This document shows, in pieces, positions 1-64,000 of a stretch of 64,000 bases of DNA. The notes below the pieces were generated by a model. That model made no database searches, was not told where the DNA came from, and saw only the letters and a list, made by a program, of their open reading frames with translations. The stretch is from an uncultured Methylocystaceae bacterium (GTDB lineage: Bacteria > Pseudomonadota > Alphaproteobacteria > Rhizobiales > Beijerinckiaceae). The stretch spans positions 1-64,000 of the forward strand of contig CAIQCB010000041.1 of the NCBI GenBank assembly GCA_903870245.1. The letters are read 5' to 3'. Numbering within the stretch: the first letter of the stretch is position 1; each line of letters starts with the position of its first letter. A program made the position numbers and the translations under genes.

Positions 1-322
1 ATTTGCAGATCGTCGTCTCGTCAGGAGATGCTTCTGCGCCGAGGTCGATCCCGACAAATTTGCGCATCGCATCGCTGTCGTAAAGGCAATCTTCCGCCTG
101 CGGGTCCGACAGATTGAACCATTGTTGAAGGAAGTAGATCCTCAGCATTCGCTCTATGCCGATGGGCGGACGGCCTCTTTGGCCCGAGGGATAATGGGGC
201 TCGATCAGGCTGCACAGTTCACGCCACGGGACGACAGCGTCCATCTCGCTCAGGAAGCGCTCGCGCCTCGTTTGCTTGTGATGAGCCTGAAAACCGATGC
301 TGGTAAATGTCATTTGGCGCAT
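1..322 (-). CDS. IS5-family transposase, N-terminal part
   Basis: The minus-strand frame from the ATG at 320-322 gives 107 residues up to the edge, starting MRQMTFTSIGFQAHHKQTRR. It carries signatures of IS5 DDE transposases: FLxEMDxVVPW, a LIEPHYP segment, RMLRIYFLQQWFNLSDPQAEDCLYD in outline, and FVGIDLG followed by PDETTI. The last stretch would lead into the first catalytic Asp region, which is outside the window. It catalyses cut-and-paste transposition of its own element. Nothing in the visible part is broken, so the element may be intact. It sits at the left end of the visible part of the island and points away from it. Confidence 0.85.
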   Translation of the reverse strand, partial: MRQMTFTSIGFQAHHKQTRRERFLSEMDAVVPWRELCSLIEPHYPSGQRGRPPIGIERMLRIYFLQQWFNLSDPQAEDCLYDSDAMRKFVGIDLGAEASPDETTICK

Positions 323-395
323 GGCAACCTCGCAGAGAGATTGAATCAAATCAAAAGCGATTTGCCAAGATCAGAGGATTTAATCAGAGGTTCCC
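1..395 (-). mobile_element. IS5-family insertion sequence, cut by window edge
   Basis: A leftward transposase reading frame begins at 322 and runs off the left edge. Upstream of it, the stretch ending near 395 reads on the minus strand as GGGAACCTCTGATTAAATCC, which has the look of an IS5-family terminal inverted repeat. The other end is outside the window, so the second repeat and any target duplication cannot be checked, and the exact right boundary is uncertain by a few bases. Confidence 0.75.
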
Positions 396-433
396 TACAA
401 ACAACTCTCGGTCTCTGGCCAGTCAGTAATTTT

Positions 434-787
434 CTATCGCCTTAATATTCGCATATCGCGCGGCGCGCCGTCGCGGCTTGTGCGATGCACGGCAAGAGAT
501 GACAGGTGAAAGCCTAAAGGACTCGAGTCATGTTTTGTCCCCTCTTCGATTGCAGGAGCTAGCACGATCCGGCGCGATAAGTGATCCTCGATCAAGCCAG
601 CGATCAGGCGCATGGTCTCGCTGGTGATGTCACGCTGGCGCTGGTCGCGCGCAACACGCCACGCATAGGCGAGCCAATAGCCAAAGGTGAGGCCATCGCC
701 ACGGCGACAGGATGCTGCATATACGCGATGCGCCTTGCGCATGATGGCGCGGCGGTCATAGGCGCTAGGCTGTGGTTGCTTCGTCAT
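434..787 (-). CDS. hypothetical island-associated small protein
   Basis: A 117-residue frame with a conserved-looking core near the N terminus: IMRKAHRVYAA, then a Gly-Leu-Thr-Phe turn, then YWLAYAWRVARDQR. This pattern (MRxAH followed by a short aromatic helix ending in W..AR) is common in small phage- and island-borne proteins of alphaproteobacteria, for which I know no function. The C-terminal half looks low in structure. A frame at 15564-15866, beyond the island's right attachment site, has a related core. I see no recognisable catalytic motif. Expression and function are unknown, and the reading frame itself is moderately supported. Confidence 0.5.
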   Translation of the reverse strand: MTKQPQPSAYDRRAIMRKAHRVYAASCRRGDGLTFGYWLAYAWRVARDQRQRDITSETMRLIAGLIEDHLSRRIVLAPAIEEGTKHDSSPLGFHLSSLAVHRTSRDGAPRDMRILRR

Positions 788-837
788 GTCGTCGCCTCGA
801 TCAATTCAATCTCCCGGCCGGCCGGGGTCCAGTTTCC

Positions 838-1167
838 ATGTGCAGGCTTTCCGAGTATTTGCCGCTAACCCCGAGCGGCCCCGCACATGCGCCGGGAGAT
901 TATTCCGCCGCGACCGTCAATCGCGCTAAGCGCGCCGCCTCCTGGATCGGGAGATACATCGAAGACGAGGTAATGAAGCGGATAATTATCGTTTGCATCG
1001 CTTGTATCGCCGCTGGGCATCCGGTCGAGAGAACGATGAAACGCAAGGGCTGGGCGCAGTCGACGGTCCGAAAGAAAAAGGCTCAGGGTCTCAGCCCGAT
1101 CGCGGCCGGATTGAATCAAAGCCGGGAGCCGTTTCCCAAGGCGAGGGTTTTTCACAAGGGCATTTAG
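838..1167 (+). CDS. doubtful small ORF with an HTH-like segment
   Basis: This frame yields 109 residues from an ATG at 838. The middle part reads like a helical regulator: an AKRAASWIGRYIEDEV helix, a hydrophobic CIACIAAGHPVER helix, and GWAQSTVRKKKAQGL, which resembles a recognition helix. The start is not well placed, no clear ribosome site is seen, and the tail after residue 85 looks non-coding. A competing minus-strand frame (865-1155) shows nothing better. It may be a decayed piece of a phage-type regulator. I include it because it covers a stretch of almost 500 bases that would otherwise be empty. Confidence 0.25.
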   Translation: MCRLSEYLPLTPSGPAHAPGDYSAATVNRAKRAASWIGRYIEDEVMKRIIIVCIACIAAGHPVERTMKRKGWAQSTVRKKKAQGLSPIAAGLNQSREPFPKARVFHKGI

Positions 1168-1267
1168 GGCTAAAGTGGTCCCCAGTCATTTCAGCGATGG
1201 AGGAGCTGGAATGAGTGTGGCGCCGATATTGGCCGACTAACCGCAATCATCAACAAGTGGTAAGACC

Positions 1268-1465
1268 ATGAACCCTATGGACCCTCAATGGGCGATTTTT
1301 TTGGCCCTTCTCTGGATCGGTTACTACGTCAATCGCATTGCCAATGATGTCCGCGCTATCCGCTATTCTAAAAATTATGAACACGGAATCGATCCATCGG
1401 GAGAGCATAGCGCCGAACCGACTGTGCTTTCCGTTCGCGTTGTTGGTGGTCATCTTGATCGATAA
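1268..1465 (+). CDS. possible small membrane protein
   Basis: The frame encodes 65 residues with one likely membrane segment near the start (WAIFLALLWIGYYV), followed by a charged tail. The ribosome site is weak. It lies among decayed genes of the island, so it could be a remnant. No family is recognised. Confidence 0.3.
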   Translation: MNPMDPQWAIFLALLWIGYYVNRIANDVRAIRYSKNYEHGIDPSGEHSAEPTVLSVRVVGGHLDR

Positions 1466-1740
1466 TCTCGCCTTATCGCGTCGTTTCACTCCGGGCCGGT
1501 CGGCTCTACAAAATCGGAATCACAAACGCGGACGTGAAGTTGCGATTCAATCGGGACAGCTTGTCGATCACGGTCCTGAACCCCTGGCAATATGAGACAG
1601 TCGGCGGTGCGATCGCCGCTGAAAGAAAGATTCTCCAGGATCATCGGCTCATCGCTACGCGGGTGATCCGGTTCTCTATAATGGAAACACTGAGCTTTTT
1701 TGTCCGCGACGTCCCGGGACTCGACGACCTGATCTCATGA
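1465..1740 (+). pseudogene. GIY-YIG-type nuclease remnant with two frameshifts
   Basis: The frame around 1500-1650 reads GRLYKIGITNADVKLRFN, then AAERKILQDH, typical of the phage-type GIY-YIG nuclease core (second motif YKIGIT, later glutamate in ExxIL). After that the match moves to another frame: RYAGDPVLYNGNTELF is read one frame over. It then returns to the first frame for FVRDVPGLDDLIS. The second switch falls on a run of six T at about 1694-1699, a likely slip site. The first GIY motif is missing, a stop lies just upstream (near 1459), and there is no good start codon. The gene is therefore dead. Such nucleases are common in phages and mobile islands. Confidence 0.6.
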
Positions 1741-1783
1741 GCATTTCTGATTACCGGCGCCGCGTCTTAAGCCTCACGCCTTC

Positions 1784-2013
1784 TCAGCCCTTAACGCTGG
1801 AAACGCCGGCCTGCATAAGTTCAGCTCCGGCTCCAGCTAGGGCCGCGATGATTTCCTGCATGTTCGACGATCTCAGCTCGCGCTTGCCAGTCTCAAAAAG
1901 GGAGTTCGTGCGCGCTGATATTTGACAGGCCTCACCGAGGTCTTGCGCGGTCCAATTCAAAAGCTGTCGGGCGGCGCGGCATTGCTCAGGGCGGCGATGC
2001 TGTGGTCGCTCAT
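1784..2013 (-). pseudogene. XRE-family regulator with a frameshift
   Basis: On the minus strand the ATG at 2011-2013 opens MSDHSIAAL and then meets a stop after 18 codons. One frame over, from about 1995, the sequence reads PEQCRAARQLLNWTAQDLGE, then ISARTNSLFETGKREL, and ends AELMQAGVSSVKG at 1784. This is the standard layout of short XRE regulators in alphaproteobacteria, where the start is normally in frame with the PEQCRAAR segment. The frame that holds the helix-turn-helix has a stop directly upstream and no start codon, so a small indel near 1990-2000 has broken the gene. It would have bound operator DNA in the mobile element. Confidence 0.6.
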
Positions 2014-2195
2014 GAGCGGACGCTCACGGCGAAGGGACCAGTCAGCCGGGCGACGAAGCGGTCACGCTGGGCGACGGTCGAGAAGCAAAATTCCGACAGG
2101 TTGCCGGAGTCCGGGTGAAGAAACTGCACGGCGAGACCGGCGGCCCGGTCGGCGTCTCTCTTCGCTCTGGCAAGGGCGATGGTCTCGGGTTTCAC
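2010..2195 (-). CDS. small hypothetical island protein
   Basis: A 61-residue frame with a GTG start at 2195 preceded by a GGAG-type site. It begins MKPETIALARAKRDAD and continues with a helical, charged N-terminal half, then an FLHPDSGNLSEFCFST segment. It overlaps the start of the frameshifted XRE gene by 4 bases (an ATGA-type junction), which suggests the two once formed an operon. I do not recognise a family. Composition and the coupled junction favour a real gene. Confidence 0.45.
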   Translation of the reverse strand: MKPETIALARAKRDADRAAGLAVQFLHPDSGNLSEFCFSTVAQRDRFVARLTGPFAVSVRS

Positions 2196-2303
2196 GCCCT
2201 CCGGCCATTGCTATTCGTGGTTGTGGTCGAATTGCATCGGACAAGCCTCCGGCGTTCGCCGGAAAAGCCTTTCCCGGCGTGGCGTGGTGTGGTAGGGGTT
2301 CAA

Positions 2304-2374
2304 TACCTAGAGGATTAAACGAGCCCTAGGGCATTTTAAATACCCTAGGTATTAAACAAGCTAGAGGGATTAAA
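2304..2374 (+). promoter_or_regulatory. four-fold CTAG repeat, likely operator of the XRE gene
   Basis: CTAG occurs at 2307, 2326, 2345 and 2361, the first three exactly 19 bases apart. Each is followed by an ATTAAA-type tail (AGGATTAAAC, GGGCATTTTAAA, GTATTAAAC, AGGGATTAAA), and the middle ones are palindromes (CCCTAGGG, ACCTAGGGTA read on the minus strand). The block ends at the start codon of the XRE gene at 2374. Repeats in phase on the helix just before a repressor gene are typical of autoregulation. Confidence 0.65.
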
Positions 2375-2616
2375 TGCTAACCAGTGAGCAAGTCAGGGCG
2401 GCGCGGGCGCTTCTACGCTGGGAACAAAAAGACCTTGCCGGCGCGACTCAGGTTTCTTTGCCATCAATTAAGCGCCTCGAAGCCCAGCCCGGCCCTCTTG
2501 CTGCCCAGCCCCGGACAGTCGCCGCGATCCGCGCCGCTCTGGAGGCGGCCGGGGTGATTTTTGTAGACGAAAACGGCGAGGGTCCAGGCGTTCGGCTCAG
2601 GAAGACGAAGCCATGA
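2374..2616 (+). CDS. XRE-family transcriptional regulator
   Basis: An 80-residue protein with an N-terminal Cro/CI-type helix-turn-helix: EQVRAARALLRWEQKDLAGA forms the first helices, VSLPSIKRLEAQPG the recognition helix region, followed by TVAAIRAALEAAGV and the usual GVIFVDENG beta-tail with GVRLRK. The layout and length fit the short XRE proteins common in alphaproteobacterial mobile elements. It likely binds the CTAG repeats that end at its own start codon. The next gene starts within its last codons (ATGA), so the two are probably co-transcribed. The target outside the operon is not known. Confidence 0.85.
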   Translation: MLTSEQVRAARALLRWEQKDLAGATQVSLPSIKRLEAQPGPLAAQPRTVAAIRAALEAAGVIFVDENGEGPGVRLRKTKP

Positions 2617-2876
2617 ACAAGCCCCGCCATCACGATGACCGAACGCGCGCGGCCTATGAGCGCTTCGGCTCAATCGTTTTCTACTGCGGCTTTTTCAGCG
2701 GTATCATTGCAGCTGGCGCATTGCTTTATGCAGAGATGGCCAAAATGAACAAAAGCCTGTTTGAGGCTTTGGCCGGCGACAGCGCGATCGCTCTATCGCT
2801 CATTGCCGCGTTTATGGTGCCGCTCAGCATTGGCTGGGTTGTGCGCTTCTTCATCTCTGGGCGCCGGTATCTATAA
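2613..2876 (+). CDS. small two-helix membrane protein
   Basis: An 87-residue protein overlapping the XRE stop by 4 bases. Two hydrophobic segments are clear: roughly residues 19-40 (SIVFYCGFFSGIIAAGALLY) and 58-82 (AIALSLIAAFMVPLSIGWVVRFF). The first 15 residues are polar and charged and should lie in the cytoplasm. I recognise no family. The coupled position suggests a regulator/membrane-protein pair under control of the CTAG operator, but its role is unknown. Confidence 0.6.
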   Translation: MNKPRHHDDRTRAAYERFGSIVFYCGFFSGIIAAGALLYAEMAKMNKSLFEALAGDSAIALSLIAAFMVPLSIGWVVRFFISGRRYL

Positions 2877-2912
2877 CGCTGGCTCATTATTCAACTGCGG
2901 AAAGATAAGCCA

Positions 2913-3131
2913 ATGTCTGATGTCGTAAGAGACAGCAACGGAACTGAATTGAAAGACGGCGATTCCGTCACTTTGATAAAAGACCTAAGAGTTAAAGGCA
3001 CTTCTACAACTCTGAAGCGCGGAACGATGATAAAAAATATTCGTCTCACGGGAGACCCTGCCGAGATTGAATGTCGGGCAGAAAAAATCAAAGACCTTGT
3101 ATTGAAGACAGAGTTTCTCAAAAAGGCATAA
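2913..3131 (+). CDS. PhnA/YjdM-domain protein, short form
   Basis: A 72-residue protein that matches the C-terminal PhnA domain: VRDSNGTELKDGDSVTLIKD, LRVKGTSTTLKRGT, IKNIRLTGDPAEIEC, and the end LKTEFLKKA. The full-length family (YjdM, about 110 residues) also has an N-terminal zinc ribbon, which is absent here. The name came from the phn locus, but the domain is not known to act in phosphonate breakdown and its role is unclear. Short stand-alone forms are common. It is followed 20 bases later by an XRE-like gene. The gene seems intact, with a plausible start. Confidence 0.8.
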   Translation: MSDVVRDSNGTELKDGDSVTLIKDLRVKGTSTTLKRGTMIKNIRLTGDPAEIECRAEKIKDLVLKTEFLKKA

Positions 3132-3150
3132 AAATCAGGAAGGCCAAGCC

Positions 3151-3348
3151 ATGACGCCGGCGCAATTCAGGACCGAACGGGAGCGGCTGGGCTTCACGCA
3201 AGAGCCAGTCGCCGACATGGCGGATTTGAGCTATGAGACCGTTCGAGATTTCGAGGAAGGTCAGCCGGTCAACGCCGACTTGATCGAATGCCTGCGGGTG
3301 ACGCTGGAGTCGCTGGGCGCCGACTTTGCCTCGGCCGTCGATCAATAA
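3151..3348 (+). CDS. small XRE-like helix-turn-helix protein
   Basis: A 65-residue protein that is little more than a helix-turn-helix: TPAQFRTERERLGFTQEPVA, then MADLSYETVRDFEEG, then ECLRVTLESLGADF. A site reading AGGAAGG lies before the ATG. Proline at the position where most family members have a leucine or an acidic residue is odd (TQEPVA rather than TQEELA). It may be a repressor or a remnant of one. It is the last gene of the short rightward run 2374-3348. Confidence 0.65.
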   Translation: MTPAQFRTERERLGFTQEPVADMADLSYETVRDFEEGQPVNADLIECLRVTLESLGADFASAVDQ

Positions 3349-3444
3349 GCGATCATGCGCAAGATCAGGTGATTTTGTCGACCAGATTAACTAAATGACG
3401 AAGGGTGAGATAGCTCCTCAGATCTTCTATATGAGGCATAGTAG

Positions 3445-4047
3445 ATGACTTATTATGATTTTTTCAAAGATTGGCAGAGCTTAATAAGCTCAATAATAGC
3501 GTTTATTGCAATATTCTTTGGTGCCAATCATAAGTTTAAACTTGATAGAAAACGTGATGACCAATTGAGGGCTGATGAGGCTCGATCTGTGTTAGCAGCT
3601 CTTTATGGTGAAATCATAAGCCTTCGCCAACAAGCCGGTAAATTAGCAGAATTTCTTGGAAAAACAGAAATAAATGATAGTAAAGAATATTTTGATACTG
3701 ATCATCTTAAGAGACATTACTCTTTAACGGAGCCGTTTCTATATAAGCAACTGACATCTAAAATCGGACTAATCGACCCAAATATAATCATCGAAATCGC
3801 AGATTTTTATAGAACTTATGAGGAAGCCAGGAGAGAACTTTTTAAATTAGGAGATGTTAGGCTAATCGACTGCTCGGAAGATAGATTCATCATGTACCGA
3901 TGCTGCGAAGCTGTTAAAATTGTTGAGCCGACTCTGAGAAAGATCGAGGCAATTCTAATAATAAATTCCGCAAGCGAAGTTGATATAGAAAGCGCTAAAT
4001 GGGTAAAAGAGATTGATGAAACAATGTATGATGAAATAAATTCCTAA
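3445..4047 (+). CDS. AT-rich orphan, membrane-anchored protein
   Basis: A 200-residue protein in strikingly AT-rich sequence. One membrane helix lies near the N terminus (about residues 11-25, SLISSIIAFIAIFFGANH), followed by a charged KFKLDRKRDDQLRADEA region and a mostly helical soluble part. No catalytic motif or known domain is recognised. The overall form (one N-terminal helix, then a long helical cytoplasmic domain) resembles hypothetical proteins carried by defence and mobile islands. Base composition differs sharply from the chromosome, so recent transfer is likely. Function unknown. Confidence 0.65.
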   Translation: MTYYDFFKDWQSLISSIIAFIAIFFGANHKFKLDRKRDDQLRADEARSVLAALYGEIISLRQQAGKLAEFLGKTEINDSKEYFDTDHLKRHYSLTEPFLYKQLTSKIGLIDPNIIIEIADFYRTYEEARRELFKLGDVRLIDCSEDRFIMYRCCEAVKIVEPTLRKIEAILIINSASEVDIESAKWVKEIDETMYDEINS

Positions 4048-4306
4048 ATTAATTTCATTAATATGTATCTATGCCGGAAATTCATAGCATTAAAACTCCA
4101 TGATAGATACAGCTATCGCCTCGTGTAATTAATTACGATGACATGCGGCCTGCTTTGTATAGTTGCTCATTTTGATGGTTACTTACATCCCACCCTTAAG
4201 ATAAAGGAAATTGCCTCTTGACTAAAAAGTGATTCTCCGGAATGTTTAATTTTGGCGTTTGTGAGTTTTATGTTTTTGATTTTATCCATTCATCCGGAGC
4301 GTAAAA

Positions 4307-4921
4307 ATGCGAGGAAAACTCCTGCAAATACTTTCTGCCTCCTTATTTTTTTCTTGCGGACACGCGTCGGCTGTTGAAGTAACCTATGCGTTGCCTTGGG
4401 ATGGCACGACCTTCATTTCGAATTGGGGATCGGGGAATAATTCAACACACACATACGCACAAAGCTTTGGCTCAAGTTATTTACCGATATTCCATACTAC
4501 AACCAGCATCTCTTTTTATTATAAGTTGTTGTCTGGTTCCCCGCAATCATATACATTTTCCCTATATAAATATGGCGGAAATGGTCCTTTAAGTGCAAAT
4601 CCATTATCCACTAACAGCCTTACCCCGTTTTATACTACGGGGGTGTTAACGGCACCCTCTTCAACATCATCCTTTACTAAGGTAACATACGATTTAAGCG
4701 GCCTTCAGCTTTCTGGAGTTAATAATTCTCCGGCATATTATTATGCTACAATATCTACGTTGGGTCTAGCGAACTCAGATGGTGAATATGGCATAGGTGG
4801 AACAGGCTTAGTTGGATCAGGCTATGGAGGTTTTATATATAATAACAATCAAACGTTAAATACTTCTTGGCAACTCAGCAATGCTTATATGGCCTATGAA
4901 GTCACAGGTCTTTCTAATTGA
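4307..4921 (+). CDS. secreted beta-rich protein of unknown function
   Basis: A 204-residue protein with a clear signal peptide (MRGKLLQILSASLFFSCGHA, cut probably after HASA). The mature part is rich in Ser, Thr, Gly, Asn and Tyr with alternating beta-strand patterns, such as SISFYYKLLSGSPQSYTFSL and SSFTKVTYDLSGLQLSG. It resembles the beta-sandwich proteins often found with PEP-CTERM anchors, but no PEP motif, C-terminal helix or basic tail is present. The sequence is AT-rich like the gene before it. The 258 bases upstream carry no gene. I cannot name a function, and surface exposure or secretion is inferred from the signal peptide alone. Confidence 0.65.
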   Translation: MRGKLLQILSASLFFSCGHASAVEVTYALPWDGTTFISNWGSGNNSTHTYAQSFGSSYLPIFHTTTSISFYYKLLSGSPQSYTFSLYKYGGNGPLSANPLSTNSLTPFYTTGVLTAPSSTSSFTKVTYDLSGLQLSGVNNSPAYYYATISTLGLANSDGEYGIGGTGLVGSGYGGFIYNNNQTLNTSWQLSNAYMAYEVTGLSN

Positions 4922-5209
4922 AGTAATTATAAATACGTATCCTCGCAGGCGCACATGTCTTCAGAGATATTTTCCATAGTATAAGGCTTTTCTGATCGAC
5001 CATTTTTTGGTATTGATTAACTGACACAGCGACATCTTAGTAAATTTTCATGAAACTATGCTGACAAAGACTTAAAGCTCTGGATATTTATCGGGAAAGC
5101 CTACCCGGTATTCGGGATGCTCTTACGCTCAACGGAAACGGTCCTGGCTCGCGTCTGGCGCTGGCGCGATGCTCTACTATGAACGGCCGGCGCGTCAATT
5201 CAGCCTTTA

Positions 5210-5461
5210 TCAAGCGTCCGCTTTCGGCTTTATCACGTCGTCGATAATGGCGGCGATCTTGACATCGGCTCGATCCAGCGCAGCTTCTAAGCCAGCGCGG
5301 TATTCGGGCGACACGTCCGCCGAATCGATCAGGAGTTCAATCGACCGGCGGGTGTCTGCGGATAGCAGTGTGAGCAGCTCTCGCGCCTCATCGCTTCGTA
5401 TTTTGCCGGGAGGAACGGATGCGATGTCGTCTGACGGCGGGGGGCGGTAAGGTCGTGTCAT
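5210..5461 (-). CDS. hypothetical protein paired with the small terminase
   Basis: An 83-residue protein starting inside the last codons of the small-terminase gene (ATGA overlap), so the two are translationally coupled. The sequence is helical: SDEARELLTLLSADTRRSIE, then AGLEAALDRADVKIAAIIDD. There is no known motif. It is the last gene of the leftward cassette. In phage genomes this place is often taken by a small packaging or head protein, but that is context only. Confidence 0.55.
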   Translation of the reverse strand: MTRPYRPPPSDDIASVPPGKIRSDEARELLTLLSADTRRSIELLIDSADVSPEYRAGLEAALDRADVKIAAIIDDVIKPKADA

Positions 5462-5937
5462 TTCTTTCCTTTGGCGAGCCGGTTGCGTTCGGCTGAAAAT
5501 TTTGCGCGGGCGCGGGCGACTGCGCCCTCGATATGATCATCTATGCGCTGGCGAATGGTCAGGTCGCGGGTAACGGCGGCGCCAAGCCCCGCCAGTTCTG
5601 TCCGCCAAGTGCCCATCACGTCAGAAAAGATTGCTTCGGCGTCGGCGAGCTCAACAAGCTGGCCTTGTTCGCGAGCGATCCGAAGCTCGATCTCGCGGGC
5701 GCGCGCCCGATGCACGGCGGCGGCTTCGGCTGTTTTTGATGTCCGGCGTTCCTCGTCCTTGAGCCATCGAATATAGCCCTGCACGCAGGCGACCAATGGG
5801 ACCATTCCGCGCGCGGGTCTCGGAATCCTGCCATCGCGGCACAGCTGGCGCAGATAGGTCGGCGTGATCGTCAGGAGCGCAGCCGCCTGGTCGACCGTAA
5901 TAAGATTGGCGCGCTTCTCAGGCGTCGTTTTCGTCAC
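5458..5937 (-). CDS. Nu1-type terminase small subunit
   Basis: From the GTG at 5935-5937, which has an AGGAGG site 7 bases before it, the product is 159 residues. The longer frame to 5970 lacks a ribosome site. The N terminus has a winged-helix-type HTH (ITVDQAAALLTITPTYLRQL, then CRDGRIP), as in phage lambda Nu1. The rest is a helical region with YIRWLKDEERRTS, EIELRIAREQGQLVE and a VMGTWRTELAGLGAAV segment typical of Nu1-like proteins. The protein recognises phage DNA for packaging and normally works with a large ATPase subunit. No large subunit is visible anywhere in the window, which fits a satellite element or a decayed prophage. Confidence 0.8.
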   Translation of the reverse strand: MTKTTPEKRANLITVDQAAALLTITPTYLRQLCRDGRIPRPARGMVPLVACVQGYIRWLKDEERRTSKTAEAAAVHRARAREIELRIAREQGQLVELADAEAIFSDVMGTWRTELAGLGAAVTRDLTIRQRIDDHIEGAVARARAKFSAERNRLAKGKK

Positions 5938-6205
5938 CGTCAGGCCTCCTGAAACGAAACAAAACCGCAATTTTCGAAAATTTTGTCACGCAAAAGCATC
6001 GGGCGGTCGCGCCGCCTCACGTTGCACTGCATCGAAAAGGAACCTTAAGGTCACGGCGGCGGGCTGGCGTGGCGCGCCCCGGCCGAAGCCAGGGCGCGAT
6101 GCGATGCTGATCGGATTGACGCCCAACGAATTTCGGGGGGAGGTGATCTTCTCTTGCCGTTGTTGGGTGCATCGCTTCACCCTCAAAGGTCTGCCCCCCT
6201 GTTGG

Positions 6206-6574
6206 TTATTGCAGCGTCGTCGGATCGAGCGGCGAGAAGGTCGACGCGGCGCGGGCACCGATGGCCGATTGCGTCCGCATGGTCTGCAATGCCGCGATGG
6301 CGGCCTCGGCGCTCATGTCTGTCTGAAGGGCCAGATGCTTGGCGGCTTGTTCGCGCCCCTTCGCGGCGGGTGATTCAATTATCTGGCGGCAGCGTTCCCT
6401 ATAAGCTTTTGCGCCTTCGGCCTGCCCTTGCTCGAAGCCGGCCTTTCGGCCTTCGGTCAGTCCGGCCTTCACGCCCTCGGGGTAGGATTCTGTGTAGCTT
6501 TGCTGCAATCCTTCGGCTTTTCCGACTTCGTAGGCGTTTGTGAGAGCTTCGTCGCTGTAAAGTTCTGTGGTCAT
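6206..6574 (-). CDS. protein like the scaffold tail of phage S49 head protease
   Basis: A 122-residue protein. The C-terminal part (RCRQIIESPAAKGREQAAKH, then LALQTDMSAEAAIAALQTM) closely resembles the C-terminal tails of phage S49-family head proteases, a region that in several phages acts as scaffold. The N-terminal part is a Glu/Gly/Ala repeat (AEGLQQ, EGVKAGL, EGRKAGF, EQGQAEGAKA) that should form a helix. The protease domain itself is absent and the start is clean, so this is not simply a cut gene. In phage satellites, scaffold-like proteins redirect capsid size, which makes a similar role here worth considering. The function is inferred. Confidence 0.6.
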   Translation of the reverse strand: MTTELYSDEALTNAYEVGKAEGLQQSYTESYPEGVKAGLTEGRKAGFEQGQAEGAKAYRERCRQIIESPAAKGREQAAKHLALQTDMSAEAAIAALQTMRTQSAIGARAASTFSPLDPTTLQ

Positions 6575-6602
6575 CGGTCTGTCTTTCTGTTCGTGGTTGT
6601 GG

Positions 6603-7616
6603 TCAGTCTTCGCGCGGCGCCGGCCCCTCGATCCCGAGCAGGGCGCGCACGTCCGAGCTCTCGCGGCGTGGGATTTGCTGGAGGTGTTCGCGCGCCAACT
6701 CGATCAAGGTTTCTTCGGTACGCTCCAAAGCCAGCAGCTCGCGATCGATTCCGACAAGTCGAGTCTGGCGATCTTCCGGCGACAATGACGAAGCATCGTC
6801 ATTTTCCTCATCGATCAGGGAATTAAATTGCTCGATCATCTTGTCACGGAATAGCCACGCGATCATTCCGATGGCGTCGACCGGCGCCCGAGTCATGCCG
6901 GGAAGTTGTGCTCTCTCGTCGAGAGAAAGCATTGGTTCTTGTCCGGCTTCGAGAGTCGGGAAAATATCCGGGCGGCCGTGCGCAGCGAGGCGGTTGACGA
7001 AACCGGCGACAATTTTTTTTGCGTCGGCGGAAGGAAGCGGCGAGTTTTTCACGCTCTCCCGCTCATCGATCAGCCGGGTGATCTTGACTCGGAGTTTTTC
7101 AATTTCGGTCGGGATGTCGGATGACCGAGTGATCTTCGGCGCTGGCGCGGCGAGCGCCAGAGTTATACCGGAGGGGTTTCGAATATCCTCCAGATACCGT
7201 TCGCACCGTGCAACGGCCCGCGCCAGTGGTTGTGTTTTCTCGGATCGAGAGACGTATTCCGCCTGCAATGATTTGATTTTTGCGGTCAGAATTTCGACGT
7301 TCTGGCGCTCTTTTAAAACAAGAGGATGATCGTCTGCGAGTCGTTCGCGAGATTGCAATTCAGCAATTCTTGAGAGGATGTTTTCTCGGAGCTTCGATTG
7401 CTCTTGCAGATTTCTGTAGGGTGTCATGTGCGCAGCGCGGAGGATTTCTACTTCGTCGCGGAGAGCGCGGAGTTTCGCGGCGGCGGGCGCGGGGAGTTTA
7501 TCAGCAAGATCGATGTCAAGCCGCGTCGCTCCGGCGGCCGGGTCGGACTCGCCGGCTAGCGTGATTAAATCGCGCTTGGGGCGAAGGCCCGATGCGCTCA
7601 TTTCAAGATCAGTCAT
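6603..7616 (-). CDS. coiled-coil hypothetical protein of the cassette
   Basis: A 337-residue protein without signal peptide or membrane helix. Several heptad-like regions are visible: about residues 47-100 (AKLRALRDEVEILRAAH, then LQEQSKLRENILSRIAELQS), 105-145 (VLKERQNVEILTAKIKSLQA) and 165-190 (EIEKLRVKITRLIDERES). The C-terminal third contains an acidic LIDEENDDASS stretch and LALERTEETLIELAREHLQQ. I know of no family. Its position between the DNA-binding genes and the packaging-type genes would suit a structural or assembly factor, but this is only context. Confidence 0.6.
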   Translation of the reverse strand: MTDLEMSASGLRPKRDLITLAGESDPAAGATRLDIDLADKLPAPAAAKLRALRDEVEILRAAHMTPYRNLQEQSKLRENILSRIAELQSRERLADDHPLVLKERQNVEILTAKIKSLQAEYVSRSEKTQPLARAVARCERYLEDIRNPSGITLALAAPAPKITRSSDIPTEIEKLRVKITRLIDERESVKNSPLPSADAKKIVAGFVNRLAAHGRPDIFPTLEAGQEPMLSLDERAQLPGMTRAPVDAIGMIAWLFRDKMIEQFNSLIDEENDDASSLSPEDRQTRLVGIDRELLALERTEETLIELAREHLQQIPRRESSDVRALLGIEGPAPRED

Positions 7617-7647
7617 TCGTGGTTCCTTCTTGTGTGTGATTTAGAAG

Positions 7648-8031
7648 TTAGACCGGCGAATGTGTTCTTGAAATAATCTCGTCTGCACTTTCTGCACAGA
7701 TCGCACTTTTTGCGCGAGGCGGTTTGTCGAAGATAGCTCGCAAAGCGGCTTCGTCGAAGCGCCAGCCAGCGGTTTCTGTTTTCCAGCCGATATCCGGTCG
7801 GCGACGTGCGAGGCTGTAGATCCATGTTCTAGACATGCCGCTGATGCGCTCGGCTACGCAGATATTGATGGCTCTGCCGTGCCCTGGCCTTCGCGCTGAC
7901 GCGCTGGGTTCCGGCTGTGTGTTCATGCCTTTGATGATGCTCGCGGCCTCATCGGCTAGCTGGGCCAAGGCGTCGACATGCGCCGCGCGTTCGGTTTCAA
8001 TCTCTCGCAATCGATCAAGCTGCGGCGTCAT
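7648..8031 (-). CDS. small HTH-containing hypothetical protein
   Basis: A 127-residue protein. The first 35 residues form a coiled-coil-like helix (LDRLREIETERAAHVDALAQ). In the middle, INICVAERISGMSRTWIYSL, then ARRRPDIGWKTETAGWRF, looks like a helix-turn-helix with a wing. The start overlaps the previous gene's end by 17 bases. It may be a DNA-binding protein of the cassette, for example in packaging or control, but I cannot assign a family. Confidence 0.5.
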   Translation of the reverse strand: MTPQLDRLREIETERAAHVDALAQLADEAASIIKGMNTQPEPSASARRPGHGRAINICVAERISGMSRTWIYSLARRRPDIGWKTETAGWRFDEAALRAIFDKPPRAKSAICAESADEIISRTHSPV

Positions 8032-8248
8032 GTCCAGCTATCCGTTTCTCGATATGGGAGATGTCGGCGTCGAATTTCGACAGCGTTTTATCGGGTAGCA
8101 ATAGCTCCTTTGCCCGGTCTCGGATCAGGCGCATGGTCACAAGTTCTTGCGCGTCGGCGGCGGCGTCGCGTCGATTGAGGGCAAGTTTAGATTTCCAGAA
8201 TGCGTCAGAAAAATCGTTACGCAGATTGCGTTGTCTCTTAAAGTTCAT
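8015..8248 (-). CDS. small hypothetical protein
   Basis: From the ATG at 8246-8248 the product is 77 residues, basic at the N terminus (MNFKRQRNLRNDFSDAFWKS) and helical further on (ELVTMRLIRDRAKELLLPDK). A longer frame reaches 8284, but MNFK is the better start. No family recognised. It lies between two genes on the same strand in the cassette and overlaps the next one. Confidence 0.5.
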   Translation of the reverse strand: MNFKRQRNLRNDFSDAFWKSKLALNRRDAAADAQELVTMRLIRDRAKELLLPDKTLSKFDADISHIEKRIAGHDAAA

Positions 8249-8338
8249 GGCGACAATCCTGTCTTGATGCGTGACGGCGCGCACCCGAGGGCGCGCCGCT
8301 CTGCAGAGCGGGAAAATTTTCGATCTTCATTCTGCGGC

Positions 8339-9286
8339 CTAGTGAAGGCTGAGGCGATGCGACAAGCGGCGCCCCATGCGATGAGGGCCTCGTATCGGCG
8401 GGTTGCGCAACGCCATTTCGAGGACTCGGGCGGCGAGTCCGCCAGTCTCGATATCGTTTCCGTTGTATGGGGCGACTGGCTCGAAACCGCGCCGACGACG
8501 AAGACGTGCGGCGATGTCGGCGAGACTTTCGGGGGGCGGATCATTTGCTGGGTGATGGCGAGACGGGAGGGCGTAGCCCGATCCGGCGGTGTTTGGGTTT
8601 ATATTATTGTTCACGCACGGACCTGTCTCGCACGGGCCTGTCTCATCGGGATTTTTGACCATTACGGAAATATGCGCTCCCGTTCGATACCATTTCGCGC
8701 GAGACATTCCGGCGGCCTCCCATGGTTTTGATCTTGCCTTGCAGCTTTCGAGATATTCAGCCCGCGCCACTCCGCCGGACTCTTTTCTGCGCACGGCTTG
8801 ACGCTGCGCATGTCGCGCCTTTGCCGCCTCGATCCTGTCTTCTCTAGAACCGTCGATCGTTCCGATGCGCCACGCCTTCGCCGTCCGACGTTCGTCTTCG
8901 GTCACGCACAGCAGCTTGCCGATGGCGTCCGCGCTCATGGGGATATGGTGCGGGCGGCCGATGCGCTCGGTTTCGGATTCGCGCCAGCGGATTGTTTCGG
9001 CGACTTGAAGCGCGATGTCTTCGGCGCTGCAGTCGATGCCGCAGCGGGTGGCGAAACGTAGCAGGCTTGACTGATCGAGACCCCAGCGCGCGGGCGCGGC
9101 GCGGGTGATTTCCTCCTGGCCGGGCGGCGCCGATGACAAGACATTGGCCCCGACTTTCAGCCATGGCCCCGGATCGAGGGCACGGCCTTCAGCGCGCATG
9201 ACGTCGGCGAGTCTGTATAGGTCCGCCAACATCCACGACGCCAGACGGCGGGCAGCGGCTTTTTTGCCGCGCCTTTTCATTTTCAT
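8339..9286 (-). CDS. mobile-element DNA-binding-like protein
   Basis: A 315-residue basic protein. The visible layout is a helical N-terminal region (ASWMLADLYRLADVMRAEG), a part reading MSADAIGKLLCVTEDERRTA, a strongly basic linker (RIEAAKARHAQRQAVRRKES), and then KPWEAAGMSRAKWYR, which is a short HTH-like signature (SRxxWYR). I have seen this combination in proteins of alphaproteobacterial islands and plasmids, where it sits near replication or integration genes, but its biochemical role is not established. A short tandem ETGPC-ETGPC repeat precedes a low-complexity tail that may be disordered. It starts 4 bases after the AlpA-like gene, so the two form an operon. Confidence 0.6.
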   Translation of the reverse strand: MKMKRRGKKAAARRLASWMLADLYRLADVMRAEGRALDPGPWLKVGANVLSSAPPGQEEITRAAPARWGLDQSSLLRFATRCGIDCSAEDIALQVAETIRWRESETERIGRPHHIPMSADAIGKLLCVTEDERRTAKAWRIGTIDGSREDRIEAAKARHAQRQAVRRKESGGVARAEYLESCKARSKPWEAAGMSRAKWYRTGAHISVMVKNPDETGPCETGPCVNNNINPNTAGSGYALPSRHHPANDPPPESLADIAARLRRRRGFEPVAPYNGNDIETGGLAARVLEMALRNPPIRGPHRMGRRLSHRLSLH

Positions 9287-9290
9287 ACAC

Positions 9291-9581
9291 TCACGTGGCT
9301 CTGTCTGAATTGCGAGACATGGCGAGCTTTGTCTTTTTGATACGCTCCACCAGCTCAGGGCTCAGCTTGTCGCTGGTCGATGTCATCGGAGCCGAGATTT
9401 GCGCCTCGGCCCATTCGTCAAGCCATTCGACAGTATAAGCCCGGAATCTCCCGATCTTGACGAAGCGGGGTCCGCCGCCTCGGGATGCCAGCTTAGTCAG
9501 GAGATTACTCGTACAGGGCCGTCCGAACTTGGTGCGAATGTGTGCGGCGGAGTCTTCAGAATTCAGATATTTCTGAACCAT
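9291..9581 (-). CDS. AlpA-like / excisionase-type HTH protein
   Basis: A 96-residue protein with a helix-turn-helix of the excisionase/MerR-like type: YLNSEDSAAHIRTKFGRPCT, a Gly-rich turn (ASRGGGPRFVKIGRFRAY) and TVEWLDEWAEAQ. The phrase GGGPxFxKIGRxxxY, followed by a short helix, is the hallmark of AlpA-type regulators. In P4-like elements and Gram-negative phage satellites such a protein controls excision and the island's other genes. It is the first gene of the leftward operon 5210-9581, and its promoter should lie in 9582-9708. Confidence 0.75.
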   Translation of the reverse strand: MVQKYLNSEDSAAHIRTKFGRPCTSNLLTKLASRGGGPRFVKIGRFRAYTVEWLDEWAEAQISAPMTSTSDKLSPELVERIKKTKLAMSRNSDRAT

Positions 9582-9708
9582 ATTTTTCGCCTCCAGAGAG
9601 GCGCTTAACTGACTTATTCGCGCCTCGAAATTGATCCGACGCGATTAGGGTGCCGATTTGTGCTAGAGGCTTCAAAGATATTTTGAATTATTTATGCGTT
9701 CAAATTTA

Positions 9709-10380
9709 TCAGGGCCCTTTTTGGGACTGTTCGATTAGATAACCTCCAGGATTATCAATTAATTTCCGATTCTCGCTTTTGGGGCCATTGTTTATATATG
9801 ACCGGATGGTGTTGTCTTTGATCTCGTCCTTGTGCCAACCTGCTTTTTCAAAAATAAATCGTGCAAATACGAGAGCTGCTCCATAGCAAATTTCGTTAAC
9901 TGCATCGTATGAAATATAAGGGCGTTCTCCGAAAATATTCTGAAATGCATTATAAACAAATTGCCCCAAGAATAGCTCGCTATCAAAATTGTCTTTTACG
10001 TGATATTCGATTTCTTCTTCATCAATGCCCTGCATGAATAATGCATAGTCTGTCATTATGGTTAAATTGTCTTTTTTAGCTTTAGAAATATCATCGAAGT
10101 CAAAAGATTTTGTGTAAGGATTATTCGGCCACAATTCGTTCATTTCCTTAAGTGCTTCGGCCATTTTTTTTGCTTGTTTAGCTATATTAACAGCCGCGCG
10201 AAATACCTTCGCATTACTAGCAATGTTTGCTTTTCTCTTTTTATGTTTCTTTGCAAGAAAAATAAGCCCTAACATTACACCTACTGTGATTTCGTCATTT
10301 ATTCTTGAGTTCAATCCAACGGCCGATTCCAATTCATCGCAAAACATCTGCTTTAATTTTGCAAATTCTTCTTTCTCCAT
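9709..10380 (-). CDS. AT-rich orphan protein
   Basis: A 223-residue protein in AT-rich DNA, taking the ATG at 10378-10380 (MEKEEFAKLKQMFCDELESA). The frame remains open to 10485, but that extension overlaps the integrase end and looks unlike protein. A helical region with one likely membrane or buried segment (ITVGVMLGLIFLAKKHKKRK) is followed by a polar C-terminal part containing DNAVNEIC-like helices. It has no clear ribosome site. I do not recognise it. AT-rich cargo next to an integrase is a typical place for accessory genes, so a defence or fitness role is possible, without direct evidence. Confidence 0.6.
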   Translation of the reverse strand: MEKEEFAKLKQMFCDELESAVGLNSRINDEITVGVMLGLIFLAKKHKKRKANIASNAKVFRAAVNIAKQAKKMAEALKEMNELWPNNPYTKSFDFDDISKAKKDNLTIMTDYALFMQGIDEEEIEYHVKDNFDSELFLGQFVYNAFQNIFGERPYISYDAVNEICYGAALVFARFIFEKAGWHKDEIKDNTIRSYINNGPKSENRKLIDNPGGYLIEQSQKGP

Positions 10381-10414
10381 TGCTGAAAGTATTTTTTTTC
10401 CTTTCTTTCTTTTT

Positions 10415-11704
10415 TCATTTGCGACCCCTCCCCTTGCGCAAGGGCCTCGCCTGTGGCGCCGGCTTTCCGTCAAGTGCAGCTGCAATGGTCGCTCCGATTG
10501 TGTCGGCGGCGCGCTTCATTGGATCCGCTGCTAGGTGCGCGTAACGCGCTGTCGTCTGTGGCTGGGAGTGTCCGAGGAGCTTGCCGATTATTGGAAGCCC
10601 CAGCGAAGCCCCTGCCCCGACGCTCGCGAAGCTGTGGCGCAGGTCATGAAGCCGCACGCCCTCAAGGCCAGCTGCTCTAGAAACGGCCGCCCACGGCTTC
10701 GCAAGATCGTGGCGTGGCTCGCCGCTCTTCGCCCCAGCGATGACGTGCGGATTACCTTCTATGCGCGGCAAATCGGCCAACACGGCCTGAGCGGCGGCGC
10801 CAAGGAAAACTGGTTTCTTGCCGGTTTTACTGTCAGGCAAAAACAGAATGCCCCGCTCCCAGTCGACCTGAGACCATTGCAAGCCGAGGATTTCCCCAAG
10901 ACGAGCGCCGGTCAGCAGCAAAATACGAATCGCCCCGATCGCAAAGGGGTCGACTTTTATTCGCCGGTTCTCCGGTTTGGGAGCATGTTTCGACCCCGAC
11001 TTTGTGGGGTCGACCTCGTAGGGCAGGCCCTCACCCTCGGCGAGCCGCAGAGCGTCGCCGAGCCGGATCAGCTCCTCAGTCGTCAGGTAGCGCTCTCGGG
11101 CATTCTCCCGGAACCTTTCGATTCCCTTTATAGGATTCGAACCTGAGACCACATCGCCGATTTTCGAGGCGTAGCTCCACATCGAAGACAGAACTGCCAG
11201 CGTCCGGTTTGCGGTCGTCGGCGTCGCTTTCAGACTGGCGCGCAACGCGGCAATGTCTGCCCTTTTCAGGTCGCGCATGAGTGTTCGGCCAAGGACCGGG
11301 CGGATATAGGAGTCGACGATCCGGCGGTACTCGAGGGCGGTTTTCGGCTTTCGGAAGGGCTCGACGTGCTCTTTCAAGAATTCGTCGGCGATGGCCGAGA
11401 CCGTCCTGGCCTCTCGCGCTTCTCGTTTTTCGCCAGCAGGATCTTCACCGGCCGCGACGGCGCCCAGTATTTTGAGCGCTTCCAGTCGCGCTTGCTCTGG
11501 CGTTTTCGGCCCGTGTGCGCCGATCTTGATGCGCTGCGACTGCCCATGCCGCCGGAACTGGACAACATAAACCTTTTGGCCGGATTCCAGCGCGTAGACG
11601 CCGAAGCCCCGCAGGGCCGTGTCCCAGAGGAATTGTTGCTTAGGCCCGGGTGCCTGCCATTGGAAAGCGTCGACAGTCCTTTTGCTTATCTTGTCTCGCG
11701 CCAT
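10415..11704 (-). CDS. tyrosine-type site-specific integrase
   Basis: A 429-residue P4/DUF4102-type integrase. Residues 1-90 are the N-terminal arm-binding domain (LRGFGVYALESGQKVYVVQF), about 100-195 the SAM-like core-binding domain, and about 205-400 the catalytic domain. The catalytic set is complete: Arg268 (TGARLGEI), Lys293 (DSKTGKK), His353 and Arg356 (HDLRH), His379 (LLGHSQ) and Tyr388 (ARYAH). It should integrate and excise the island at the tRNA-Thr 3' end 180 bases upstream of its start. Repeats in that gap may be its arm sites. It is transcribed leftward, away from the attachment site. Confidence 0.95.
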   Translation of the reverse strand: MARDKISKRTVDAFQWQAPGPKQQFLWDTALRGFGVYALESGQKVYVVQFRRHGQSQRIKIGAHGPKTPEQARLEALKILGAVAAGEDPAGEKREAREARTVSAIADEFLKEHVEPFRKPKTALEYRRIVDSYIRPVLGRTLMRDLKRADIAALRASLKATPTTANRTLAVLSSMWSYASKIGDVVSGSNPIKGIERFRENARERYLTTEELIRLGDALRLAEGEGLPYEVDPTKSGSKHAPKPENRRIKVDPFAIGAIRILLLTGARLGEILGLQWSQVDWERGILFLPDSKTGKKPVFLGAAAQAVLADLPRIEGNPHVIAGAKSGEPRHDLAKPWAAVSRAAGLEGVRLHDLRHSFASVGAGASLGLPIIGKLLGHSQPQTTARYAHLAADPMKRAADTIGATIAAALDGKPAPQARPLRKGRGRK

Positions 11705-11751
11705 GTCATTTCCGAACCGGGGGCCACGGTCTCATAATCAGTGGGCCGAAA

Positions 11752-11843
11752 GTATAAGCATTGTATAAGCGTTTGAAAGGAATATCAAGAAAGGCCAAGG
11801 AATTGATCGGCACTTGAAAGCACAATATTTCAAGAGCTTATAT
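11752..11843 (+). promoter_or_regulatory. repeats between integrase and attachment site, possible arm sites
   Basis: GTATAAGC occurs at 11752-11759 and 11763-11770, exactly 11 bases apart, and an inverted near-copy GCTTATAT lies at 11836-11843. Between them CTTGAAA (11813-11819) and TTTCAAG (11828-11834) form an inverted repeat. Short repeats here, spaced by a helical turn, fit integrase arm or excisionase binding sites; the region must also contain the integrase promoter. Confidence 0.5.
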
Positions 11844-11885
11844 ATTCAGTGGAAGCTAGAGGTGCGTCGAAAAAGGCCGAAAAAC

Positions 11886-11934
11886 CTGATTTGTAATCAG
11901 TAGGTCTGGGGTTCGAATCCCTCAGTCGGCACCA
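11886..11934 (+). other. attachment site (attR): 3' half of tRNA-Thr(TGT)
   Basis: The 49 bases start CTGATTTGTAATCAGTAGG, then carry the T-arm GGTTCGAATCC and end CAGTCGGCACCA. This is the anticodon-to-CCA part of tRNA-Thr with anticodon TGT. The 5' half is missing: the sequence to the left has no D-arm or acceptor strand. Tyrosine integrases use tRNA 3' ends as target and leave such a copy at the far end of the island, so the island lies to the left and the chromosome to the right. The working tRNA should be at the other end, outside the window. I found no second copy in the window. Confidence 0.85.
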
Positions 11935-12099
11935 CCCGCCCCTCTCCGTCAGGAGGCAATGGCCAACTCGTTGGGTCAAGGATCCAAACCTTTATGCAGA
12001 GTTGCTCCCTCAAGATGCCATCAAATCCTGTGTAAATTCTGATTTGCTTGTGCTTTATATTGAAGCATTGGGATCCAGTAGCATGAGGGGAGCGTATTG

Positions 12100-12765
12100 A
12101 TGTCAGAGTTGGATCAATCGCCATTTACTTTCAGCGAGTTCACAGAAAACCCCGAGCCGCGTTGTGCTTGCCTGCTGCTCCTCGATACGTCTGGCTCTAT
12201 GGGCGGAGCACCAATTCGCGAGCTAAATGAGGGCCTCCGCACCTTCAAGGAAGAGATTTCACAAGACAGCCTAGCAATGAAGCGGGTTGAGATAGCCGTT
12301 GTGACGTTTGGCCCTGTCAAGGTGGAGACCGATTTCCAGACAGTAGACATATGGCAACCTCCCCACTTGACCGCATCCGGGGATACACCAATTGGGGCCG
12401 CAATCGTGAAAGGCCTAGAGATGCTTCGTCAACGGAAGGACCAATATCGCACCAATGCCATCGAAGTTTTTCGGCCATGGGTTTTCCTCATGACGGATGG
12501 CGGACCAACCGACGAGTGGCAGCAAGCGGCCGACTTGATACGCCAAGGTGAAGCGAATAAGGGATTTGCTTTTTTTGGCGTCGGCGTTGAAGGTGCCAAT
12601 ATGGAGGTCCTTGGAAAGATTTGCGTTCGAACGCCTGTTAAATTAGCTGGCCTGAAATTTAAGGACATGTTCGCTTGGCTATCATCATCACTATCTAACG
12701 TGTCATCCTCGCAACCTGGTACAACCGTACAGATCGCTCCTCCGACAGGATGGTCAGAGGTGTAG
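12100..12765 (+). CDS. yegL: VWA protein of TerY-P triad (YegL-like)
   Basis: A 221-residue von Willebrand factor A protein from the ATG at 12100, which follows a GAGGGGAG site. The MIDAS metal site is visible as Asp29-Thr-Ser31-Gly-Ser33 (LLLLDTSGSMGG), with the later threonine in DTPIGAA and Asp in MTDGGPTDEW. This is the TerY/YegL form. Such proteins bind a metal ion and are thought to act as assembly or adaptor partners. The PP2C gene begins one base after its stop and the kinase follows, so the three are one operon. The DNA is less GC-rich than the genes to the right, consistent with acquisition. Confidence 0.85.
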   Translation: MSELDQSPFTFSEFTENPEPRCACLLLLDTSGSMGGAPIRELNEGLRTFKEEISQDSLAMKRVEIAVVTFGPVKVETDFQTVDIWQPPHLTASGDTPIGAAIVKGLEMLRQRKDQYRTNAIEVFRPWVFLMTDGGPTDEWQQAADLIRQGEANKGFAFFGVGVEGANMEVLGKICVRTPVKLAGLKFKDMFAWLSSSLSNVSSSQPGTTVQIAPPTGWSEV

Positions 12766-12766
12766 T

Positions 12767-13552
12767 ATGGGGCGTCCGTCGTGGCGCGTCGCTTCAGCCT
12801 GCGAAATTGGCACCTCGCATGTTGGTTCTGGCACTCCCTGCCAAGACTATTCTGTGCAGGCGACCATCCAGACCAAAGATGGGCCAGTTCTAGTCGTTAT
12901 CGTCTGCGACGGTGCTGGCAGCGCCATACATTCAGAAATTGGATCATGGCTGGCTTCCACAACATTCTTGGAACTTGTCGAGGTTCACTTCGAGAATGGT
13001 GGAAGTCTGGTAGATATCGACCGGACTACTGCCGCTGATTGGATCGGGCGCACGGCCGATCGGCTAATCGCGCGAGCCAAAGATGACGACAACTCCCCCA
13101 AAGACTATTCCTGCACTTTACTTGCTGCGGTCGTCGGTGATCAGGCAGCTGTCTTCGTTCAGATTGGTGACGGTGCAATCGTTGTTAGCCATGGCGGTGA
13201 GGATGGTTGGAACTGGGTATTCTGGCCACAACACGGCGAATACGCAAATCAGACAGTGTTTATTTTATCCTCAAATGCGGTAGATGAGTTGCAATTCGAT
13301 TTGGCACCACGCCAAATCGACGAATTCGCCGTGTTTTCAGACGGCATAGAACGCTTGGTTCTTCACGCTGCCACCAAGACGGTGAATGATAAATTTTTCG
13401 ATCAAATGTTCGCGCCAATTCGTGCATCAACAGCGCGAGGACTAGACAAAACACTTTCCGCACAACTACAGGCGTATCTTGGTTCTTCAGTCGTCAACGC
13501 AAGAACCAATGACGACAAAACTTTAGTCATGGCAACACGGCGGCCTCGATAG
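12767..13552 (+). CDS. yegK: PP2C-type protein phosphatase of TerY-P triad (YegK-like)
   Basis: A 261-residue PP2C-family phosphatase. The metal-binding motifs are recognisable: GTSHVGSGTPCQDYSVQ near residues 15-31, VIVCDGAGSA with Asp48-Gly49, QIGDGAIVV in the middle, and FSDGIERL with a C-terminal NDDKTLV. The short, divergent form is that of YegK. In E. coli, YegK removes phosphate from targets of the partner kinase YegI. Here the order VWA-phosphatase-kinase and the 1-base and 10-base gaps show the same unit. It probably acts in the cytoplasm, opposing the kinase encoded next. Confidence 0.85.
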   Translation: MGRPSWRVASACEIGTSHVGSGTPCQDYSVQATIQTKDGPVLVVIVCDGAGSAIHSEIGSWLASTTFLELVEVHFENGGSLVDIDRTTAADWIGRTADRLIARAKDDDNSPKDYSCTLLAAVVGDQAAVFVQIGDGAIVVSHGGEDGWNWVFWPQHGEYANQTVFILSSNAVDELQFDLAPRQIDEFAVFSDGIERLVLHAATKTVNDKFFDQMFAPIRASTARGLDKTLSAQLQAYLGSSVVNARTNDDKTLVMATRRPR

Positions 13553-13562
13553 GGTCCATGAC

Positions 13563-15506
13563 ATGGCACCACTTGATTTAATGGATAGTCAAGGCAGGCT
13601 TATTTCACTAGGCCCCTTGCTCGGCAAAGGCGGCGAAGGATCTGTTTTTGAAATCTTACAGACAAAAGGAATTGTCGCCAAAATCTATCATAAACCTTTA
13701 ACTTCAGATCGTACAGAAAAGATCAAGGCGATGTCAACAATTCGGACAGACGCGTTGTCCAAGTTCACATCATGGCCAATTGACCTTGTTGTTATGCGCA
13801 AAACGCGTCAGCCGATTGGCCTGCTAATGCCAAGGATTTCTAATCGGAAAAACATCCATCACCTATATGGACCCAAAAGCCGCCTCCAAGATTTTCCTAT
13901 GGCTGATTGGCGTTTTTTGGTGCGTACCGCAGCGAACATAGCCCGAGCTTTTGCAGTAGTACATGATGCGGGCTGTGTCGTAGGTGATGTCAATCATGGC
14001 TCCATAATGGTTGCAGAGGATGCAACGGTCTGCCTTATCGATTGTGACAGTTTTCAAGTTAGTGCGCTTGGCCGACAGTTCCTTTGCGAGGTTGGTATAG
14101 AAACATTCACGCCCCCAGAGCTTCAGGGCATGCCATTCCGAGGAGTTCTGCGTACACCGAACTATGACAATTTTGGCCTAGCGGTGATGATCTTCCACTT
14201 GCTTTTCATGGGGCGCCATCCATTCGCCGGTCGATTCAGCGGTGCTGGTGACATGCCAATTTCACGCGCAATCAAGGAGTTCCGTTTCCCGTATAGCATG
14301 AATCATAGAGCTATGCAGATGGATCCGCCTCCAGGAACTCCGCCGCTCTCGTTTGTCAGTAGCGACGTGGCACACTTATTCGAGGCAGCATTCTCTCCAG
14401 AAGCGACAAAAGGAGGGCGTCCAACCGCTCGCACGTGGGTATCTGCCATGCAGACACTTGAGAAAAACACCAAGCGTTGCGGGGCGAACCATAGTCACTG
14501 GCATCCTGCCCATCTTTCTCAATGTCCTTGGTGCCGCATGGAGGTTCAGGGTGCGAATCCTCTCTTCCCCTTTGTCCTTCCATTTAAAGCTGGTTCGCCT
14601 TGTCATACCCCGGACCTTGATGTTCTGTGGCGGCAGCTTGCCGGACTACCTACACTCGGACCAGCCCCCACCGTGCCTATACAGCAGGTAACACCATCTC
14701 TCACTGCACAAAAACTCGGTAAGCCACAAAAGCTCGCCACCCCCGTCGCGTCCATCCTTGGTATTGGAGCGTTCCTCGCTGGTACGGTCATGCTCCCACC
14801 GTTATTTTTTATCTGGGGAATTATTGGAATAGTTGCATTTAACATTACTTTGAAAGCTTTGAGCAAAGCAGAGGAAGTTAACCGCTTTAAAGAAGTCATG
14901 AACGCTGCTGACACTAGATTTAAACAAGCAGAATCTGACTGGCGCAACCGTGCTAACGAACAAGCTTTCAAGGATGCAAAACAAAGGTTTGTGGAGTTCA
15001 AGAATGAATTCGATCAAATTCCCACCGAACGCCATCGTTTACTCGAACAACTAAAGCGGAACAAGAAAAAGCTACAACTCGATCGATTCCTTGACAAATT
15101 CGATCTGGAAGATGCCAAAATAGAGGGAATTGGACCGGGCAGGAAACGCACGCTGGAATCATATGGGATTGAAACAGCAAAAGATATTGTGCCACATCGC
15201 ATCAGCGCCGTTCCCGGTTTTGGTCCAAGATTGATTGATCGCTTGATGAAATGGCGACAGTCCGTTGAAGCTAATTTCCTATTTGATGCCGCAAAAGCAA
15301 TCGATCCACGAGATGTTGCCAAGGTAGAGCAAGATGTCCTGCTTCTTCGGTCTAAGGCCGAAAGTTCTGCGAAGGCAGCGCACACGGAAGCAATGCAGGC
15401 GCACGCTAGGATCACTGTCGTCAGACAGACACTACGCTCGCAATTAGATGCTCTACAGGCGGCATTGGCGCAGGCGCGCGCCGATTATGAGTATGTCAGT
15501 CGGTGA
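13563..15506 (+). CDS. yegI: kinase with zinc ribbon, TM, coiled coil and HhH (YegI-like)
   Basis: A 647-residue protein. Residues 15-290 are an atypical protein kinase: glycine loop GKGGEGSV at 21-28, Lys40 (VAKIYHK), catalytic-loop equivalent GDVNHGSIMV at 141-150 and LIDCDSFQV around Asp160. The usual HRD is replaced by VGD, as in this family. A zinc-ribbon-like set follows (Cys306, Cys321, Cys324 with nearby His). A hydrophobic hairpin spans about 396-430, a coiled coil about 434-505, and a helix-hairpin-helix pair about 517-565 (IEGIGPGRKRTL and VPGFGPRLIDRL), which should bind DNA. This layout matches YegI and the kinase of the TerY-P triad. Confidence 0.9.
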   Translation: MAPLDLMDSQGRLISLGPLLGKGGEGSVFEILQTKGIVAKIYHKPLTSDRTEKIKAMSTIRTDALSKFTSWPIDLVVMRKTRQPIGLLMPRISNRKNIHHLYGPKSRLQDFPMADWRFLVRTAANIARAFAVVHDAGCVVGDVNHGSIMVAEDATVCLIDCDSFQVSALGRQFLCEVGIETFTPPELQGMPFRGVLRTPNYDNFGLAVMIFHLLFMGRHPFAGRFSGAGDMPISRAIKEFRFPYSMNHRAMQMDPPPGTPPLSFVSSDVAHLFEAAFSPEATKGGRPTARTWVSAMQTLEKNTKRCGANHSHWHPAHLSQCPWCRMEVQGANPLFPFVLPFKAGSPCHTPDLDVLWRQLAGLPTLGPAPTVPIQQVTPSLTAQKLGKPQKLATPVASILGIGAFLAGTVMLPPLFFIWGIIGIVAFNITLKALSKAEEVNRFKEVMNAADTRFKQAESDWRNRANEQAFKDAKQRFVEFKNEFDQIPTERHRLLEQLKRNKKKLQLDRFLDKFDLEDAKIEGIGPGRKRTLESYGIETAKDIVPHRISAVPGFGPRLIDRLMKWRQSVEANFLFDAAKAIDPRDVAKVEQDVLLLRSKAESSAKAAHTEAMQAHARITVVRQTLRSQLDALQAALAQARADYEYVSR

Positions 15507-15563
15507 CAATCAGTTGTAAAGAAAATTTCTGGGGTGCGACGGGATGACTCCAAATCGGTGGTA

Positions 15564-15866
15564 TTAAGCAAGCAAGGTATTTAGTCCTGAGCCAAGCAAG
15601 CCGGAAGGAAGGATCAGCGTATAACGGCTCAAAGCCCAAATGTTGCGTCTTATGATTTTTCCCCTTTCACTCGACCGGGGCAAGCGTGATCCGGCAAAAT
15701 ATATCGGCCATGATCTGATGTTGGCAATCTGGCGTATGGCGACACCTGTAATTTCGCACAGGCGCCGCATCCGTGCCGACGCCCATGTCGTGCGCAGGCA
15801 TTGGCCAAAGCTCCAATCGAGCCCCAGCCGTCGCCCGTCACGAAAACGCTTGTGAGCATCCCGCAT
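15564..15866 (-). CDS. remnant related to the small protein at 434-787
   Basis: From an ATG at 15864-15866 the frame gives 100 residues. The first 36 (MRDAHKRFRDGRRLGLDWSF, then CLRTTWASARMRR) share the MRxAH core and the W..AR end of the protein at 434-787. The rest looks unlike a conserved protein. It could be a short gene of a mobile element or a fragment. It points back towards the kinase operon and is the only coding signal in 15507-16354 that I trust at all. Confidence 0.35.
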   Translation of the reverse strand: MRDAHKRFRDGRRLGLDWSFGQCLRTTWASARMRRLCEITGVAIRQIANIRSWPIYFAGSRLPRSSERGKIIRRNIWALSRYTLILPSGLLGSGLNTLLA

Positions 15867-16066
15867 GATGGCGCAGTGGTCAAAGCGCCCAAAGGGGTCA
15901 ATGAGGGGGCGGCGAGGCAAGATCGGCCAGCATCGATGCGAGAAGGCGACGATCGGCGCTCCCGCCTGAAAAGGATCGCAAAGTCTCCGGTCATATCCAC
16001 AATGAGCGCAAGGGTTTTCACGCGAAGACCCGCGAGGCTTGACGCCGACCAGACGTACTGACGCCG

Positions 16067-16091
16067 CTTGTCTCAAGCGGCTTGAGACAAG
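16067..16091. repeat. 25-base perfect palindrome
   Basis: CTTGTCTCAAGC, one G, then GCTTGAGACAAG: both arms match over 12 bases. Inside it overlaps a second hairpin, CCGCTTG-TCT-CAAGCGG (16065-16081). There is no T-run on either side, so it is not a usual terminator. A recombinase or regulator site, or an element end, is possible. Confidence 0.7.
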
Positions 16092-16288
16092 AGCAATCCC
16101 GGGCCTCGGCGCGCTTGACGCGCCCAAAGGTCATCAGAAAAATCCCGATGATGGTGGTCAACCACCTTGGGCATAACGCCTCCATCGATCTCGGGCATCT
16201 GGCTGAGACAGGGAGGCGTCAGAAACATATGTCATGCGCGCCTATTTTGACCGCCATCCCCGGCATAATGGATTTTATTCAATCAATA

Positions 16289-16325
16289 TTAAAGATTCAT
16301 CAATCTTTAACCAGATAATCTGGTT
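16289..16325 (+). promoter_or_regulatory. two adjoining inverted repeats before the channel-like gene
   Basis: TTAAAGATT-CATC-AATCTTTAA (16289-16310) is directly followed by, and shares two bases with, AACCAGAT-A-ATCTGGTT (16309-16325). The start codon of the next gene is 30 bases further. The AT-rich setting and the position suit regulator binding at the promoter or a leader hairpin. Confidence 0.5.
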
Positions 16326-16354
16326 CGTTTACTGGCAAGGATGGGCGGCAGATT

Positions 16355-16810
16355 ATGAACCATTGGTTGTGGGGCGTTGATTGGATATTTGGGATTCCAA
16401 TGATCTTGGGTTCCCTTGCCTTCCACGTCTCGGGGCTTGTGGCGGTTGAAACCTTGTTACGGTCGATAGACGAGCGACGGCAAAAGCCCCGCTCGATCAC
16501 TTTTTTCCTGCTGCTGATCCTGATCAGCGCCAACGCCGCGCTCATCATGCATGTATTTGAAGCGGGCTCCTGGGCGCTTCTCTATTGGCGCATTGGCGCG
16601 CTGACAGACTTTCGTATTGCGATGCTGTATTCTTTCAATGCGCTCACAGCTTACGGACATGAAGCCGGCATGTTGCAAGATGAATGGAGATTGCTTGGAG
16701 CAATCGAGAGCATGAACGGCGTTATCATTTTCGGACTGACGACCGCTTATCTATTCAACGCCATGGGTGAGTTTCGTCCAGCGAGACTGTCAAATATTCG
16801 AAATGATTAA
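16355..16810 (+). CDS. two-TM channel-like membrane protein, pore motif altered
   Basis: A 151-residue membrane protein. Hydrophobic segments lie at about 8-32, 47-68 and 118-136. The C-terminal part (YSFNALTAYGHEAGMLQDEW, RLLGAIESMNGVIIFGLTTA, YLFNAM) follows the pattern of bacterial two-helix ion-channel proteins, in which a pore loop precedes DWRLLGAIEALNG. At the pore position these have TxGYGD-like residues; here it is TAYGHEAG, so potassium selectivity cannot be assumed. The gene stands alone with a palindrome-rich upstream region. It may be an inner-membrane channel or a non-conducting relative. Confidence 0.65.
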   Translation: MNHWLWGVDWIFGIPMILGSLAFHVSGLVAVETLLRSIDERRQKPRSITFFLLLILISANAALIMHVFEAGSWALLYWRIGALTDFRIAMLYSFNALTAYGHEAGMLQDEWRLLGAIESMNGVIIFGLTTAYLFNAMGEFRPARLSNIRND

Positions 16811-17130
16811 ACAAAGATGCACGAATGAATGCTTGGACAAAACGGCGTAATCGCAAGAAATCGCCTCCTGAGATCCTGGAAGTCTTCAGGATCATGATCG
16901 GCCCTTATTAAAACAAGCCCGGCCATGTTCCCGGTTCGTGTCGGGGGCTGTTTGCCGCGAGCAGTTCTCACCTTCGTCTTCAGGGCCCATCGCTCATTTG
17001 TCGTCTTGGTCCTTGATAGGGCGTCGCTACCTGCGCTGGGCTGTGACAGGCGACGGGTGACGACGCACCCAGTGCATCGCAGGCCCGGGCATGAGAAGAA
17101 CTGGAGCGCCGACGCCTCGATCCTTCCAGC

Positions 17131-17160
17131 AAAAAAACCGCCGGCGCGAAGGCCGACGGC
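17131..17160 (-). terminator. rho-independent terminator
   Basis: Read on the minus strand: GCCGTCGG, loop CTTCGC and matching arm GCCGGCGG with one G-U pair, then seven T. It lies 40 bases after the stop of the 32-residue gene at 17200-17298 and supports that this small gene is transcribed. Confidence 0.75.
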
Positions 17161-17199
17161 AAAGTTTGCAAGGACAGACAATTTCCAAAAAGTCGAAAA

Positions 17200-17298
17200 T
17201 CAGGAGACGGATTGGAACATGCCGAAATTCAGCGCCCATATTCCGATGGTGATTGACCACGCTGCAAAGTTGGCGGCGATCAGTTTTGCGGTAGTCAT
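17200..17298 (-). CDS. 32-residue membrane peptide
   Basis: A minus-strand frame with ATG at 17296-17298 and a strong GAGGGGAAAGG site before it. The product (MTTAKLIAANFAAWSITIGI, then WALNFGMFQSVS) is almost a single membrane helix. A terminator follows. Ribosome site, hydrophobic content and terminator together make a real small gene likely. No family is recognised; function unknown. Confidence 0.55.
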   Translation of the reverse strand: MTTAKLIAANFAAWSITIGIWALNFGMFQSVS

Positions 17299-17697
17299 AG
17301 CCTTTCCCCTCAATTCGACTTTCGATGTTTGAAGGATAGGCGCGGCATGTCCCGGCGAATGTGCGACGGCGCACAACTCACGTCGATCGCCGGCGGACAG
17401 GACAAGCAAAAAAGGTTTTTATCGCAACAGCTCCAGCCGCCGCGCCTGATGGTCCCGATCTGTTTCAGAGCCGTCGCACTGTTAAAATTCCAGAGAGACG
17501 ATGACGCAAGGATAGTGAAACGGCTTCCCCCTCCCCCTGTGTCCGATCCGCCACAGTGTATCCGAAAAACGCATGGAGCGTGGGGTCAGGGGCGTGAAAA
17601 CCATTGCGGTTTTGGCCCGACTCGTCATTTTATTTCTTCATTCAGTATCCCGTTCGGCCCCGCCAACCGCCGGCCTCCACGAAAGAAAGTGTCTGTC
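17299..17697. other. intergenic region before the outer-membrane gene
   Basis: Four hundred bases between divergent small-peptide and barrel genes. The long frame that spans it on the plus strand (from 17329) is in phase with the barrel gene, but the part before 17698 has no protein features and precedes the signal peptide, so it is leader DNA. Promoters for both genes should lie here; I cannot place them with certainty. Confidence 0.5.
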
Positions 17698-18612
17698 ATG
17701 AAAAAAGTTCTTCTGGCCGCAGCGTCGATGGCCGCATTCGCCGGCTCCGCGCTGGCCGCCGATCTGCCGACGCGTAAGGAGCCTGCCTTTGTTCCGCCGC
17801 CGCCGCCGCTGTGGAGCGGTTTTTATGTCGGCGCGAATGCGGGCGGCGTGTTCGGCAATAATTCCGCGCCGAACGCCACCACCTGGAACGTGTTTCAACC
17901 GGCCGGCAACGCCGACCTTGTCTCTGCGGCTCTGCTCTCGGGCTCGGGCTACAACAACGGCAACGCCGCCTTCATCGGCGGCGGCCAGATCGGCTACAAC
18001 TGGCAATTTCCCTATGGCGGCATGGGCTTCGTCTACGGCGTCGAGGCCGATATTCAGGGCGTCGCCGGCAGCGGCTCAAGCGCGAGCCGCTGGACCGCCG
18101 CCAACGCCGACGAGTTAGGGACCCCCTATAGCCTGCTCTCCAACCAGCAAGGCAGAAGCTCGCTGCAATATCTCGGAACGGTGCGCGGTCGTCTGGGCTA
18201 TCTCGTGACGCCGACGCTGCTGCTCTATGGCACGGGCGGCCTCGCCTATGGCGGCATCGACACCAGCGTCTCGAATTTCCAGCCGTGGAACGACGCGTCC
18301 GGCAAAGGCCAGAACTATCTGATCGGCGGCAGCGGCTCCTTCGCCAACACCCAGGTGGGCTGGACCGGCGGCGGCGGCGTCGAATGGATGTTCCTGCCGA
18401 ACTGGTCGGCGAAGGTTGAATATCTGTATTACGATCTCGGACGCATTTCCGGCACCGTGGTCAATAATTTCTGGGGCACGAACGCAGCAGCCGGCGATAA
18501 TGGCGTGCAATCGGTCACGACCTATCAGGGCCGCGCCACCGGCAATGTGATCCGCGCCGGCGTGAACTATCACATCAACTGGGCGGCCGCTCCGATCGTT
18601 GCGAAATACTGA
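17698..18612 (+). CDS. Omp25/RopB-type outer-membrane beta-barrel
   Basis: A 304-residue protein starting MKKVLLAAASMAAFAGSALA, a clear signal peptide cut before ADLPTRK. A GAAAGAAAG site precedes the ATG. After a proline-rich linker (PPPPPLWSGFYVGANAGGVF) the barrel begins in the typical way of alphaproteobacterial Omp25-like proteins, with alternating strands, GQIGYNWQF, GLAYGGIDTSV and a C-terminal NVIRAGVNYHINW strand that ends in an aromatic residue pattern. It is inserted in the outer membrane, probably as a structural protein or small porin. A strong terminator follows, so it is a single-gene unit. Confidence 0.88.
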   Translation: MKKVLLAAASMAAFAGSALAADLPTRKEPAFVPPPPPLWSGFYVGANAGGVFGNNSAPNATTWNVFQPAGNADLVSAALLSGSGYNNGNAAFIGGGQIGYNWQFPYGGMGFVYGVEADIQGVAGSGSSASRWTAANADELGTPYSLLSNQQGRSSLQYLGTVRGRLGYLVTPTLLLYGTGGLAYGGIDTSVSNFQPWNDASGKGQNYLIGGSGSFANTQVGWTGGGGVEWMFLPNWSAKVEYLYYDLGRISGTVVNNFWGTNAAAGDNGVQSVTTYQGRATGNVIRAGVNYHINWAAAPIVAKY

Positions 18613-18638
18613 TGCTGCTGCAGTATCTCTAATCAAGG

Positions 18639-18666
18639 CCCGGCCGGAAACGGCCGGGTTTTTTTG
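18639..18666 (+). terminator. rho-independent terminator of the barrel gene
   Basis: CCCGGCCG, loop GAAA, CGGCCGGG, then seven T. The 8-base stem is perfect and the GAAA tetraloop is a stable one. Confidence 0.92.
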
Positions 18667-18695
18667 CGCGCGGCGAGCGACGCCGCAAGCCTGAC

Positions 18696-18983
18696 TTACT
18701 GGCGCCGATGCTGCAGCGCATAAGGCGGCGGCGTCTGATCCGGGGTGCGCTCAACGCCCCCATTACGGATTCCGTAAAAGTCTGTATGTCTGGCGCCGCG
18801 CGTCTCGACATAGCCATTCTCGCAGGATTGAACGCTTTGGCCCTCCACGCTGCGAATTTTGCAATCACCGGCGTGGATGAGCGGCGCCGGCAGGCAAAAG
18901 ATAAACACGAGGAGGATGCGAATATCGCATGCTACCGATAAGGGGCGACCAATAATTATCGCGCTTTTCTGTCTCCCGCTCAT
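18696..18983 (-). CDS. small secreted protein
   Basis: A 95-residue frame with a hydrophobic stretch (IRILLVFIFCLPAPLIHAG) that looks like a signal peptide cut after IHA, following an n-region of about 20 residues. The mature part (DCKIRSVEGQSVQSCENGYV) has two cysteines that could form a disulfide, then a polar tail. The start could be at 18983 or somewhat later. I recognise no family. It is convergent with the barrel gene and shares the intergenic space with its terminator. Confidence 0.5.
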   Translation of the reverse strand: MSGRQKSAIIIGRPLSVACDIRILLVFIFCLPAPLIHAGDCKIRSVEGQSVQSCENGYVETRGARHTDFYGIRNGGVERTPDQTPPPYALQHRRQ

Positions 18984-19270
18984 GGATTTTCTTTCTTTAC
19001 GCGTTCTCGCCGACCGGGCAAAGCATAATGACGTTAATTACGCCATCAACTTTGCTCCGCCACGGACGATCAAATATCTTCCGGGGTGGCCTGCGGCTCT
19101 GAGCAGTCGCTCGGCGCGCATTCGCGCCCGGCTCTCCAAACTTGCCGCGAGATGACCTTGTCGACGTTGCCGACGTTGCCAGATCGGCCGGGTTCATTCA
19201 CCATTCATCCCGCATCGGCCATCGAGAGCCGTCACCGCTCCGGATTTCGGAGCGATCGGGGAGAAAACAC

Positions 19271-19549
19271 ATGAAAACACCAGTCCTTTCCGCCGCCATC
19301 ATCGCCGGCTCATTCCTCGCGGCGAGCGTTGCTTGGGCGCAGGCTCCTGCGGCTCCTGCCGCCGGCGCAGCGGGCGCGGCGGCTCCGGCCACTAATGCGG
19401 CGTCTCCCGCCGCTGGCGCGATGGATCACGCCAAAGGCATGATGGAGCACCATAAAGAGATGATGGAGCACCACAAAGGCATGATGGACCACGGCAAGAT
19501 GGGCGCGCACGACTCTATGGAGAAAATGGCGCCGGCGGAAAAGAAGTAA
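19271..19549 (+). CDS. Met/His-rich periplasmic protein, likely metal-binding
   Basis: A 92-residue protein from the ATG at 19271. Signal peptide MKTPVLSAAIIAGSFLAASV-AWA, then an Ala/Pro linker (APAAPAAGAAGAAAP), then a tandem repeat of about 8 residues: GMMEHHKE, MMEHHKG, MMDHGKM. Clusters of Met and His of this form bind copper or related metals in the periplasm. The function is inferred from composition, not family. Its own terminator follows at 19566, so it is transcribed alone. A methanotroph or methylotroph host would make copper handling plausible, but the window does not prove this. Confidence 0.7.
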   Translation: MKTPVLSAAIIAGSFLAASVAWAQAPAAPAAGAAGAAAPATNAASPAAGAMDHAKGMMEHHKEMMEHHKGMMDHGKMGAHDSMEKMAPAEKK

Positions 19550-19565
19550 GCGCTACCAGACAATG

Positions 19566-19590
19566 GAAAGCGGGCCTCGCGCCCGCTTTC
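19566..19590 (+). terminator. rho-independent terminator-like hairpin
   Basis: GAAAGCGGGC, loop CTCGC, GCCCGCTTTC: a perfect 10-base stem 17 bases after the Met/His-rich gene. The T-run lies within the stem's end (CTTTC), so termination is likely but not textbook. Confidence 0.75.
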
Positions 19591-19747
19591 CTGCCTTCGG
19601 GCCGTTGCGGATCGTCGCACTCCAGCATGGACGCTCTCTGGCGGTCGGCTTTGCAATGTGCGCCGGCGCACTGTTCCTGCCCCCCAAACGCCCTACCCTT
19701 TCTGAAGTTGAAGTCGAGAAGAACACGTAGGGAAAAGGATCAAGGCC

Positions 19748-19843
19748 ATGATCAATACGCGCACACATATTTTCGCGACCCTGTTCGGTCTGGCGATGTC
19801 CCTTGGTCTGTTTGCCGCTGTGGCGTCCGGATTGACCGGCTGA
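19748..19843 (+). CDS. 31-residue membrane peptide
   Basis: ATG at 19748 after an AAAAGGATCAAGG stretch. The product begins MINTRTHIFATLFGLAMSLG and ends LFAAVASGLTG. It is one hydrophobic helix with a basic N terminus. It lies 58 bases before the dehydrogenase gene and may share its promoter. Function unknown. It also could be a leader peptide. Confidence 0.45.
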   Translation: MINTRTHIFATLFGLAMSLGLFAAVASGLTG

Positions 19844-19901
19844 CAGGCCCGGAGTTCAATGGAAATAAATCCTTGGAGAGCAGGTCTGTCGGGAGCGCCA
19901 G

Positions 19902-21281
19902 ATGTATCGGGATGAAGATCAGAATGACCGATCCTGCGCCCGACCCCGGCGCACTCTCCTTCCTGTGCTCGTTTTCACCGCTCTGACGAGCGGAGCGGCG
20001 AGCGCGGACAGCGTCGGGTCGGACAGGCTGTCCGATGGCGACTGGCGTCACGATGCGCCGGGACAATGGCGCAAAATAACGACCGAAAGTCTGCCCGCGC
20101 CCTACGCCAGTTCGCCTGTCGCGGTGTCCACGCAGGCGGTCCCGCCACAAGCCGATTTCCAACCGCAGGCCCCCGCCGGCTTTCGGGTTGAGCGCGTGGC
20201 TGAGGGGCTGGCCGGGCCGCGCGCTATTCGCCTTGCGCCCAATGGCGATATTTTCATCGTCGAAATGAACGCCGGCGCGGTGCGCGTTCTGCGTCCAAAT
20301 GGCGCCGGCGGAGGGCTGGCGAATAATGAGGTTTTCGCCGCTGGTCTGGATAATCCCTCCAGCATCGCTTTTTATCCGCCGGGCGCGAAGCCTGAGTATC
20401 TCTATGTCGCCAGCGAAAGCCGCATTGTGCGCTTTGCGTATCGCGACGGCGATCTGCGGGCGTCCACGGCGCCGGAAACCGTCGTCGATCCCTTGCCCAG
20501 AGGGGGACACAGCACGCGGGATATCGTTTTTTCGCGCGATGGCGCAACGCTATACGTCGCTGTCGGCTCCAAAACCAATGTGGCGGAAGAAACCGCCGAA
20601 GCGTCGCCGTCCGGGAGCCCTCGTCGCGAAAACAACGACGCGCACGGCCTTACGCCAAGTGGCGCCGAACGCGATCGCGCGACGGTTCTGGCTTTTAACC
20701 CGCGAGGCGGCGACCGACGCGTCTTCGCCGCAGGCCTGCGAAATTGCGCGGCTCTGACGCTCAGGCCAGACTCCGATGAACTCTGGTGCGTCGTCAATGA
20801 ACGCGACATGCTTGGCGACGATGTTCCGCCCGACTATGCGACTTCGGTCAAAGCCGGCGGTTTTTACGGCTGGCCATGGTTTTATATCGGCGCGCATCGC
20901 GATCCGAGACATTCTGCAACCCAGCTTGAACTGGCTGACAAGGTCATCGCGCCGGATGTGCTCCTGCCGCCGCATGGCGCGCCCGTCAGTGTTGCATTCT
21001 ACAACGGCGAGCAATTCCCGCCGGATTTTCAAGGCGACGCTTTTGTAGCTCTGCATGGCTCATGGAATCGCTCGCGTAAGTCTGGATACAAGATTGTGAG
21101 ACTGGAATTTGTAGATGGCGCTCCAACCGGACGTTTTCAGGATTTTCTGACCGGTTTTGTTCTGGACGACGTCCGCGTCGCCGGTAGACCTTCCGGTCTC
21201 GCCGTTCTGCCCGACGGTTCCCTCCTCGTTGGCGAGGACGGCAATGGGGTTTTATGGAAAGTCAGCTATTTCGGAAAGTGA
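19902..21281 (+). CDS. PQQ-dependent sugar dehydrogenase, sorbosone-dehydrogenase type
   Basis: A 459-residue protein. A GGGAG site stands six bases before the ATG. Residues 1-36 form a long signal peptide (TLLPVLVFTALTSGAASA), so the enzyme is periplasmic. The six-bladed propeller is shown by repeated phrases: GFRVERVAEGLAGPRAIRLA, GDIFIVEMNAGAVRVL, VFAAGLDNPSSIAF, FAAGLRNCAALTL, CVVNERDMLGDDVPPDY, GFYGWPWFYIG, FVALHGSWNRS and PDGSLLVGEDGNGVLWKV. This is the sorbosone/glucose dehydrogenase family, which oxidises aldoses with PQQ. The substrate is unknown. The genes after it (symporter, aldolase) suggest sugar acids as its product or context. Confidence 0.82.
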   Translation: MYRDEDQNDRSCARPRRTLLPVLVFTALTSGAASADSVGSDRLSDGDWRHDAPGQWRKITTESLPAPYASSPVAVSTQAVPPQADFQPQAPAGFRVERVAEGLAGPRAIRLAPNGDIFIVEMNAGAVRVLRPNGAGGGLANNEVFAAGLDNPSSIAFYPPGAKPEYLYVASESRIVRFAYRDGDLRASTAPETVVDPLPRGGHSTRDIVFSRDGATLYVAVGSKTNVAEETAEASPSGSPRRENNDAHGLTPSGAERDRATVLAFNPRGGDRRVFAAGLRNCAALTLRPDSDELWCVVNERDMLGDDVPPDYATSVKAGGFYGWPWFYIGAHRDPRHSATQLELADKVIAPDVLLPPHGAPVSVAFYNGEQFPPDFQGDAFVALHGSWNRSRKSGYKIVRLEFVDGAPTGRFQDFLTGFVLDDVRVAGRPSGLAVLPDGSLLVGEDGNGVLWKVSYFGK

Positions 21282-21359
21282 CGCGTCGGGTCTCTGGCCT
21301 TTTCGATCAAGGGCGTTTACTCCCCTGATCGCAGCAATCGCTGTTCAGAGGCGCATCAC

Positions 21360-22673
21360 GTGACGACCGGCGACGCACAACAGCCATCCTCCGGGGACGC
21401 CTTTGACGGCGGGCTTGTGATCGCCAAAGTGCGCCGGCGCCTGCTGCCGTTTTTGGCCGCCTGTCTGGTCGCCAATTACCTCGACCGCGTCAACATCGGC
21501 TTCGCCGCGCTGGAAATGAACAAGGACCTGGGCCTGTCGCCGGTTATCTTCGGTCTGGGATCGGGTATCTTTTTCTTAAGCTATGCCGCCTTCGAGGTGC
21601 CCAGCAATTACTTGCTGGAGCGTTTCGGCGCGCGGATCTGGATCGCACGCATCCTGGTCAGTTGGGGCGTCGTCTCCGGCCTGATGGCGCTCGCCTCGAA
21701 CGAAGCCAGCTTTCTTGTGCTGCGTCTTTTGCTGGGGCTCGCGGAGGCGGGCTTCGTGCCCGGCGTTGTTCTTTACCTCACCTATTGGATGCCGCATCGC
21801 TATCGCGCTGTCGCCATGAGCGGCTTTATGCTGGCGATCCCGGCTTCGAGCGTGATCGGCGCGCCAATCTCCGGATTGATACTCGAATACATGCAGGGCG
21901 TTGGCGGAGTGAAGGCCTGGCAGTGGCTATTTCTGTTAGAGGCCCTGCCCTCCATTGTTCTGGGCTTGATCGCCTTCTTCTGGCTAACGGACCAACCGGC
22001 GCAGGCGCGATGGCTCCCGCCGCATGAGCGTGCATGGTTGCAAGAGACGCTGGCGGCGGAGCGCGCCGCGCATCCCGAGGCGACCGCCCACGCCTCTCTC
22101 CGGACGCTGTTGACCCGCGATGTGGCGCTGCTCAGCACGATTTATTTCGGCGTCGTAGTGACGCTTTACGGGCTGGTGTTCTGGCTGCCCCAGATTGTTC
22201 ACGATTTCGGTTACTCCTCCTTCATTGTGGGTGTGCTGAGCGCAGGGCCCTATGTCGTCGGCGGCCTGTCGATGCATTACTGGAGCCGGCATGTCGATCA
22301 ACAGGGCGGCCATATTCTTCATGCCGCCCTGGCGTCGCTGTTATCCTGCGTAGGACTTGCGGTCTGCGGACTGTTGTCGTCGCCAATGCTGACGATGATC
22401 GCGCTGTCGGTCTCTGCGGCGGGAACCTTCGCAATGTTTCCGATCTTCTGGACGCTGGCGACGCAAAGACTGCCGCCGGCGCAAGCGACAGGCGCCATCG
22501 CCCTGATCAACTCAATTGCGGCGCTGGCGGGTTTTCTCGGGCCCTATCTTGTCGGCTGGATCAAGGATGCGACCGGCGCTTTCCACTACGCGCCGCCGAT
22601 CCTGGCGATTGGTCCGCTGGTGTCGGCGCTGCTATTGTTCCGGATGACGCGCGTTGCAACGCCAAACCAATAA
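21360..22673 (+). CDS. MFS transporter, anion:cation symporter family
   Basis: A 437-residue protein with 12 predicted membrane helices. Start GTG at 21360. Helix 1 carries ACLVANYLDRVNIGFAALEM, and the loop between helices 2 and 3 has NYLLERFGARIWIARILVSW; both are signatures of the ACS family (tartrate, galactonate, phthalate and related anions). The RxxLGLAEAGFVPGVVLYLTYW phrase of helix 4 is also typical. It imports an organic acid together with protons or sodium. It follows the dehydrogenase by 78 bases and precedes the MEKHLA gene by 14, so this is probably one unit for use of a sugar acid. Confidence 0.9.
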   Translation: MTTGDAQQPSSGDAFDGGLVIAKVRRRLLPFLAACLVANYLDRVNIGFAALEMNKDLGLSPVIFGLGSGIFFLSYAAFEVPSNYLLERFGARIWIARILVSWGVVSGLMALASNEASFLVLRLLLGLAEAGFVPGVVLYLTYWMPHRYRAVAMSGFMLAIPASSVIGAPISGLILEYMQGVGGVKAWQWLFLLEALPSIVLGLIAFFWLTDQPAQARWLPPHERAWLQETLAAERAAHPEATAHASLRTLLTRDVALLSTIYFGVVVTLYGLVFWLPQIVHDFGYSSFIVGVLSAGPYVVGGLSMHYWSRHVDQQGGHILHAALASLLSCVGLAVCGLLSSPMLTMIALSVSAAGTFAMFPIFWTLATQRLPPAQATGAIALINSIAALAGFLGPYLVGWIKDATGAFHYAPPILAIGPLVSALLLFRMTRVATPNQ

Positions 22674-22687
22674 ATGAGGCTTTTCCG

Positions 22688-23182
22688 GTGATCGATCCTT
22701 ACGCCCTGCCTGAGGATTTGCGTGACGCATGGATTGTGCGAACCCGCGAACTTCTGGATTGCTTTCGCCGCGCGACTGGCGGCGAATTGCTCGCGCGCAG
22801 CGGTAATCCTGCCGACGAAGCCGAGCGGCTGTTCGCTGCGCCCTTTGTCGTTGTCGCGCACGGGCCGGAGGCGGACCCAATACTTAATTACGCCAATCGC
22901 GCCGGTCTTGAACTATGGGAAATGTCGGCGACGGATTTTATCCGTACGCCTTCGCGTTTGACGGCCGAACCAGCCCTGAGAGAGGCTCGCGAGAAGTTGC
23001 TGGCGGAGACGACCCGAAAGGGGTTTGTCAGTGGCTACGAAGGTATTCGGATCGGCTCTACCGGCCGTCGTTTTCTGATTCAGGACGTAACGATCTGGAA
23101 TGTCGCCGACGCCGCCGGCGACGGCGCGGGACAGGCGGCTTCCTTTGCAAAATGGCGCTTTCTCGACCCAGAAATGAATTAG
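22688..23182 (+). CDS. MEKHLA-domain protein
   Basis: A 164-residue cytoplasmic protein from the GTG at 22688, chosen because it starts right after the MFS stop and removes a long non-coding extension. The MEKHLA domain, a PAS relative, covers most of it: VVAHGPEADPILNYANRAGL, ELWEMSATDFIRTPSRLTAE, then GYEGIRIGSTGRRFLIQDVT and IWNV. The family name comes from plant HD-ZIP proteins, but bacterial stand-alone forms are of unknown function, possibly redox or ligand sensing. The tight link to the transporter suggests a role in the same pathway. Confidence 0.8.
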   Translation: MIDPYALPEDLRDAWIVRTRELLDCFRRATGGELLARSGNPADEAERLFAAPFVVVAHGPEADPILNYANRAGLELWEMSATDFIRTPSRLTAEPALREAREKLLAETTRKGFVSGYEGIRIGSTGRRFLIQDVTIWNVADAAGDGAGQAASFAKWRFLDPEMN

Positions 23183-23294
23183 TCCGCGTTTATTTGATCG
23201 ATATTCTCTCCTTCGTGGCGTTTCGCATTTCAAGGCTATCGCCTTTATAGTTATCGCCATCCAGGGCATAGCCGCCCGATCGGCCAGAAAAGGA

Positions 23295-24350
23295 ATGATT
23301 TTCGTGCCGCCCTATCTGCAATTTGCGCTCATTCTGGGTCTCGCCGTCATCAACGGACTTTTCGCCATGGCTGAGATCGCAGTCGTCTCCTCTCGTCCCA
23401 CGCGGCTGCAAACCCTTGTCGATCATCACAATAAAGGCGCCGCCGTCGCCCTGGAGCTGGCGGCCGATCCGGGACGCTTTCTCTCTACGCTGCAACTGGG
23501 CATGACGCTGGTCGGCGTACTCTCCGGCGCATTTTCCGGCGCCACTGTCGGCATCAATCTAAGCCAGTGGCTTACCGGCCTTGGCCTGCCTACCGGGGCC
23601 GCGCATTTTCTGGGGGTCGGCTTTATTGTCGCCACAACCACCTATCTCACAGTGATTGTGGGCGAACTGGCGCCCAAGCGCATTGCGCTTAAAAATCCGG
23701 AAGCCATCGCCTGCCTCATCGCGCCATTCATGGCGCAAGCCTCCGAGAAGATCCGGCCGCTGGTGCGGTTTCTCGAACGATCAAGCGATGTGCTGTTGCA
23801 GCTCTTGGGACAGACGGAGGAAAGCCGCAACACCGTCACGGATGAAGAAATTCGCAAGCTGGCCGAGGAGGCCGAGCGCGCCGGGAACATCAAGGCAGGT
23901 GAAAGTCGGCTGATATCGCGCGTCCTGAAAATGGGCGACGACAATACGGAAAGTCTGATGACGCCACGCGACAAGGTCGAGACAATCGATCTTAACACGC
24001 CGCTCGACGCTGCGCTGATTAAAATCGTAAAAAGTCCCTTTCGCTGCTTTCCGGTTTACGACACGAATCCTGACAAAATATGCGGTCTGGTCTGGGCCAA
24101 GGATCTGGTGAACATCGACCTGGATCAACAAAAAAGCCTGCGTCCATTTATTCGGGAAGCTCCAACAATCCCCCATAACGCCGATCTGCTTTCCGTCGTG
24201 AACGTCCTTCGACACGCTCGCATGCATATGGGCATCGTTCTGGACGCCGGCGGCGTCTTCGTCGGCGTTGTCACCGCCGCCGATATTCTGGAAGCGATCG
24301 TCGGCGCCTTCGAACGACATAACCGGCAATTAGGCATTGATGACGAGTGA
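23295..24350 (+). CDS. CNNM/HlyC-type membrane protein lacking the C-terminal domain
   Basis: A 351-residue protein. About residues 5-180 form the DUF21 membrane domain with GLAVINGLFAMAEIAVVSSR, RLQTLVDHHNKGA, LQLGMTLVGVLSGAFSGATV and VIVGELAPKRIAL. Two CBS domains follow at about 205-330 (MTPRDKVETIDLNTPLDAAL, then VFVGVVTAADILEAIVG). Related proteins (430-450 residues) end with a CorC/HlyC domain of about 80 residues that is missing here. It is a proposed magnesium/cobalt transporter family, and without the last domain its control may differ. The next gene starts 3 bases after its stop. Confidence 0.85.
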   Translation: MIFVPPYLQFALILGLAVINGLFAMAEIAVVSSRPTRLQTLVDHHNKGAAVALELAADPGRFLSTLQLGMTLVGVLSGAFSGATVGINLSQWLTGLGLPTGAAHFLGVGFIVATTTYLTVIVGELAPKRIALKNPEAIACLIAPFMAQASEKIRPLVRFLERSSDVLLQLLGQTEESRNTVTDEEIRKLAEEAERAGNIKAGESRLISRVLKMGDDNTESLMTPRDKVETIDLNTPLDAALIKIVKSPFRCFPVYDTNPDKICGLVWAKDLVNIDLDQQKSLRPFIREAPTIPHNADLLSVVNVLRHARMHMGIVLDAGGVFVGVVTAADILEAIVGAFERHNRQLGIDDE

Positions 24351-24353
24351 CGC

Positions 24354-25292
24354 ATGACCGAAGGCGTTACTGAAACGGGCGAAGAGAGGCTGCGCCGCAG
24401 GGCTGTCGAAGGTCCCATCTTCGCGACGCCTACGCCTTTCGACTCGCGCGGCTCCATATGTCTATCCGCCTTTCGTGATTTTCTTGATTTTTTGTCGGCG
24501 CGAGGCGTAGAGGCTCTGGCGGTAAATGGCACCACCGGCGAGTTTCCCTCTCTCGACCGGCGAGAACGCCAAAATCTTTACGATATGGCGCGACAGCATT
24601 TTCGTGGGATTGTCGTCGCCAATATCAGCAGCACCAACGCCCGCGAGGCGAATGCTCTGGCCAAAGATGCGATCGGGGCCGATGCGCTTCTGATCCTGCC
24701 GCCCTATTACTATGCCGGGGTTACGGAACGAGGGCTGATCGATTTTTTTTATCAGGCGCTGGAAGGCGTCGAAACGCCGGTGTTTTTGTATAATTTTCCG
24801 CGTCACGTAAAAGTCTCGTTGACGCCGGCGCTTGTCGAGAGCGTGATCGCCGCTTGCCCAACAATTATCGGCGTCAAGGATTCCAGCGGCGATCTCGACA
24901 TCGCACGCGCCTTCAAAAATCTGGCCGGAGTCCGCCAGGTCTTTATCGGCAAGGACGGTAAAGCGTTGGCTGCGCTCGACGCTGGCCTCGACGGCTCGAT
25001 TACCGGCGCCGGAAATCCGTTTCCGGAATTCCTTGTTGGTCTTCGACGCGCCTGGGCCGCCGGCGACAAATTACTGGCGCAGCGTCTCCAGCAGGATTTC
25101 GATCTCTGGAACGACTTTCGCGCGATTTTCAAGGCCGACGAACCGGCGCTGGTCAAGGCGGCGCTGGCGAAACGCCTGCCAGGCTATCCGGTCCATGTGC
25201 GGCCGCCTCTGCGCGCGCTCGATTTAGAGAGCCATGCTGCGCTGGAGCGGATAATCGACGTTTTGGGCAAAACCGGTCGGCTTGTCGCCTGA
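24354..25292 (+). CDS. DapA-family aldolase, sugar-acid type
   Basis: A 312-residue TIM-barrel aldolase. Schiff-base Lys175 is seen in IIGVKDSSGD, and Tyr146 in FLYNFPRH. NGTTGEFPSL (residues 58-67) gives the substrate carboxylate site. The KDSSGD and YNFP forms fit members that cleave or dehydrate sugar acids (2-keto-3-deoxygluconate aldolase, ketodeoxygalactarate dehydratase, N-acetylneuraminate lyase) rather than lysine synthesis. It follows the CNNM gene directly, and an ACS symporter and a sugar dehydrogenase lie upstream, which supports a role in sugar-acid use. Confidence 0.85.
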   Translation: MTEGVTETGEERLRRRAVEGPIFATPTPFDSRGSICLSAFRDFLDFLSARGVEALAVNGTTGEFPSLDRRERQNLYDMARQHFRGIVVANISSTNAREANALAKDAIGADALLILPPYYYAGVTERGLIDFFYQALEGVETPVFLYNFPRHVKVSLTPALVESVIAACPTIIGVKDSSGDLDIARAFKNLAGVRQVFIGKDGKALAALDAGLDGSITGAGNPFPEFLVGLRRAWAAGDKLLAQRLQQDFDLWNDFRAIFKADEPALVKAALAKRLPGYPVHVRPPLRALDLESHAALERIIDVLGKTGRLVA

Positions 25293-25308
25293 GACGCAGT
25301 AGCGCGGG

Positions 25309-25632
25309 TTAATGTCCCTTGCCGCCCAGTTTGAGAATAACGGCGCCGGCAATAATCAGGGCGATGCCGAAGATTTCGAGCAGACTCAGCGTCTGGCGAT
25401 AGAAAATGAACCCGGCCAGGGAGATCAGCACGATGCCGACGCCGGACCACAGCGCATAGCTAACGCCGAGCGGTATGGTCTCCAGCGTGCGCGACAAAAA
25501 ATAAAAGGCCGTTACGTAACCTGCGATCACAATCGCCGACGGCAGGGGATTTTTAAATCCCTGCGCCGCCGGCAGCGCTGTCGAGCCGATCACTTCCGCG
25601 ACAATTGCGATCGCCAGGTAAATCCACGGCAT
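25309..25632 (-). CDS. small multidrug-resistance (SMR) transporter
   Basis: A 107-residue protein with four membrane helices. The conserved Glu in helix 1 is present (IAIVAEVIGSTALPAAQGF), as are the PLGVSYALWSGVGIVLIS and GIALIIAGAVILK parts. It belongs to the EmrE/QacE group, proton-coupled exporters of cationic drugs and quaternary amines working as dimers. It starts 4 bases after the hflX stop on the same strand and is therefore likely the last gene of the hfq-hflX unit. It converges with the aldolase gene. Confidence 0.88.
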   Translation of the reverse strand: MPWIYLAIAIVAEVIGSTALPAAQGFKNPLPSAIVIAGYVTAFYFLSRTLETIPLGVSYALWSGVGIVLISLAGFIFYRQTLSLLEIFGIALIIAGAVILKLGGKGH

Positions 25633-25636
25633 GTCG

Positions 25637-26989
25637 TCACTCTTTCGTCAGGAGTCGCGCAGCGGGCGCAAAACGATTCTGGACCTCGTCCAGCCGCTCC
25701 GGGGCGACCCGCACTGAAAGCCGCATCCCGCCGTCCTTGCGCGGTTGACGCTCCAGAACTTCCGCATGAGCATGCAGCCAGGCGAGTCCCTGACCGTCCT
25801 CTGGCGCAAGATCCAGCACCAGCGTGACGCGATTGGCCGCCAGCACGGTTTCGATTCTGGCCAGGAGCGCCTCCAGTCCTGCGCCCGTGACGGCCGACAC
25901 CAGCTCAGGACGCCGGGCGGGATCGAATCCGCGCGCAGCAATCCGCAATGCCTCAAGCCGTTCGGGATCAAGCGAGTCGATCTTGTTCCAGACCTCAACG
26001 ATCCGTCCCTCGGCCTCCCCTTTCAGACCAAGTTCATCGAGAATCGCCGCAACATCGTGCGCCTGCGCCTCCCAATCCGTATGTGAGGCGTCGCGGACGT
26101 GAAGAATCACATCGGCAAGGGTCACTTCCTCCAGCGTGGCGCGGAAGGCGGAGACCAGCATGGTCGGCAGATCGGAAATAAAACCTACCGTGTCGGACAA
26201 CAGCGCCCGCGCGCCATGCGGCAGGCGAATCTGGCGCAAGGTCGGGTCGAGCGTGGCGAACAACATGTCCTGGGCCAGCACCTCTGCGCGGGTTAGGCGG
26301 TTGAAGAGCGTCGATTTGCCGGCGTTGGTGTAGCCAACCAGCGCCACCACCGGATAGGGAACATCCCGGCGAGTCTTGCGATGCAGTCCGCGTGTGCGTT
26401 TTACTTTCTCAAGATCGGTTTCGATCCTGCGCATGCGCTCTTCGATCAGCCGCCGGTCGGTCTCGATCTGGGTTTCGCCTGGTCCGCCCAGAAAGCCGAA
26501 GCCGCCGCGCTGGCGCTCCAGATGGGTCCATGAGCGCACCAGGCGGGACTTCTGATAGGAAAGATGCGCCAGCTCCACCTGCAAAGCGCCCTCCTTCGTT
26601 CGGGCGCGTTCGCCAAATATCTCAAGAATAAGTCCCGTGCGATCGATAACCTTGGCGTCCCAGGCTTTTTCCAGATTGCGTTGCTGGACCGGCGACAACT
26701 GACAATCCATGCTGACGACGCCGACGTCCCCGTCCTTGACGATCGCGGCGATCTCCTCGACCTTGCCCTTGCCGAGATAGGTCGCCGGCCGCACGTCATT
26801 GAGGGCGACCGGAATCTCCGCAACAATGTCGAGATCGATGGCGAGCGCTAGTCCGACCGCCTCTTCCAGACGCGCAGCGGGGTCACGGGCTGCGTTCGCC
26901 GCGACGCGCGTCGGATATGGACCCACAACCACGGCGCGGGTTTTATCGCGTCCCGCGCCATGGTTCTCGCCCTGGCGGACTGTGGTCAA
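25637..26989 (-). CDS. hflX: ribosome-associated GTPase HflX
   Basis: A 450-residue GTPase. The N-terminal HflX domain (residues 30-195) has [31 protein letters not shown] and [20 protein letters not shown]. The G domain begins [17 protein letters not shown] (G1, Walker A), followed by [11 protein letters not shown] (G2), [12 protein letters not shown] (G3) and VWNKIDSL (NKxD, G4). HflX splits stalled or dormant ribosomes, mainly under heat and other stress. Its start overlaps the hfq stop by 4 bases, the usual hfq-hflX pair. Confidence 0.97.
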
Positions 26990-27252
26990 GCCTGACGTTT
27001 CTCCGCCACGCCGTCTTCCTCGCCAGGTTCAAACATCTGGATCGGATGACCGGGCATGATGGTCGATATCGCGTGCTTGTAGACAAGCTGGGAGTGCCCA
27101 TCCCGTCTCAACAGCAAGCAAAAATTATCGAACCACGTAACAATCCCCTGCAATTTCACGCCATTCACGAGAAAGATCGTCAGTGGGATTTTATTCTTGC
27201 GCACAAAATTGAGAAACGTGTCCTGTAGATTTTGCATACGCTCCGACGACAT
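26986..27252 (-). CDS. hfq: RNA chaperone Hfq
   Basis: An 88-residue Sm-like protein. The Sm1 motif ([40 protein letters not shown]) and Sm2 ([10 protein letters not shown]) are both complete. It forms a hexameric ring that brings small RNAs and mRNAs together. The length and the short C-terminal tail fit alphaproteobacteria. It lies 227 bases after ntrX and overlaps hflX. Confidence 0.98.
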
Positions 27253-27479
27253 CGGCTGTCCTGTTCTTTTTTTATCGAGCCGAGCGGTTTGAAGCCGCCC
27301 CCCTCCCCGGGATTTTGATTTTTTGGTTTTCCGCCTTCGGCCTTATTAGAACCGCTCTAGAAGCGAAGCGCAAGGCGCCCAAGTCGGAAAGCCGTAGAAA
27401 CGGAAACGCCTGAAAGCTCGCCGTCCTGGCCCGAGCTTCGGCACGACCGCCGGAAATCGCTGACAAGTCATTGAATTAA

Positions 27480-28844
27480 CTACTCAATCGAGAGCGATTT
27501 CAGTTTGCGATGCAGTGCCGAGCGCTCCATGCCGATAAATTCGGCCGTGCGGGAGATGTTACTGGAAAAACGGTTGAGCTGAGCGATGAGATATTCTCGC
27601 TCGAATACCTCTCGGGCCTCGCGCAAGGGCAGGCTCATCAGTTTCTCGCCCCGAACGCCGGCCGGCGTAGCGGGCACGAGCTCCCCGACATCGGCCGGCA
27701 ACATCTCCGCAGTAATGGTTGCCCCCGCCTCGCCGGCAGTCAGGATCATCAGACGTTCGACATTGTTCTTGAGCTGACGAATATTACCCGGCCAATCATG
27801 CAACTGAAGCACGGCAAGCGCGTCGTCGGCGATCTCCCGACGCGGCATGCCCGACGCCAGAGACATATTATCCATGAAATAATGAATCAGCGCCGGAATA
27901 TCTTCCCGGCGCTCGGCCAGGGAGGGCACACGAATGGGCACGACCGAAAGACGATGGAAGAGATCCTCACGCAGCGTGCCTTCTTCGATGCAATAGCCAA
28001 GATCGCGCGCGGATGAAGAGATAACGCGGACATCGACCTGAACCTTTGTCGATCCGCCGACCCTCTGGAAAGATTGCTCCACGAGCACGCGCAGGATTTT
28101 GGCCTGTGTGTCGAGCGGCATGTCGGAGATTTCGTCGAGGAACAGCGTGCCGCCATGGGCTTCCTCCAGCGCGCCAATCTTGCGACTGCCGTCTGGACCT
28201 TCCTGTCCAAAAAGTTCGATCTCCATGTTCTCCGGCGTGATCGTCGCAGAATTGATCACGACGAAAGGACCGTCGGCGCGAAGCGAGGCTTCGTGAATGC
28301 AGCGCGCCGCCAGTTCTTTGCCGGCCCCCGGCGCGCCCGTGATCATCACCCGCGAATTGACGGGCGCGACCCGCGAGATGAGCTGTTGCAATTGATTTGC
28401 TGCGGGTGAAGAACCGATGATCTGGTCAAAATTTCCCGAACGTTGACGCAACGCCGAGATTTCCCGGCGCAACTGATAGGCTTCGAGCGCGCGCTCGGCC
28501 ACCAGCACCAGACGATCAGACTTGAAGGGCTTTTCGATGAAGTCGTAGGCTCCAATCTTGATGGCGCTGACAGCCGTCTCGATGTTGCCATGGCCAGAAA
28601 TCATGACGACGGGCAGACCCTTGTGCTGTTTCTGGATTTCCTCAAGCACCTGCAAGCCGTCGAGCCGCGAACCCTGCAACCAGATATCGAGAAAGACCAG
28701 GTGCGGGCGACGGGCGGCGATCGCCGCAAGGGCCTCGTCGGCGTCTTTGGCGGTGCGGGTTCCGTGGCCTTCGTCACTGAGAATGCCGGCGACCAACTCC
28801 CGGATGTCCACCTCGTCGTCGACAATCAAAATATCGCTCGCCAT
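27480..28844 (-). CDS. ntrX: nitrogen regulator NtrX
   Basis: A 454-residue response regulator. The receiver domain spans 1-120 with Asp10 and phospho-acceptor Asp53 (VFLDIWLQG). The AAA+ domain has a Walker A of the form GAPGAGKE and a Walker B LFLDEISD. The GAFTGA loop that activators use to contact sigma-54 is missing: the matching place reads ELFGQEGPDGSRKIGALEEA. This is usual in NtrX of alphaproteobacteria. A Fis-type HTH closes the protein (NISRTAEFIGMERSALHRKL). NtrX works with NtrY in nitrogen, redox and envelope control. Confidence 0.96.
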   Translation of the reverse strand: MASDILIVDDEVDIRELVAGILSDEGHGTRTAKDADEALAAIAARRPHLVFLDIWLQGSRLDGLQVLEEIQKQHKGLPVVMISGHGNIETAVSAIKIGAYDFIEKPFKSDRLVLVAERALEAYQLRREISALRQRSGNFDQIIGSSPAANQLQQLISRVAPVNSRVMITGAPGAGKELAARCIHEASLRADGPFVVINSATITPENMEIELFGQEGPDGSRKIGALEEAHGGTLFLDEISDMPLDTQAKILRVLVEQSFQRVGGSTKVQVDVRVISSSARDLGYCIEEGTLREDLFHRLSVVPIRVPSLAERREDIPALIHYFMDNMSLASGMPRREIADDALAVLQLHDWPGNIRQLKNNVERLMILTAGEAGATITAEMLPADVGELVPATPAGVRGEKLMSLPLREAREVFEREYLIAQLNRFSSNISRTAEFIGMERSALHRKLKSLSIE

Positions 28845-28904
28845 GCGCCTCGCCTTTTGCCGAACCGTTGGTTCTTATGTTTTGTTCTCTGTCGCCGCTG
28901 CCCG

Positions 28905-31118
28905 TCAGGCCGCCGCCTGACCGGGTTCTCCGGGGGCCAGTGGCAACAAGAGCCTCACGCAGGCTCCCGATCCGCCCGGAGCGTCCAGTAGCTCCAGTCT
29001 GCCGCCATGATCTTCGATGATCTTGGCGACAATTGGCAAGCCCAGACCCGTGCCGTCCGAGCGGGTCGTGATGTAGGGCTCAAGCAATCGCTGGCGGTTG
29101 ATCTCCGGGAAACCCTTGCCATTGTCGATCACATCGACTTCAGCCATGCCCTCGTGATGAGTCACCCTGACCTCAACCCTGCCCTTTTCGCTGGCGTTCT
29201 CACGCGCGGCGATGCCCTCTGTGGCGTTTTTGACAATGTTCGTCAGAGCCTGAGATAGCAAGCGACGATCGAACTGCGCCATAGTCGGCGTGGACGGAAG
29301 GATCTCGACGATATCGATCTCGGCGCTACCGACGCGCATCAGGAAGAGCACCTGACGAATGCATTCGTTCAGATCGTCGCGCTCCGGCCGGGCCTTCGGC
29401 ATCCGCGCGAAAGATGAAAACTCGTCGACCATGCGCTTGATGTCGTCGACCTGGCGGACAATCGTATCCGTGCACTGGTCAAAAATATCCTTGTCTTCCT
29501 TGATCACCTTTCCATATTTGCGTTTCAGCCGTTCGGCGGAAAGCTGGATCGGCGTCAGGGGATTTTTGATCTCGTGCGCGATGCGACGCGCCACGTCAGC
29601 CCACGCGGAACTGCGCTGCGCGGTCACGAGATCGGTGATGTCGTCGAGCGTCACCACATAATTTGGATAGCCCTCCTCCTCGCCACGGGCCGATGTGACG
29701 CGGATATTGAAAGTCTTTTCGGCGCCGCCGCGTTTGATGGTGATCTGGCTTTGAACCGAGCGGGGAAAGGACTCTGCGGCGTCAACGAGTATCGGCGCGA
29801 TCTCCGGCATGACATCGACGATATTCGCGCCGACGGTGGCCTGGCCCAACTCGTCGACAAGCGACAGTTCCTCGGCGGAACGATTAAGAATGGTCACATT
29901 GCCCGCCCAATCGACGCCCATCACCGCCGCAGGAACTCCCGCGAGCACCGCCTCGGTGAACTCGCGCCGCTCGTCGTTAATGCGGTTGGCCTCGATCAGG
30001 CTGCGTTGCTGCTGGTCCAGCTCAAGCGTCATATTGTTGAAGGTGTCTGCGAGACGGGCGATCTCGCCATGGGAGCGGTCAACCCGGACCTGAAAATCGA
30101 AGTTCCCCGCCGAGACCTGGTCCGTAGCATCGATGAGCGTCCGTATCGGCGTCACCAGACGGTCAGCGAAATCGAAACCAAACCAGATTGAGGACAAGAG
30201 CATAATCGTCGTCAGCAAGGCGTACATTAATACGAAAGCGCGTTGCAAGGCGGAGCGGAAGGCGTCGAAGGAATCGTAATTGTTTATGAGCTTCTGGGTC
30301 TCTTTCGGAAATTCGAGCGCAAAAGGATCGATTGGACGCGTGACGTAGAGGAATGTGTCGGTGAAGGCCGAGAGCGCGCGCAAGGCCACAAAGCTCCGAC
30401 CGTCGTCGATCATCAGGCACAAGGGCTCCCCGCGACGGGCGTTTTCGAATTCGATCTTTGGCGGCGCGATGACGATCGCCGATGCGTTCTCCGCCACATC
30501 GACGCGATCAATAATCTCGCCATTCGACTTGACCAGCGCGGCAACGGAGAAACCCAGAAAATAAGCTCGTGAGGCAAATACCTGATGGAAATAATTCTTG
30601 TCGGAAGTGAAGAGCATTCGGGCGCGATCGAGGTCGGAGGCCGTCAGTTGCGCCTCCTGCAGGAGCGCCTGACACTGGCTCGATTGAAAAGCCTCGGCGG
30701 CCTTGGCTGTATTATGGACATAAAGCTTGACGCTCGACATGAAAGTCGGGTTCAGCGCCCGCTCCAGCGTCAAGGAGCCGGCGATGGCCAGCAGCACGGC
30801 GGGGACGAGGGCGATGACGGCAAAAAAGCCGACAATTCGAACATGCAGGCGCGCCGCCGTCGCGCCACGACGCCACAGACGATACAGCCGCCGCGCCTTC
30901 AGCAGCACCATGACCAGCAGGATGGTGACAAGGGCGCCGTTGATCACGAAGAGCGCGATCATGCGGCTGTCTGTCGGCGATGTGCGTCCGAACTTCGAGA
31001 CGAGCAGGAACGTGCCCATCGCGCACATTGCTGCGCCGATCGCTATGACCGGTCCGATCCATGCGCGCGGCGAGGCCGCGCCAACGTCAGGCGGCTGCGT
31101 GTTTCCGGTCAGGGACAT
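28905..31118 (-). CDS. ntrY: sensor histidine kinase NtrY
   Basis: A 737-residue membrane kinase. Hydrophobic segments lie at about 21-41, 53-74, 93-117 and 295-316, with a large region of about 180 residues between the last two that should be periplasmic. A HAMP domain (about 316-370), a PAS domain (about 385-500) and the HisKA/ATPase part follow. The phospho-acceptor is His515 in [16 protein letters not shown]1 and G2 boxes are present (LTNIVKNATEG, DVIDNGKGFP, GTGLGLPIVAKI). It phosphorylates NtrX, encoded 60 bases downstream. Confidence 0.97.
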   Translation of the reverse strand: MSLTGNTQPPDVGAASPRAWIGPVIAIGAAMCAMGTFLLVSKFGRTSPTDSRMIALFVINGALVTILLVMVLLKARRLYRLWRRGATAARLHVRIVGFFAVIALVPAVLLAIAGSLTLERALNPTFMSSVKLYVHNTAKAAEAFQSSQCQALLQEAQLTASDLDRARMLFTSDKNYFHQVFASRAYFLGFSVAALVKSNGEIIDRVDVAENASAIVIAPPKIEFENARRGEPLCLMIDDGRSFVALRALSAFTDTFLYVTRPIDPFALEFPKETQKLINNYDSFDAFRSALQRAFVLMYALLTTIMLLSSIWFGFDFADRLVTPIRTLIDATDQVSAGNFDFQVRVDRSHGEIARLADTFNNMTLELDQQQRSLIEANRINDERREFTEAVLAGVPAAVMGVDWAGNVTILNRSAEELSLVDELGQATVGANIVDVMPEIAPILVDAAESFPRSVQSQITIKRGGAEKTFNIRVTSARGEEEGYPNYVVTLDDITDLVTAQRSSAWADVARRIAHEIKNPLTPIQLSAERLKRKYGKVIKEDKDIFDQCTDTIVRQVDDIKRMVDEFSSFARMPKARPERDDLNECIRQVLFLMRVGSAEIDIVEILPSTPTMAQFDRRLLSQALTNIVKNATEGIAARENASEKGRVEVRVTHHEGMAEVDVIDNGKGFPEINRQRLLEPYITTRSDGTGLGLPIVAKIIEDHGGRLELLDAPGGSGACVRLLLPLAPGEPGQAAA

Positions 31119-31202
31119 GCGACCTGTATAGGACGCGCCGGAGGGAGTGGCAATTGAGACCGGCGCGCGAGTCAGGGCGCTGTCGTCCCGTGGGCGGGGA
31201 AC

Positions 31203-32675
31203 TCAGCGTGGCAGCCTCATCAGGCGGATGTCGAGGTCGTTGACTTTCTTGCGGAGGGTGTTGCGATTGAGGCCGAGCAGTTCTGCGGCCTTGATCTGGT
31301 TGCCGCGGGTTGCGGCGAGCGCCGCCGTGATGAGGGGGATCTCGATTTCCCGCAATATTCTGTGATAAAGCCCGGGAGGCGGCAGTCCGTCGCCGTATTC
31401 ACTGAACAGTTTCGCCAAATGACGTTCGACCGAGGTCGACAGGTTCTGCCCGCTATCAAGGCTCCCTGCCGCCAGAGCTGATCCGACGCTGCGCTCCGCC
31501 GGCGCCGATTGCCTCAGTTCGTGAGTCAACTCCGCCTCGACAAGGGCGTCCGAAATCATCTCCTGGGGATGCAGGGCGGCGATCCGCCGGATCATGTTCT
31601 CCAGCTCGCGAATATTGCCCGGCCAACGATATTTCTTCATACGTTCGAGCGCCGCCTGTTCAATGTATTTTTGCGGCAGTCCCTCGCTGGCGGCGTTTTT
31701 GAAAAAATGATGGACAAGATCCGGGATGTCCTCCGCTCGCTCTCGCAGGGGGGGCAGACGCAATGGCACTACGTTCAACCGGAAATACAAATCCTCTCGA
31801 AACAAACCTTGCTGGATCAGGGCGCGTAGATCCTTGTTGGTCGCTGCAATGATCCTGACATTGGTTTTAATGGGCGTGCGACCGCCGACGGTGGTGTATT
31901 CTCCCTGCTGGAGAACCCGCAAAAGTCGGGTTTGCGCCTCCATCGGCATGTCGCCAATCTCGTCGAGGAACAGTGTGCCGCCTTCGGCCTGCTCGAAGCG
32001 GCCGGCAGAACGCTGGTTTGCGCCGGTGAAGGCTCCTTTCTCGTGACCAAAAAGTTCGCTTTCAATGAGATCACGAGGGATCGCCGCCATGTTCACGGCG
32101 ACAAAAGGACCTTTTTTACGTTTTCCGTAATCGTGCAGCGCGCGCGCCACTAGCTCCTTGCCGGTGCCCGATTCCCCATTGATCATCACTGTCAGATCGG
32201 TCTGCATCAGTCGGGCGAGCGAGCGGTAAATCTCCTGCATCGCCGGCGAGCGGCCGACCAGCGGCATGCCTTCGATTTCCTCAGGCGCCTGATTTTCCTT
32301 GTCCGGACGCGGTTCCGCCATCGCTCGGCCGACGATGCCGACAAGCTCCTTGAGGTCAAAAGGTTTGGGCAGATAATCGTAGGCCCCGCGCTCGGAGGCG
32401 CGGATCGCCGTCATGAAGGTGTTTTGCGCGCTCATGACGATGATCGGCAGTTCGGGCCGAAGTTTCTTGATGCGCGGCAGGAGTTCGAAAGCGTTCTCGT
32501 CAGGCATCACGACGTCAGTGACGACAAGATCGCCTTCCCCGGACTGCACCCATCTCCACAGAGTGGCCGCTGTGCCGGTCGTGCGCACTTCGTAACCGGC
32601 GCGCGACAGCGCTTGGGCGACCACGGTTCGAATCGCAGCGTCATCGTCTGCAACCAGAATTTCACCACGATTCAT
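31203..32675 (-). CDS. ntrC: nitrogen regulator NtrC
   Basis: A 490-residue sigma-54-dependent activator. The receiver domain has Asp10-12 and phospho-acceptor Asp54 ([14 protein letters not shown]). The AAA+ domain has Walker A GESGTGKE at 167-174, the sigma-54 contact loop GAFTGA at 214-219 and Walker [10 protein letters not shown]. The C-terminal Fis-type HTH reads [20 protein letters not shown]. It switches on nitrogen-limitation genes such as glnA and glnK. It overlaps ntrB by 4 bases. Confidence 0.98.
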
Positions 32676-33901
32676 TTTTGCGCTCTCCGGGTCTCGCCTT
32701 CTTTCACGCCCGTCGACATGGAAGATTTTGGGGTGCGTTCATCGGCAGAGGCGGGTTCGTCGATGCTTGATTTAGGCGAAACATCCTCCCGATACATAGG
32801 CATGAGAATCCGGAATGCGGTCCGTCTGGGCAATGAGTCGCATTCGATCACCCCGCCGTGGTCGTTGATGATCTTCGCCACCAATGCAAGACCCAGGCCA
32901 GTTCCGGATGACTTTGTCGTGACGAAGGGTTCGAACAAATGAGCAGCCATATCCTCGGGCACGCCGGGACCATTGTCCCGCACGCACACCTCAAGCGGCA
33001 GGCCAACAGTGTTTCGATCGCCGAGGGTGCGGAAACTGACTCCCGGCCGGAAGGCTGTCTTGAGCGTGATTTCGCCGTCGACGGCGTCGCCGATCGCCTC
33101 TGCGGCGTTTTTGACGAGGTTAAGGATCGCCTGCACCAGTTGATCGCGATTGGCGGCGACCGGCGGCAAGGAGGGATCGTAATCCTCGACAAAACGAATA
33201 TGACGGGCGAACCCGCTTTGCGCCACCCGCTTAACATGATCGAGGACGGCGTGAATGTTGATCTTCTCCCGCCATAATGGTCGGGCGTCGGAGAAAACCT
33301 CCATGCGGTCGACAAGCCGGACGATGCGGTCAGTTTCCTCGCAAATCAATCGGGTCAACGCCCGGTCGGCGTCGTCGAGCCCGCTCTCAAGCAGTTGCGC
33401 AGCGCCGCGAATGCCCGACAGCGGGTTCTTGATTTCATGCGCAAGCATCGACGCAAGGCCGGAGACCGAGCGCACTGCTTTGCGGTGACGTAATTGCCTG
33501 TCTATTTTATCGGCAATTGTACGCTCCTGAAGCACGATCAGGACACCCTCGCCGCTGTCCGGCAAAGGCGCGCAATGGACGTCGACGCGACGATCGGCGT
33601 CCTGCCCCGGCCGTCCGAGATCGAGACCGTATTCGTTGATTGTCGAGCCGCGCGCATGAACCTGGGCGATCAATCCCAACAATGGCGAGCCAAAGGGCAG
33701 CAAACGGTCGATTTTCTGACCAATCATGAGCTGTCGGCCAATGTCGAAAAACACTTCGGCGACGGCGTTGGCGTCGGCGATGAGGTTTTCGCTTCCGACA
33801 ATCAGAATGGCTGTCGGCAGTGTGTCGAGAATGCTTTGAAGCAGACGCGCGTCGGGCGGCGGACGACGGGCGGGTTCGAGACGCGTCAGGGCGGAACTCA
33901 T
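32672..33901 (-). CDS. ntrB: nitrogen sensor kinase NtrB
   Basis: A 409-residue soluble kinase from the ATG at 33899-33901; an open frame continues upstream but overlaps dusB and has no protein features. A PAS domain (residues 20-125) is followed by the H box with His155 ([15 protein letters not shown]) and the ATPase part with N box [14 protein letters not shown]1 RDNGPGVP and G2 [12 protein letters not shown]. It adds or removes phosphate on NtrC depending on PII protein. Four-base overlaps with dusB and ntrC show one operon. Confidence 0.96.
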
Positions 33902-34947
33902 GCGGCGGCCTCGGCTACTGGGGAGGTGAAAATGCGTTCGATCAGATGAAACGCCGTCGAGTGATCCGCCGTGGTGACAAGCGCGCGCCGCAGGTCGGCG
34001 TCCAACGACAGGCCGTCCTGCACGGCATGATCGACATAGGCGGCGAGATGCTTGCGGGCGTGGCGCAGACCTGCGTCGACGCCCATCAGCGTCAGTAGCC
34101 CGTCGAGATGTTCTCGCGATATCGCCAGGCGCGAGGCCATGTCCGGCGGCGGCCGGACAACGCCGGTGTCGAGGTAATGGACAATATCGCCGACAAGCCA
34201 CGGTCGTCCCTGCGCGGCGCGACCGATCATCACGGCGTCGGCGCCGGAGACTCGCAGCATTTCACGGGCGTCGGCCGGCGAGGCGCAATCGCCGTTGGCG
34301 ACAACCGGAATGCGCACCGACGACACAACCTCGGCGATCGCCGCCCAATCGGCGCGGCCTGAATAAAACTGTTGGCGGGTGCGTCCATGCACAGTCAGCA
34401 AGGCTACGCCTTCTGCCTCGGCGCGGCGCGCAAGCTCGGGGGCGTTACGCGACGCATCATCCCAGCCCAGCCGCATTTTGACCGTCACCGGAATCGTTAC
34501 GGCGGCGCGAGCGGCCGCGATCAGCCGAACCGCCTGGTCGAGATCGCGCATCAAAGCCGCGCCGGCGAGACCGCCTGTGACGCGCTTGCAGGGGCAACCC
34601 ATATTGAGATCGACCCAATCGGCCCCGGCGGCCTCGGCGCAGCGCGCGGCGGCGACGACCCCTTCAGCGTCGCGCGCCGCGATCTGGATCACGCGCGGAG
34701 CCCTTGCCTCAACCCCGACGGAGCTGATCCGCAGACGGCGGACCGTCTCGCTATCGCCACGCAGAACGCCGGCGCCAGCGATCATTTCGCTTACGGTCGC
34801 GCTGGCGCCGTGACGCTCGGCGATCCGGCGCATGGCGTAATCGGTAACGCCGGCCATGGGCGCCAGGAAAGCGCGGCCGAAAAGCCGCGCCGCGCCGATG
34901 CTGAAGGAGGGACGCCAACTTCTGATTAAATTTTGTGCGCCTGTCAT
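33898..34947 (-). CDS. dusB: tRNA-dihydrouridine synthase DusB
   Basis: A 349-residue FMN enzyme, known in this setting as NifR3. The ATG at 34945-34947 has a GAAGG site; starts at 34971 and 35004 are also open. Signatures: [35 protein letters not shown] with the active Cys, [38 protein letters not shown] and [14 protein letters not shown]. It reduces uridine in the tRNA D-loop. It heads the dusB-ntrBCYX unit, as in most alphaproteobacteria. The divergent ispDF starts 160 bases away. Confidence 0.95.
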
Positions 34948-35107
34948 ATTGCCTTCATTATAAGCAATCATTCCGGTTCTGGCAACATAAAGATGTGTCG
35001 TCACAGGGTTGAGTGGTACGCTTGACGCCAGACCCTGAACAAAGCCCCGGCGTTTCCGGTCGAGAGAAGCCGTTGACCTCTCAGGCCAGACGGGTCAAAC
35101 GAGACGC

Positions 35108-36325
35108 ATGAACGCCACCCCGTCTGTCGCTCTCCTCGTCGTCGCCGGCGGCCGCGGCGCGCGCGCCGGCGAGGGCCTGCCCAAGCAATATCGCCGACTG
35201 GGCGGCTCCACCTTGCTGGCGCGCACCTTAACCAATCTCGACGCCGCGGCGCCGGAAGCCGGCCTGACGGTTGTCATCCATCCCGACGATGCAGCGCTCT
35301 ACGCCCGGAGCCTTGCCGAACTCCCCCCGGAAAACCGCGCGCGAATCGCCCCGCCCGTATTCGGCGGCGCCACGCGGCAGGAGAGCGTGCGCAATGGACT
35401 GGAGGCGATCGCCCGTATCGGCTCTCCGGAAATCGTGCTGATCCATGATGCTGCGCGTCCCTTTGTCGATGCGGCGCTGATCGCTCGGGCCGTCGCCGCG
35501 GCGCGCGACCATGGCGCCGCCGCGCCCGGCGTGCCGCTTAACGACACGGTGAAGGAAATCGACGCACGGGGAGCGGTGACGGCGACGCCGGATCGCGCGC
35601 GGCTGCGGGCGGTGCAAACGCCGCAGGCCTTCAACTTTAAACTGATCCGCGACGCGCATCGCGCGGCCGCCGACGACGATTCCCGCGCGTTCACCGACGA
35701 CGCCATGATCGCCGAGGCGGCGGGCCATACGGTTTATATTTTTGACGGCGACCCGATCAATTTCAAACTGACGACCCCTGAGGATTTCGCCCGCGCCATG
35801 GAGCAGATCGGAAAAATATCCCTCGCCGCCCTGCCCGATGTCCGCACCGGGCAAGGTTATGACGTTCACGCCTTCGACGCGGGCGATCACATCTGGCTGG
35901 GCGGCGTCGCGATTCCGCACACTCATAAGCTCGCCGGCCATTCAGACGCCGACGTTTTGATGCACGCCATTACGGACGCTGTGCTCGGCGCCATCGCCGA
36001 GGGCGACATCGGCGCCCATTTCCCGCCCTCCGACCCGCAATGGAAAGGCGCGGCGTCGTCAATCTTTCTGGATCACGCCTGCAAACTGACGCGCGTACGC
36101 GGCGGCGTCATCGCCCATATCGACGCGACGGTGATCTGCGAGGCGCCCAAGGTTGGCCCGCATCGCGACGCCATTCGCGAAAGCCTCGCCCGGATCATGG
36201 GTGTCGAGACGAACCGCATCGCCATCAAAGCGACGACGACAGAAAAACTTGGCTTCACCGGTCGCCGCGAGGGGATCGCGGCGCTGGCCATCGCCACCGT
36301 GCGCCTGCCAGCCCAAGACTTCTAG
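35108..36325 (+). CDS. ispDF: bifunctional IspD/IspF of the MEP pathway
   Basis: A 405-residue fusion. Residues 1-235 are IspD, the cytidylyltransferase of methylerythritol phosphate ([46 protein letters not shown]). Residues 245-405 are IspF, the cyclodiphosphate synthase, with metal ligands in YDVHAF and the motif [29 protein letters not shown]. The fused form is typical of alphaproteobacteria. It makes precursors of isoprenoids in the cytoplasm. Confidence 0.97.
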
Positions 36326-36363
36326 CGGCTCCGGAAAATGCGCGCCGCCGGAGACCCTTTGCA

Positions 36364-36786
36364 ATGATCCGCGTGACCCCGGGAATCGCGCTGGCGGAAA
36401 CGGAAATCTCGGAGGAGTTCATGCGCGCCTCTGGACCCGGGGGACAAAACGTCAACAAGGTCGAAACCGCCGTGCGGCTGCGTTTCGACGCCGCGCATTC
36501 GCCCAGCCTCCCCGAGCCGGTGCGGGCGCGGCTGATGCGGCTGGCCGGCGCGCGTCTGACGCGCGAGGGCGAGTTGATCATCGAAGCCCAACGCCACCGC
36601 ACCCGGGAGCGCAATCGCGCCGACGCGCTGGAGCGGTTGATCGACCTGATCCGTCAGGCCGCCGCGCCGCCGCCGCCGCCGCGCATCAAGACCAAACCGA
36701 CGAAGGGTTCGAAACTGCGTCGGCTTGATGGCAAGAAACAGCGCGGCGACATCAAGGCGTTGCGCGGAAAGCCAATCAGCGATTGA
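36364..36786 (+). CDS. arfB: ribosome rescue factor ArfB
   Basis: A 140-residue peptidyl-tRNA hydrolase. The catalytic GGQ is in MRASGPGGQNVNKVETAVRL, and the basic C-terminal tail (PRIKTKPTKGSKLRRLDGKK) is the part that enters the empty mRNA channel. It frees ribosomes stalled without a stop codon. It lies 38 bases after ispDF. The family is short release-factor-like, and the length is normal. Confidence 0.94.
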   Translation: MIRVTPGIALAETEISEEFMRASGPGGQNVNKVETAVRLRFDAAHSPSLPEPVRARLMRLAGARLTREGELIIEAQRHRTRERNRADALERLIDLIRQAAAPPPPPRIKTKPTKGSKLRRLDGKKQRGDIKALRGKPISD

Positions 36787-36796
36787 GATTTATGCT

Positions 36797-37306
36797 ATGC
36801 ATAATATGGTTTACGTAAAGGCTGAAGAGCTGGTCGCGCTGGCGAGCAACAAGGGATTGCGCCTGACCTGCGCCGAATCCTGCACCGGCGGACTGGTCGC
36901 CGCAGCGCTCACGGACATTGCCGGCGCCTCGGCGGTCTTCGAGCGCGGCTTTGTCACCTACTCCAACGACTCGAAGGTCGACCTGCTGGGTGTTGCGCCC
37001 GAAACGCTCGCTCAGCATGGCGCTGTCAGCGCGCAGACGGTGCGAGAAATGGCGCTGGGCGCCCTCGCCAATTCGCGCGCCGATCTGGCGGTGGCGATCA
37101 CCGGAATCGCCGGCCCCGGCGGCGGGTCGGCGGAAAAGCCGGTCGGGCTGGCGCATTTCGCCTGCGCCCGGCGAGATGGCGAGATCGTGCTGAGCGAGCG
37201 GCGTTTTGGCCCCCTCTCCCGCGCCGATATTCGCGCGGGCGCGGTGCTGGAGGCGCTGGCGATGTTGCGGGCGGGCGTCGCGGCGGCGGCTCAACGCCGG
37301 CCATAG
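36797..37306 (+). CDS. pncC: CinA-family nicotinamide-nucleotide amidase
   Basis: A 169-residue protein taking the ATG at 36797. It is the amidase domain alone, without the N-terminal molybdopterin-like domain of full CinA: TCAESCTGGLVAAALTDIAG, FVTYSNDSKVDLLGV, VREMALGALANSRADLAVAI, TGIAGPGGGSAEKPVGL. It hydrolyses nicotinamide mononucleotide to the acid and ammonia in NAD recycling. The stop is 3 bases from the end of the convergent ratA. Confidence 0.94.
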   Translation: MHNMVYVKAEELVALASNKGLRLTCAESCTGGLVAAALTDIAGASAVFERGFVTYSNDSKVDLLGVAPETLAQHGAVSAQTVREMALGALANSRADLAVAITGIAGPGGGSAEKPVGLAHFACARRDGEIVLSERRFGPLSRADIRAGAVLEALAMLRAGVAAAAQRRP

Positions 37307-37309
37307 ACT

Positions 37310-37780
37310 TTAACGCCGGCCATAGACCACGTCCGCGCGTTTGGCGAAGGCGTCGGCGTAGCTTTGGACCGCCTTGTCGAACATCGCCCCCATCACAAGC
37401 CCCAGCGCAAAGCTTTTGAACTCGTATTCAATGGCGAAATCAACGATCGAGCGCGGCCGGTTGTCCGGCCCCGGCGCTTCGTCGATGAAGCGCCAGCGAT
37501 TGTCGAGCACCCGGAACGGCCCATCGATATGGGTGACGTGAATGTCGAGGCGATTGGCGTCACAGACCACCTTGCTGGTGTATTTCTCGCAAATCGCCCT
37601 GAACCCGACCTGCATCTCCGCAGTCAGCGTCTCCACCCCAGGCGCCGACTCGCTGCGACGGCGCACCCGCAGACCTTCGCAGAGCGGCACGAATTTCGGG
37701 TAGCTCTCGACGTCGCGGACCAGGGCGAACATGTCGGCGGCGCTATGGGCAACGTGGCGCCTAGTGCGAAACTTCTTCAT
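37310..37780 (-). CDS. RatA/Coq10-type START-domain protein
   Basis: A 156-residue protein from the ATG at 37778-37780; a longer frame to 38071 lacks protein features. The START-like fold is seen in MFALVRDVESYPKFVPLCEG, EMQVGFRAICEKYTSKV and YEFKSFALGLVMGAMFDKAV. The family includes RatA of E. coli, first described as a toxin that blocks subunit joining, and the eukaryotic quinone-binding Coq10. In alphaproteobacteria a role as ubiquinone chaperone is as likely as toxicity. No ratB partner is next to it. Confidence 0.9.
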   Translation of the reverse strand: MKKFRTRRHVAHSAADMFALVRDVESYPKFVPLCEGLRVRRRSESAPGVETLTAEMQVGFRAICEKYTSKVVCDANRLDIHVTHIDGPFRVLDNRWRFIDEAPGPDNRPRSIVDFAIEYEFKSFALGLVMGAMFDKAVQSYADAFAKRADVVYGRR

Positions 37781-37866
37781 GACGACCGTTTCTAGACTTT
37801 TTTCCCGACGCCCGGAAGCGACCGCAATTCCCCCCCGCCCCCGGCCACCAAGATCGGGTTTTGGTC

Positions 37867-37884
37867 CCGTTTTGCGTAAAACGG
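37867..37884. repeat. inverted repeat in divergent promoter region
   Basis: CCGTTTT-GCGT-AAAACGG, a perfect 7-base stem between the divergent ratA-like gene (start 37780) and the gene at 37962. A binding site for a regulator is possible; there is no T-run for a terminator. Confidence 0.45.
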
Positions 37885-37961
37885 CGCTGGCTATCCGCCG
37901 CCCTGCGTTACATAGACGAGTGCGTTCACAAAGGGCGCAGGCCCGCATGGGAGATAGTTTT

Positions 37962-38453
37962 ATGGCGAACAAATCGAATTTCACGAATGAAGAATGGAAA
38001 AAACTGCTTGAGGCGCCGCTGCTGGCGGGTTTTGCGGTCAGCGCCGGCGATCCCAGCAGCTTCATAGGCACGCTTCAGGAAGGCATGGCGAGCGCAAAAG
38101 CCCTGGCTGCGGCCAAGGCCGATCCTGGCGCGGATGAGTTGATCAAGGCGGTGGTCGAGGATCTCCTCACCCCCGAGGGACGCACGGCGGCGCGCGAGGG
38201 CGTCCGCGCGCTGGCGCAGGGCGCCAAGCTTGAGGAGCTCAAGACCCGGGCCCTCAACGAACTCGCCGGCACGTCGAAAATCCTCGCCGCCAAGGCGCCG
38301 AACGAGGCCGGGCCGTTCAAGGACTGGCTGAAACAGATGGCCAAACTGGTCGCCGAGGCTGGCACCGAGGGCGGATTTCTGGGCTTCGGCGGCGTCAAGG
38401 TCAGCGACGCAGAACGCGCCACGCTGGCGGAAGTCGACAAGACCCTGGCCTGA
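37962..38453 (+). CDS. conserved hypothetical helical protein
   Basis: A 163-residue protein starting MANKSNFTNEEWKKLLEAPL. The helices are amphipathic (LQEGMASAKALAAAKADPGA, RTAAREGVRALAQGAKLEEL), and the end reads SDAERATLAEVDKTLA. There is no signal peptide or membrane helix. It looks like a soluble, mostly alpha-helical protein conserved in Hyphomicrobiales, for which I know no function. The ATG is the first in frame with a protein-like start. Confidence 0.75.
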   Translation: MANKSNFTNEEWKKLLEAPLLAGFAVSAGDPSSFIGTLQEGMASAKALAAAKADPGADELIKAVVEDLLTPEGRTAAREGVRALAQGAKLEELKTRALNELAGTSKILAAKAPNEAGPFKDWLKQMAKLVAEAGTEGGFLGFGGVKVSDAERATLAEVDKTLA

Positions 38454-38622
38454 TCAAACGGGCGCGGGTTAAGCCCGCGCCACTTTTTCAACGGCTCCCG
38501 CAAATCGAAGCCGTTTTTGTTTGAACCCAAGTCAAAGCTCTTTCCGCCAAAGTGGAAATCGGTTCGGCGAGGGAGCTCTCTACAAGACACTGGATTAGAG
38601 CCGCTGCCTTATTTAACCTGCT

Positions 38623-38787
38623 CTATTTGAATGCAGAGACGGCGGTCTGCATCTTTGCGTCTACATTGGCTCCAATGGTATTATATGCCACCAGGGTGCC
38701 AATGGTGATAATACTCGCGATCAGCGCGTATTCGATCGACGTGGCGCCAGAAAAGTCTCTACGGAAATTACGCAGTAAGGTGATCAT
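38623..38787 (-). CDS. Flp-type IVb pilin, copy 1
   Basis: A 54-residue pilin from the ATG at 38785-38787. The leader MITLLRNFRRDFSGATSIEY shows the cleavage site G/AxxxE (Gly-Ala-Thr-Ser-Ile-Glu-Tyr), with the Glu-Tyr pair of Flp pilins, followed by ALIASIITIGTLVAYNTIG. Such pilins build thin adhesive Tad pili. No tad assembly genes are in the window, so they must be elsewhere or missing. Confidence 0.9.
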   Translation of the reverse strand: MITLLRNFRRDFSGATSIEYALIASIITIGTLVAYNTIGANVDAKMQTAVSAFK

Positions 38788-38972
38788 TCCCGTTCCTTGC
38801 GAAGCGTCGGGGTCAATCACCCCTGCGACATTAACCTTTCATATTATGCCCCTGCCAAAGCGGCTCAATCAATGATTATGTTTCTGATTGTCATAAGTTC
38901 ACATCGGTGGAAACAATTTTGCGATTAATTCATATTTTTTTATAAAATCAATGAATTGATCCAGATTTATGT

Positions 38973-39000
38973 AAAAAAAGCGCGAGCCTTGCTCGCGCTT
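38973..39000 (-). terminator. rho-independent terminator of Flp copy 2
   Basis: Read on the minus strand: AAGCGCGAGC, loop AAG, GCTCGCGCTT, then seven T. The perfect 10-base stem lies 49 bases after the stop of the pilin at 39049-39213 and separates it from copy 1. Confidence 0.92.
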
Positions 39001-39048
39001 TGAATTTGTTAACAACAGTCCAGCGCAAGGTCTTGTCTGACCGCCTGG

Positions 39049-39213
39049 TTATTTAAGTTTATCACCGACAGCATTCATCTTGGTGGTCAAATTGGTACCA
39101 ATGGTTGAATACGCTGTGAGAGCAACCACGCTGATCAAGGCGACGATCAGCGCATATTCGATGGCAGTGGCGCCGGACTGATCGCGACGGAATTTGCGAA
39201 GTAATGTAAGCAT
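39049..39213 (-). CDS. Flp-type IVb pilin, copy 2
   Basis: A 54-residue pilin from the ATG at 39211-39213, with an excellent GGAGGAGG site before it. It begins MLTLLRKFRRDQSGATAIEY and continues ALIVALISVVALTAYSTIGT, the same design as copy 1 (leader, Gly-Ala-Thr-x-Ile-Glu-Tyr site, one helix). The stronger ribosome site and its own terminator suggest this is the main copy. The two copies arose by duplication and are now clearly different in the tail. Confidence 0.92.
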   Translation of the reverse strand: MLTLLRKFRRDQSGATAIEYALIVALISVVALTAYSTIGTNLTTKMNAVGDKLK

Positions 39214-39458
39214 TCTCGTTCCTCCTCCATTGCCATGAGCAACAGCGCCCTTGGCGAATGTCTACTTTATATGCTCAAGCCCAAGTTGTTTCAAGCAATG
39301 GCGCAGCTTTAGTTAAAAAAATTTCATCCTCAATGCAGCCGGATTTACGAAAAAATTCGTATTCACTCTAAAATACAATGAATTACGGCGTCCGACTGCG
39401 GGCGGGCTTTTGACGAGGAATGGTTAATTTCCGGGCAGTGTTTTTTATGACGCGCGTT

Positions 39459-40472
39459 TCAGACGTCGCCGGCCGGCCGGCGACTCGCCCTCAGAGACTT
39501 CAATCTCAAGTAGTCTTCGCCGGCGTGATGCGAAGAACGGGTCAGGGGAGAGGCGGCGACATAGGCGAACCCCTTCGCAAGGGCCATTTCGCGCCAGGCG
39601 TCGAATTCCTCCGGCGGCGCAAACCTTTCAACGGGATGATGCCGGCGCGTCGGCGCGAGATATTGTCCGAGGGTCAGAAAATCCACGCCCGCCACGCGCA
39701 GATCATCCATCACCTGCATCACCTCGTTGCGGGTCTCGCCAAGCCCGAGCATCAGGCCGGATTTGGTGAAAATATCCGGCTTTAGCTCCTTCCCCCGCTG
39801 CAAGAGCCGCAGTGAATGGAAATAACGCGCGCCGGGGCGCACAGTGACATACAGCGACGGAACGGTTTCCAGATTATGATTAAAAACATCAGGACCGGCC
39901 GCGATCACCGTTTCCAGCGCACCGGGTTTTTTTAAAAAATCCGGGGTGAGAATTTCGATGCTGGTCTGCGGACAGGCCTCCTGGATGGCTCTGATCGTCT
40001 CGGCGAAATGATTGGCGCCGCCGTCAGGGAGATCGTCGCGATCAACTGAGGTCACGACAACATGCGACAGACCGAGAGCCCGGGTCGCCTGCGCCACCCT
40101 GCCCGGCTCGGAGGGATCGAGCGGCCTCGGCTGGCCCGTGGCGACATTGCAAAAGCCGCAGGCGCGCGTGCAGACATCGCCCATGATCATGAAGCTGGCG
40201 TGCTTCTGCTCCCAACAGGAGCCTATATTCGGGCAGGCCGCTTCCTGACAGACGGTCGTCAGCCCGACCCCGGAGAGCAGCGCGCTGGTCTCCCGCCAGA
40301 GCGCCGAACCGGGCGCCTTGACCCGCAACCAGGGCGGCTTGGTCAGGGCCGGCTGCTCGGGCCGCGACGCCTTCTCCGGGTGCCGCGCCGCGCCGGTCCG
40401 TTTTCGGGGATCGTCGTTGAGGAGGTCGATGACAGGCAATTGTCTTCCCGCTTTCAGGTTCATCATAAGCAT
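39459..40472 (-). CDS. lipA: lipoyl synthase
   Basis: A 337-residue radical-SAM enzyme. The auxiliary cluster cysteines are in [13 protein letters not shown], the radical-SAM cysteines in CTRACGFC, and the final serine motif reads [13 protein letters not shown]. It inserts two sulfurs into octanoyl groups on pyruvate and other 2-oxoacid dehydrogenases. The start may be any of three close Met codons (40472, 40466 or 40463). Confidence 0.97.
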
Positions 40473-40686
40473 TGCCGAGGACGCAGGCGAGGCCTCAAAG
40501 CCATGAATTGCTGTCCATCGAGATCATGCTGCGCAACACAGATGGGGCGGCGAGAGAATGGGCGAGAGAATGGGAATAAAGGTAAAAGAGGACTGAAGGC
40601 GCTTCTTTCTAAAGTAGAAGATGAATAAGTTTTCAATTTAAATTCAGTGTATTATAATTTAAACTTAATTCCTTGAGCGAACTCTC

Positions 40687-43600
40687 TCAGAGATATTCGA
40701 CCTCCAGCACGCCGGGGATTTCGCGCAGCGCGCTCGCTGTCGCGGCCGTCACGGCAAAGCCCCCGGGCAAGCGAATTTCAATTTCCTCGGGAGCCCTGTC
40801 CCGTTTGAACAGGATCGACACCTCGCCCTCTCCGCGTCCTGTCAGGCGACCCTTGATGCGGGCGACAGGTTCGGGATCGCGCAGCACGATGCGCAGTCCT
40901 TTCCTGGCGCGGGCGGCCGCCTGTTCGAGCGGCTCGACCGAGACGATACGCGCGCGCACGTCTTCGCCCTCAATCGAGGCGGAGAGCGTCACCAGCACCG
41001 CCGCCCCCTTTTCGAGGTCGTCGCGAAACTGGTTGAGCGCCTCCTGAAACATGATGGCCTCATATTGGCCTGTTGTGTCAGAGAGCTGGACAATGCCCAT
41101 TTTCGAGCCGGATTTGGTTCGCCGCTCGGCGCGGTCGAGCACCACGGCGGCGAGTCTGCCGGCGGTCGCGCCCCGCTTGACGTCGGCGACGAATTTCGCC
41201 CAGCGCGATACGCGCAATTTGTCGAGCAGGGCGGCGTAGGCGTCGAGCGGATGGCCGGAGAGGAAAAATCCCGCCGCCTCATATTCGCGCCGGAGGGTTT
41301 CGGCGACCGGCCATGGCTGCGTTTTCGGCAATGGCAGATCGGCGAGATCGTCCGCATCGGCTCCATGGGCGCCGAAAAGCGCGTTCTGTCCGGCGTTGCG
41401 ATCATGGGTATGGCGATTGGCGGCGGCGAGGATCGGCTCTATGGCCGCGAAGGCCGCCGCACGATTGCCCTCCAGTTCGTCGAAAGCGCCGCAGGCCGCG
41501 AGGTTTTCCAGAACCTTCTTGTTGACCTCGCGGGGATTGAGGCGCCGGGCGAAGTCCGAGAGGTTGCGAAAAGGCAGATCGCCGCGCGAACGCACGATCG
41601 ACTCCGCCTGCCCTTCGCCGACGCCCTTGATCGCGGAGAGCGCATAACGGATGGCGAGCTTGCCGTCGGCTCCCGGCGACACGTCGAAATCGGCGCCGGA
41701 GCGCCGGATTGACGGCGGCTCCACCACGATGCCCAGTCGCCCCGCCTCATCGCGAAATTCCGCAAGCTTGTCGGTCTGGCTTTTGTCGAAGGTCATCGAG
41801 GCGGCCAGAAACTCCGCCGGGTAATGCGCCTTGAACCATGCGGTCTGATAGGCGATCAACGCATAGGCGGCGGCGTGGCTCTTATTGAAGCCATAGTCGG
41901 CGAACTTTGCGAGCAGATCGAAGATCTCGTTCGCCATTTGGTTTGTCAGCCCGCGTTCAACAGCGCCTGAGACAAATCGGTCGCGCTGGGCGTCCATCTC
42001 GGATTTGATCTTCTTGCCCATGGCGCGACGAAGATTATCGGCCTCGCCCAGCGAATAGCCCGACAAAACCTGCGCGATCTGCATCACCTGTTCCTGATAG
42101 ATGATGACGCCGAAGGTCTCCTTGAGGATCGGCTCAATGGCGGGATGAATGTAATCCGGCTCCTCGTCGCCGAGTTTCACGGCGCAATAGGTCGGGATGT
42201 TCGCCATCGGACCGGGGCGATAGAGCGCAACCAGCGCGATAATGTCTTCGAAGCGGTCGGCGTGCATCTCTACAAGCGCCTTGCGCATGCCGGCGCTTTC
42301 GAGCTGGAACACGCCGACGGTCTCGCCGCGTCCCAACATGGCGTAGGTCTCGGGATCGTCGAGCGGGGCGCGATCAAGGTCGAACTCGGGAACGCGGCGC
42401 CGAACGAGGTCGCTCGCCATAGCAAGAACCGTGAGGGTTTTGAGCCCAAGGAAGTCGAATTTAATGAGCCCGGCCGGCTCGACCCATTTCATATTAAACT
42501 GGGTCGCCGGCATGTCGGATTTTGGGTCGCGATAAAGCGGCGTCACCTCATGTAGCGGCCGGTCGCCGATAACAATGCCGGCGGCGTGGGTGGAGGCGTT
42601 GGAATAAAGACCCTCCAGCGCGCCTGCGATCCTGAACAGACGCGCGACACGCTCCTCTTCCTTCACCGCATCGCGCAATTTCTGTTCGCTGGCCAGCGCT
42701 TCGGCCAGCGTCACCGGCTTGGCGGGATTTTGCGGCACCAGCTTCGCCAGCTTGTCGACCTGCCCGAGCGGCATCTCCAGCACGCGGCCAACGCTCCGCA
42801 AGACGCCGCGCGCCAGAAAGGAGCCGAAGGTGATGATCTGAGCGACCCGATCGGCGCCGTATCGCGCGCGCACATAATCGATCACCTCGCCGCGCCGGGT
42901 CTGGCAGAAGTCGATGTCGAAATCCGGCATCGAGTTACGTTCGGGATTGAGGAAGCGCTCGAAAAAAAGGCCAAAGCGCACCGGATCGAGATCGGTGATG
43001 GTCAGCGCCCAGGCGACCAGCGAGCCGGCGCCGGAGCCGCGTCCCGGCCCGACAGGAATGCCTTGCGACTTGGCGTATTTGATGAAGTCGGAAACGATCA
43101 GAAAATAGCCCGGAAAGCGCATCTTCTCGATAACGCCCAATTCGAAGTCCAGCCGCTCGAAATAGTCTTCGCGCGCGCGTCCTTCCGCCGGACCATGGGC
43201 GGCGAGCCGCGCTTCAAGCCCCTCAAGCGATTGACGTCGCAATTCAGCGGCTTCGACCTCGTCGAGCGAGCGCGCGTCTGGCGAGCTTTGGATAAAACGC
43301 GGCATGATCGGCTTGCGGGTCTGCGGCCGGTAACTGCAACGCCTGGCGATTTCGATCGTATGCGCCGTCGCCTCCGGCAGATCGACGAAGAGATCGCGCA
43401 TCTGATCGCGGGTCTTAAAATAATGTTCGGGCGAGACCCGACGACGCTCGGCCATGCCCGTCACAGCGCCCTCGGCGATGCAAAGCAGCGCGTCATGCGC
43501 CTCGAAATCGCCAAGCGAGGCGAAATAGGGCTCGTTGGTCGCCACCAGCGGCAAGCCGCGGCGGTATGCGAGATCGAGCAAATAGGGCTCGACGTCCCGT

Positions 43601-44163
43601 TCCTGCGGTAATTTGTGGCGTTGCAACTCGACATAGAGCCGGCCGTCGAACATTGGCTCGATCGCCGCCAGACGCGCCCGCGCGCGTTCAATCTGACCGG
43701 CGGCTATGGCCCGATCGAGACCGCCGTCTGGACCGCCGGTGAGGGCGATCAACCCCGCCGAAGTCTCCGCCAGGTGGCCCAGTGAGATTTGCGGCGCTTC
43801 GCCTGGCGGCGTCTCCAGATAGGCGCGCGAGGCCAAAAGCATGAGATTGCGATAGCCAATCTCGGATTTGGCGAGCAAAACGAGGTTGCCGAAACGCTCG
43901 TCACGCGCGGTCGCGGCGCTCGATTCCGCATCTGCGAAATCGACGCAGAGCTGAATACCGGGTATCGGCTGCACGCCAGCTTTGGCGGCCTTTTCAGAGA
44001 ACTCCAACGCCGCAAAGAGGTTGTTGGTGTCGGTGACGGCTAGCGCAGGTTGCCCGTCGCGAACGGCGAGATCGATCAGCTTGCCCAGAGCCAGCGCGCC
44101 TTCTCGCAGGGAGAAGGCGGTGTGGACATGCAGATGAACGAAACCGGCGTCGTTGTTAGCCAT
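40687..44163 (-). CDS. dnaE: DNA polymerase III alpha subunit
   Basis: A 1158-residue replicative polymerase from the ATG at 44161-44163. The N-terminal PHP domain starts FVHLHVHTAFSLREGALAL. The polymerase core has the catalytic acids in NSMPDFDIDFCQTRRGEVID, with VGPGRGSGAGSLVAWALTIT and QEQVMQIAQVLSGYSLGEAD. The tail has a helix-hairpin-helix (LSAIKGVGEGQAESIV) and an OB fold. It copies both strands within the Pol III holoenzyme. The length is normal. Confidence 0.98.
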   Translation of the reverse strand: MANNDAGFVHLHVHTAFSLREGALALGKLIDLAVRDGQPALAVTDTNNLFAALEFSEKAAKAGVQPIPGIQLCVDFADAESSAATARDERFGNLVLLAKSEIGYRNLMLLASRAYLETPPGEAPQISLGHLAETSAGLIALTGGPDGGLDRAIAAGQIERARARLAAIEPMFDGRLYVELQRHKLPQERDVEPYLLDLAYRRGLPLVATNEPYFASLGDFEAHDALLCIAEGAVTGMAERRRVSPEHYFKTRDQMRDLFVDLPEATAHTIEIARRCSYRPQTRKPIMPRFIQSSPDARSLDEVEAAELRRQSLEGLEARLAAHGPAEGRAREDYFERLDFELGVIEKMRFPGYFLIVSDFIKYAKSQGIPVGPGRGSGAGSLVAWALTITDLDPVRFGLFFERFLNPERNSMPDFDIDFCQTRRGEVIDYVRARYGADRVAQIITFGSFLARGVLRSVGRVLEMPLGQVDKLAKLVPQNPAKPVTLAEALASEQKLRDAVKEEERVARLFRIAGALEGLYSNASTHAAGIVIGDRPLHEVTPLYRDPKSDMPATQFNMKWVEPAGLIKFDFLGLKTLTVLAMASDLVRRRVPEFDLDRAPLDDPETYAMLGRGETVGVFQLESAGMRKALVEMHADRFEDIIALVALYRPGPMANIPTYCAVKLGDEEPDYIHPAIEPILKETFGVIIYQEQVMQIAQVLSGYSLGEADNLRRAMGKKIKSEMDAQRDRFVSGAVERGLTNQMANEIFDLLAKFADYGFNKSHAAAYALIAYQTAWFKAHYPAEFLAASMTFDKSQTDKLAEFRDEAGRLGIVVEPPSIRRSGADFDVSPGADGKLAIRYALSAIKGVGEGQAESIVRSRGDLPFRNLSDFARRLNPREVNKKVLENLAACGAFDELEGNRAAAFAAIEPILAAANRHTHDRNAGQNALFGAHGADADDLADLPLPKTQPWPVAETLRREYEAAGFFLSGHPLDAYAALLDKLRVSRWAKFVADVKRGATAGRLAAVVLDRAERRTKSGSKMGIVQLSDTTGQYEAIMFQEALNQFRDDLEKGAAVLVTLSASIEGEDVRARIVSVEPLEQAAARARKGLRIVLRDPEPVARIKGRLTGRGEGEVSILFKRDRAPEEIEIRLPGGFAVTAATASALREIPGVLEVEYL

Positions 44164-44270
44164 GATCCAGTGTAGCCGAGTCGCGCCAGTTGGCGGAACG
44201 GCGGATCGGCCTCCGTCCACAAGCGTCGCGTAACATCGAGCCGTGGACTGCTCAAAACCCGATTAAAAAA

Positions 44271-44294
44271 CCCGGCAGGACATGTCCTGCCGGG
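44271..44294 (-). terminator. terminator of the phasin gene
   Basis: A perfect 24-base palindrome (arm CCCGGCAGGACA) followed on the minus strand by six T. It lies 37 bases after the phasin stop and before dnaE, so phasin transcription should end here. Confidence 0.92.
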
Positions 44295-44331
44295 CTTTGT
44301 GACCCGATGTCGCGGGGAGGACGACCGGGAT

Positions 44332-44667
44332 TTACTCCGCCGGGGTCAGCTTGCGCGCGGCGGCCTCGAAGGGCTTGAAGGCGTCCTTGGCCATCGCCGA
44401 GTAAAGCTCGCCGATCTTCGTAGCTCCGGCGACGAAATCCTCATAGGCGCTCTTGGCGAATTCTGCCTGCAGATGGACCGCTTCGTCCACCTTCTTGACC
44501 GTGATCAGCTTTTCAGCGAGTTCGCGGCTCTTCTCGAAGGATTTCTTGGTGTAATCCGACGTCTCGGCGGCGATGCTCTGCCATCCCTTGGTGACCGCAG
44601 CGGACGACGCCGTCAGGGCCTCGAACTGATCCTTGCCGAAATTCTGCGCTTTATCGAAACCAGCCAT
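44332..44667 (-). CDS. phasin-family protein
   Basis: A 111-residue helical protein from the ATG at 44665-44667, which has AAGGAG at the right distance; a Met two codons earlier sits too close to that site. The phasin pattern is clear: SSAAVTKGWQSIAAETSDYT, KKSFEKSRELAEKLITVKKV, DEAVHLQAEFAKSAYEDFVA, KIGELYSAMAKDAFKPFEAA. Phasins coat polyhydroxyalkanoate granules and control their size. It stands alone with a strong terminator. Confidence 0.92.
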   Translation of the reverse strand: MAGFDKAQNFGKDQFEALTASSAAVTKGWQSIAAETSDYTKKSFEKSRELAEKLITVKKVDEAVHLQAEFAKSAYEDFVAGATKIGELYSAMAKDAFKPFEAAARKLTPAE

Positions 44668-44908
44668 CTTCATCTCCTTTGTTATCTCGGGTCGCTTCTG
44701 CGAAGGGAATCTCCGCGAGCCTGATCCTGGATGCCGATAGTGAAAATATATGCACCGCACAAATCTTGTCAAGAAAAAATGTTGCGGCGCACCATAATCA
44801 AAATTTCCAATATTTAACCTCGGAGTAACCCGGGTCTTTTAGCGTAATCGGCTGTGACGATTTCGCGACGGCGCGTATTCGCTGTCGCAGCATTCAGGGT
44901 GCGTATCA

Positions 44909-46699
44909 ATGACTAAACCGGGTCTCCTGGACCGCCTTGCGCAACCGCGCGCACTGGCGGCAATCCTCGCAGCCGTCATGGGCTGCATCGCTATCACGGC
45001 GATACCAGCAGAGGCCCGACGCCATCGTCATCACGTGCGTCATCACGCCTATCATCATCGATTTGCTCATTATCGCAGCGTTGCGCGCAGCAGCGGCGAT
45101 CGGATCATCGGCGAACATCGCGGATTTGCGGCGATCGTTGTCGACGCCAACAGTGGCCGAACCTTGTATGCGCGCAACGAAAATGATTTGCGTCACCCCG
45201 CGTCGGTCACAAAGGTCATGACTCTCTATCTTCTTTTCGAACAACTCGAAAAGGGTCGGATGCGTCTTGACACGCCGCTGATGATTTCCGCGCGCGCAGC
45301 GGCACAGGCTCCCTCAAAACTTGGGCTGGCTCCCGGAGAGACCATCAGCGTCGAAAACGCCATCAAGGCGCTGGTGACCAAATCAGCTAACGACATCGCC
45401 TGCGCGGTCGCCGAAAACATCGGCGGGACCGAAGAAAATTTCGCCCGTATGATGACACGCAAAGCCCAGGCGCTCGGAATGAGCCGAACGCATTACGAAA
45501 ACGCCTCCGGTCTGCCGGACCCGGCGCAGGTCACCACGGCGCATGATCTCGCCGTATTGGGGCGAGCCATACAGGATCGCTACCCGCGTTATTATCGTTA
45601 CTTCTCAACGCATGTTTTCGCCTACAACGGCGCCCTGCATCCCAATCATAATCATTTGCTTGGCCGGGTCGAAGGCATGGACGGCATCAAGACCGGCTAC
45701 ACGCGCGCCTCGGGCTTCAATCTGCTGACCTCCGTACGCCGCGATCACCATCATATCGTCGCCGTTGTCATGGGCGGCGTCACCGCCGGCGCACGCGATC
45801 GGATCATGGCCGATCTGATCGAGCAAAACATCAATGACGGCGCGAATGTCCGAACAGCGTCGGCGATCACGGAAAACTCCCCGGCGGAGGACATCGTCAC
45901 GGCGGCCTCAGACTCCTATTTGCCGTCAAGTCTCGGTCGCGCCATGGAGCGCGTGGCTCAGGTCGTCACGCCCCGCGCCGCCGAGCCACAGCCTGAGAAC
46001 GCCATCGACGAAACGCGCTCAGAGCCCGCCGTCATCGAGCGCCGAAACGCCTACGCGCCGGATATTGATCCAGAGCCGCTCGCCAGCCTGCCGCCGGCGG
46101 CCCCGTCGCGCGGCAAGGCCGTCGTCGTCGCGATCGAGAAAACCGACAAAGCGGTCAAGATCGAGAAACTTGCTCATAACGACAACAAACCGGCTCCGCT
46201 GTTCAAGACGACCGGCGACAAGACGGCGACAATCGTTCGTCCGGCTTTCGTGCCCGGACTGATCCAGAAACAGGTTGCCCAGAACCTCGCCGACAGGAAG
46301 AAAATCCCTGCGGGCAAAATGCAGGCGGCCCTCGTCGATGGATCAACGACCAGCCGCGTGATGAAATCGCGCGACGCTACTCTCGCCAATGCGACAACCC
46401 CATCCGCTCTCCGAGCGACAAGTGCGGCGTCTGCGCCCGCCGCGCGCCCGGCGCGCGCAGGCTGGATGATCCAGATCGGCGCCGCAGAGAATCCGGAGAA
46501 AGCCAATCTTCTGCTGGCCCGCGCGCGCGCGCAACTTCAGGGTTTCCCGACAACCGCCAGGGCGTTCACGGAGAAAGTGCAAAAAGGCAATGAAACGCTC
46601 TATCGCGCCCGTTTCGCCGGACTCGAAGAGCAAAGCGCCGAGTCAACCTGCAAGGCCCTGAAGCGCTCCGGCTTCGCCTGCTTCACAACAAAGAATTGA
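44909..46699 (+). CDS. D-alanyl-D-alanine carboxypeptidase with SPOR domain
   Basis: A 596-residue envelope enzyme. A signal peptide (about residues 1-36) is followed by a striking His/Arg-rich stretch (37-55, RHRHHVRHHAYHHRFAHY). The penicillin-binding domain of the S11 family has all three motifs: Ser99-x-x-Lys102 (ASVTKVM), Ser159-Ala-Asn161 and Lys260-Thr-Gly262. A long Ala/Pro linker leads to a C-terminal SPOR domain (about 520-596) that binds denuded glycan at the division site. It trims stem peptides in the periplasm. Confidence 0.94.
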   Translation: MTKPGLLDRLAQPRALAAILAAVMGCIAITAIPAEARRHRHHVRHHAYHHRFAHYRSVARSSGDRIIGEHRGFAAIVVDANSGRTLYARNENDLRHPASVTKVMTLYLLFEQLEKGRMRLDTPLMISARAAAQAPSKLGLAPGETISVENAIKALVTKSANDIACAVAENIGGTEENFARMMTRKAQALGMSRTHYENASGLPDPAQVTTAHDLAVLGRAIQDRYPRYYRYFSTHVFAYNGALHPNHNHLLGRVEGMDGIKTGYTRASGFNLLTSVRRDHHHIVAVVMGGVTAGARDRIMADLIEQNINDGANVRTASAITENSPAEDIVTAASDSYLPSSLGRAMERVAQVVTPRAAEPQPENAIDETRSEPAVIERRNAYAPDIDPEPLASLPPAAPSRGKAVVVAIEKTDKAVKIEKLAHNDNKPAPLFKTTGDKTATIVRPAFVPGLIQKQVAQNLADRKKIPAGKMQAALVDGSTTSRVMKSRDATLANATTPSALRATSAASAPAARPARAGWMIQIGAAENPEKANLLLARARAQLQGFPTTARAFTEKVQKGNETLYRARFAGLEEQSAESTCKALKRSGFACFTTKN

Positions 46700-46759
46700 T
46701 AGAGGTATCGAAAGACAATGTCCGCGATCTGGGATCATGCCTCCGAAAAGCGCACGGGC

Positions 46760-47482
46760 TCACTGTCGCCGGCGCAGAAGAACATCCTTGGCCTCATTGA
46801 CCCGCGCCGCGAGATCGGTCGCCCCGCCAAGGTCTGGATGAAACTTCTTCATCAGGTCACGATGCGCCCGCGCGATATCGGCGGCGCCAGCGCCCTTTTT
46901 CAACCCGAGAATTTCATAGGCTTCATCCTCCGACATCGCCGCAGCGCGTCGACGACCGACCGTCTCTCCCGCTTGAGCGCGCCGCGCGTCGTCGTGAAAA
47001 TCTCCTGCCGCGCGCCATCCGGCAAAGCGGCGATCCAGATACGCCTCTAGCAATCGCGCGCCGTCGGGATCTTCTTCGAGGCAAATTTCATAAAGCTCGA
47101 ATAATGCGCTGCGCGAGAGACTGGCGAGCGTCTTGCCCTCGTCAACGCCAGCCAGAATGACGCCGCTCATGGCGCCAGTGGCGTGATCCAGCTCCATCTC
47201 GATCATCGCCGAACGAACCCGCGACATCCCTGCCCCGCCGGCGCCGGCGGATCGCGTTCCCGATGGCGCGACGACCCCGCGCAGAAGCCAGGCGCCGAAA
47301 CAGCCCAGCGCAAGACCTATGTCGATACGTCCCCGCAACAGCATAAGCCCGCCCAGAAATAACGCGGCGAATCCGCCGCCGTATCGGACAAGTCGGGCGA
47401 GGAGGGCCGGCGGGGCCTTGACGTAGGCCTTCAACATCATGAAGGCGAGCGCCAGAGCAAGAATACCCATCAGGATCGGCAT
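46760..47482 (-). CDS. membrane-anchored J-domain protein
   Basis: A 240-residue protein. Two membrane helices (about 2-20 and 33-50), a middle region, and a C-terminal J domain from about residue 188: EDEAYEILGLKKGAGAADIA, AHRDLMKKFHPDLGGATDLA. The HPD motif needed to stimulate DnaK is present. The form matches alphaproteobacterial DjlA-like membrane proteins. It starts 2 bases after the VWA gene on the same strand. Confidence 0.9.
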   Translation of the reverse strand: MPILMGILALALAFMMLKAYVKAPPALLARLVRYGGGFAALFLGGLMLLRGRIDIGLALGCFGAWLLRGVVAPSGTRSAGAGGAGMSRVRSAMIEMELDHATGAMSGVILAGVDEGKTLASLSRSALFELYEICLEEDPDGARLLEAYLDRRFAGWRAAGDFHDDARRAQAGETVGRRRAAAMSEDEAYEILGLKKGAGAADIARAHRDLMKKFHPDLGGATDLAARVNEAKDVLLRRRQ

Positions 47483-47484
47483 GT

Positions 47485-48195
47485 TCAGGGCGCTCCAATC
47501 TGCGCCAGCAGGAGACGCGCGGCGTCTTCGCCAGATTTCGCGCGTTTTTCCAACGCCGACAAGCCGCCTGCCGCATAGGCGGCGACGGCGGAGAGCAATT
47601 CCTTGAGCCGGTGCGGCGCCGAGGCGTCGAAAACCGCATGCGCCCCGCCGGTAAGACGCGCGACCTCGCGGAATGCGGCGGTGGCGGCGGGGTCGGCGCC
47701 TTCCTGAAACAGGAAGGATTTTACGCCGAGCAGACCCAGTTCCCCAGCAGTACTGGCAAGAGAATCAACATTCTCTTCCATTGCATCGCCAATATAAACC
47801 AAGGCGCCGACCGGCGCAGCGCGCGCCTCGTCACGGGCGTGATTGAGAACGCGGCCAATCTGGGTCTTGCCGCCCTGACAGGATATGCCGGCCATCAACC
47901 GGGCAAGGCCCTCGCCGCCATTGACGAAACGCGAGGCGCGACACTCGTCGAACCCCCGGAAATAGACAAGTTGCACCTCAAGTCCGCCCTGCCCTGCCGT
48001 CGCGCGAAACATTTCACCCTGGATCGACTGGGCAAGGTCCCAGGTCGGCTGACGACTCATTGTGGCGTCGAGAGCAAAGATCAGTCTCCCGCAACCATGG
48101 GCCGGGTCGAGCGCTTGCGCCTTTTCTAGAAAGGCGTCGACGGCGCCAGTCGACTGCCGACGCGGCGTCGTTACTTTTCCCTGTTCGTCGCTCAC
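47485..48195 (-). CDS. VWA-like domain protein
   Basis: A 236-residue cytoplasmic protein with a von Willebrand A-like fold: LIFALDATMSRQPTWDLAQS holds a changed metal site (DATMS in place of DxSxS), and GKTQIGRVLNHARDEARA and ALVYIGDAMEENVDSLAST fit the later part. The family is conserved in Hyphomicrobiales next to the J-domain gene; function unknown. The pair suggests that it binds or presents clients to the chaperone, an inference from order only. Confidence 0.75.
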   Translation of the reverse strand: MSDEQGKVTTPRRQSTGAVDAFLEKAQALDPAHGCGRLIFALDATMSRQPTWDLAQSIQGEMFRATAGQGGLEVQLVYFRGFDECRASRFVNGGEGLARLMAGISCQGGKTQIGRVLNHARDEARAAPVGALVYIGDAMEENVDSLASTAGELGLLGVKSFLFQEGADPAATAAFREVARLTGGAHAVFDASAPHRLKELLSAVAAYAAGGLSALEKRAKSGEDAARLLLAQIGAP

Positions 48196-48292
48196 GGCGT
48201 TTCACGCGGTTTGTTAAAGCTGTTATATTAAATCGTCAGCAAACGACGGCAAAACAAGGGCCGCTGGCGAGCATCAACAAGGACGCCTCCAG

Positions 48293-48835
48293 ATGACGAC
48301 GCTCCTCTCCGCTGCGCTCCCGCGCCCAACGCCAATCGCCGCCCTGCCGGCGCAGGATAGCCTCCATGTGCAGGACCTCATGCGTCGCTTCGCGCGACGT
48401 CTGGTCGACGAAGGCGTCAGGGTTGGCGGCGTCACCCAAACTCGCGACGAGGGCTCCGGGCGCGGGCGTATCGTGCTGCGCGATGTTCAGTCAGGCGCAG
48501 ATTATCCGATTTCCCAGGATCTTGGTCCCGGTTCGGTCGCCTGCAATCTCGACAGTTCTGAACTTGCCCTCGCCTGCGCGGCGGTAGAGCGCGCGGCGCG
48601 CAACGGGGCCGGATTAATCGTGATCAGCAAATTCGCCAAGCAGGAAGCCGGGCGGGGCGGCCTGTGCGACGGTTTTCGCGCCGCGATGAGCGCGCGCATA
48701 CCCGTGGTCGCGGCGGTGTCGCCCCATTTCAGGGACGAATGGCGAGCGTTCGCCGGCCCGCTCGCCGAAGATGTCGCGCCCGAAATCGAGTCGTTGCTCG
48801 GCTGGTGGCGACGCGTGGGCGTTCAGGTCTCGTGA
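48293..48835 (+). CDS. DUF2478-domain protein
   Basis: A 180-residue protein of the DUF2478 family: RFARRLVDEGVRVGGVTQTR, ALACAAVERAARNGAGLIVI, SKFAKQEAGRGGLCDGFRAA, VVAAVSPHFRDEWRAFAG. The fold is probably that of P-loop NTPases with a lost P-loop. Members are often near molybdenum genes, but no such gene is in the window. Divergent from the VWA gene. Confidence 0.75.
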   Translation: MTTLLSAALPRPTPIAALPAQDSLHVQDLMRRFARRLVDEGVRVGGVTQTRDEGSGRGRIVLRDVQSGADYPISQDLGPGSVACNLDSSELALACAAVERAARNGAGLIVISKFAKQEAGRGGLCDGFRAAMSARIPVVAAVSPHFRDEWRAFAGPLAEDVAPEIESLLGWWRRVGVQVS

Positions 48836-48872
48836 CCCGACGTCATCCGGCGAGACTCGCGTGTTGCAAATG

Positions 48873-49292
48873 TCACGCCGTCTGCGCCTGCGCTTCCTGA
48901 ATCGGCTCGACGCAATCGACGATCGCCAGAACCTTCTCCTTCAATTCTTCCAGCTTGTAGGGCTTGAACAAATATTCGCTCGCGCCTGAAGTGATCGCAG
49001 CCTGACGATACTCCGGCGTGAGATTCCCGGTATTGAGAATGAAGGGCGTATCGATGGTGGTCGACTTGGCGCGCACTTCCTGAAGAAACTCGCATCCGTT
49101 CATCAGCGGCATGTCGAGATCGCTGACGATGAGATTGGAATTGCCCTCTTCCAGCCAGTCCAGCGCATCGTAGGCGTCGACGAAGAGCTTGATGTCGCGA
49201 AAGCCAATCCGCCTCAGCATGAGGCCGACGCTTTCGAGAAAATGCCTGTCGTCGTCGACGACAACGGCGGTATCAAAACATTTATTGCACAT
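48873..49292 (-). CDS. single-domain response regulator
   Basis: A 139-residue receiver domain without output domain. Acidic pair in TAVVVDDDRHFL, phospho-acceptor Asp in LIVSDLDMPLMNG, Thr/Ser in LNTGN and Lys in YLFKPYKLEEL. It probably passes phosphate or binds a partner, as CheY-like proteins do. No kinase gene is adjacent. Confidence 0.88.
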   Translation of the reverse strand: MCNKCFDTAVVVDDDRHFLESVGLMLRRIGFRDIKLFVDAYDALDWLEEGNSNLIVSDLDMPLMNGCEFLQEVRAKSTTIDTPFILNTGNLTPEYRQAAITSGASEYLFKPYKLEELKEKVLAIVDCVEPIQEAQAQTA

Positions 49293-49420
49293 GTCGCCCT
49301 GCCTGAGTTGCCGCTGACGTTACGCAGGTCGGCGTCACTCACGCAATCAAAGCCTCTCGGCAAGACGTTTATTCCGTTAAGGAAGATAGATAATCGTCTG
49401 TTAATCGCGATGCGCCGGCG

Positions 49421-50458
49421 TCATCTTACCGACGGCGCATAAAGCAAACCGCCCTTGGACCAGAGCATGTTCAGGCGTCTATCCATGCCGAGCGCGCTGG
49501 CGGGACCGAGATTTTTGTCGAAGACGTCCTCGTAATTGCCGACATGTTTGATTACGCGATAAACCCAGTCGGCGTGTAGCCCGAGACCGGCGCCGAAGTC
49601 GCCCTCGACTCCGAGCAACCGGCGAATGGCGGCGTTCTGAGAGGTCAGAGCTTCATCAACGCCAGCTTTCGAGACGCCCAACTCCTCAGCGTCGATCATC
49701 GCATGCAGCGTCCAGCGCACCAGCGCGTACCAATGGTCGTCGCCCCGGCGCACCACCGGCCCTCTGGGCGCCTTGGTGATCAGTCCCGTAAGGATGTCGT
49801 GTTCGATGGGTTGGGCCAGTTCTTTTCGGGTCGCGTAGAGCCGCGCCGTATCGTCGCTCAGGGCGTCGCACTGGCCAGCGGCGTATGCAGACGCCGCCGC
49901 TTCCTCGGTCGGGAAGCCGCGGATCTCGAAAGTCGCCTTGCGATTTTGGAAATGATCGGCCAGCGCCAGCTCCTGAGGGCTCGCGCTCTGCACGCAGACG
50001 CTGACGCCGGACAGATCCTTCGCCGAAGCGAAAGAGCGGCTCCGCCGAACCATGAACCCCTGCCCGTCGAAGAAGGATACGCCAACGTAAAGCGCGCGCT
50101 GGGCGGCGTCGCGCGAAAGCGTCCATGACGCGGAACTGGCCAGAATGTCGACCCAGCCGCCGAGCAGCGGCCCGAGACGCTCGCGCGCCGGCAATTTGAT
50201 GACGGTGATTTTGTCAGGATCGTCAAAAATCGCCGCCGCTAGCGCCCGGCAAAAATCGACATCGAAACCCCGCCAGCCGCCCGAGCCGTCGGGCTCGGCG
50301 AAACCGGGCTGCTCAACAACGCCGCAATTCAGCCGATCCCGCTTGACGATCTCACCCAGCGTAGGGCCTAAATCTCCCTGCGCCAGCGCTACACGCGCAG
50401 GGGTCGCCGCGCCGACGAGAACAATCATCATGGCGACGATCAAGCGTCTGATGTTCAT
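49421..50458 (-). CDS. amino-acid ABC transporter substrate-binding protein
   Basis: A 345-residue periplasmic protein from the ATG at 50456-50458, with signal peptide MNIRRLIVAMMIVLVGAATP. The AapJ/BztA form is seen in LNCGVVEQPGFAEPDGSGGW, RGFDVDFCRALAAAIFDD, GGWVDILASSASWTLSRDAA and RWTLHAMIDAEELGVSK. It binds general L-amino acids for an ABC importer whose membrane parts are not in the window. Confidence 0.88.
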   Translation of the reverse strand: MNIRRLIVAMMIVLVGAATPARVALAQGDLGPTLGEIVKRDRLNCGVVEQPGFAEPDGSGGWRGFDVDFCRALAAAIFDDPDKITVIKLPARERLGPLLGGWVDILASSASWTLSRDAAQRALYVGVSFFDGQGFMVRRSRSFASAKDLSGVSVCVQSASPQELALADHFQNRKATFEIRGFPTEEAAASAYAAGQCDALSDDTARLYATRKELAQPIEHDILTGLITKAPRGPVVRRGDDHWYALVRWTLHAMIDAEELGVSKAGVDEALTSQNAAIRRLLGVEGDFGAGLGLHADWVYRVIKHVGNYEDVFDKNLGPASALGMDRRLNMLWSKGGLLYAPSVR

Positions 50459-50562
50459 TGGCGCTCCGGCGAGAGATAGTCGCGCAAATCGGCGTGAGGT
50501 TGACGTGCAAATATGAACCGCGCAGAGGCGACGCAAGAACTGCAGGCGAAAGAAGATCGGCA

Positions 50563-51756
50563 ATGCGCGACAAAAAGACGGATCGCCCCGACGCCAGCGC
50601 CGCTTCAAGGCGACCGGCGACGCTGGTGACGCTGGCGGGCCGCGACCCGGCGGCCCATAATGGCTTCGTCAACACGCCCATCTACCGCGGCTCGACTGTG
50701 CTGTTTCCCTCCGTCGCGGCCATCGAAACGCTCGACCAGCCCTATACCTACGGCACTAAGGGCACGCCCACGACGCGCGCGCTGGAGAGCGCCTGGAGCG
50801 AGATCGCTGGCGCAGCCGATACCGTGTTGGTTCCCTCCGGGCTCGCCGCCATCGATCTTGCGCTGCTGACCGCGACCCACGCCGGCGCGCATGCGCTCGT
50901 CGTCGACTCCGCCTATCAACCGACACGGACATTCTGCGAGACGATTCTTAAACGCTTTGGCGTAACCACGCAGTATTACGACCCGCTCATAGGCGCCGAT
51001 ATCGCGCAACTCATACGGCCCGAGACGACGGCGATTGTGCTGGAGTCGCCCGGGTCGCAAACGATGGAGATACAGGATGTCCCCGCCATCGCCGCTGCGG
51101 CGCATGAGAAGGGCGTCTGCGTTATTCTGGATAATACCTGGGCCACGCCCCTGTTCTTTGCGCCGCATCGCCACGGCGTCGATCTCGCCATCGAAGCTGG
51201 CACCAAATATCTCTCGGGCCACGCCGATCTTTTGATTGGACTGGTGTCGGCCAATGCTCATTGGGCGAAGAAGCTGCGCGCGACCTTCAACGCCTTCGCC
51301 ATCGGCGCCGGACCGGACGATGCCGCCCTTGCGTTGCGCGGACTGCGCACGATGCATTTGCGTCTACGCGCCCAGGAACAGGCGGCGCTCGAGATTGCGC
51401 ACTGGCTCGCAACGCGGCCGGAAGTTTCGCGGGTGCTACACCCCGCTTTGCCGGATCATCCCGGCCATCCCTTGTGGCGTCGTGATTTCAACGGCGCCTC
51501 GGGGGTTTTTTCGATTGTGCTCAAGCCAGTCTCGAAAACCGCCGTCGCAGCCTTCGTTGATGGCCTCGAACTTTTCGGAATCGGCTTCTCATGGGGCGGG
51601 TATGAGAGTCTCATATTACCCTTCGACTGCGCATCCTACCGCACGGCGACGGTCTGGTCTCCAGAGGGACCGACCCTGCGACTGTCCATCGGACTGGAGG
51701 ATGTTGAGGATCTGAAAGCCGATCTGGCGTCTGGATTGGCGCGGCTCGGCGCTTAA
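50563..51756 (+). CDS. metC: cystathionine beta-lyase
   Basis: A 397-residue PLP enzyme. The lysine that binds PLP is Lys215 (IEAGTKYLSGHADL). Also seen: YRGSTVLFPSVAAIETL, YGTKGTPTTRALESAW, VPSGLAAIDLALL and WGGYESLILPF. It turns cystathionine to homocysteine in methionine synthesis. The frame is open from 50458, but the ATG at 50563 fits the family start. Confidence 0.92.
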   Translation: MRDKKTDRPDASAASRRPATLVTLAGRDPAAHNGFVNTPIYRGSTVLFPSVAAIETLDQPYTYGTKGTPTTRALESAWSEIAGAADTVLVPSGLAAIDLALLTATHAGAHALVVDSAYQPTRTFCETILKRFGVTTQYYDPLIGADIAQLIRPETTAIVLESPGSQTMEIQDVPAIAAAAHEKGVCVILDNTWATPLFFAPHRHGVDLAIEAGTKYLSGHADLLIGLVSANAHWAKKLRATFNAFAIGAGPDDAALALRGLRTMHLRLRAQEQAALEIAHWLATRPEVSRVLHPALPDHPGHPLWRRDFNGASGVFSIVLKPVSKTAVAAFVDGLELFGIGFSWGGYESLILPFDCASYRTATVWSPEGPTLRLSIGLEDVEDLKADLASGLARLGA

Positions 51757-52226
51757 TCCTTCGGCGCGCCGCCAAAAGCCAGAATGATCTCCCGCAACGC
51801 CGGTTCATCGACCTGCTCGGCGGCGATCGCCGCCGGAAACCAGTGCGCCGCGCGCTGGTTTTTTTCCGGCCAGCTTTTGCTCTGTTTTTCGGCCAGCAAT
51901 GGAAAAACCTCGACCCTGCAGGTCACGCTGACCGCGTTTTTCAACCGCTTTTCGTATTCATAGGCGCCAATCGGGCTTTTCTCGATCTTGCCGCGCAAGC
52001 CGGCTTCCTGTCGGGCTTCGATGGCGGCGGCGATATGCGGCTTGCGGCCTTTCATCGGCCAACCCTTGGGGATCACCCAGCGACGCGTGTCGCGCGAGGT
52101 GACGAGCAGGATTTCGACGCCGTCCTCATTGCTCATGCGCCACGGCAAGGCGCCATATTGCGCACGCGGCGTCGCGCGGTCTTTCTTTTTGGTTTTTTGG
52201 ATTTTGTCGGATTTATCCGCCTTCAT
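51753..52226 (-). CDS. Nudix-fold protein with altered Nudix box
   Basis: A 157-residue protein from the ATG at 52224-52226. The setting is that of DIPP-type Nudix enzymes (YGALPWRM, LLVTSRDTRRWVIPKGWPMKG). In the box the sequence reads GRKPHIAAAIEARQEAGLRG. The first Glu (after five residues from Gly) is Ile, and the pair that should be Glu-Glu is Gln-Glu. The catalytic Glu of the REx part is kept (IEA). Activity may be weak or changed. The gene overlaps pit by 4 bases. Confidence 0.82.
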   Translation of the reverse strand: MKADKSDKIQKTKKKDRATPRAQYGALPWRMSNEDGVEILLVTSRDTRRWVIPKGWPMKGRKPHIAAAIEARQEAGLRGKIEKSPIGAYEYEKRLKNAVSVTCRVEVFPLLAEKQSKSWPEKNQRAAHWFPAAIAAEQVDEPALREIILAFGGAPKD

Positions 52227-53221
52227 ATCAGCAGACTCGCTGCAAGGTAGAAGGCGGCGGCGATCAGCCCCGCCATCGGCATGGTGATCACCCATGCGAC
52301 AACGATTTTACTGGCGATGTTCCAGCGCACCGCCGATGCGCGCCGCGCGGCGCCGACGCCGACAATGGCGCCGGTGATGGTGTGGGTTGTCGACACAGGC
52401 ACGCCGAGAGCTGTCGCCAGAAACAGGGTGATCGCGCCTCCCGTTTCGGCGCAGAAGCCCTGCATCGGCGTCAAACGGGTGATTTTGGAGCCCATGGTGT
52501 GAACGATCCGCCAGCCTCCAAACAGCGTGCCAAACCCCATTGCGAGCTGGCAACTGATCACCACCCAGAACGGCACCTCGAATTTGGCGCCTGCGCCGGC
52601 GTGCGCGTAAAGCAGGGCTGCGATGATACCCATCGTCTTCTGCGCGTCATTGCCGCCATGCCCCAGCGAATAGAGCGACGCCGACACGAATTGCAGGGTC
52701 CGGAATAGCCGGTCGACCGCCGCAGGCGTTCGACGCACGAAGATCCAGGACACCGCCAGCACGAGCAACAGCGCCAGCACAAAACCCAGCAGCGGCGAGA
52801 GAACGATGGCGGAGGCGGTCTTGCTGAGGCCCTGCCAGACGATGGCGCCTGTTCCCGCCTTGGCCACGCCCGCGCCGACCAGACCGCCGACCAACGCATG
52901 CGAACTCGATGAGGGAATGCCCAGCGCCCAGGTAATCACATTCCAGGCGATGGCGCCCATCAGCGCGCCAAAGATCAATCGGTCGTCGACAAGATCGGGC
53001 GAGACAATTCCGGAGCCGACCGTCTGCGCGACATGCAGGCCAAAAAACAGAAAAGCGATGAAATTGAAAAAACCCGCCCAGAACACGGCATATTGCGGCC
53101 GCAACACCCGGGTCGACACGATCGTCGCGATGGAGTTCGCGGCGTCGTGCAGGCCGTTGAGAAAATCGAAGGCCAGCGCCACCGCGATCAGGCCGTAGAG
53201 ATAATAATCGGCCGTGGCCAT
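52223..53221 (-). CDS. pit: low-affinity inorganic phosphate transporter, Pit family
   Basis: A 332-residue protein with about 10 membrane helices. The two PiT repeats hold FLNGLHDAANSIATIVSTRV near the start and GGNDAQKTMGIIAALL in the second half, with SSSHALVGGLVGAG and VSTTHTITGAIVGVGAARR. It imports metal-phosphate with protons. The DUF47 gene lies 10 bases upstream, the usual pair. Confidence 0.94.
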   Translation of the reverse strand: MATADYYLYGLIAVALAFDFLNGLHDAANSIATIVSTRVLRPQYAVFWAGFFNFIAFLFFGLHVAQTVGSGIVSPDLVDDRLIFGALMGAIAWNVITWALGIPSSSSHALVGGLVGAGVAKAGTGAIVWQGLSKTASAIVLSPLLGFVLALLLVLAVSWIFVRRTPAAVDRLFRTLQFVSASLYSLGHGGNDAQKTMGIIAALLYAHAGAGAKFEVPFWVVISCQLAMGFGTLFGGWRIVHTMGSKITRLTPMQGFCAETGGAITLFLATALGVPVSTTHTITGAIVGVGAARRASAVRWNIASKIVVAWVITMPMAGLIAAAFYLAASLLI

Positions 53222-53231
53222 ACGCGCCGCC

Positions 53232-53876
53232 TCAGAGATGTTCGATGACGATGGCGGTCACCCGATTGGCGATGTCCTCGAATCCGTCGACGACCTTTTC
53301 GAGGTGTCCGTAAATCTCGGCTCCCACGATAAAGCCCATCGGATCACTGGCGCGATGGGTTTGGAACAGCGTCTTGAGGCCGAGATCGTGAATGCCGTCG
53401 GCCTCGTCCTCAATCTGCGATATCGCCTCGCCGAAACCGTTCAGCCGCGACGAATTGGCGCCGATATTTCGCAAAAGCGGCAGCGCGTCGCGCGTCAGTT
53501 GCGACGCCTGCACGATAATGTCGCCCATGCGCTGCATTGAGGGATCGAAGTCGCGCACCTCGTAAAGAAGGGTGGCCTTGCCGGTCTGGTGCATCCGATC
53601 AATGGTGTCGTCCATCGCGCAGATGAGATCCCGGATATCGCTGCGATCGAAAGGCGTGATGAAGGTGCGGCGAACGGCGAGCAGCGTCTCGGCGGTAATC
53701 TCATCCGCCCTGTGCTCATGCTTTTTTATCTCGCGGGCGCAGGCCAGTTGATCTTCGCCGCCATTAAGCAAGCCGCGAAGCGCCGCCGCGCCGGAAACAA
53801 TCGTTTCCGCGTGACGTTCGAAGAGATCGAAGAAACGCTCTTCCTTCGGCATGAGCGCCTGAAACCACGATAGCAT
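53232..53876 (-). CDS. DUF47/PhoU-like partner of the phosphate transporter
   Basis: A 214-residue helical protein: MLSWFQALMPKEERFFDLFE, HAETIVSGAAALRGLL, IKKHEHRADEITAETLLAVR, TFITPFDRSDIRDLICAMDD, KVVDGFEDIANRVTAI. The Glu and Asp residues bind iron clusters in PhoU relatives. It likely regulates the Pit transporter encoded downstream. Confidence 0.93.
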   Translation of the reverse strand: MLSWFQALMPKEERFFDLFERHAETIVSGAAALRGLLNGGEDQLACAREIKKHEHRADEITAETLLAVRRTFITPFDRSDIRDLICAMDDTIDRMHQTGKATLLYEVRDFDPSMQRMGDIIVQASQLTRDALPLLRNIGANSSRLNGFGEAISQIEDEADGIHDLGLKTLFQTHRASDPMGFIVGAEIYGHLEKVVDGFEDIANRVTAIVIEHL

Positions 53877-54032
53877 CTGGCGCTCCCGTCGCTGTCACAA
53901 AAACGTCATAAACGATCCGGCGCTGGTAGCCCGGCCCGACGGGTCTTGTAAAGCTTAATTAAGCGCCATGGGCCCGCCGACAACGCGGCGAAAAGACCTA
54001 ACCCTTGCGAACGACGACCGTGCGCCGACGCG

Positions 54033-54743
54033 CTAGCGGGCCGCGACGGGGGGCGACGCAGCCGGCGCGGCAGGGGCGACCGGAGACGAAGCGCTGCTTC
54101 GGCGGATCAGCCCGAGAACGCTGGCGCGCTGACGCGGCGCGACAAAACGCGCCTCGGCCAGCGGCACCAGACCCTGGCGTCCAAACACCAGCGGTCCTTC
54201 GTCCTCAATAACGAAATCGCCGGTTTGCAGGGTGGGATCGGTGCGGGCCGCGTCGCGCGAATAGGCCGCCGAGGTCGAGGGATCGTTGCAGGAGCAGCGA
54301 GCGGAGGCGTCGGCGCGGCCGGCGAGCGACTCAACCAATGCCTTGTAGGTTTCTCCGCGCGAATTGCGGGCGGATTCGATGCTCGCGCCATCGAAGATTT
54401 CGACCGTCGCCGAGGGGCAGGCGAAATTGCAGGATTGCTGACGCGTGGCCCGCGAGGATTTGATTAGGGGAAAAAAATATCCATCGCAGGTGCGCACGCA
54501 ATAGCCGCCAGCGTGCGTTGCGCCCCGGCCGCCGCCGCCGCCCCCGCCGGCGGGCTTCTTCGCCGGTCGCTTCGGGCCGAAGCGAACGTCGCCGCTCGGC
54601 GTTCTGGTCTCGCGTTGCGCCGGGGCCTCCTGTTCGGGTCCGAAGAGAAAATCGAGGAGATCCTGGGCGTCGGCCGGCGTCGTCGCGAGCAGCGAACACA
54701 AGGCGAGGAGAAACGCTGATCCGGTCAGAAAACCACGCCGCAT
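54033..54743 (-). CDS. DUF2865 secreted protein
   Basis: A 236-residue protein with signal peptide MRRGFLTGSAFLLALCSLLA (cut after ADA). The DUF2865 core is GGYCVRTCDGYFFPLIKSS, QQSCNFACPSATVEIFDG and NSRGETYKALVESL, with six or more Cys that should form disulfides. A Gly7 run precedes the core. The family is restricted to Hyphomicrobiales and has no known function. Confidence 0.85.
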   Translation of the reverse strand: MRRGFLTGSAFLLALCSLLATTPADAQDLLDFLFGPEQEAPAQRETRTPSGDVRFGPKRPAKKPAGGGGGGGRGATHAGGYCVRTCDGYFFPLIKSSRATRQQSCNFACPSATVEIFDGASIESARNSRGETYKALVESLAGRADASARCSCNDPSTSAAYSRDAARTDPTLQTGDFVIEDEGPLVFGRQGLVPLAEARFVAPRQRASVLGLIRRSSASSPVAPAAPAASPPVAAR

Positions 54744-54799
54744 GTCACATGCTCTTTCTTTTCATCCAACGGCGCCCGACCCCGACGCGTCTCGATCCC

Positions 54800-54876
54800 T
54801 GGCGACCCCGGAAGGATTCGAACCTCCGACCCACTGCTTCGAAGGCAGTTGCTCTATCCAGCTGAGCTACGGGGCC
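54800..54876 (-). tRNA. tRNA-Arg (anticodon TCG)
   Basis: The minus strand gives a full cloverleaf of 77 bases with encoded CCA. Acceptor GGCCCCG pairs with CGGGGTC (one G-U). D-arm GCTCAGCTGGATAGAGC, anticodon arm CTGCCTTCGAAGCAG with TCG, T-arm GGAGGTTCGAATCCTTCC. It reads CGA and related codons. Confidence 0.97.
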
Positions 54877-55042
54877 ATCGGAGGGTTCTATACGGCCTCG
54901 GCGCCCCGACCGCCAGAGGCCCCCCCTGCCCCGCCCCGCAATGCCGGCGCGGCGAGTTGGAAAGGTCGTCGACCCGTCAATTTCGAGGGGTTCGCATCGT
55001 CCATATCCGGCCTAGGGTCCCCGGCGCATCAATGAGGCCCTC

Positions 55043-55693
55043 ATGATCACTCTCTACGACCCCCGCGATCCGGACCGCGCAATCTGCGCGCGTTGCCGCA
55101 AGATTCACGGGAGCGTCTTCTACTGTCGTGACGTTACTTTCGGCGAAGGCGGCGAAATTGCCGAGGGAGCCCGGGCGGCGGCTTGCGACGCCTGCGGCGA
55201 CGTGGCGGCGGCCCCCGCGCGCGCGCCTTCCGGATCGCCTCCACCCCCCCGCCGGGCGGGCGAAACCGCCGAAATCTCGCTGGAGATCAATCTTCCGGCG
55301 CCGGAGATCGACATCCTCGACGCCGCCGCCCTCAAGATCGATCGGCAGGCGACGCCACGCTTCCGCAAAACGATCTTCGCCTATTACCTATATCGCATCG
55401 CGCGCGACGCCGGAGAACTGGCGGCCATGCAGCACGAACTGACGGAATGGACGGCGGCGCGCAGAAAACAAGGCGACAGGGGCGCCATCAACAGGATTCC
55501 GGGACGCCGGCTATCCTTCAAACTCACGGTGCGAACCCAACGTCGTCTGGAAATTGTGCTGGCAAAGACGGGATGGAGCAAAACCAGCCTGATGCGCGCC
55601 ATAGTGATGCAGGCGGAGAAAGACATTCTCGAAAACAGGAGCGAGAAAACGATTCTAGTTCTGCGCGAGATCGCGGAGGTTGTGAATGCGTGA
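55043..55693 (+). CDS. hypothetical protein with Cys motifs
   Basis: A 216-residue protein. The N terminus has CARCRKIHGSVFYC and later CDACGD, which could bind zinc. A Pro-rich linker follows, then a helical part with FRKTIFAYYLYRIARDAGEL and a C-terminal section (GRRLSFKLTVRTQRRLEIVL, KTGWSKTSLMRAIVMQAEKD) that resembles a ribbon-helix-helix DNA-binding element. I know no family with this combination. A role as regulator is possible. The start ATG follows the tRNA-Arg by 166 bases on the other strand. Confidence 0.6.
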   Translation: MITLYDPRDPDRAICARCRKIHGSVFYCRDVTFGEGGEIAEGARAAACDACGDVAAAPARAPSGSPPPPRRAGETAEISLEINLPAPEIDILDAAALKIDRQATPRFRKTIFAYYLYRIARDAGELAAMQHELTEWTAARRKQGDRGAINRIPGRRLSFKLTVRTQRRLEIVLAKTGWSKTSLMRAIVMQAEKDILENRSEKTILVLREIAEVVNA

Positions 55694-56076
55694 CGAGGGA
55701 AAGAACGTCGAGGCTGATCAAAACAGGTCGCTATGGTCTCCCGGGTGGGTGAGTCGGAGCTTATGTTCGTCCGGTTTCTTATTAACAACACTGGAGATCG
55801 AACTTATGTAAGCAGGTCATGAGAAAACAGGTTGAATCTTGGAATTTGACTAACATCCAAGCCTTGCCGACTTGAGCGTTTCCCGGTCTGATTGAACAGG
55901 AACGGGTATCTGTTCCGTTAAATAGAATCGGATTCAACTTCGGCGGAATGCGCTCTACCAAGAAATTTCATTTCAAAATTGACGCTCCAACGGCGCAGCC
56001 CGAAAACCCGCTTTTATGCTTTCATCAAAAAGCTTTTTCGCCACTGCTTGAGCAAGAAATTTTCGACTCGATTGTC
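55694..56076. other. intergenic stretch without a clear gene
   Basis: About 380 bases with no convincing frame. A plus-strand frame from 55948 overlaps the small membrane gene on the other strand and looks like its shadow. I see no repeats or terminators of note. Confidence 0.5.
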
Positions 56077-56271
56077 TTAATCTCGCAAGCGCTCGGCGTC
56101 GCAATGGGACTGACTCTCGAATTCGCATTTCATTGTCTTGTCGAGCCAGCAGCCGCCGGAGTCCAGGCAATCGTCCAGCTTCGTAAACGCCGCCATCTGC
56201 TTGCGTCCATAGATCAGGGAAAGGGAGAGCAGGACAACAAGGGTTAAAGAGATCTTGCCCCAAAAAGACAT
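56077..56271 (-). CDS. small membrane-anchored Cys protein
   Basis: A 64-residue protein from the ATG at 56269-56271. An N-terminal helix (MSFWGKISLTLVVLLSLSLI) anchors it, and the outer part DDCLDSGGCWLDKTMKCEFE holds four cysteines in all with QSHCDAE. It would place a disulfide- or metal-binding loop in the periplasm. No family is recognised; orphan gene. Confidence 0.5.
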   Translation of the reverse strand: MSFWGKISLTLVVLLSLSLIYGRKQMAAFTKLDDCLDSGGCWLDKTMKCEFESQSHCDAERLRD

Positions 56272-56500
56272 GGCTGCTTCTGGACCTGAATTCTGAGATG
56301 GAGCGGTGAGTATGCGCAACTCGGGTACTCGCGTATCTCATTGCATCCGCCGCATACGCGGCATAAATGCTGATTTACGCGGCGCTCCGGACATGCGCAG
56401 TATCTTCGCGAGCCTCCCGCCAAATTGACGAAACACGAAGTTTTATTTACCTGCCGCGCTTCCTCGAAACGCGAGAATAACATCGTGCACTTCTGCCCCC

Positions 56501-57166
56501 TCACGCATGAGGATGCGGGTAATCGTCGTCGGTTGATCTGGCGCGGCTGCGGCCGCCAGCAAAATCGACGAGTTTCGAAAACATGTCGCGCGCCGGACGT
56601 GTGAGACGCTCCAGCTCCTCGGCGTGTCCGACCCAACGCTCGCCGCGCGCAAGCTCTTTCTCGATTGTGTTGAGGCCGTCGACGCGATCACCCGCGAGCC
56701 AGTCGTCGATCACCCGGCTCCACGCGAGTGACAGACCCTGCAATTTCAGCGCGCCAACGGGACCGTCCGACTCCATATCTGCCGCCTCCAGCATGTAGCG
56801 CATCGAATTGACGACCTCGCGATTAAGCGCGGTCAGGATTAACGGATCGGCTTTCGCCCATTTGACGATGCTGGCGATGGAATCGCGATAAGGCTCAAGC
56901 GCCTCCAGCCGTTTGGCCAGCACGGCCTGCAACCGCTCGCGCGCCGGCTCGGTGAGATTGACGCCGGCGAGCGCCTCCAGCACCTGTCGGTCAATGCGGC
57001 GGGTGAAGCCCCCGACAATGGCGCCCTTGGACGGAAACAGATCGCGCAAATCCGCCAGCGAAATCCCGGCGCGATGGGCGATATCGCTTAACGTCGTCTC
57101 GCCGAAATCGCGGCTGGCCGCCAGCGCCAGCATTGCGTCCACGACTTTTTCACGAGGGCTTGTCAT
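56501..57166 (-). CDS. TetR-family transcriptional regulator
   Basis: A 221-residue protein. The N-terminal HTH is that of the TetR family: VVDAMLALAASRDFGETTLS, DIAHRAGISLADLRDLFPSK, GAIVGGFTRRIDRQVLE. The ligand domain follows. The proC-ybjN pair lies upstream on the same strand 110 bases away. The target is unknown. Confidence 0.88.
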   Translation of the reverse strand: MTSPREKVVDAMLALAASRDFGETTLSDIAHRAGISLADLRDLFPSKGAIVGGFTRRIDRQVLEALAGVNLTEPARERLQAVLAKRLEALEPYRDSIASIVKWAKADPLILTALNREVVNSMRYMLEAADMESDGPVGALKLQGLSLAWSRVIDDWLAGDRVDGLNTIEKELARGERWVGHAEELERLTRPARDMFSKLVDFAGGRSRARSTDDDYPHPHA

Positions 57167-57275
57167 GCCGGGCTCCGGAATTGGTGAAAGGGATTGGCCT
57201 ACCCGCTATGTAGCCAACAGGCGCCGCGTTGCAAGGACGGCTTTCGTAAAGGCTCCGGGGAACGGCGCTGAAACC

Positions 57276-58133
57276 CTAGCCGGACAGTTCGCCGGCCCGT
57301 CGCTTCGCCGCCGCGACGGCGCGGGTCATCAGCGGCTCCAGCCCGTCCTCGGCCATTAAGACAGCGAGGGCCGCCGCCGTTGTGCCGCCGGGCGAGGTAA
57401 CCCGCTCGCGCAATGTGGCGGCGGCGGTTTCCGGCTGGCGATAGAGCAACTCCCCCGCCCCCTCGACCGTAGCGCGGGCCAGACGACCGGCCAGCGCCGC
57501 AGGCAGACCTGCCGCGACGCCGGCGGCGGCCAACGCCTCGACGAGATAGAATACATAGGCCGGCCCGGAGCCGGAAACCGCCGTGAGCGCATCGATCTGC
57601 GCTTCGTTCTCCAGCCATTCGACCTTGCCGATGGCGGCAAGCAGCGCATCGGCGCAGGCGCGTTGCGTAGAGACGGTGGCCGAACTGGCGAAGGCCCCGG
57701 TGATCCCTCGGCCGACGGCGGCGGGCGTGTTGGGCATGGCGCGCACAATCGCCGGGGCGCCCGGTAGCCGCGCGGAAATATCGGCGATGCGTTTGCCGGC
57801 GAGGATCGAGACGATCAGCGTCTGCGGCCCGACAAAAGGCGCAGCCGCCGCAACGCCGGCCTCAAGCATCTGCGGCTTGATGGCGAGCACAACCGCGTCG
57901 CGGGAGGCGCCCGCCTGCGGGGCGGACAAAATCGGAAATGCGCGCAAGGCGCAGAGGTCGCGTAACTGCGGCGAGGGATTGGGCTCAATCACGATTACGC
58001 TGTCGCCAGCAAGGCCGCCCGCCGCCCAGCCCTGCAACATGGCGAAGCCCATGTTGCCGGCGCCAATCAGCGCCAGACGCGTTCCCTCAAGCCCGGCGTC
58101 AAGCCTGATTTCTTGCGACCCGGCGCCGCTCAC
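57276..58133 (-). CDS. proC: pyrroline-5-carboxylate reductase
   Basis: A 285-residue enzyme from the GTG at 58131-58133, whose codon overlaps the ybjN stop (GTGA). Rossmann motif LALIGAGNMGFAMLQGW, AIKPQML, PNTPAAVGRGITG, and the C-terminal SGSGPAYVFYLVEALAAAGV with ERVTSPGGTTAAAL. It makes proline from pyrroline-5-carboxylate with NAD(P)H. Confidence 0.96.
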   Translation of the reverse strand: MSGAGSQEIRLDAGLEGTRLALIGAGNMGFAMLQGWAAGGLAGDSVIVIEPNPSPQLRDLCALRAFPILSAPQAGASRDAVVLAIKPQMLEAGVAAAAPFVGPQTLIVSILAGKRIADISARLPGAPAIVRAMPNTPAAVGRGITGAFASSATVSTQRACADALLAAIGKVEWLENEAQIDALTAVSGSGPAYVFYLVEALAAAGVAAGLPAALAGRLARATVEGAGELLYRQPETAAATLRERVTSPGGTTAAALAVLMAEDGLEPLMTRAVAAAKRRAGELSG

Positions 58134-58633
58134 GCCTCGCCCCGCGTTTCGAAATTCGCCGTCTCCAGCGCCTCGCGCGCGGATTTGCCTGCCCACAGCA
58201 CGAACTGGAAAGCCTGATAATGACGCTCGCAGGCCTTGAGCGCATGATCGAGCAAGGCGGCGCATTGCGAGGCCGAGGGCTGGGCGCCGCCTGAAAGCAA
58301 CAGGCCATGACGATGCATGACCACGCCCTCGCCCGGCCAGAAATCGAAATGCCCCACCCACATCTGTTCATTTATGGCGCCGACCAGCGCAAGAACCTCT
58401 GACCGGCGACGCTCCGGGGCCCTGAGATCGAAGGCGCAACTGACGTGTAGCGTTTCGATATCCGGCAGCCAGGTGAAGGCGACATGATATTCCGACCAGG
58501 CGCCGCCGACGACGATCGAGATTTCGTCCTCGTCCTCGCGATCGAACGACCAGTCGTTGGAGGCGGCGAGTTGCTCGACGATATCCACCGGATGCTCGGC
58601 GCGCTCTGTTTGTTTTTCTGATGCGATCAGCAT
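58130..58633 (-). CDS. YbjN-domain protein
   Basis: A 167-residue protein with the YbjN fold: DWSFDREDEDEISIVVGGAW, SEYHVAFTWLPDIETLHVSC, LALVGAINEQMWVGHFDFWP, EGVVMHRHGLLLSGGAQPSA. These proteins resemble type III secretion chaperones and are often next to proC in alphaproteobacteria. Role unclear; coupled to proC by GTGA overlap. Confidence 0.9.
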   Translation of the reverse strand: MLIASEKQTERAEHPVDIVEQLAASNDWSFDREDEDEISIVVGGAWSEYHVAFTWLPDIETLHVSCAFDLRAPERRRSEVLALVGAINEQMWVGHFDFWPGEGVVMHRHGLLLSGGAQPSASQCAALLDHALKACERHYQAFQFVLWAGKSAREALETANFETRGEA

Positions 58634-59061
58634 GAGCCAACCTTTATTGGACGTCAGCAGGACGCGGCGACGGCAAGCAACAAAGACGCATCACAAAGTC
58701 GAACGCGATTTCTTCCCCGCGCTCCAGCCTGCAGACGAGGCGAAACAGGCCGCGCAAGATCGAATCATCTTGCGTCTTCACTATACTCCATACTTTCTGG
58801 AACGCATGACGGCGTCGACTCATGACACTGCGTCACCGCGCGAAAATGTTGGATTCGGCGCGCGGGGTCCATGGCTGCTTTGATTCTTCCACAGCATTCG
58901 CCTGTGGCCTACTCAAAGAGCGCAACCCGTAACGGGTTGCTTTTCACGCTGGAGTCCTGAAGCGCTTCGCAGAACGATTCGAAAAACAGAAAATTAATGC
59001 AGAAATCCCGCCGCGCGGGCGCGCGGCGGGTTGGCGACGTCAGACCTGTTGAAGCGCAAGG
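58634..59061. other. intergenic stretch with a terminator-like hairpin
   Basis: Little sign of a gene. A plus frame (58632-58883) exists but lacks family features. A hairpin GCAACCCG-TAA-CGGGTTGC followed by TTTT lies at 58922-58944 and points rightward, so something transcribed on the plus strand may end here; an unknown small RNA or the frame at 58632 are candidates. Confidence 0.45.
58922..58944 (+). terminator. terminator-like hairpin without an assigned gene
   Basis: GCAACCCG, loop TAA, CGGGTTGC, TTTT. The stem is perfect over 8 bases. No clear plus-strand gene precedes it. Confidence 0.6.
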
Positions 59062-59586
59062 CTAGGGTTGCATCACTACCGGAGAACCAACGCTGACGCG
59101 ATCATAGAGATCGGCCACATCCTCGTTTAGCATCCGGATGCAGCCGTATGAGGCAGCGGTGCCAATCGAGGAACGCATCCTTCGCGTTGTCCCGTGAATG
59201 GCGATTTCGCCCCGGTCGAGCAGCATGGCGCGCGCGCCCATCGGATTGCGCGGCGACCCGCCGGGGATCAAATTCGGCAATTCGGGATGATCCGCCTTGA
59301 CCACGGCCGGCGGGGTCCAATCGGGATTAACGTATTTCGCCCCGATGGCGGCGACTCCGGACCACTCCTTGCCGCGTCTCGGCACAGCGACCGGATAGCT
59401 GATGGCGACGCCATTGCCGACAACTAGATACAAACGTCGTTGATGGGCGCTGATAACGATCGTGCCCGGCTGCACACTCGGCGAGAAGGACACCATATTG
59501 CGCGCGTAAGCGCTCTGCGGAAGGGCAAAAAGACCCAGCGCCGCCATCGCGGCGAGGACGCAGGAAGTCAGAAGCGAATGACGCAT
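59062..59586 (-). CDS. L,D-transpeptidase (YkuD family)
   Basis: A 174-residue periplasmic enzyme from the ATG at 59584-59586, with an AGGTGAG site. Signal peptide (LLTSCVLAAMAALGLFALPQ). Catalytic motif: IAIHGTTRRMRSSIGTAASY then GCIRML, i.e. HGT followed by SxGC(I/V)R. It cross-links peptidoglycan or attaches proteins to it, and family members resist many beta-lactams. Confidence 0.93.
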   Translation of the reverse strand: MRHSLLTSCVLAAMAALGLFALPQSAYARNMVSFSPSVQPGTIVISAHQRRLYLVVGNGVAISYPVAVPRRGKEWSGVAAIGAKYVNPDWTPPAVVKADHPELPNLIPGGSPRNPMGARAMLLDRGEIAIHGTTRRMRSSIGTAASYGCIRMLNEDVADLYDRVSVGSPVVMQP

Positions 59587-59818
59587 GGGTCTCACCTTTA
59601 TCTCATGGGTGAATCGAGCGGTTTGGATGACGTCATCCTATCTTTCGCCATGATTTTGTCTAACCCTTAACGCTTTCCTAACACGCAGAAACTTCATGTT
59701 TTTTGTTGGTGTTGCAGCTATGCAACAGTCCGGAACTTCGTCCCGGCGCCATATATTCGTCGCAAGCCATAATCCATTTGTGTTAAACGTCGACGCTCGC
59801 TTTCAGCCGGAAAACAGA

Positions 59819-60688
59819 ATGTCTTCGCCCTCGGCGCCGCCCCGTATCTTCGACCGCGACCTCTTACATCGGCGCATTGGCAAAGCGCTCGCTGGCCCTG
59901 CGCCGGATTTTCTGCTGATACGCGCCGCCGATGATCTCCTTGACCGCCTGCAAACCGTCATGAGGCCATTTCCCCGTTCGCTTGATCTCGGCGCGCTCAC
60001 GGATCACTTTGCGCGAGCGATCGTGGCCAGCGGGCGCGCTGCGCCGTTGCAGGCGGGGCGTTACGTTGGCGCCGTGATCGCCGACGAAGAACTGGCGCCC
60101 TTCGCCCAGGGGACCTTCGACCTCATCGTCAGCGGCATGGGGTTACAGTGGATCAACGATCTTCCTGGCGTGCTGGCGCAGATAAGGCGTATGCTTGCGC
60201 CCGACGGCCTTTTCATCGCTTGCCTTCCCGGCGGCGCAAGCCTCGTCGAATTACGGGCCGCACTGGCGCAAGCGGAGGAGGAAATCCTTGGGGGCGCCAG
60301 CCCGCGCGTCTCGCCCTTTGTCGATGTGCGCGACATGGGCGCCTTGCTCCAACGCGCCGGCTTTGCGCTGCCCGTTACCGATGTCGACAGCTTCACGCTG
60401 CGTTATGACTCGCTCTTCGCTCTCATGGCCGATTTGCGCGCCATGGGCGCCGCCAATATTCTTGTCCACCGCTCAAGAAAACCCCTGCGTCGTGATGTAT
60501 TGACGCGAGCGGCCCAAATTTACGCCGAGCGTTTCAGCGATGCGGACGGGCGCGTGCGTGCGACCTTTGAGATCGTTTGGCTATCCGGCTGGGCTGCGCA
60601 CGAAAGTCAGCAAAAACCTGCAAAGCCCGGCTCGGCGACAGCCAGACTGGAAGATGCTATAAAAGGGGCGCCACCCGGCAGGGTGTAA
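59819..60688 (+). CDS. SAM-dependent methyltransferase (BioC/NDUFAF5-like)
   Basis: A 289-residue protein from the ATG at 59819; the frame upstream to 59696 has no conserved features. It begins IFDRDLLHRRIGKAL, like BioC and NDUFAF5 (FDRxLxRxRRxRA). SAM-binding parts: SLDLGALTDHFARAI, where the usual GxGxG loop is changed, and FDLIVSGMGLQWINDLPGVL, AQIRRMLAPDGLFIACLPGG. The family includes a complex I assembly hydroxylase and the biotin enzyme. Confidence 0.85.
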   Translation: MSSPSAPPRIFDRDLLHRRIGKALAGPAPDFLLIRAADDLLDRLQTVMRPFPRSLDLGALTDHFARAIVASGRAAPLQAGRYVGAVIADEELAPFAQGTFDLIVSGMGLQWINDLPGVLAQIRRMLAPDGLFIACLPGGASLVELRAALAQAEEEILGGASPRVSPFVDVRDMGALLQRAGFALPVTDVDSFTLRYDSLFALMADLRAMGAANILVHRSRKPLRRDVLTRAAQIYAERFSDADGRVRATFEIVWLSGWAAHESQQKPAKPGSATARLEDAIKGAPPGRV

Positions 60689-60720
60689 ATGTTACCAAAC
60701 AAGGTGTAAATTTTACCAAA
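60682..60720. repeat. 18-base tandem repeat with 21-base period
   Basis: GGTGTAAATGTTACCAAA (60682-60699) and GGTGTAAATTTTACCAAA (60703-60720) differ at one base and lie exactly two helical turns apart. The first covers the stop codon of the methyltransferase. A looser third copy (GCGTAAAATTTGC) follows at about 60729. It lies between convergent genes, so promoter function is unlikely; remains of an insertion-sequence end are possible. Confidence 0.75.
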
Positions 60721-60749
60721 TACGTCATGCGTAAAATTTGCAACTGGCG

Positions 60750-61109
60750 TCAGTGAATTATTATGTCGATCCGTCGCGTCTCAACCGGCGTCGGCTCCCA
60801 TGGGCGCTGATACACAATCTGCAAAACCGCATGACCGGCCCCTTTGGCGCGCAGGGACCAGCTGCGCTGCCCCGGCGCCCCGGGCATGGAGATGCCGCGT
60901 TTATGCCCATGATCGACGATAGCGAGAAGGGAAAGATTATCGCTTCCCTCCTCATCAATTTTCCATGAGAAACCGGTAGAGGGATTTTCCGGCAGGATGA
61001 GCGTCTTTGCGTGACCCCGCGAGAGCCTGATCTCTTCCGCCGCCAGAGGCGCCGAGAATATGCTCAGAAAAGCGGCGGCGAAGGCGATACGATGAATAAT
61101 CTTGATCAT
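60750..61109 (-). CDS. chagasin-family (I42) cysteine protease inhibitor
   Basis: A 119-residue periplasmic protein with signal peptide MIKIIHRIAFAAAFLSIFSA. The three inhibitor loops are visible: NPSTGFSW (BC loop), GAPGQRSWSLRAKG (DE loop region) and YQRPWEP (FG loop). Chagasin-type inhibitors block papain-like cysteine proteases. It overlaps the glycosyltransferase stop by one base and is co-transcribed with it. Confidence 0.9.
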   Translation of the reverse strand: MIKIIHRIAFAAAFLSIFSAPLAAEEIRLSRGHAKTLILPENPSTGFSWKIDEEGSDNLSLLAIVDHGHKRGISMPGAPGQRSWSLRAKGAGHAVLQIVYQRPWEPTPVETRRIDIIIH

Positions 61110-62434
61110 TATAAGCTCCCTGCGGGTGTATCCTTATCGAGTATCCTGGCGATACGGCGCGCCGCGACGACAGCGCCGTTTTCGCCCCTGATGCGTTCGG
61201 CGCAATCCTTCGCTTTCAGTGCGTATGTCGCGTCGTCGAGAAGCGCGGCGAGTTCGCTTGCGAGAGTTTCCGTGGTCAAGCTTTTGCTGTCCAGCATTCG
61301 AGCGACGCCAAGCCGCGCCAAACGCGCGGCGTTATCAAATTGATCGCCAAGGAAAGGCATAACCAGTTGCGCACGCCCGGCGCGTAAAGCCTGCCCGGTG
61401 GTTCCAGCCCCGCCATGATGCAGAATGGCGCAGGCGCGCGGAAAAACCTGCGAATGCGGCGTATAGGCCGCGACATGGACATCGCCGGGCATGGTCGCGC
61501 GCAAGGCCTCGACATCTCCTTCATCGGCCAGCAACAGCGCGCGTCGGCCGAGACATTGCGCGACCTCCGCGACCTGCCTGTAATGCGCCTCTCGCTGACG
61601 GGCGACAAAACTGCCGAGCGTAAATACAATCGGCGGGGCTCCGGCGTCCAGAAAGGCGCCGATTTGAGGATCGAGCGTTTCCGGGCCGAGAAATCTGTCA
61701 TGGAAAGTATGGCCTGCGATCTCCAGTTTGTCCCAATGCGAAGACTGCGACGACATTAGGGGGCTGAACAATCCGATCACCGCAGCGCTGGAACCCGCGC
61801 CAAGCAACAGATCAAGACCCTGGCGATGCGGCAATCCCAATTCGTGACGCAAGCGACGCAGCGGACGCGCCCAGAGCCCGATTGCGTGCGCAAGCGTCCA
61901 GAGCAACGCCTGATTATAGCTACGCCCTACTCTCCCCTGCGGCGCGCGCCAGAAAGGCAGGAGCGAGCCCAGGGGGGGATCGTCGGGGGAAAACAGCATC
62001 ACTGGCGAGAGAAGCGTCGTGATGCTGGACAAGCCGCGCTTCTCGGCCGCCAGCCGCGCCGAAAGGGCGATGCCGTGCGAAACGATGGCGCAGACATCGG
62101 CGCTCGCCGCCAGCACATCCTCATAGCTCTCGCGCAGATACGGAAAAATGATCCGCTCAAATAGAAAACGATCGTCGGCGGCCATCCGTCGGGCGATTTC
62201 GCCCATCTCCATCCCGAGCCGCGCAACGAGATCGTCGCCATCCGGTCGGATCGGCCGAAAGGCCAGACCTTCCCCGGCGACATAATCGGCATAGGCGGCG
62301 CTGGTGGCTATGACAGGCGTTATCCCCTCGGCGGCGAGAGCGTGGGCCAGCGCGATAAAAGGATGAAGATCGCCCAGCGAGCCAAATGTGACGATCAGGA
62401 TTTGACGCTGGATTTTATGCTGCGCAGCGGTCAA
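61109..62434 (-). CDS. glycosyltransferase family 1, UDP-sugar type
   Basis: A 441-residue protein taking the TTG at 62432-62434, nine bases after AAGGAG; the open frame upstream to 62611 overlaps the start of rlmN and is unlikely. The GT-B fold begins ILIVTFGSLGDLHPFIALAH. The donor site is ACAILHHGGAGTTGQALRAG, then PFLGDQFDNAARLARLGVAR. It resembles sterol and rhamnosyl/macrolide transferases. Its acceptor is unknown (perhaps a lipid or hopanoid). Confidence 0.88.
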   Translation of the reverse strand: MTAAQHKIQRQILIVTFGSLGDLHPFIALAHALAAEGITPVIATSAAYADYVAGEGLAFRPIRPDGDDLVARLGMEMGEIARRMAADDRFLFERIIFPYLRESYEDVLAASADVCAIVSHGIALSARLAAEKRGLSSITTLLSPVMLFSPDDPPLGSLLPFWRAPQGRVGRSYNQALLWTLAHAIGLWARPLRRLRHELGLPHRQGLDLLLGAGSSAAVIGLFSPLMSSQSSHWDKLEIAGHTFHDRFLGPETLDPQIGAFLDAGAPPIVFTLGSFVARQREAHYRQVAEVAQCLGRRALLLADEGDVEALRATMPGDVHVAAYTPHSQVFPRACAILHHGGAGTTGQALRAGRAQLVMPFLGDQFDNAARLARLGVARMLDSKSLTTETLASELAALLDDATYALKAKDCAERIRGENGAVVAARRIARILDKDTPAGSL

Positions 62435-62553
62435 GAACCCTTGCTCCTTTTGACAGACGCGGCGGGAGCCGGAAAAACCCTGCGGCCCCTCCCGCCGGGA
62501 GAAGAGAAATGCGCCGCGTAATGATTTGTGATAGGTAAGGCAAACAGCCGGAC

Positions 62554-63756
62554 ATGACGATGACTTTGTTGGAGACCACCCCCGCCTCGCCCGTTCCCGC
62601 CGCCGCCCCAACGGGCAGGCCCAATCTTGCCGGGATGACCCGAGGCGAGATCGCTGGCGCCCTGCGCGAGTTTGGCCTTCCGGAACACGAAATCCGGATG
62701 CGGACCAACCAACTCTGGCACTGGATTTATTTTCGAGGCGCGCGCGATTTTACGGAAATGCTCAATATTTCGAAGAGGCTCCGGGCGACTCTGGCCGACG
62801 CCTTCGAACTGCGCCTGCCCGAGATCATAGAGGAGCAGCTATCTGTCGACGGCACCCGCAAATGGCTGTTGCGCCTTGCCCCGGTCGGGCCGCAGGACAA
62901 GGGCGCGGAGATCGAATGCGTTTATATCCCCGAGAGCGATCGCGGCACGCTCTGCGTATCGTCGCAGGTCGGCTGCACGCTGACCTGTAGCTTCTGCCAC
63001 ACCGGCACGCAGCGTCTGGTCCGTAATCTCACCACGGCGGAGATTGTCGGCCAATTGCTGGTCGCGCGTCAGCGGCTTGGCGATTTTCCCGGCCGTGAAC
63101 GTCCGGTCGACGGCCTCGTTCCCGATGGCGAGGGTTTGAGAGCCGTTTCCAATATCGTTTTTATGGGCATGGGCGAGCCGCTCTACAATCTGGAGCATGT
63201 CGCGCCAGCGATCGAGACCATGGCCGATGGGGATGGGCTCTCGCTCTCGAAACGCCGCATCACCGTCTCGACGTCCGGCGTCGCGCCGCAGATCGAGCGG
63301 CTCGGCGCCGAAACCGGGGCGATGCTGGCGATTTCGCTCCATGCGGTGAGGGACGATATCCGCAACACGCTGGTTCCGCTGAATAAAAAATATCCGATTC
63401 GCGAGCTTTTGCAGGCCTGCCGCGACTACCCCGGCGCCAGCAATGCGCGGCGCATCACCTTCGAATATGTAATGCTGAAAGGCGTCAACGACTCTCCCGC
63501 CGAAGCGCGCGAACTTGTGCGGCTGCTCAAGGGCGTGCCGGCGAAGATCAATCTGATCCCCTTCAACCCCTGGCCAGGCGCGCCCTATGAATGCTCCGAC
63601 TGGGAGACGATCGAGCGCTTCTCCGACATCGTATTCAACGCCGGCTACGCCAGCCCGGTGCGTACGCCGCGCGGGCGCGACATTCTCGCCGCCTGCGGCC
63701 AGTTGAAGAGCGAAACCGAAAAGCTGCGCGCGCGGGCGCGGCTAGCGTCGGGTTGA
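62554..63756 (+). CDS. rlmN: dual-specificity 23S rRNA/tRNA methyltransferase RlmN
   Basis: A 400-residue radical-SAM enzyme. Cluster cysteines in [12 protein letters not shown], the sulfur-carrying Cys in ILAACGQL near the C-terminus, and [29 protein letters not shown] and [20 protein letters not shown] are all present. It methylates A2503 of 23S rRNA and A37 of tRNAs. The stop overlaps the end of the convergent dsbB gene by 15 bases. Confidence 0.97.
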
Positions 63757-64000
63757 GCGCAAGCCGGCGAGAGCGGCGACCCCTGCAAGCGCGGCGCAGA
63801 CCACGACATTCCAGTTGGCGAGCGTTAGACCCATAACCCAAAGGTTCGGCTCGTCGCAGCGCACAACCTTCACATTGCGCAATTGCTGCATGAAATCGTC
63901 AACCGTCGCCGCCGTCGTCAGCGGGCCGGAACAGTCTGAGGGTCCCGCGAAGATCTTCCACTCGACGCCGGAGTGATAGATCGACAAAGCTACATCGCCG
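63742..64000 (-). CDS. DsbB-type disulfide oxidoreductase, C-terminal part
   Basis: The frame is open through the right edge of the window. The visible 85 residues hold [20 protein letters not shown] and [20 protein letters not shown], the second cysteine pair and the last membrane helix of DsbB ([19 protein letters not shown]). DsbB re-oxidises DsbA and passes electrons to ubiquinone in the inner membrane. The first part lies outside the window. Confidence 0.88.

Follow-up and report, generated by a model that had tools for sequence, protein, structure and literature searches.

What kind of element is formed by the integrase, small terminase and accompanying genes found close to the left end of the DNA stretch studied here? 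The window, by which we mean the whole stretch analyzed, comprises 64,000 nucleotides of contig CAIQCB010000041.1 (C41) from an uncultured Methylocystaceae bacterium, and a sequence-only reading of it had proposed either a phage satellite or a reduced prophage. The first of these was supported by a pair of attachment sites, by recurrence, and by a cos site and a small terminase (TerS, 49% identical) related to those of a prophage in the same host, while a reduced prophage was disfavored because of the recurrence and of purifying selection. With high confidence, we regard the locus as a phage satellite of Methylocystis that looks intact, measures about 14.8 kb and contains, close to its left end, an insertion of IS5 type.

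Borders and gene content of the island

Since the window starts with the first base of its contig, the left end of the element lies on another contig, in line with the initial remark that this end was not visible. A search of the genome located the left attachment site as an intact tRNA-Thr at C39:15412-15487, and the right attachment site, a copy of the 3' end of tRNA-Thr (TGT), was found at positions 11886-11934 (plus strand), matching C39:15439-15487 at 48 of 49 positions. The visible right part of the satellite covers positions 1-11934, or about 11.9 of the estimated 14.8 kb (roughly 15 kb), and its left 2.47 kb are on C39, with about 14.4 kb of sequence visible in all. The element had originally been delimited to 5210-11934, which proved too narrow, positions 1-5210 being its distal half and the remainder residing on C39. 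At the contig break is a transposase that we take to be of IS5 type, with an N-terminal piece at the edge of the window (2-322, minus strand; PF05598 at 1.4e-17) and a C-terminal DDE piece at the end of C39, transposase ends thereby being present on both contig edges. We infer that C39 and C41 are joined across an IS5-type insertion, where a few hundred bases are unsequenced; a second IS5-type copy, in C52, covers the C41 side only. In an empty-site comparison, the right flank of the insertion site was not conserved.

All genes from the integrase through TerS are on the minus strand, agreeing with the single leftward cassette first described, and a small HTH gene and an accessory region lie beyond TerS on the opposite strand. 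The tyrosine integrase is complete, as had been stated (10415-11704, 429 aa; phrog_1 at 3e-59 and PF00589 at 5e-17). Between it and the AlpA-like gene is a low-GC gene (9709-10485, minus strand; best PHROG 0.0076), the product of which gave no Pfam match at 0.001 and no PADLOC match. The earlier assignment of an AlpA-like regulator (9291-9581, minus strand) could be kept as a weak one, with the protein being 39-45% identical to small genes at the same place in four sister elements (L058, L060, L061 and L062) but having a poor profile match (phrog_66 at 0.017), no Pfam match and no BLAST match to AlpA of the EcCICFT073 stretch discussed below. The next gene (8339-9286, minus strand), at the position of the primase in sister elements, encodes a probable replication initiator that gave no family match in Pfam or PHROGs. 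Within this gene, at 8615-8644, a 15-bp repeat occurs twice with one mismatch and adjoins an AT-rich stretch, a pattern equalled by 2 of 500 codon shuffles, and longer exact repeats are found in three of four homologues; judging from these sequences, the gene possibly contains the replication origin. Thereafter come genes for an 89-aa protein (8015-8284, minus strand; 82% to the copy in the C29 satellite) and for an HTH regulator or excisionase-like protein (7648-8031, minus strand; phrog_66 at 5.5e-4), corresponding to the DNA-binding-like protein noted before.

Downstream of TerS, an 83-aa protein is encoded (5210-5461, minus strand; 40% to the same position in C38 and 39% in L082). The accessory region (3445-4921, plus strand) has low GC (0.38-0.43) and two genes, of 200 and 204 aa, without any Pfam or PADLOC match. 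The small HTH regulator (2374-2616, plus strand; PF13560 at 6.5e-4, below the family cut-off) has similarly placed HTH-like counterparts, as judged by eye, in L011, L012 and L056-L060, and a distal-end gene common to sister satellites (434-787, minus strand) showed 41% to the last gene of element L058 in genome G009 (E 2.7e-5).

No gene for a large terminase, portal, capsid or tail was found in positions 1-11934 or in the C39 piece, as had been claimed for the window, when ten island proteins were searched against Pfam and PHROGs and, for the left part with its reading frames of at most 237 aa, six proteins or pieces against Pfam, one against PHROGs and the called genes against prophage genes using BLAST. 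From the true left end to position 5210, where the sequence-only reading had allowed for missing virion genes, there were also none, apart from the unsequenced IS5-type piece, and the Pfam and PHROGs family searches of the island and its left part gave no lytic genes. The gene set of P4 comprises psu, sid, delta and the alpha primase; insofar as Pfam models these genes, no such family was found among the ten island proteins.

Predicted packaging signal and candidate helper prophage

The Nu1-type small terminase recognized initially is encoded at 5458-5970 (minus strand; phrog_57, E 2.4e-21). It was 49% identical to TerS of C18, a prophage of lambda type found in the same host genome, with 6 of 21 positions identical in the recognition stretch, 22 of 24 in the next stretch and 36 of 85 in the C-terminal part. 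Just upstream of the TerS gene is a predicted lambda-type cos (6005-6044, minus strand), composed of a cosQ-like GGTTCCTTTT (6035-6044, minus strand) and a cosN-like GGCGGCGCGACC (6005-6016, minus strand), which, beside a Nu1-type TerS, have the order and spacing predicted for lambda-type packaging. Using the pattern GGTTCCTTTYN{14,28}GCGGCG, with the reversed pattern as control, one match was found in the window, where 0.01 was expected. The 3.2 Mb host genome gave four matches, one in the C18 prophage and the others in three satellites or pieces of satellites, as against none with the reversed control, and the five matches in G009 were its five satellites (reversed control 1); the pattern occurred in 22 of the 39 genomes of the genus, with its places examined in G000 and G009 only and with the reversed control matching many genomes. 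A pattern-free scan with 115 bp of lambda cos placed the proposed site first in eight of 13 loci, including the window island (rank 1 of 236 chunks), and failed in five, the C18 prophage among them (rank 30). Two IMG/VR phage contigs with a full module from TerS to capsid (L180 and L185) have a similar signature 77-79 bases upstream of TerS, as do other contigs at 0.7 kb (L189) and 4.2 kb (L183), and two exact cos patterns gave 0 and 1 matches in IMG/VR, the one being the circular satellite described below.

The C18 prophage, which shares the cos site with the satellite, is our candidate for a helper. Its proteins include members of the GpA, S49 protease and capsid E families, its small terminase gene follows the cos at a distance of 3.1 kb, and with early genes counted its size is at least about 42 kb. 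In genome G009 the large terminase of C18 found no match, and five satellites are nonetheless retained there. The island combines an integrase and an attachment site pair with the lack of a full virion set, save for the unsequenced IS5-type gap, and with a cos and a TerS related to those of this prophage. As deduced from its sequence, it appears that its own packaging signal and borrowed virus parts let it travel in the particles of another virus.

Free scaffold domain, coiled-coil protein and sister elements

Upstream of TerS and cos is the gene for a stand-alone scaffold domain of a head maturation protease (6206-6574, minus strand; phrog_17040 at 4e-10, phrog_53 at 1.6e-7), being 122 aa long and having no protease domain. 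It aligned with residues 303-422, at the C-terminus, of a 459-aa prophage head protease, such a domain also forming the end of the head protease in the host prophage that shares the cos, which bears out the protease-scaffold tail proposed from the sequence. The adjacent gene (6603-7616, minus strand) encodes an all-helical protein of 337 aa, also noted before as a coiled-coil protein, the AlphaFold2 model of which (pLDDT 80.7) has long helices. This hallmark protein has relatives by sequence; collections of 50,697 phages and 72,556 plasmids contained none that matched it. Foldseek returned no structural match in PDB or BFVD at E 0.001, and profile searching of PDB sequences yielded coiled-coil background only (best E 0.25). 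Its relatives carry other virion parts alongside, with an own capsid E in L066 and L168, a portal family in L084 and, in L083, a portal-like BLAST match 7.8 kb from the hallmark gene. One hallmark locus (L064) also carries a TIR-TM defence gene.

The same kind of cassette was found as separate elements when related genomes were searched, with five such elements, four of them having TerS, in G009 of the same genus, and similar cassettes in other genomes. Their recurring order is integrase, small HTH gene, replication gene, hallmark, scaffold, cos and TerS, with parts absent in some (no TerS in L057, no TerS match in L061 and no BLAST match for the scaffold of L059). Direct repeats anchored in a tRNA gene and 12.7-16.3 kb apart were found in eight of ten hallmark loci (L057-L066; L061 and L064 failed, the L059 repeat was only 15 bp, and L056, having no tRNA, was left out). 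Among the G009 copies, dN/dS was 0.07-0.44 for hallmark, TerS, scaffold and tape measure protein, 0.45 for a 315-aa gene and higher for the primases (0.31-0.69). The tape measure protein is encoded in three of the five G009 sisters and in C19, and is related at both ends to that of the C18 candidate helper; that of L065 matched it by BLAST, PHROGs at 1e-6 gave no match for L065 or L085, and the window island has no such gene. An IMG/VR contig of 13,664 bp (L210), with hallmark, scaffold, TerS, tape measure and cos all present, closes as a 13.5 kb circle through a 123-bp terminal repeat. This repeat could also be an assembly effect; the circle lends indirect support to mobilization in particles of a helper. 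Of 30 IMG/VR TerS loci, 21 had the large terminase, three the hallmark, six neither and none both, within the available flanks, and a scan of named genomes with TerS alone gave no match.

Taken together, a helper phage with a lambda-type head module, like that of C18, would upon growth cause the AlpA-like regulator to turn the island on, whereupon the integrase would excise it and the initiator replicate it. The satellite TerS would then direct the gpA-type large terminase of the helper to the satellite cos, with the DNA entering helper heads, and the free scaffold domain, probably together with the coiled-coil protein, would compete with the protease-linked scaffold of the helper such that the head is altered or shrunk. 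In some sister satellites, the presence of a tape measure gene suggests that the tail ruler may be exchanged as well. We consider the chances evenly balanced that the coiled-coil protein defines a new family, mainly in Hyphomicrobiales, in which a constant assembly-control protein, serving as adaptor or size determinant, is combined with varied captured virion parts (free scaffold, protease, capsid, tape measure, baseplate), so that heads and, in many members, tails would be chimeras of helper and satellite proteins.

Relation to known satellites and alternative readings

The island resembles the Gram-negative PICI EcCICFT073, as described, in having a size of about 15 kb, an integrase, a weakly assigned AlpA-type regulator, probable replication functions of its own, predicted cosQ and cosN of lambda type and no virion set; some Gram-negative PICIs carry terS, and these islands are described as especially common in Enterobacteriaceae and Pasteurellaceae (PMC6092414). 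It differs in having two additional parts, the free scaffold domain of a head protease and the coiled-coil hallmark. Of the general PICI features, the island shows a length of about 15 kb and a single transcription direction from integrase to TerS, with neither structural nor lytic genes found, and with regards to PICI-exclusive genes only the integrase matched the one reference stretch compared. This looks like a new satellite family, as far as can be told from gene content, that works like Gram-negative PICIs, among which it may or may not belong. It could alternatively be a divergent ordinary Gram-negative PICI of the EcCICFT073 family, which is possible although rather unlikely. The integrase, AlpA-like gene, probable replication gene with repeats, lambda-type cos, size and gene direction would suit this, as would the major capsid and decoration protein named by RefSeq in the CFT073 stretch, capsid genes also being found in some sisters. 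However, among the 20 proteins of that stretch, which we took as EcCICFT073 by placing it using estimated gene numbers without old locus tags, only the integrase was matched by BLAST (22%), and TerS, scaffold and hallmark had no match. Separately, more distant elements matched AlpA (L166, L170) or the primase (L167, L168) of the CFT073 stretch, and one C29 protein matched its SSB.

The scaffold domain is reminiscent of SaPI CpmA/CpmB and Rcm, described in sections of the respective reports as small scaffold-like proteins competing with the helper scaffold, with the SaPI1 remodeller adjoining the satellite TerS as in the present island (PMC8569155, PMC12409344), such competition being proposed here. 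Unlike in SaPIs, it corresponds to the C-terminal part of an S49 head protease of lambda type, and the packaging signal is of the cos instead of the pac kind. Head remodelling is suggested by this dedicated domain and by the sisters with a whole capsid gene, and both argue against the doubtful reading that no head is shrunk. In that case about three copies (approximately 44 kb) would fill a normal head between cos sites, with scaffold and coiled-coil proteins merely interfering, which would be consistent with the packaging of EcCICFT073 in full-size heads and with a candidate helper of at least about 42 kb, near 3 x 14.8 kb. With their own capsid E, L066 and L168 are also like capsid-forming PICIs as partly described (PMC10690885), in contrast to the window island, in which none of the large terminase, portal and capsid of those elements was found. 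The sister tape measure genes recall PLE of Vibrio cholerae, for which parts of a report describe a satellite tape measure and chimeric tails (PMC12987554). The present satellites differ from PLE in their lambda-type packaging and in having a prophage as candidate helper, with the window island lacking a tape measure. We know of no gene common to PLE and these satellites.

It is very improbable that the locus serves phage interference only, with TerS and scaffold as decoys and no transfer of its own. The low-GC accessory region and the TIR-TM gene of L064 would fit such a role, but the cos with its cosQ/cosN spacing, the probable origin, the integrase and the circular relative speak against it. 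We find it scarcely credible that the locus is a decaying lambda-type prophage in which the loss of most structural genes has left a random remainder; this was rejected in spite of the prophage-related TerS and scaffold domain and of the IS5-type insertion, considering that five G009 elements and other genomes show a comparable choice and order of parts, that dN/dS is low, that the hallmark is unmatched in the phage records and that one relative was assembled as a closed circle. Unrelated neighbouring insertions were rejected because the order from integrase to TerS recurs among elements.

The combination had been thought undescribed, and a literature search gave no contradiction, its order-level part being swamped by unrelated papers, while Gram-negative PICIs, the broader category, are well known. 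The published satellites consulted are mostly from Enterobacteriaceae, Pasteurellaceae, Vibrio and Gram-positives. The present family is found in methanotrophs and has predicted lambda-type cos packaging. As its scaffold domain has a nameable parent protein, redirection of head size can be tested using one candidate prophage and two small genes, and the tape measure in sisters supports, in another bacterial group, a 2026 report of satellite-made chimeric tails. The hallmark protein can furthermore be used to search for satellites that may escape the existing profile sets. Nine spacers of the host CRISPR, compared with the collected loci, gave one match, with 5 mismatches, in the prophage, which was not informative. 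Methylocystis being a methane oxidizer, elements that possibly move by phage and bring accessory genes along might provide a route by which genes are exchanged there.

Extent and gene content of the island

The host, a Methylocystis (Hyphomicrobiales, Alphaproteobacteria), has a genome of 3.2 Mb in 66 contigs, with the window being bases 1–64000 of contig C41. The sequence-only reading had placed a candidate phage satellite at 5210–11934, with its left end out of sight. Searching the full genome for the left attachment site, we found that 11934, the right end in that reading, was a copy of the 3'-end of tRNA-Thr (TGT), with 48/49 bases identical to an intact gene on contig C39 (C39:15412–15487). 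C39 breaks off within a transposase, in its C-terminal part, 2.47 kb past this tRNA, and C41 starts within the N-terminal part of one in the matching orientation; we take the transposase to be of IS5 type. From these halves and the tRNA-Thr pair, we infer that the two contigs join across the insertion, whereby the island would consist of C39:15488–17961, the middle of the insertion and window 1–11934. Its sequenced part was 14.4 kb, excluding the middle of the insertion, and the whole was estimated at about 14.8 kb. The assignment as a phage satellite held, with the left end, a packaging site, a candidate helper, a family and a circle now added to it, and with the steps of the satellite mechanism beyond the sequence being presumptive.

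The island genes at 5210–11704 lie on the minus strand. Read from right to left, these were an integrase (10415–11704), a low-GC gene of unknown function, a weakly AlpA-like gene, a probable replication protein of 315 aa, an 89-aa protein, an HTH protein, a 337-aa coiled-coil protein (6603–7616; the hallmark protein), a 122-aa scaffold domain (6206–6574), a non-coding gap, the small terminase TerS (5458–5970) and an 83-aa protein. Family searches gave no name for the 315-aa protein. Its gene lacked exact repeats of at least 11 bases and carried two adjoining 15-bp repeats with one mismatch next to an AT-rich stretch, a pair equalled in 2/500 codon shuffles. Three of its four homologues (on host contig C29 and in loci L061 and L068) had longer exact repeats at roughly the same place, and the fourth (L162) had none. 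An origin inside this putative initiator gene is possible from these patterns, which would be a likeness to lambda, where the origin lies within initiator gene O. Directly to the right of the island, at 12100–15506, were genes for a VWA protein and a PP2C phosphatase and, after these, a kinase-like gene recognised by eye, a set resembling the TerY-phosphorylation triad.

Proposed packaging site and candidate helper

The gap between the scaffold and TerS genes contained GGTTCCTTTT, 18 bases and then GGCGGCGCGACC, as cosQ-like and cosN-like parts of a proposed cos site (6005–6044). All five satellites of G009, a genome of the same genus, carried GGGCGGCGACC, the 11 bases with which the left end of lambda begins. 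In lambda GGGTCCTTTC begins 30 bases ahead of GGGCGGCGACC, and in the G009 element L058 GGTTCCTTTT begins 31 bases ahead of it. The cos pattern matched four times in the whole host genome (reversed control 0), namely in the window island, in the C18 prophage and on C19 and C38 within pieces of other satellites, with a chance expectation within the window of 0.01. The five matches in G009 (control 1) were its five satellites. Matches occurred in 22/39 genomes of the genus, the sites inspected being those of G009 and the host. A scan using 115 bp of lambda cos as query and not the pattern ranked the proposed site first in 8/13 loci and failed in five (L057, L061, L062 and both host prophages). 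Among 30 IMG/VR loci whose TerS is related, nine showed a relaxed pattern, in a count made without a shuffled control; five of the nine had the large terminase TerL, one was a satellite and three had neither. A loose pattern matched three times in the CFT073 stretch taken as EcCICFT073, with two of the three looking alike. EcCICFT073 is an island for which two cos sites are proven (PMC6092414).

The candidate helper, a prophage of at least about 42 kb on contig C18, counting early genes common to it and the prophage on C6, encoded a small terminase, a GpA large terminase, portal, S49 head protease, decoration protein, capsid E and tail genes. The C-terminal part of its 459-aa protease aligned with the satellite 122-aa protein at 37%; in lambda, scaffold Nu3 corresponds to the C-terminal portion of protease C. 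Comparison of the two small terminases showed them to be related, with identical residues at 6/21 in the recognition stretch versus 22/24 in the next stretch and 36/85 in the C-terminal part (boundaries drawn by eye), a divergence that fits a changed DNA target. A small terminase of related sequence and a cos-like site were also present in the C6 prophage. Within the phage collection, the terminases matched best to those of phage Mae-JY30 (L171, PP438422), recorded from Microcystis, which raises some doubt about that host record; this phage had the same TerS-to-capsid gene order and a cosQ-like stretch, with no cosN match. Near the C18 prophage (L015 10008–15141; C18 about 80–85 kb) were a Cas9-like 1079-aa gene and Cas1- and Cas2-like genes, named by eye, along with a repeat array holding nine or more spacers, none of which matched a satellite within five mismatches among the loci compared.

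Sister satellites and the hallmark family

A search for the same cassette in related genomes revealed five elements with the hallmark protein in G009. TerS occurred in four of them and the scaffold, by BLAST, likewise in four; three encoded a tape measure protein behind TerS, and a tRNA adjoined four. Tape measure proteins of G009 and C18 were alike at both ends (46% over 128 residues and 45% over 102). Direct repeats anchored at a tRNA flanked 8/10 hallmark loci checked, spaced 12.7 to 16.3 kb apart. Among the G009 copies, dN/dS was 0.19–0.44 for the hallmark, 0.07–0.35 for TerS, 0.16–0.38 for the scaffold, 0.12–0.15 for the tape measure and 0.31–0.69 for the primases. The C18 large terminase had no match in G009, whose satellites thus persist without that prophage. 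The host itself carried pieces of at least two further satellites (C29, C28, C19 and C38). The G009 elements (L056–L060) were mosaic, with a distal 372-aa primase/helicase-like gene near-identical in all five (dN ≤0.006) and, among the primases compared, strong differences except between L058 and L060.

The hallmark profile matched at least 16/397 genomes and at least 10/141 genera of the order, some matches spanning just 30–60 residues, and at least 4/385 genomes of the class, namely the host itself plus three with a partial match; with up to five candidates scored per genome, these counts are lower bounds. The window protein had no match in 50,697 phage and 72,556 plasmid records, and relatives were found on seven IMG/VR contigs. 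Virion parts stood beside the hallmark in several loci: protease and capsid (L066), capsid (L168 and, by BLAST only, L187), protease, tape measure and TerS (L169), these three with scaffold (L082/L210), head protease and baseplate genes (L085 10753–19155, from a partial contig) and tape measure and portal (L084). L086 also had a capsid family, but there an integrase gene separates it from the hallmark. The constant place just ahead of captured virion genes suggests that the hallmark protein has a part in assembling heads; likening it to P4 Sid, an external scaffold, would be a guess from anatomy. Its AlphaFold2 model was all-helical, coiled-coil and mostly confident (pLDDT 80.7, pTM 0.65; low at residues 1–33 and one loop), and neither PDB nor BFVD yielded a match to it at E 0.001. 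Among the 30 IMG/VR TerS loci, some on near-duplicate contigs, TerL was found in 21, the hallmark in three, neither in six and both in none. The first 123 bases of L210 (13,664 bp) recur at the contig end, so that the assembly closes into a circle of 13,541 bp. In L064 (7740–8591) a TIR-TM defence gene (PADLOC 3e-76) lies close to the hallmark gene and is possibly satellite cargo, with no element ends detected at this locus. An element in another genome (L063 5134–8232, in G031) had two genes that matched defence models weakly to moderately, and its hallmark gene was broken into two frames.

Relation to known satellites

Gram-negative PICIs share their life plan and a lambda-type cos with the window island; the one example tested, the stretch taken as EcCICFT073, shared only the integrase. 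Our literature search, covering open-licence papers, gave no account of a satellite in Methylocystis, nor of a Gram-negative satellite carrying a free protease-scaffold domain. A satellite tape measure is not new as a trait, since a March 2026 report describes satellites with their own tape measure for PLE and putative tape measure proteins for cf-PICIs (PMC12987554). The 2018 paper on EcCICFT073 describes an island without SaPI capsid morphogenesis genes that uses full-size heads (PMC6092414), whereas the RefSeq annotation of the stretch taken as this island includes, at L179 20669–22071, a major capsid protein and a head decoration protein.
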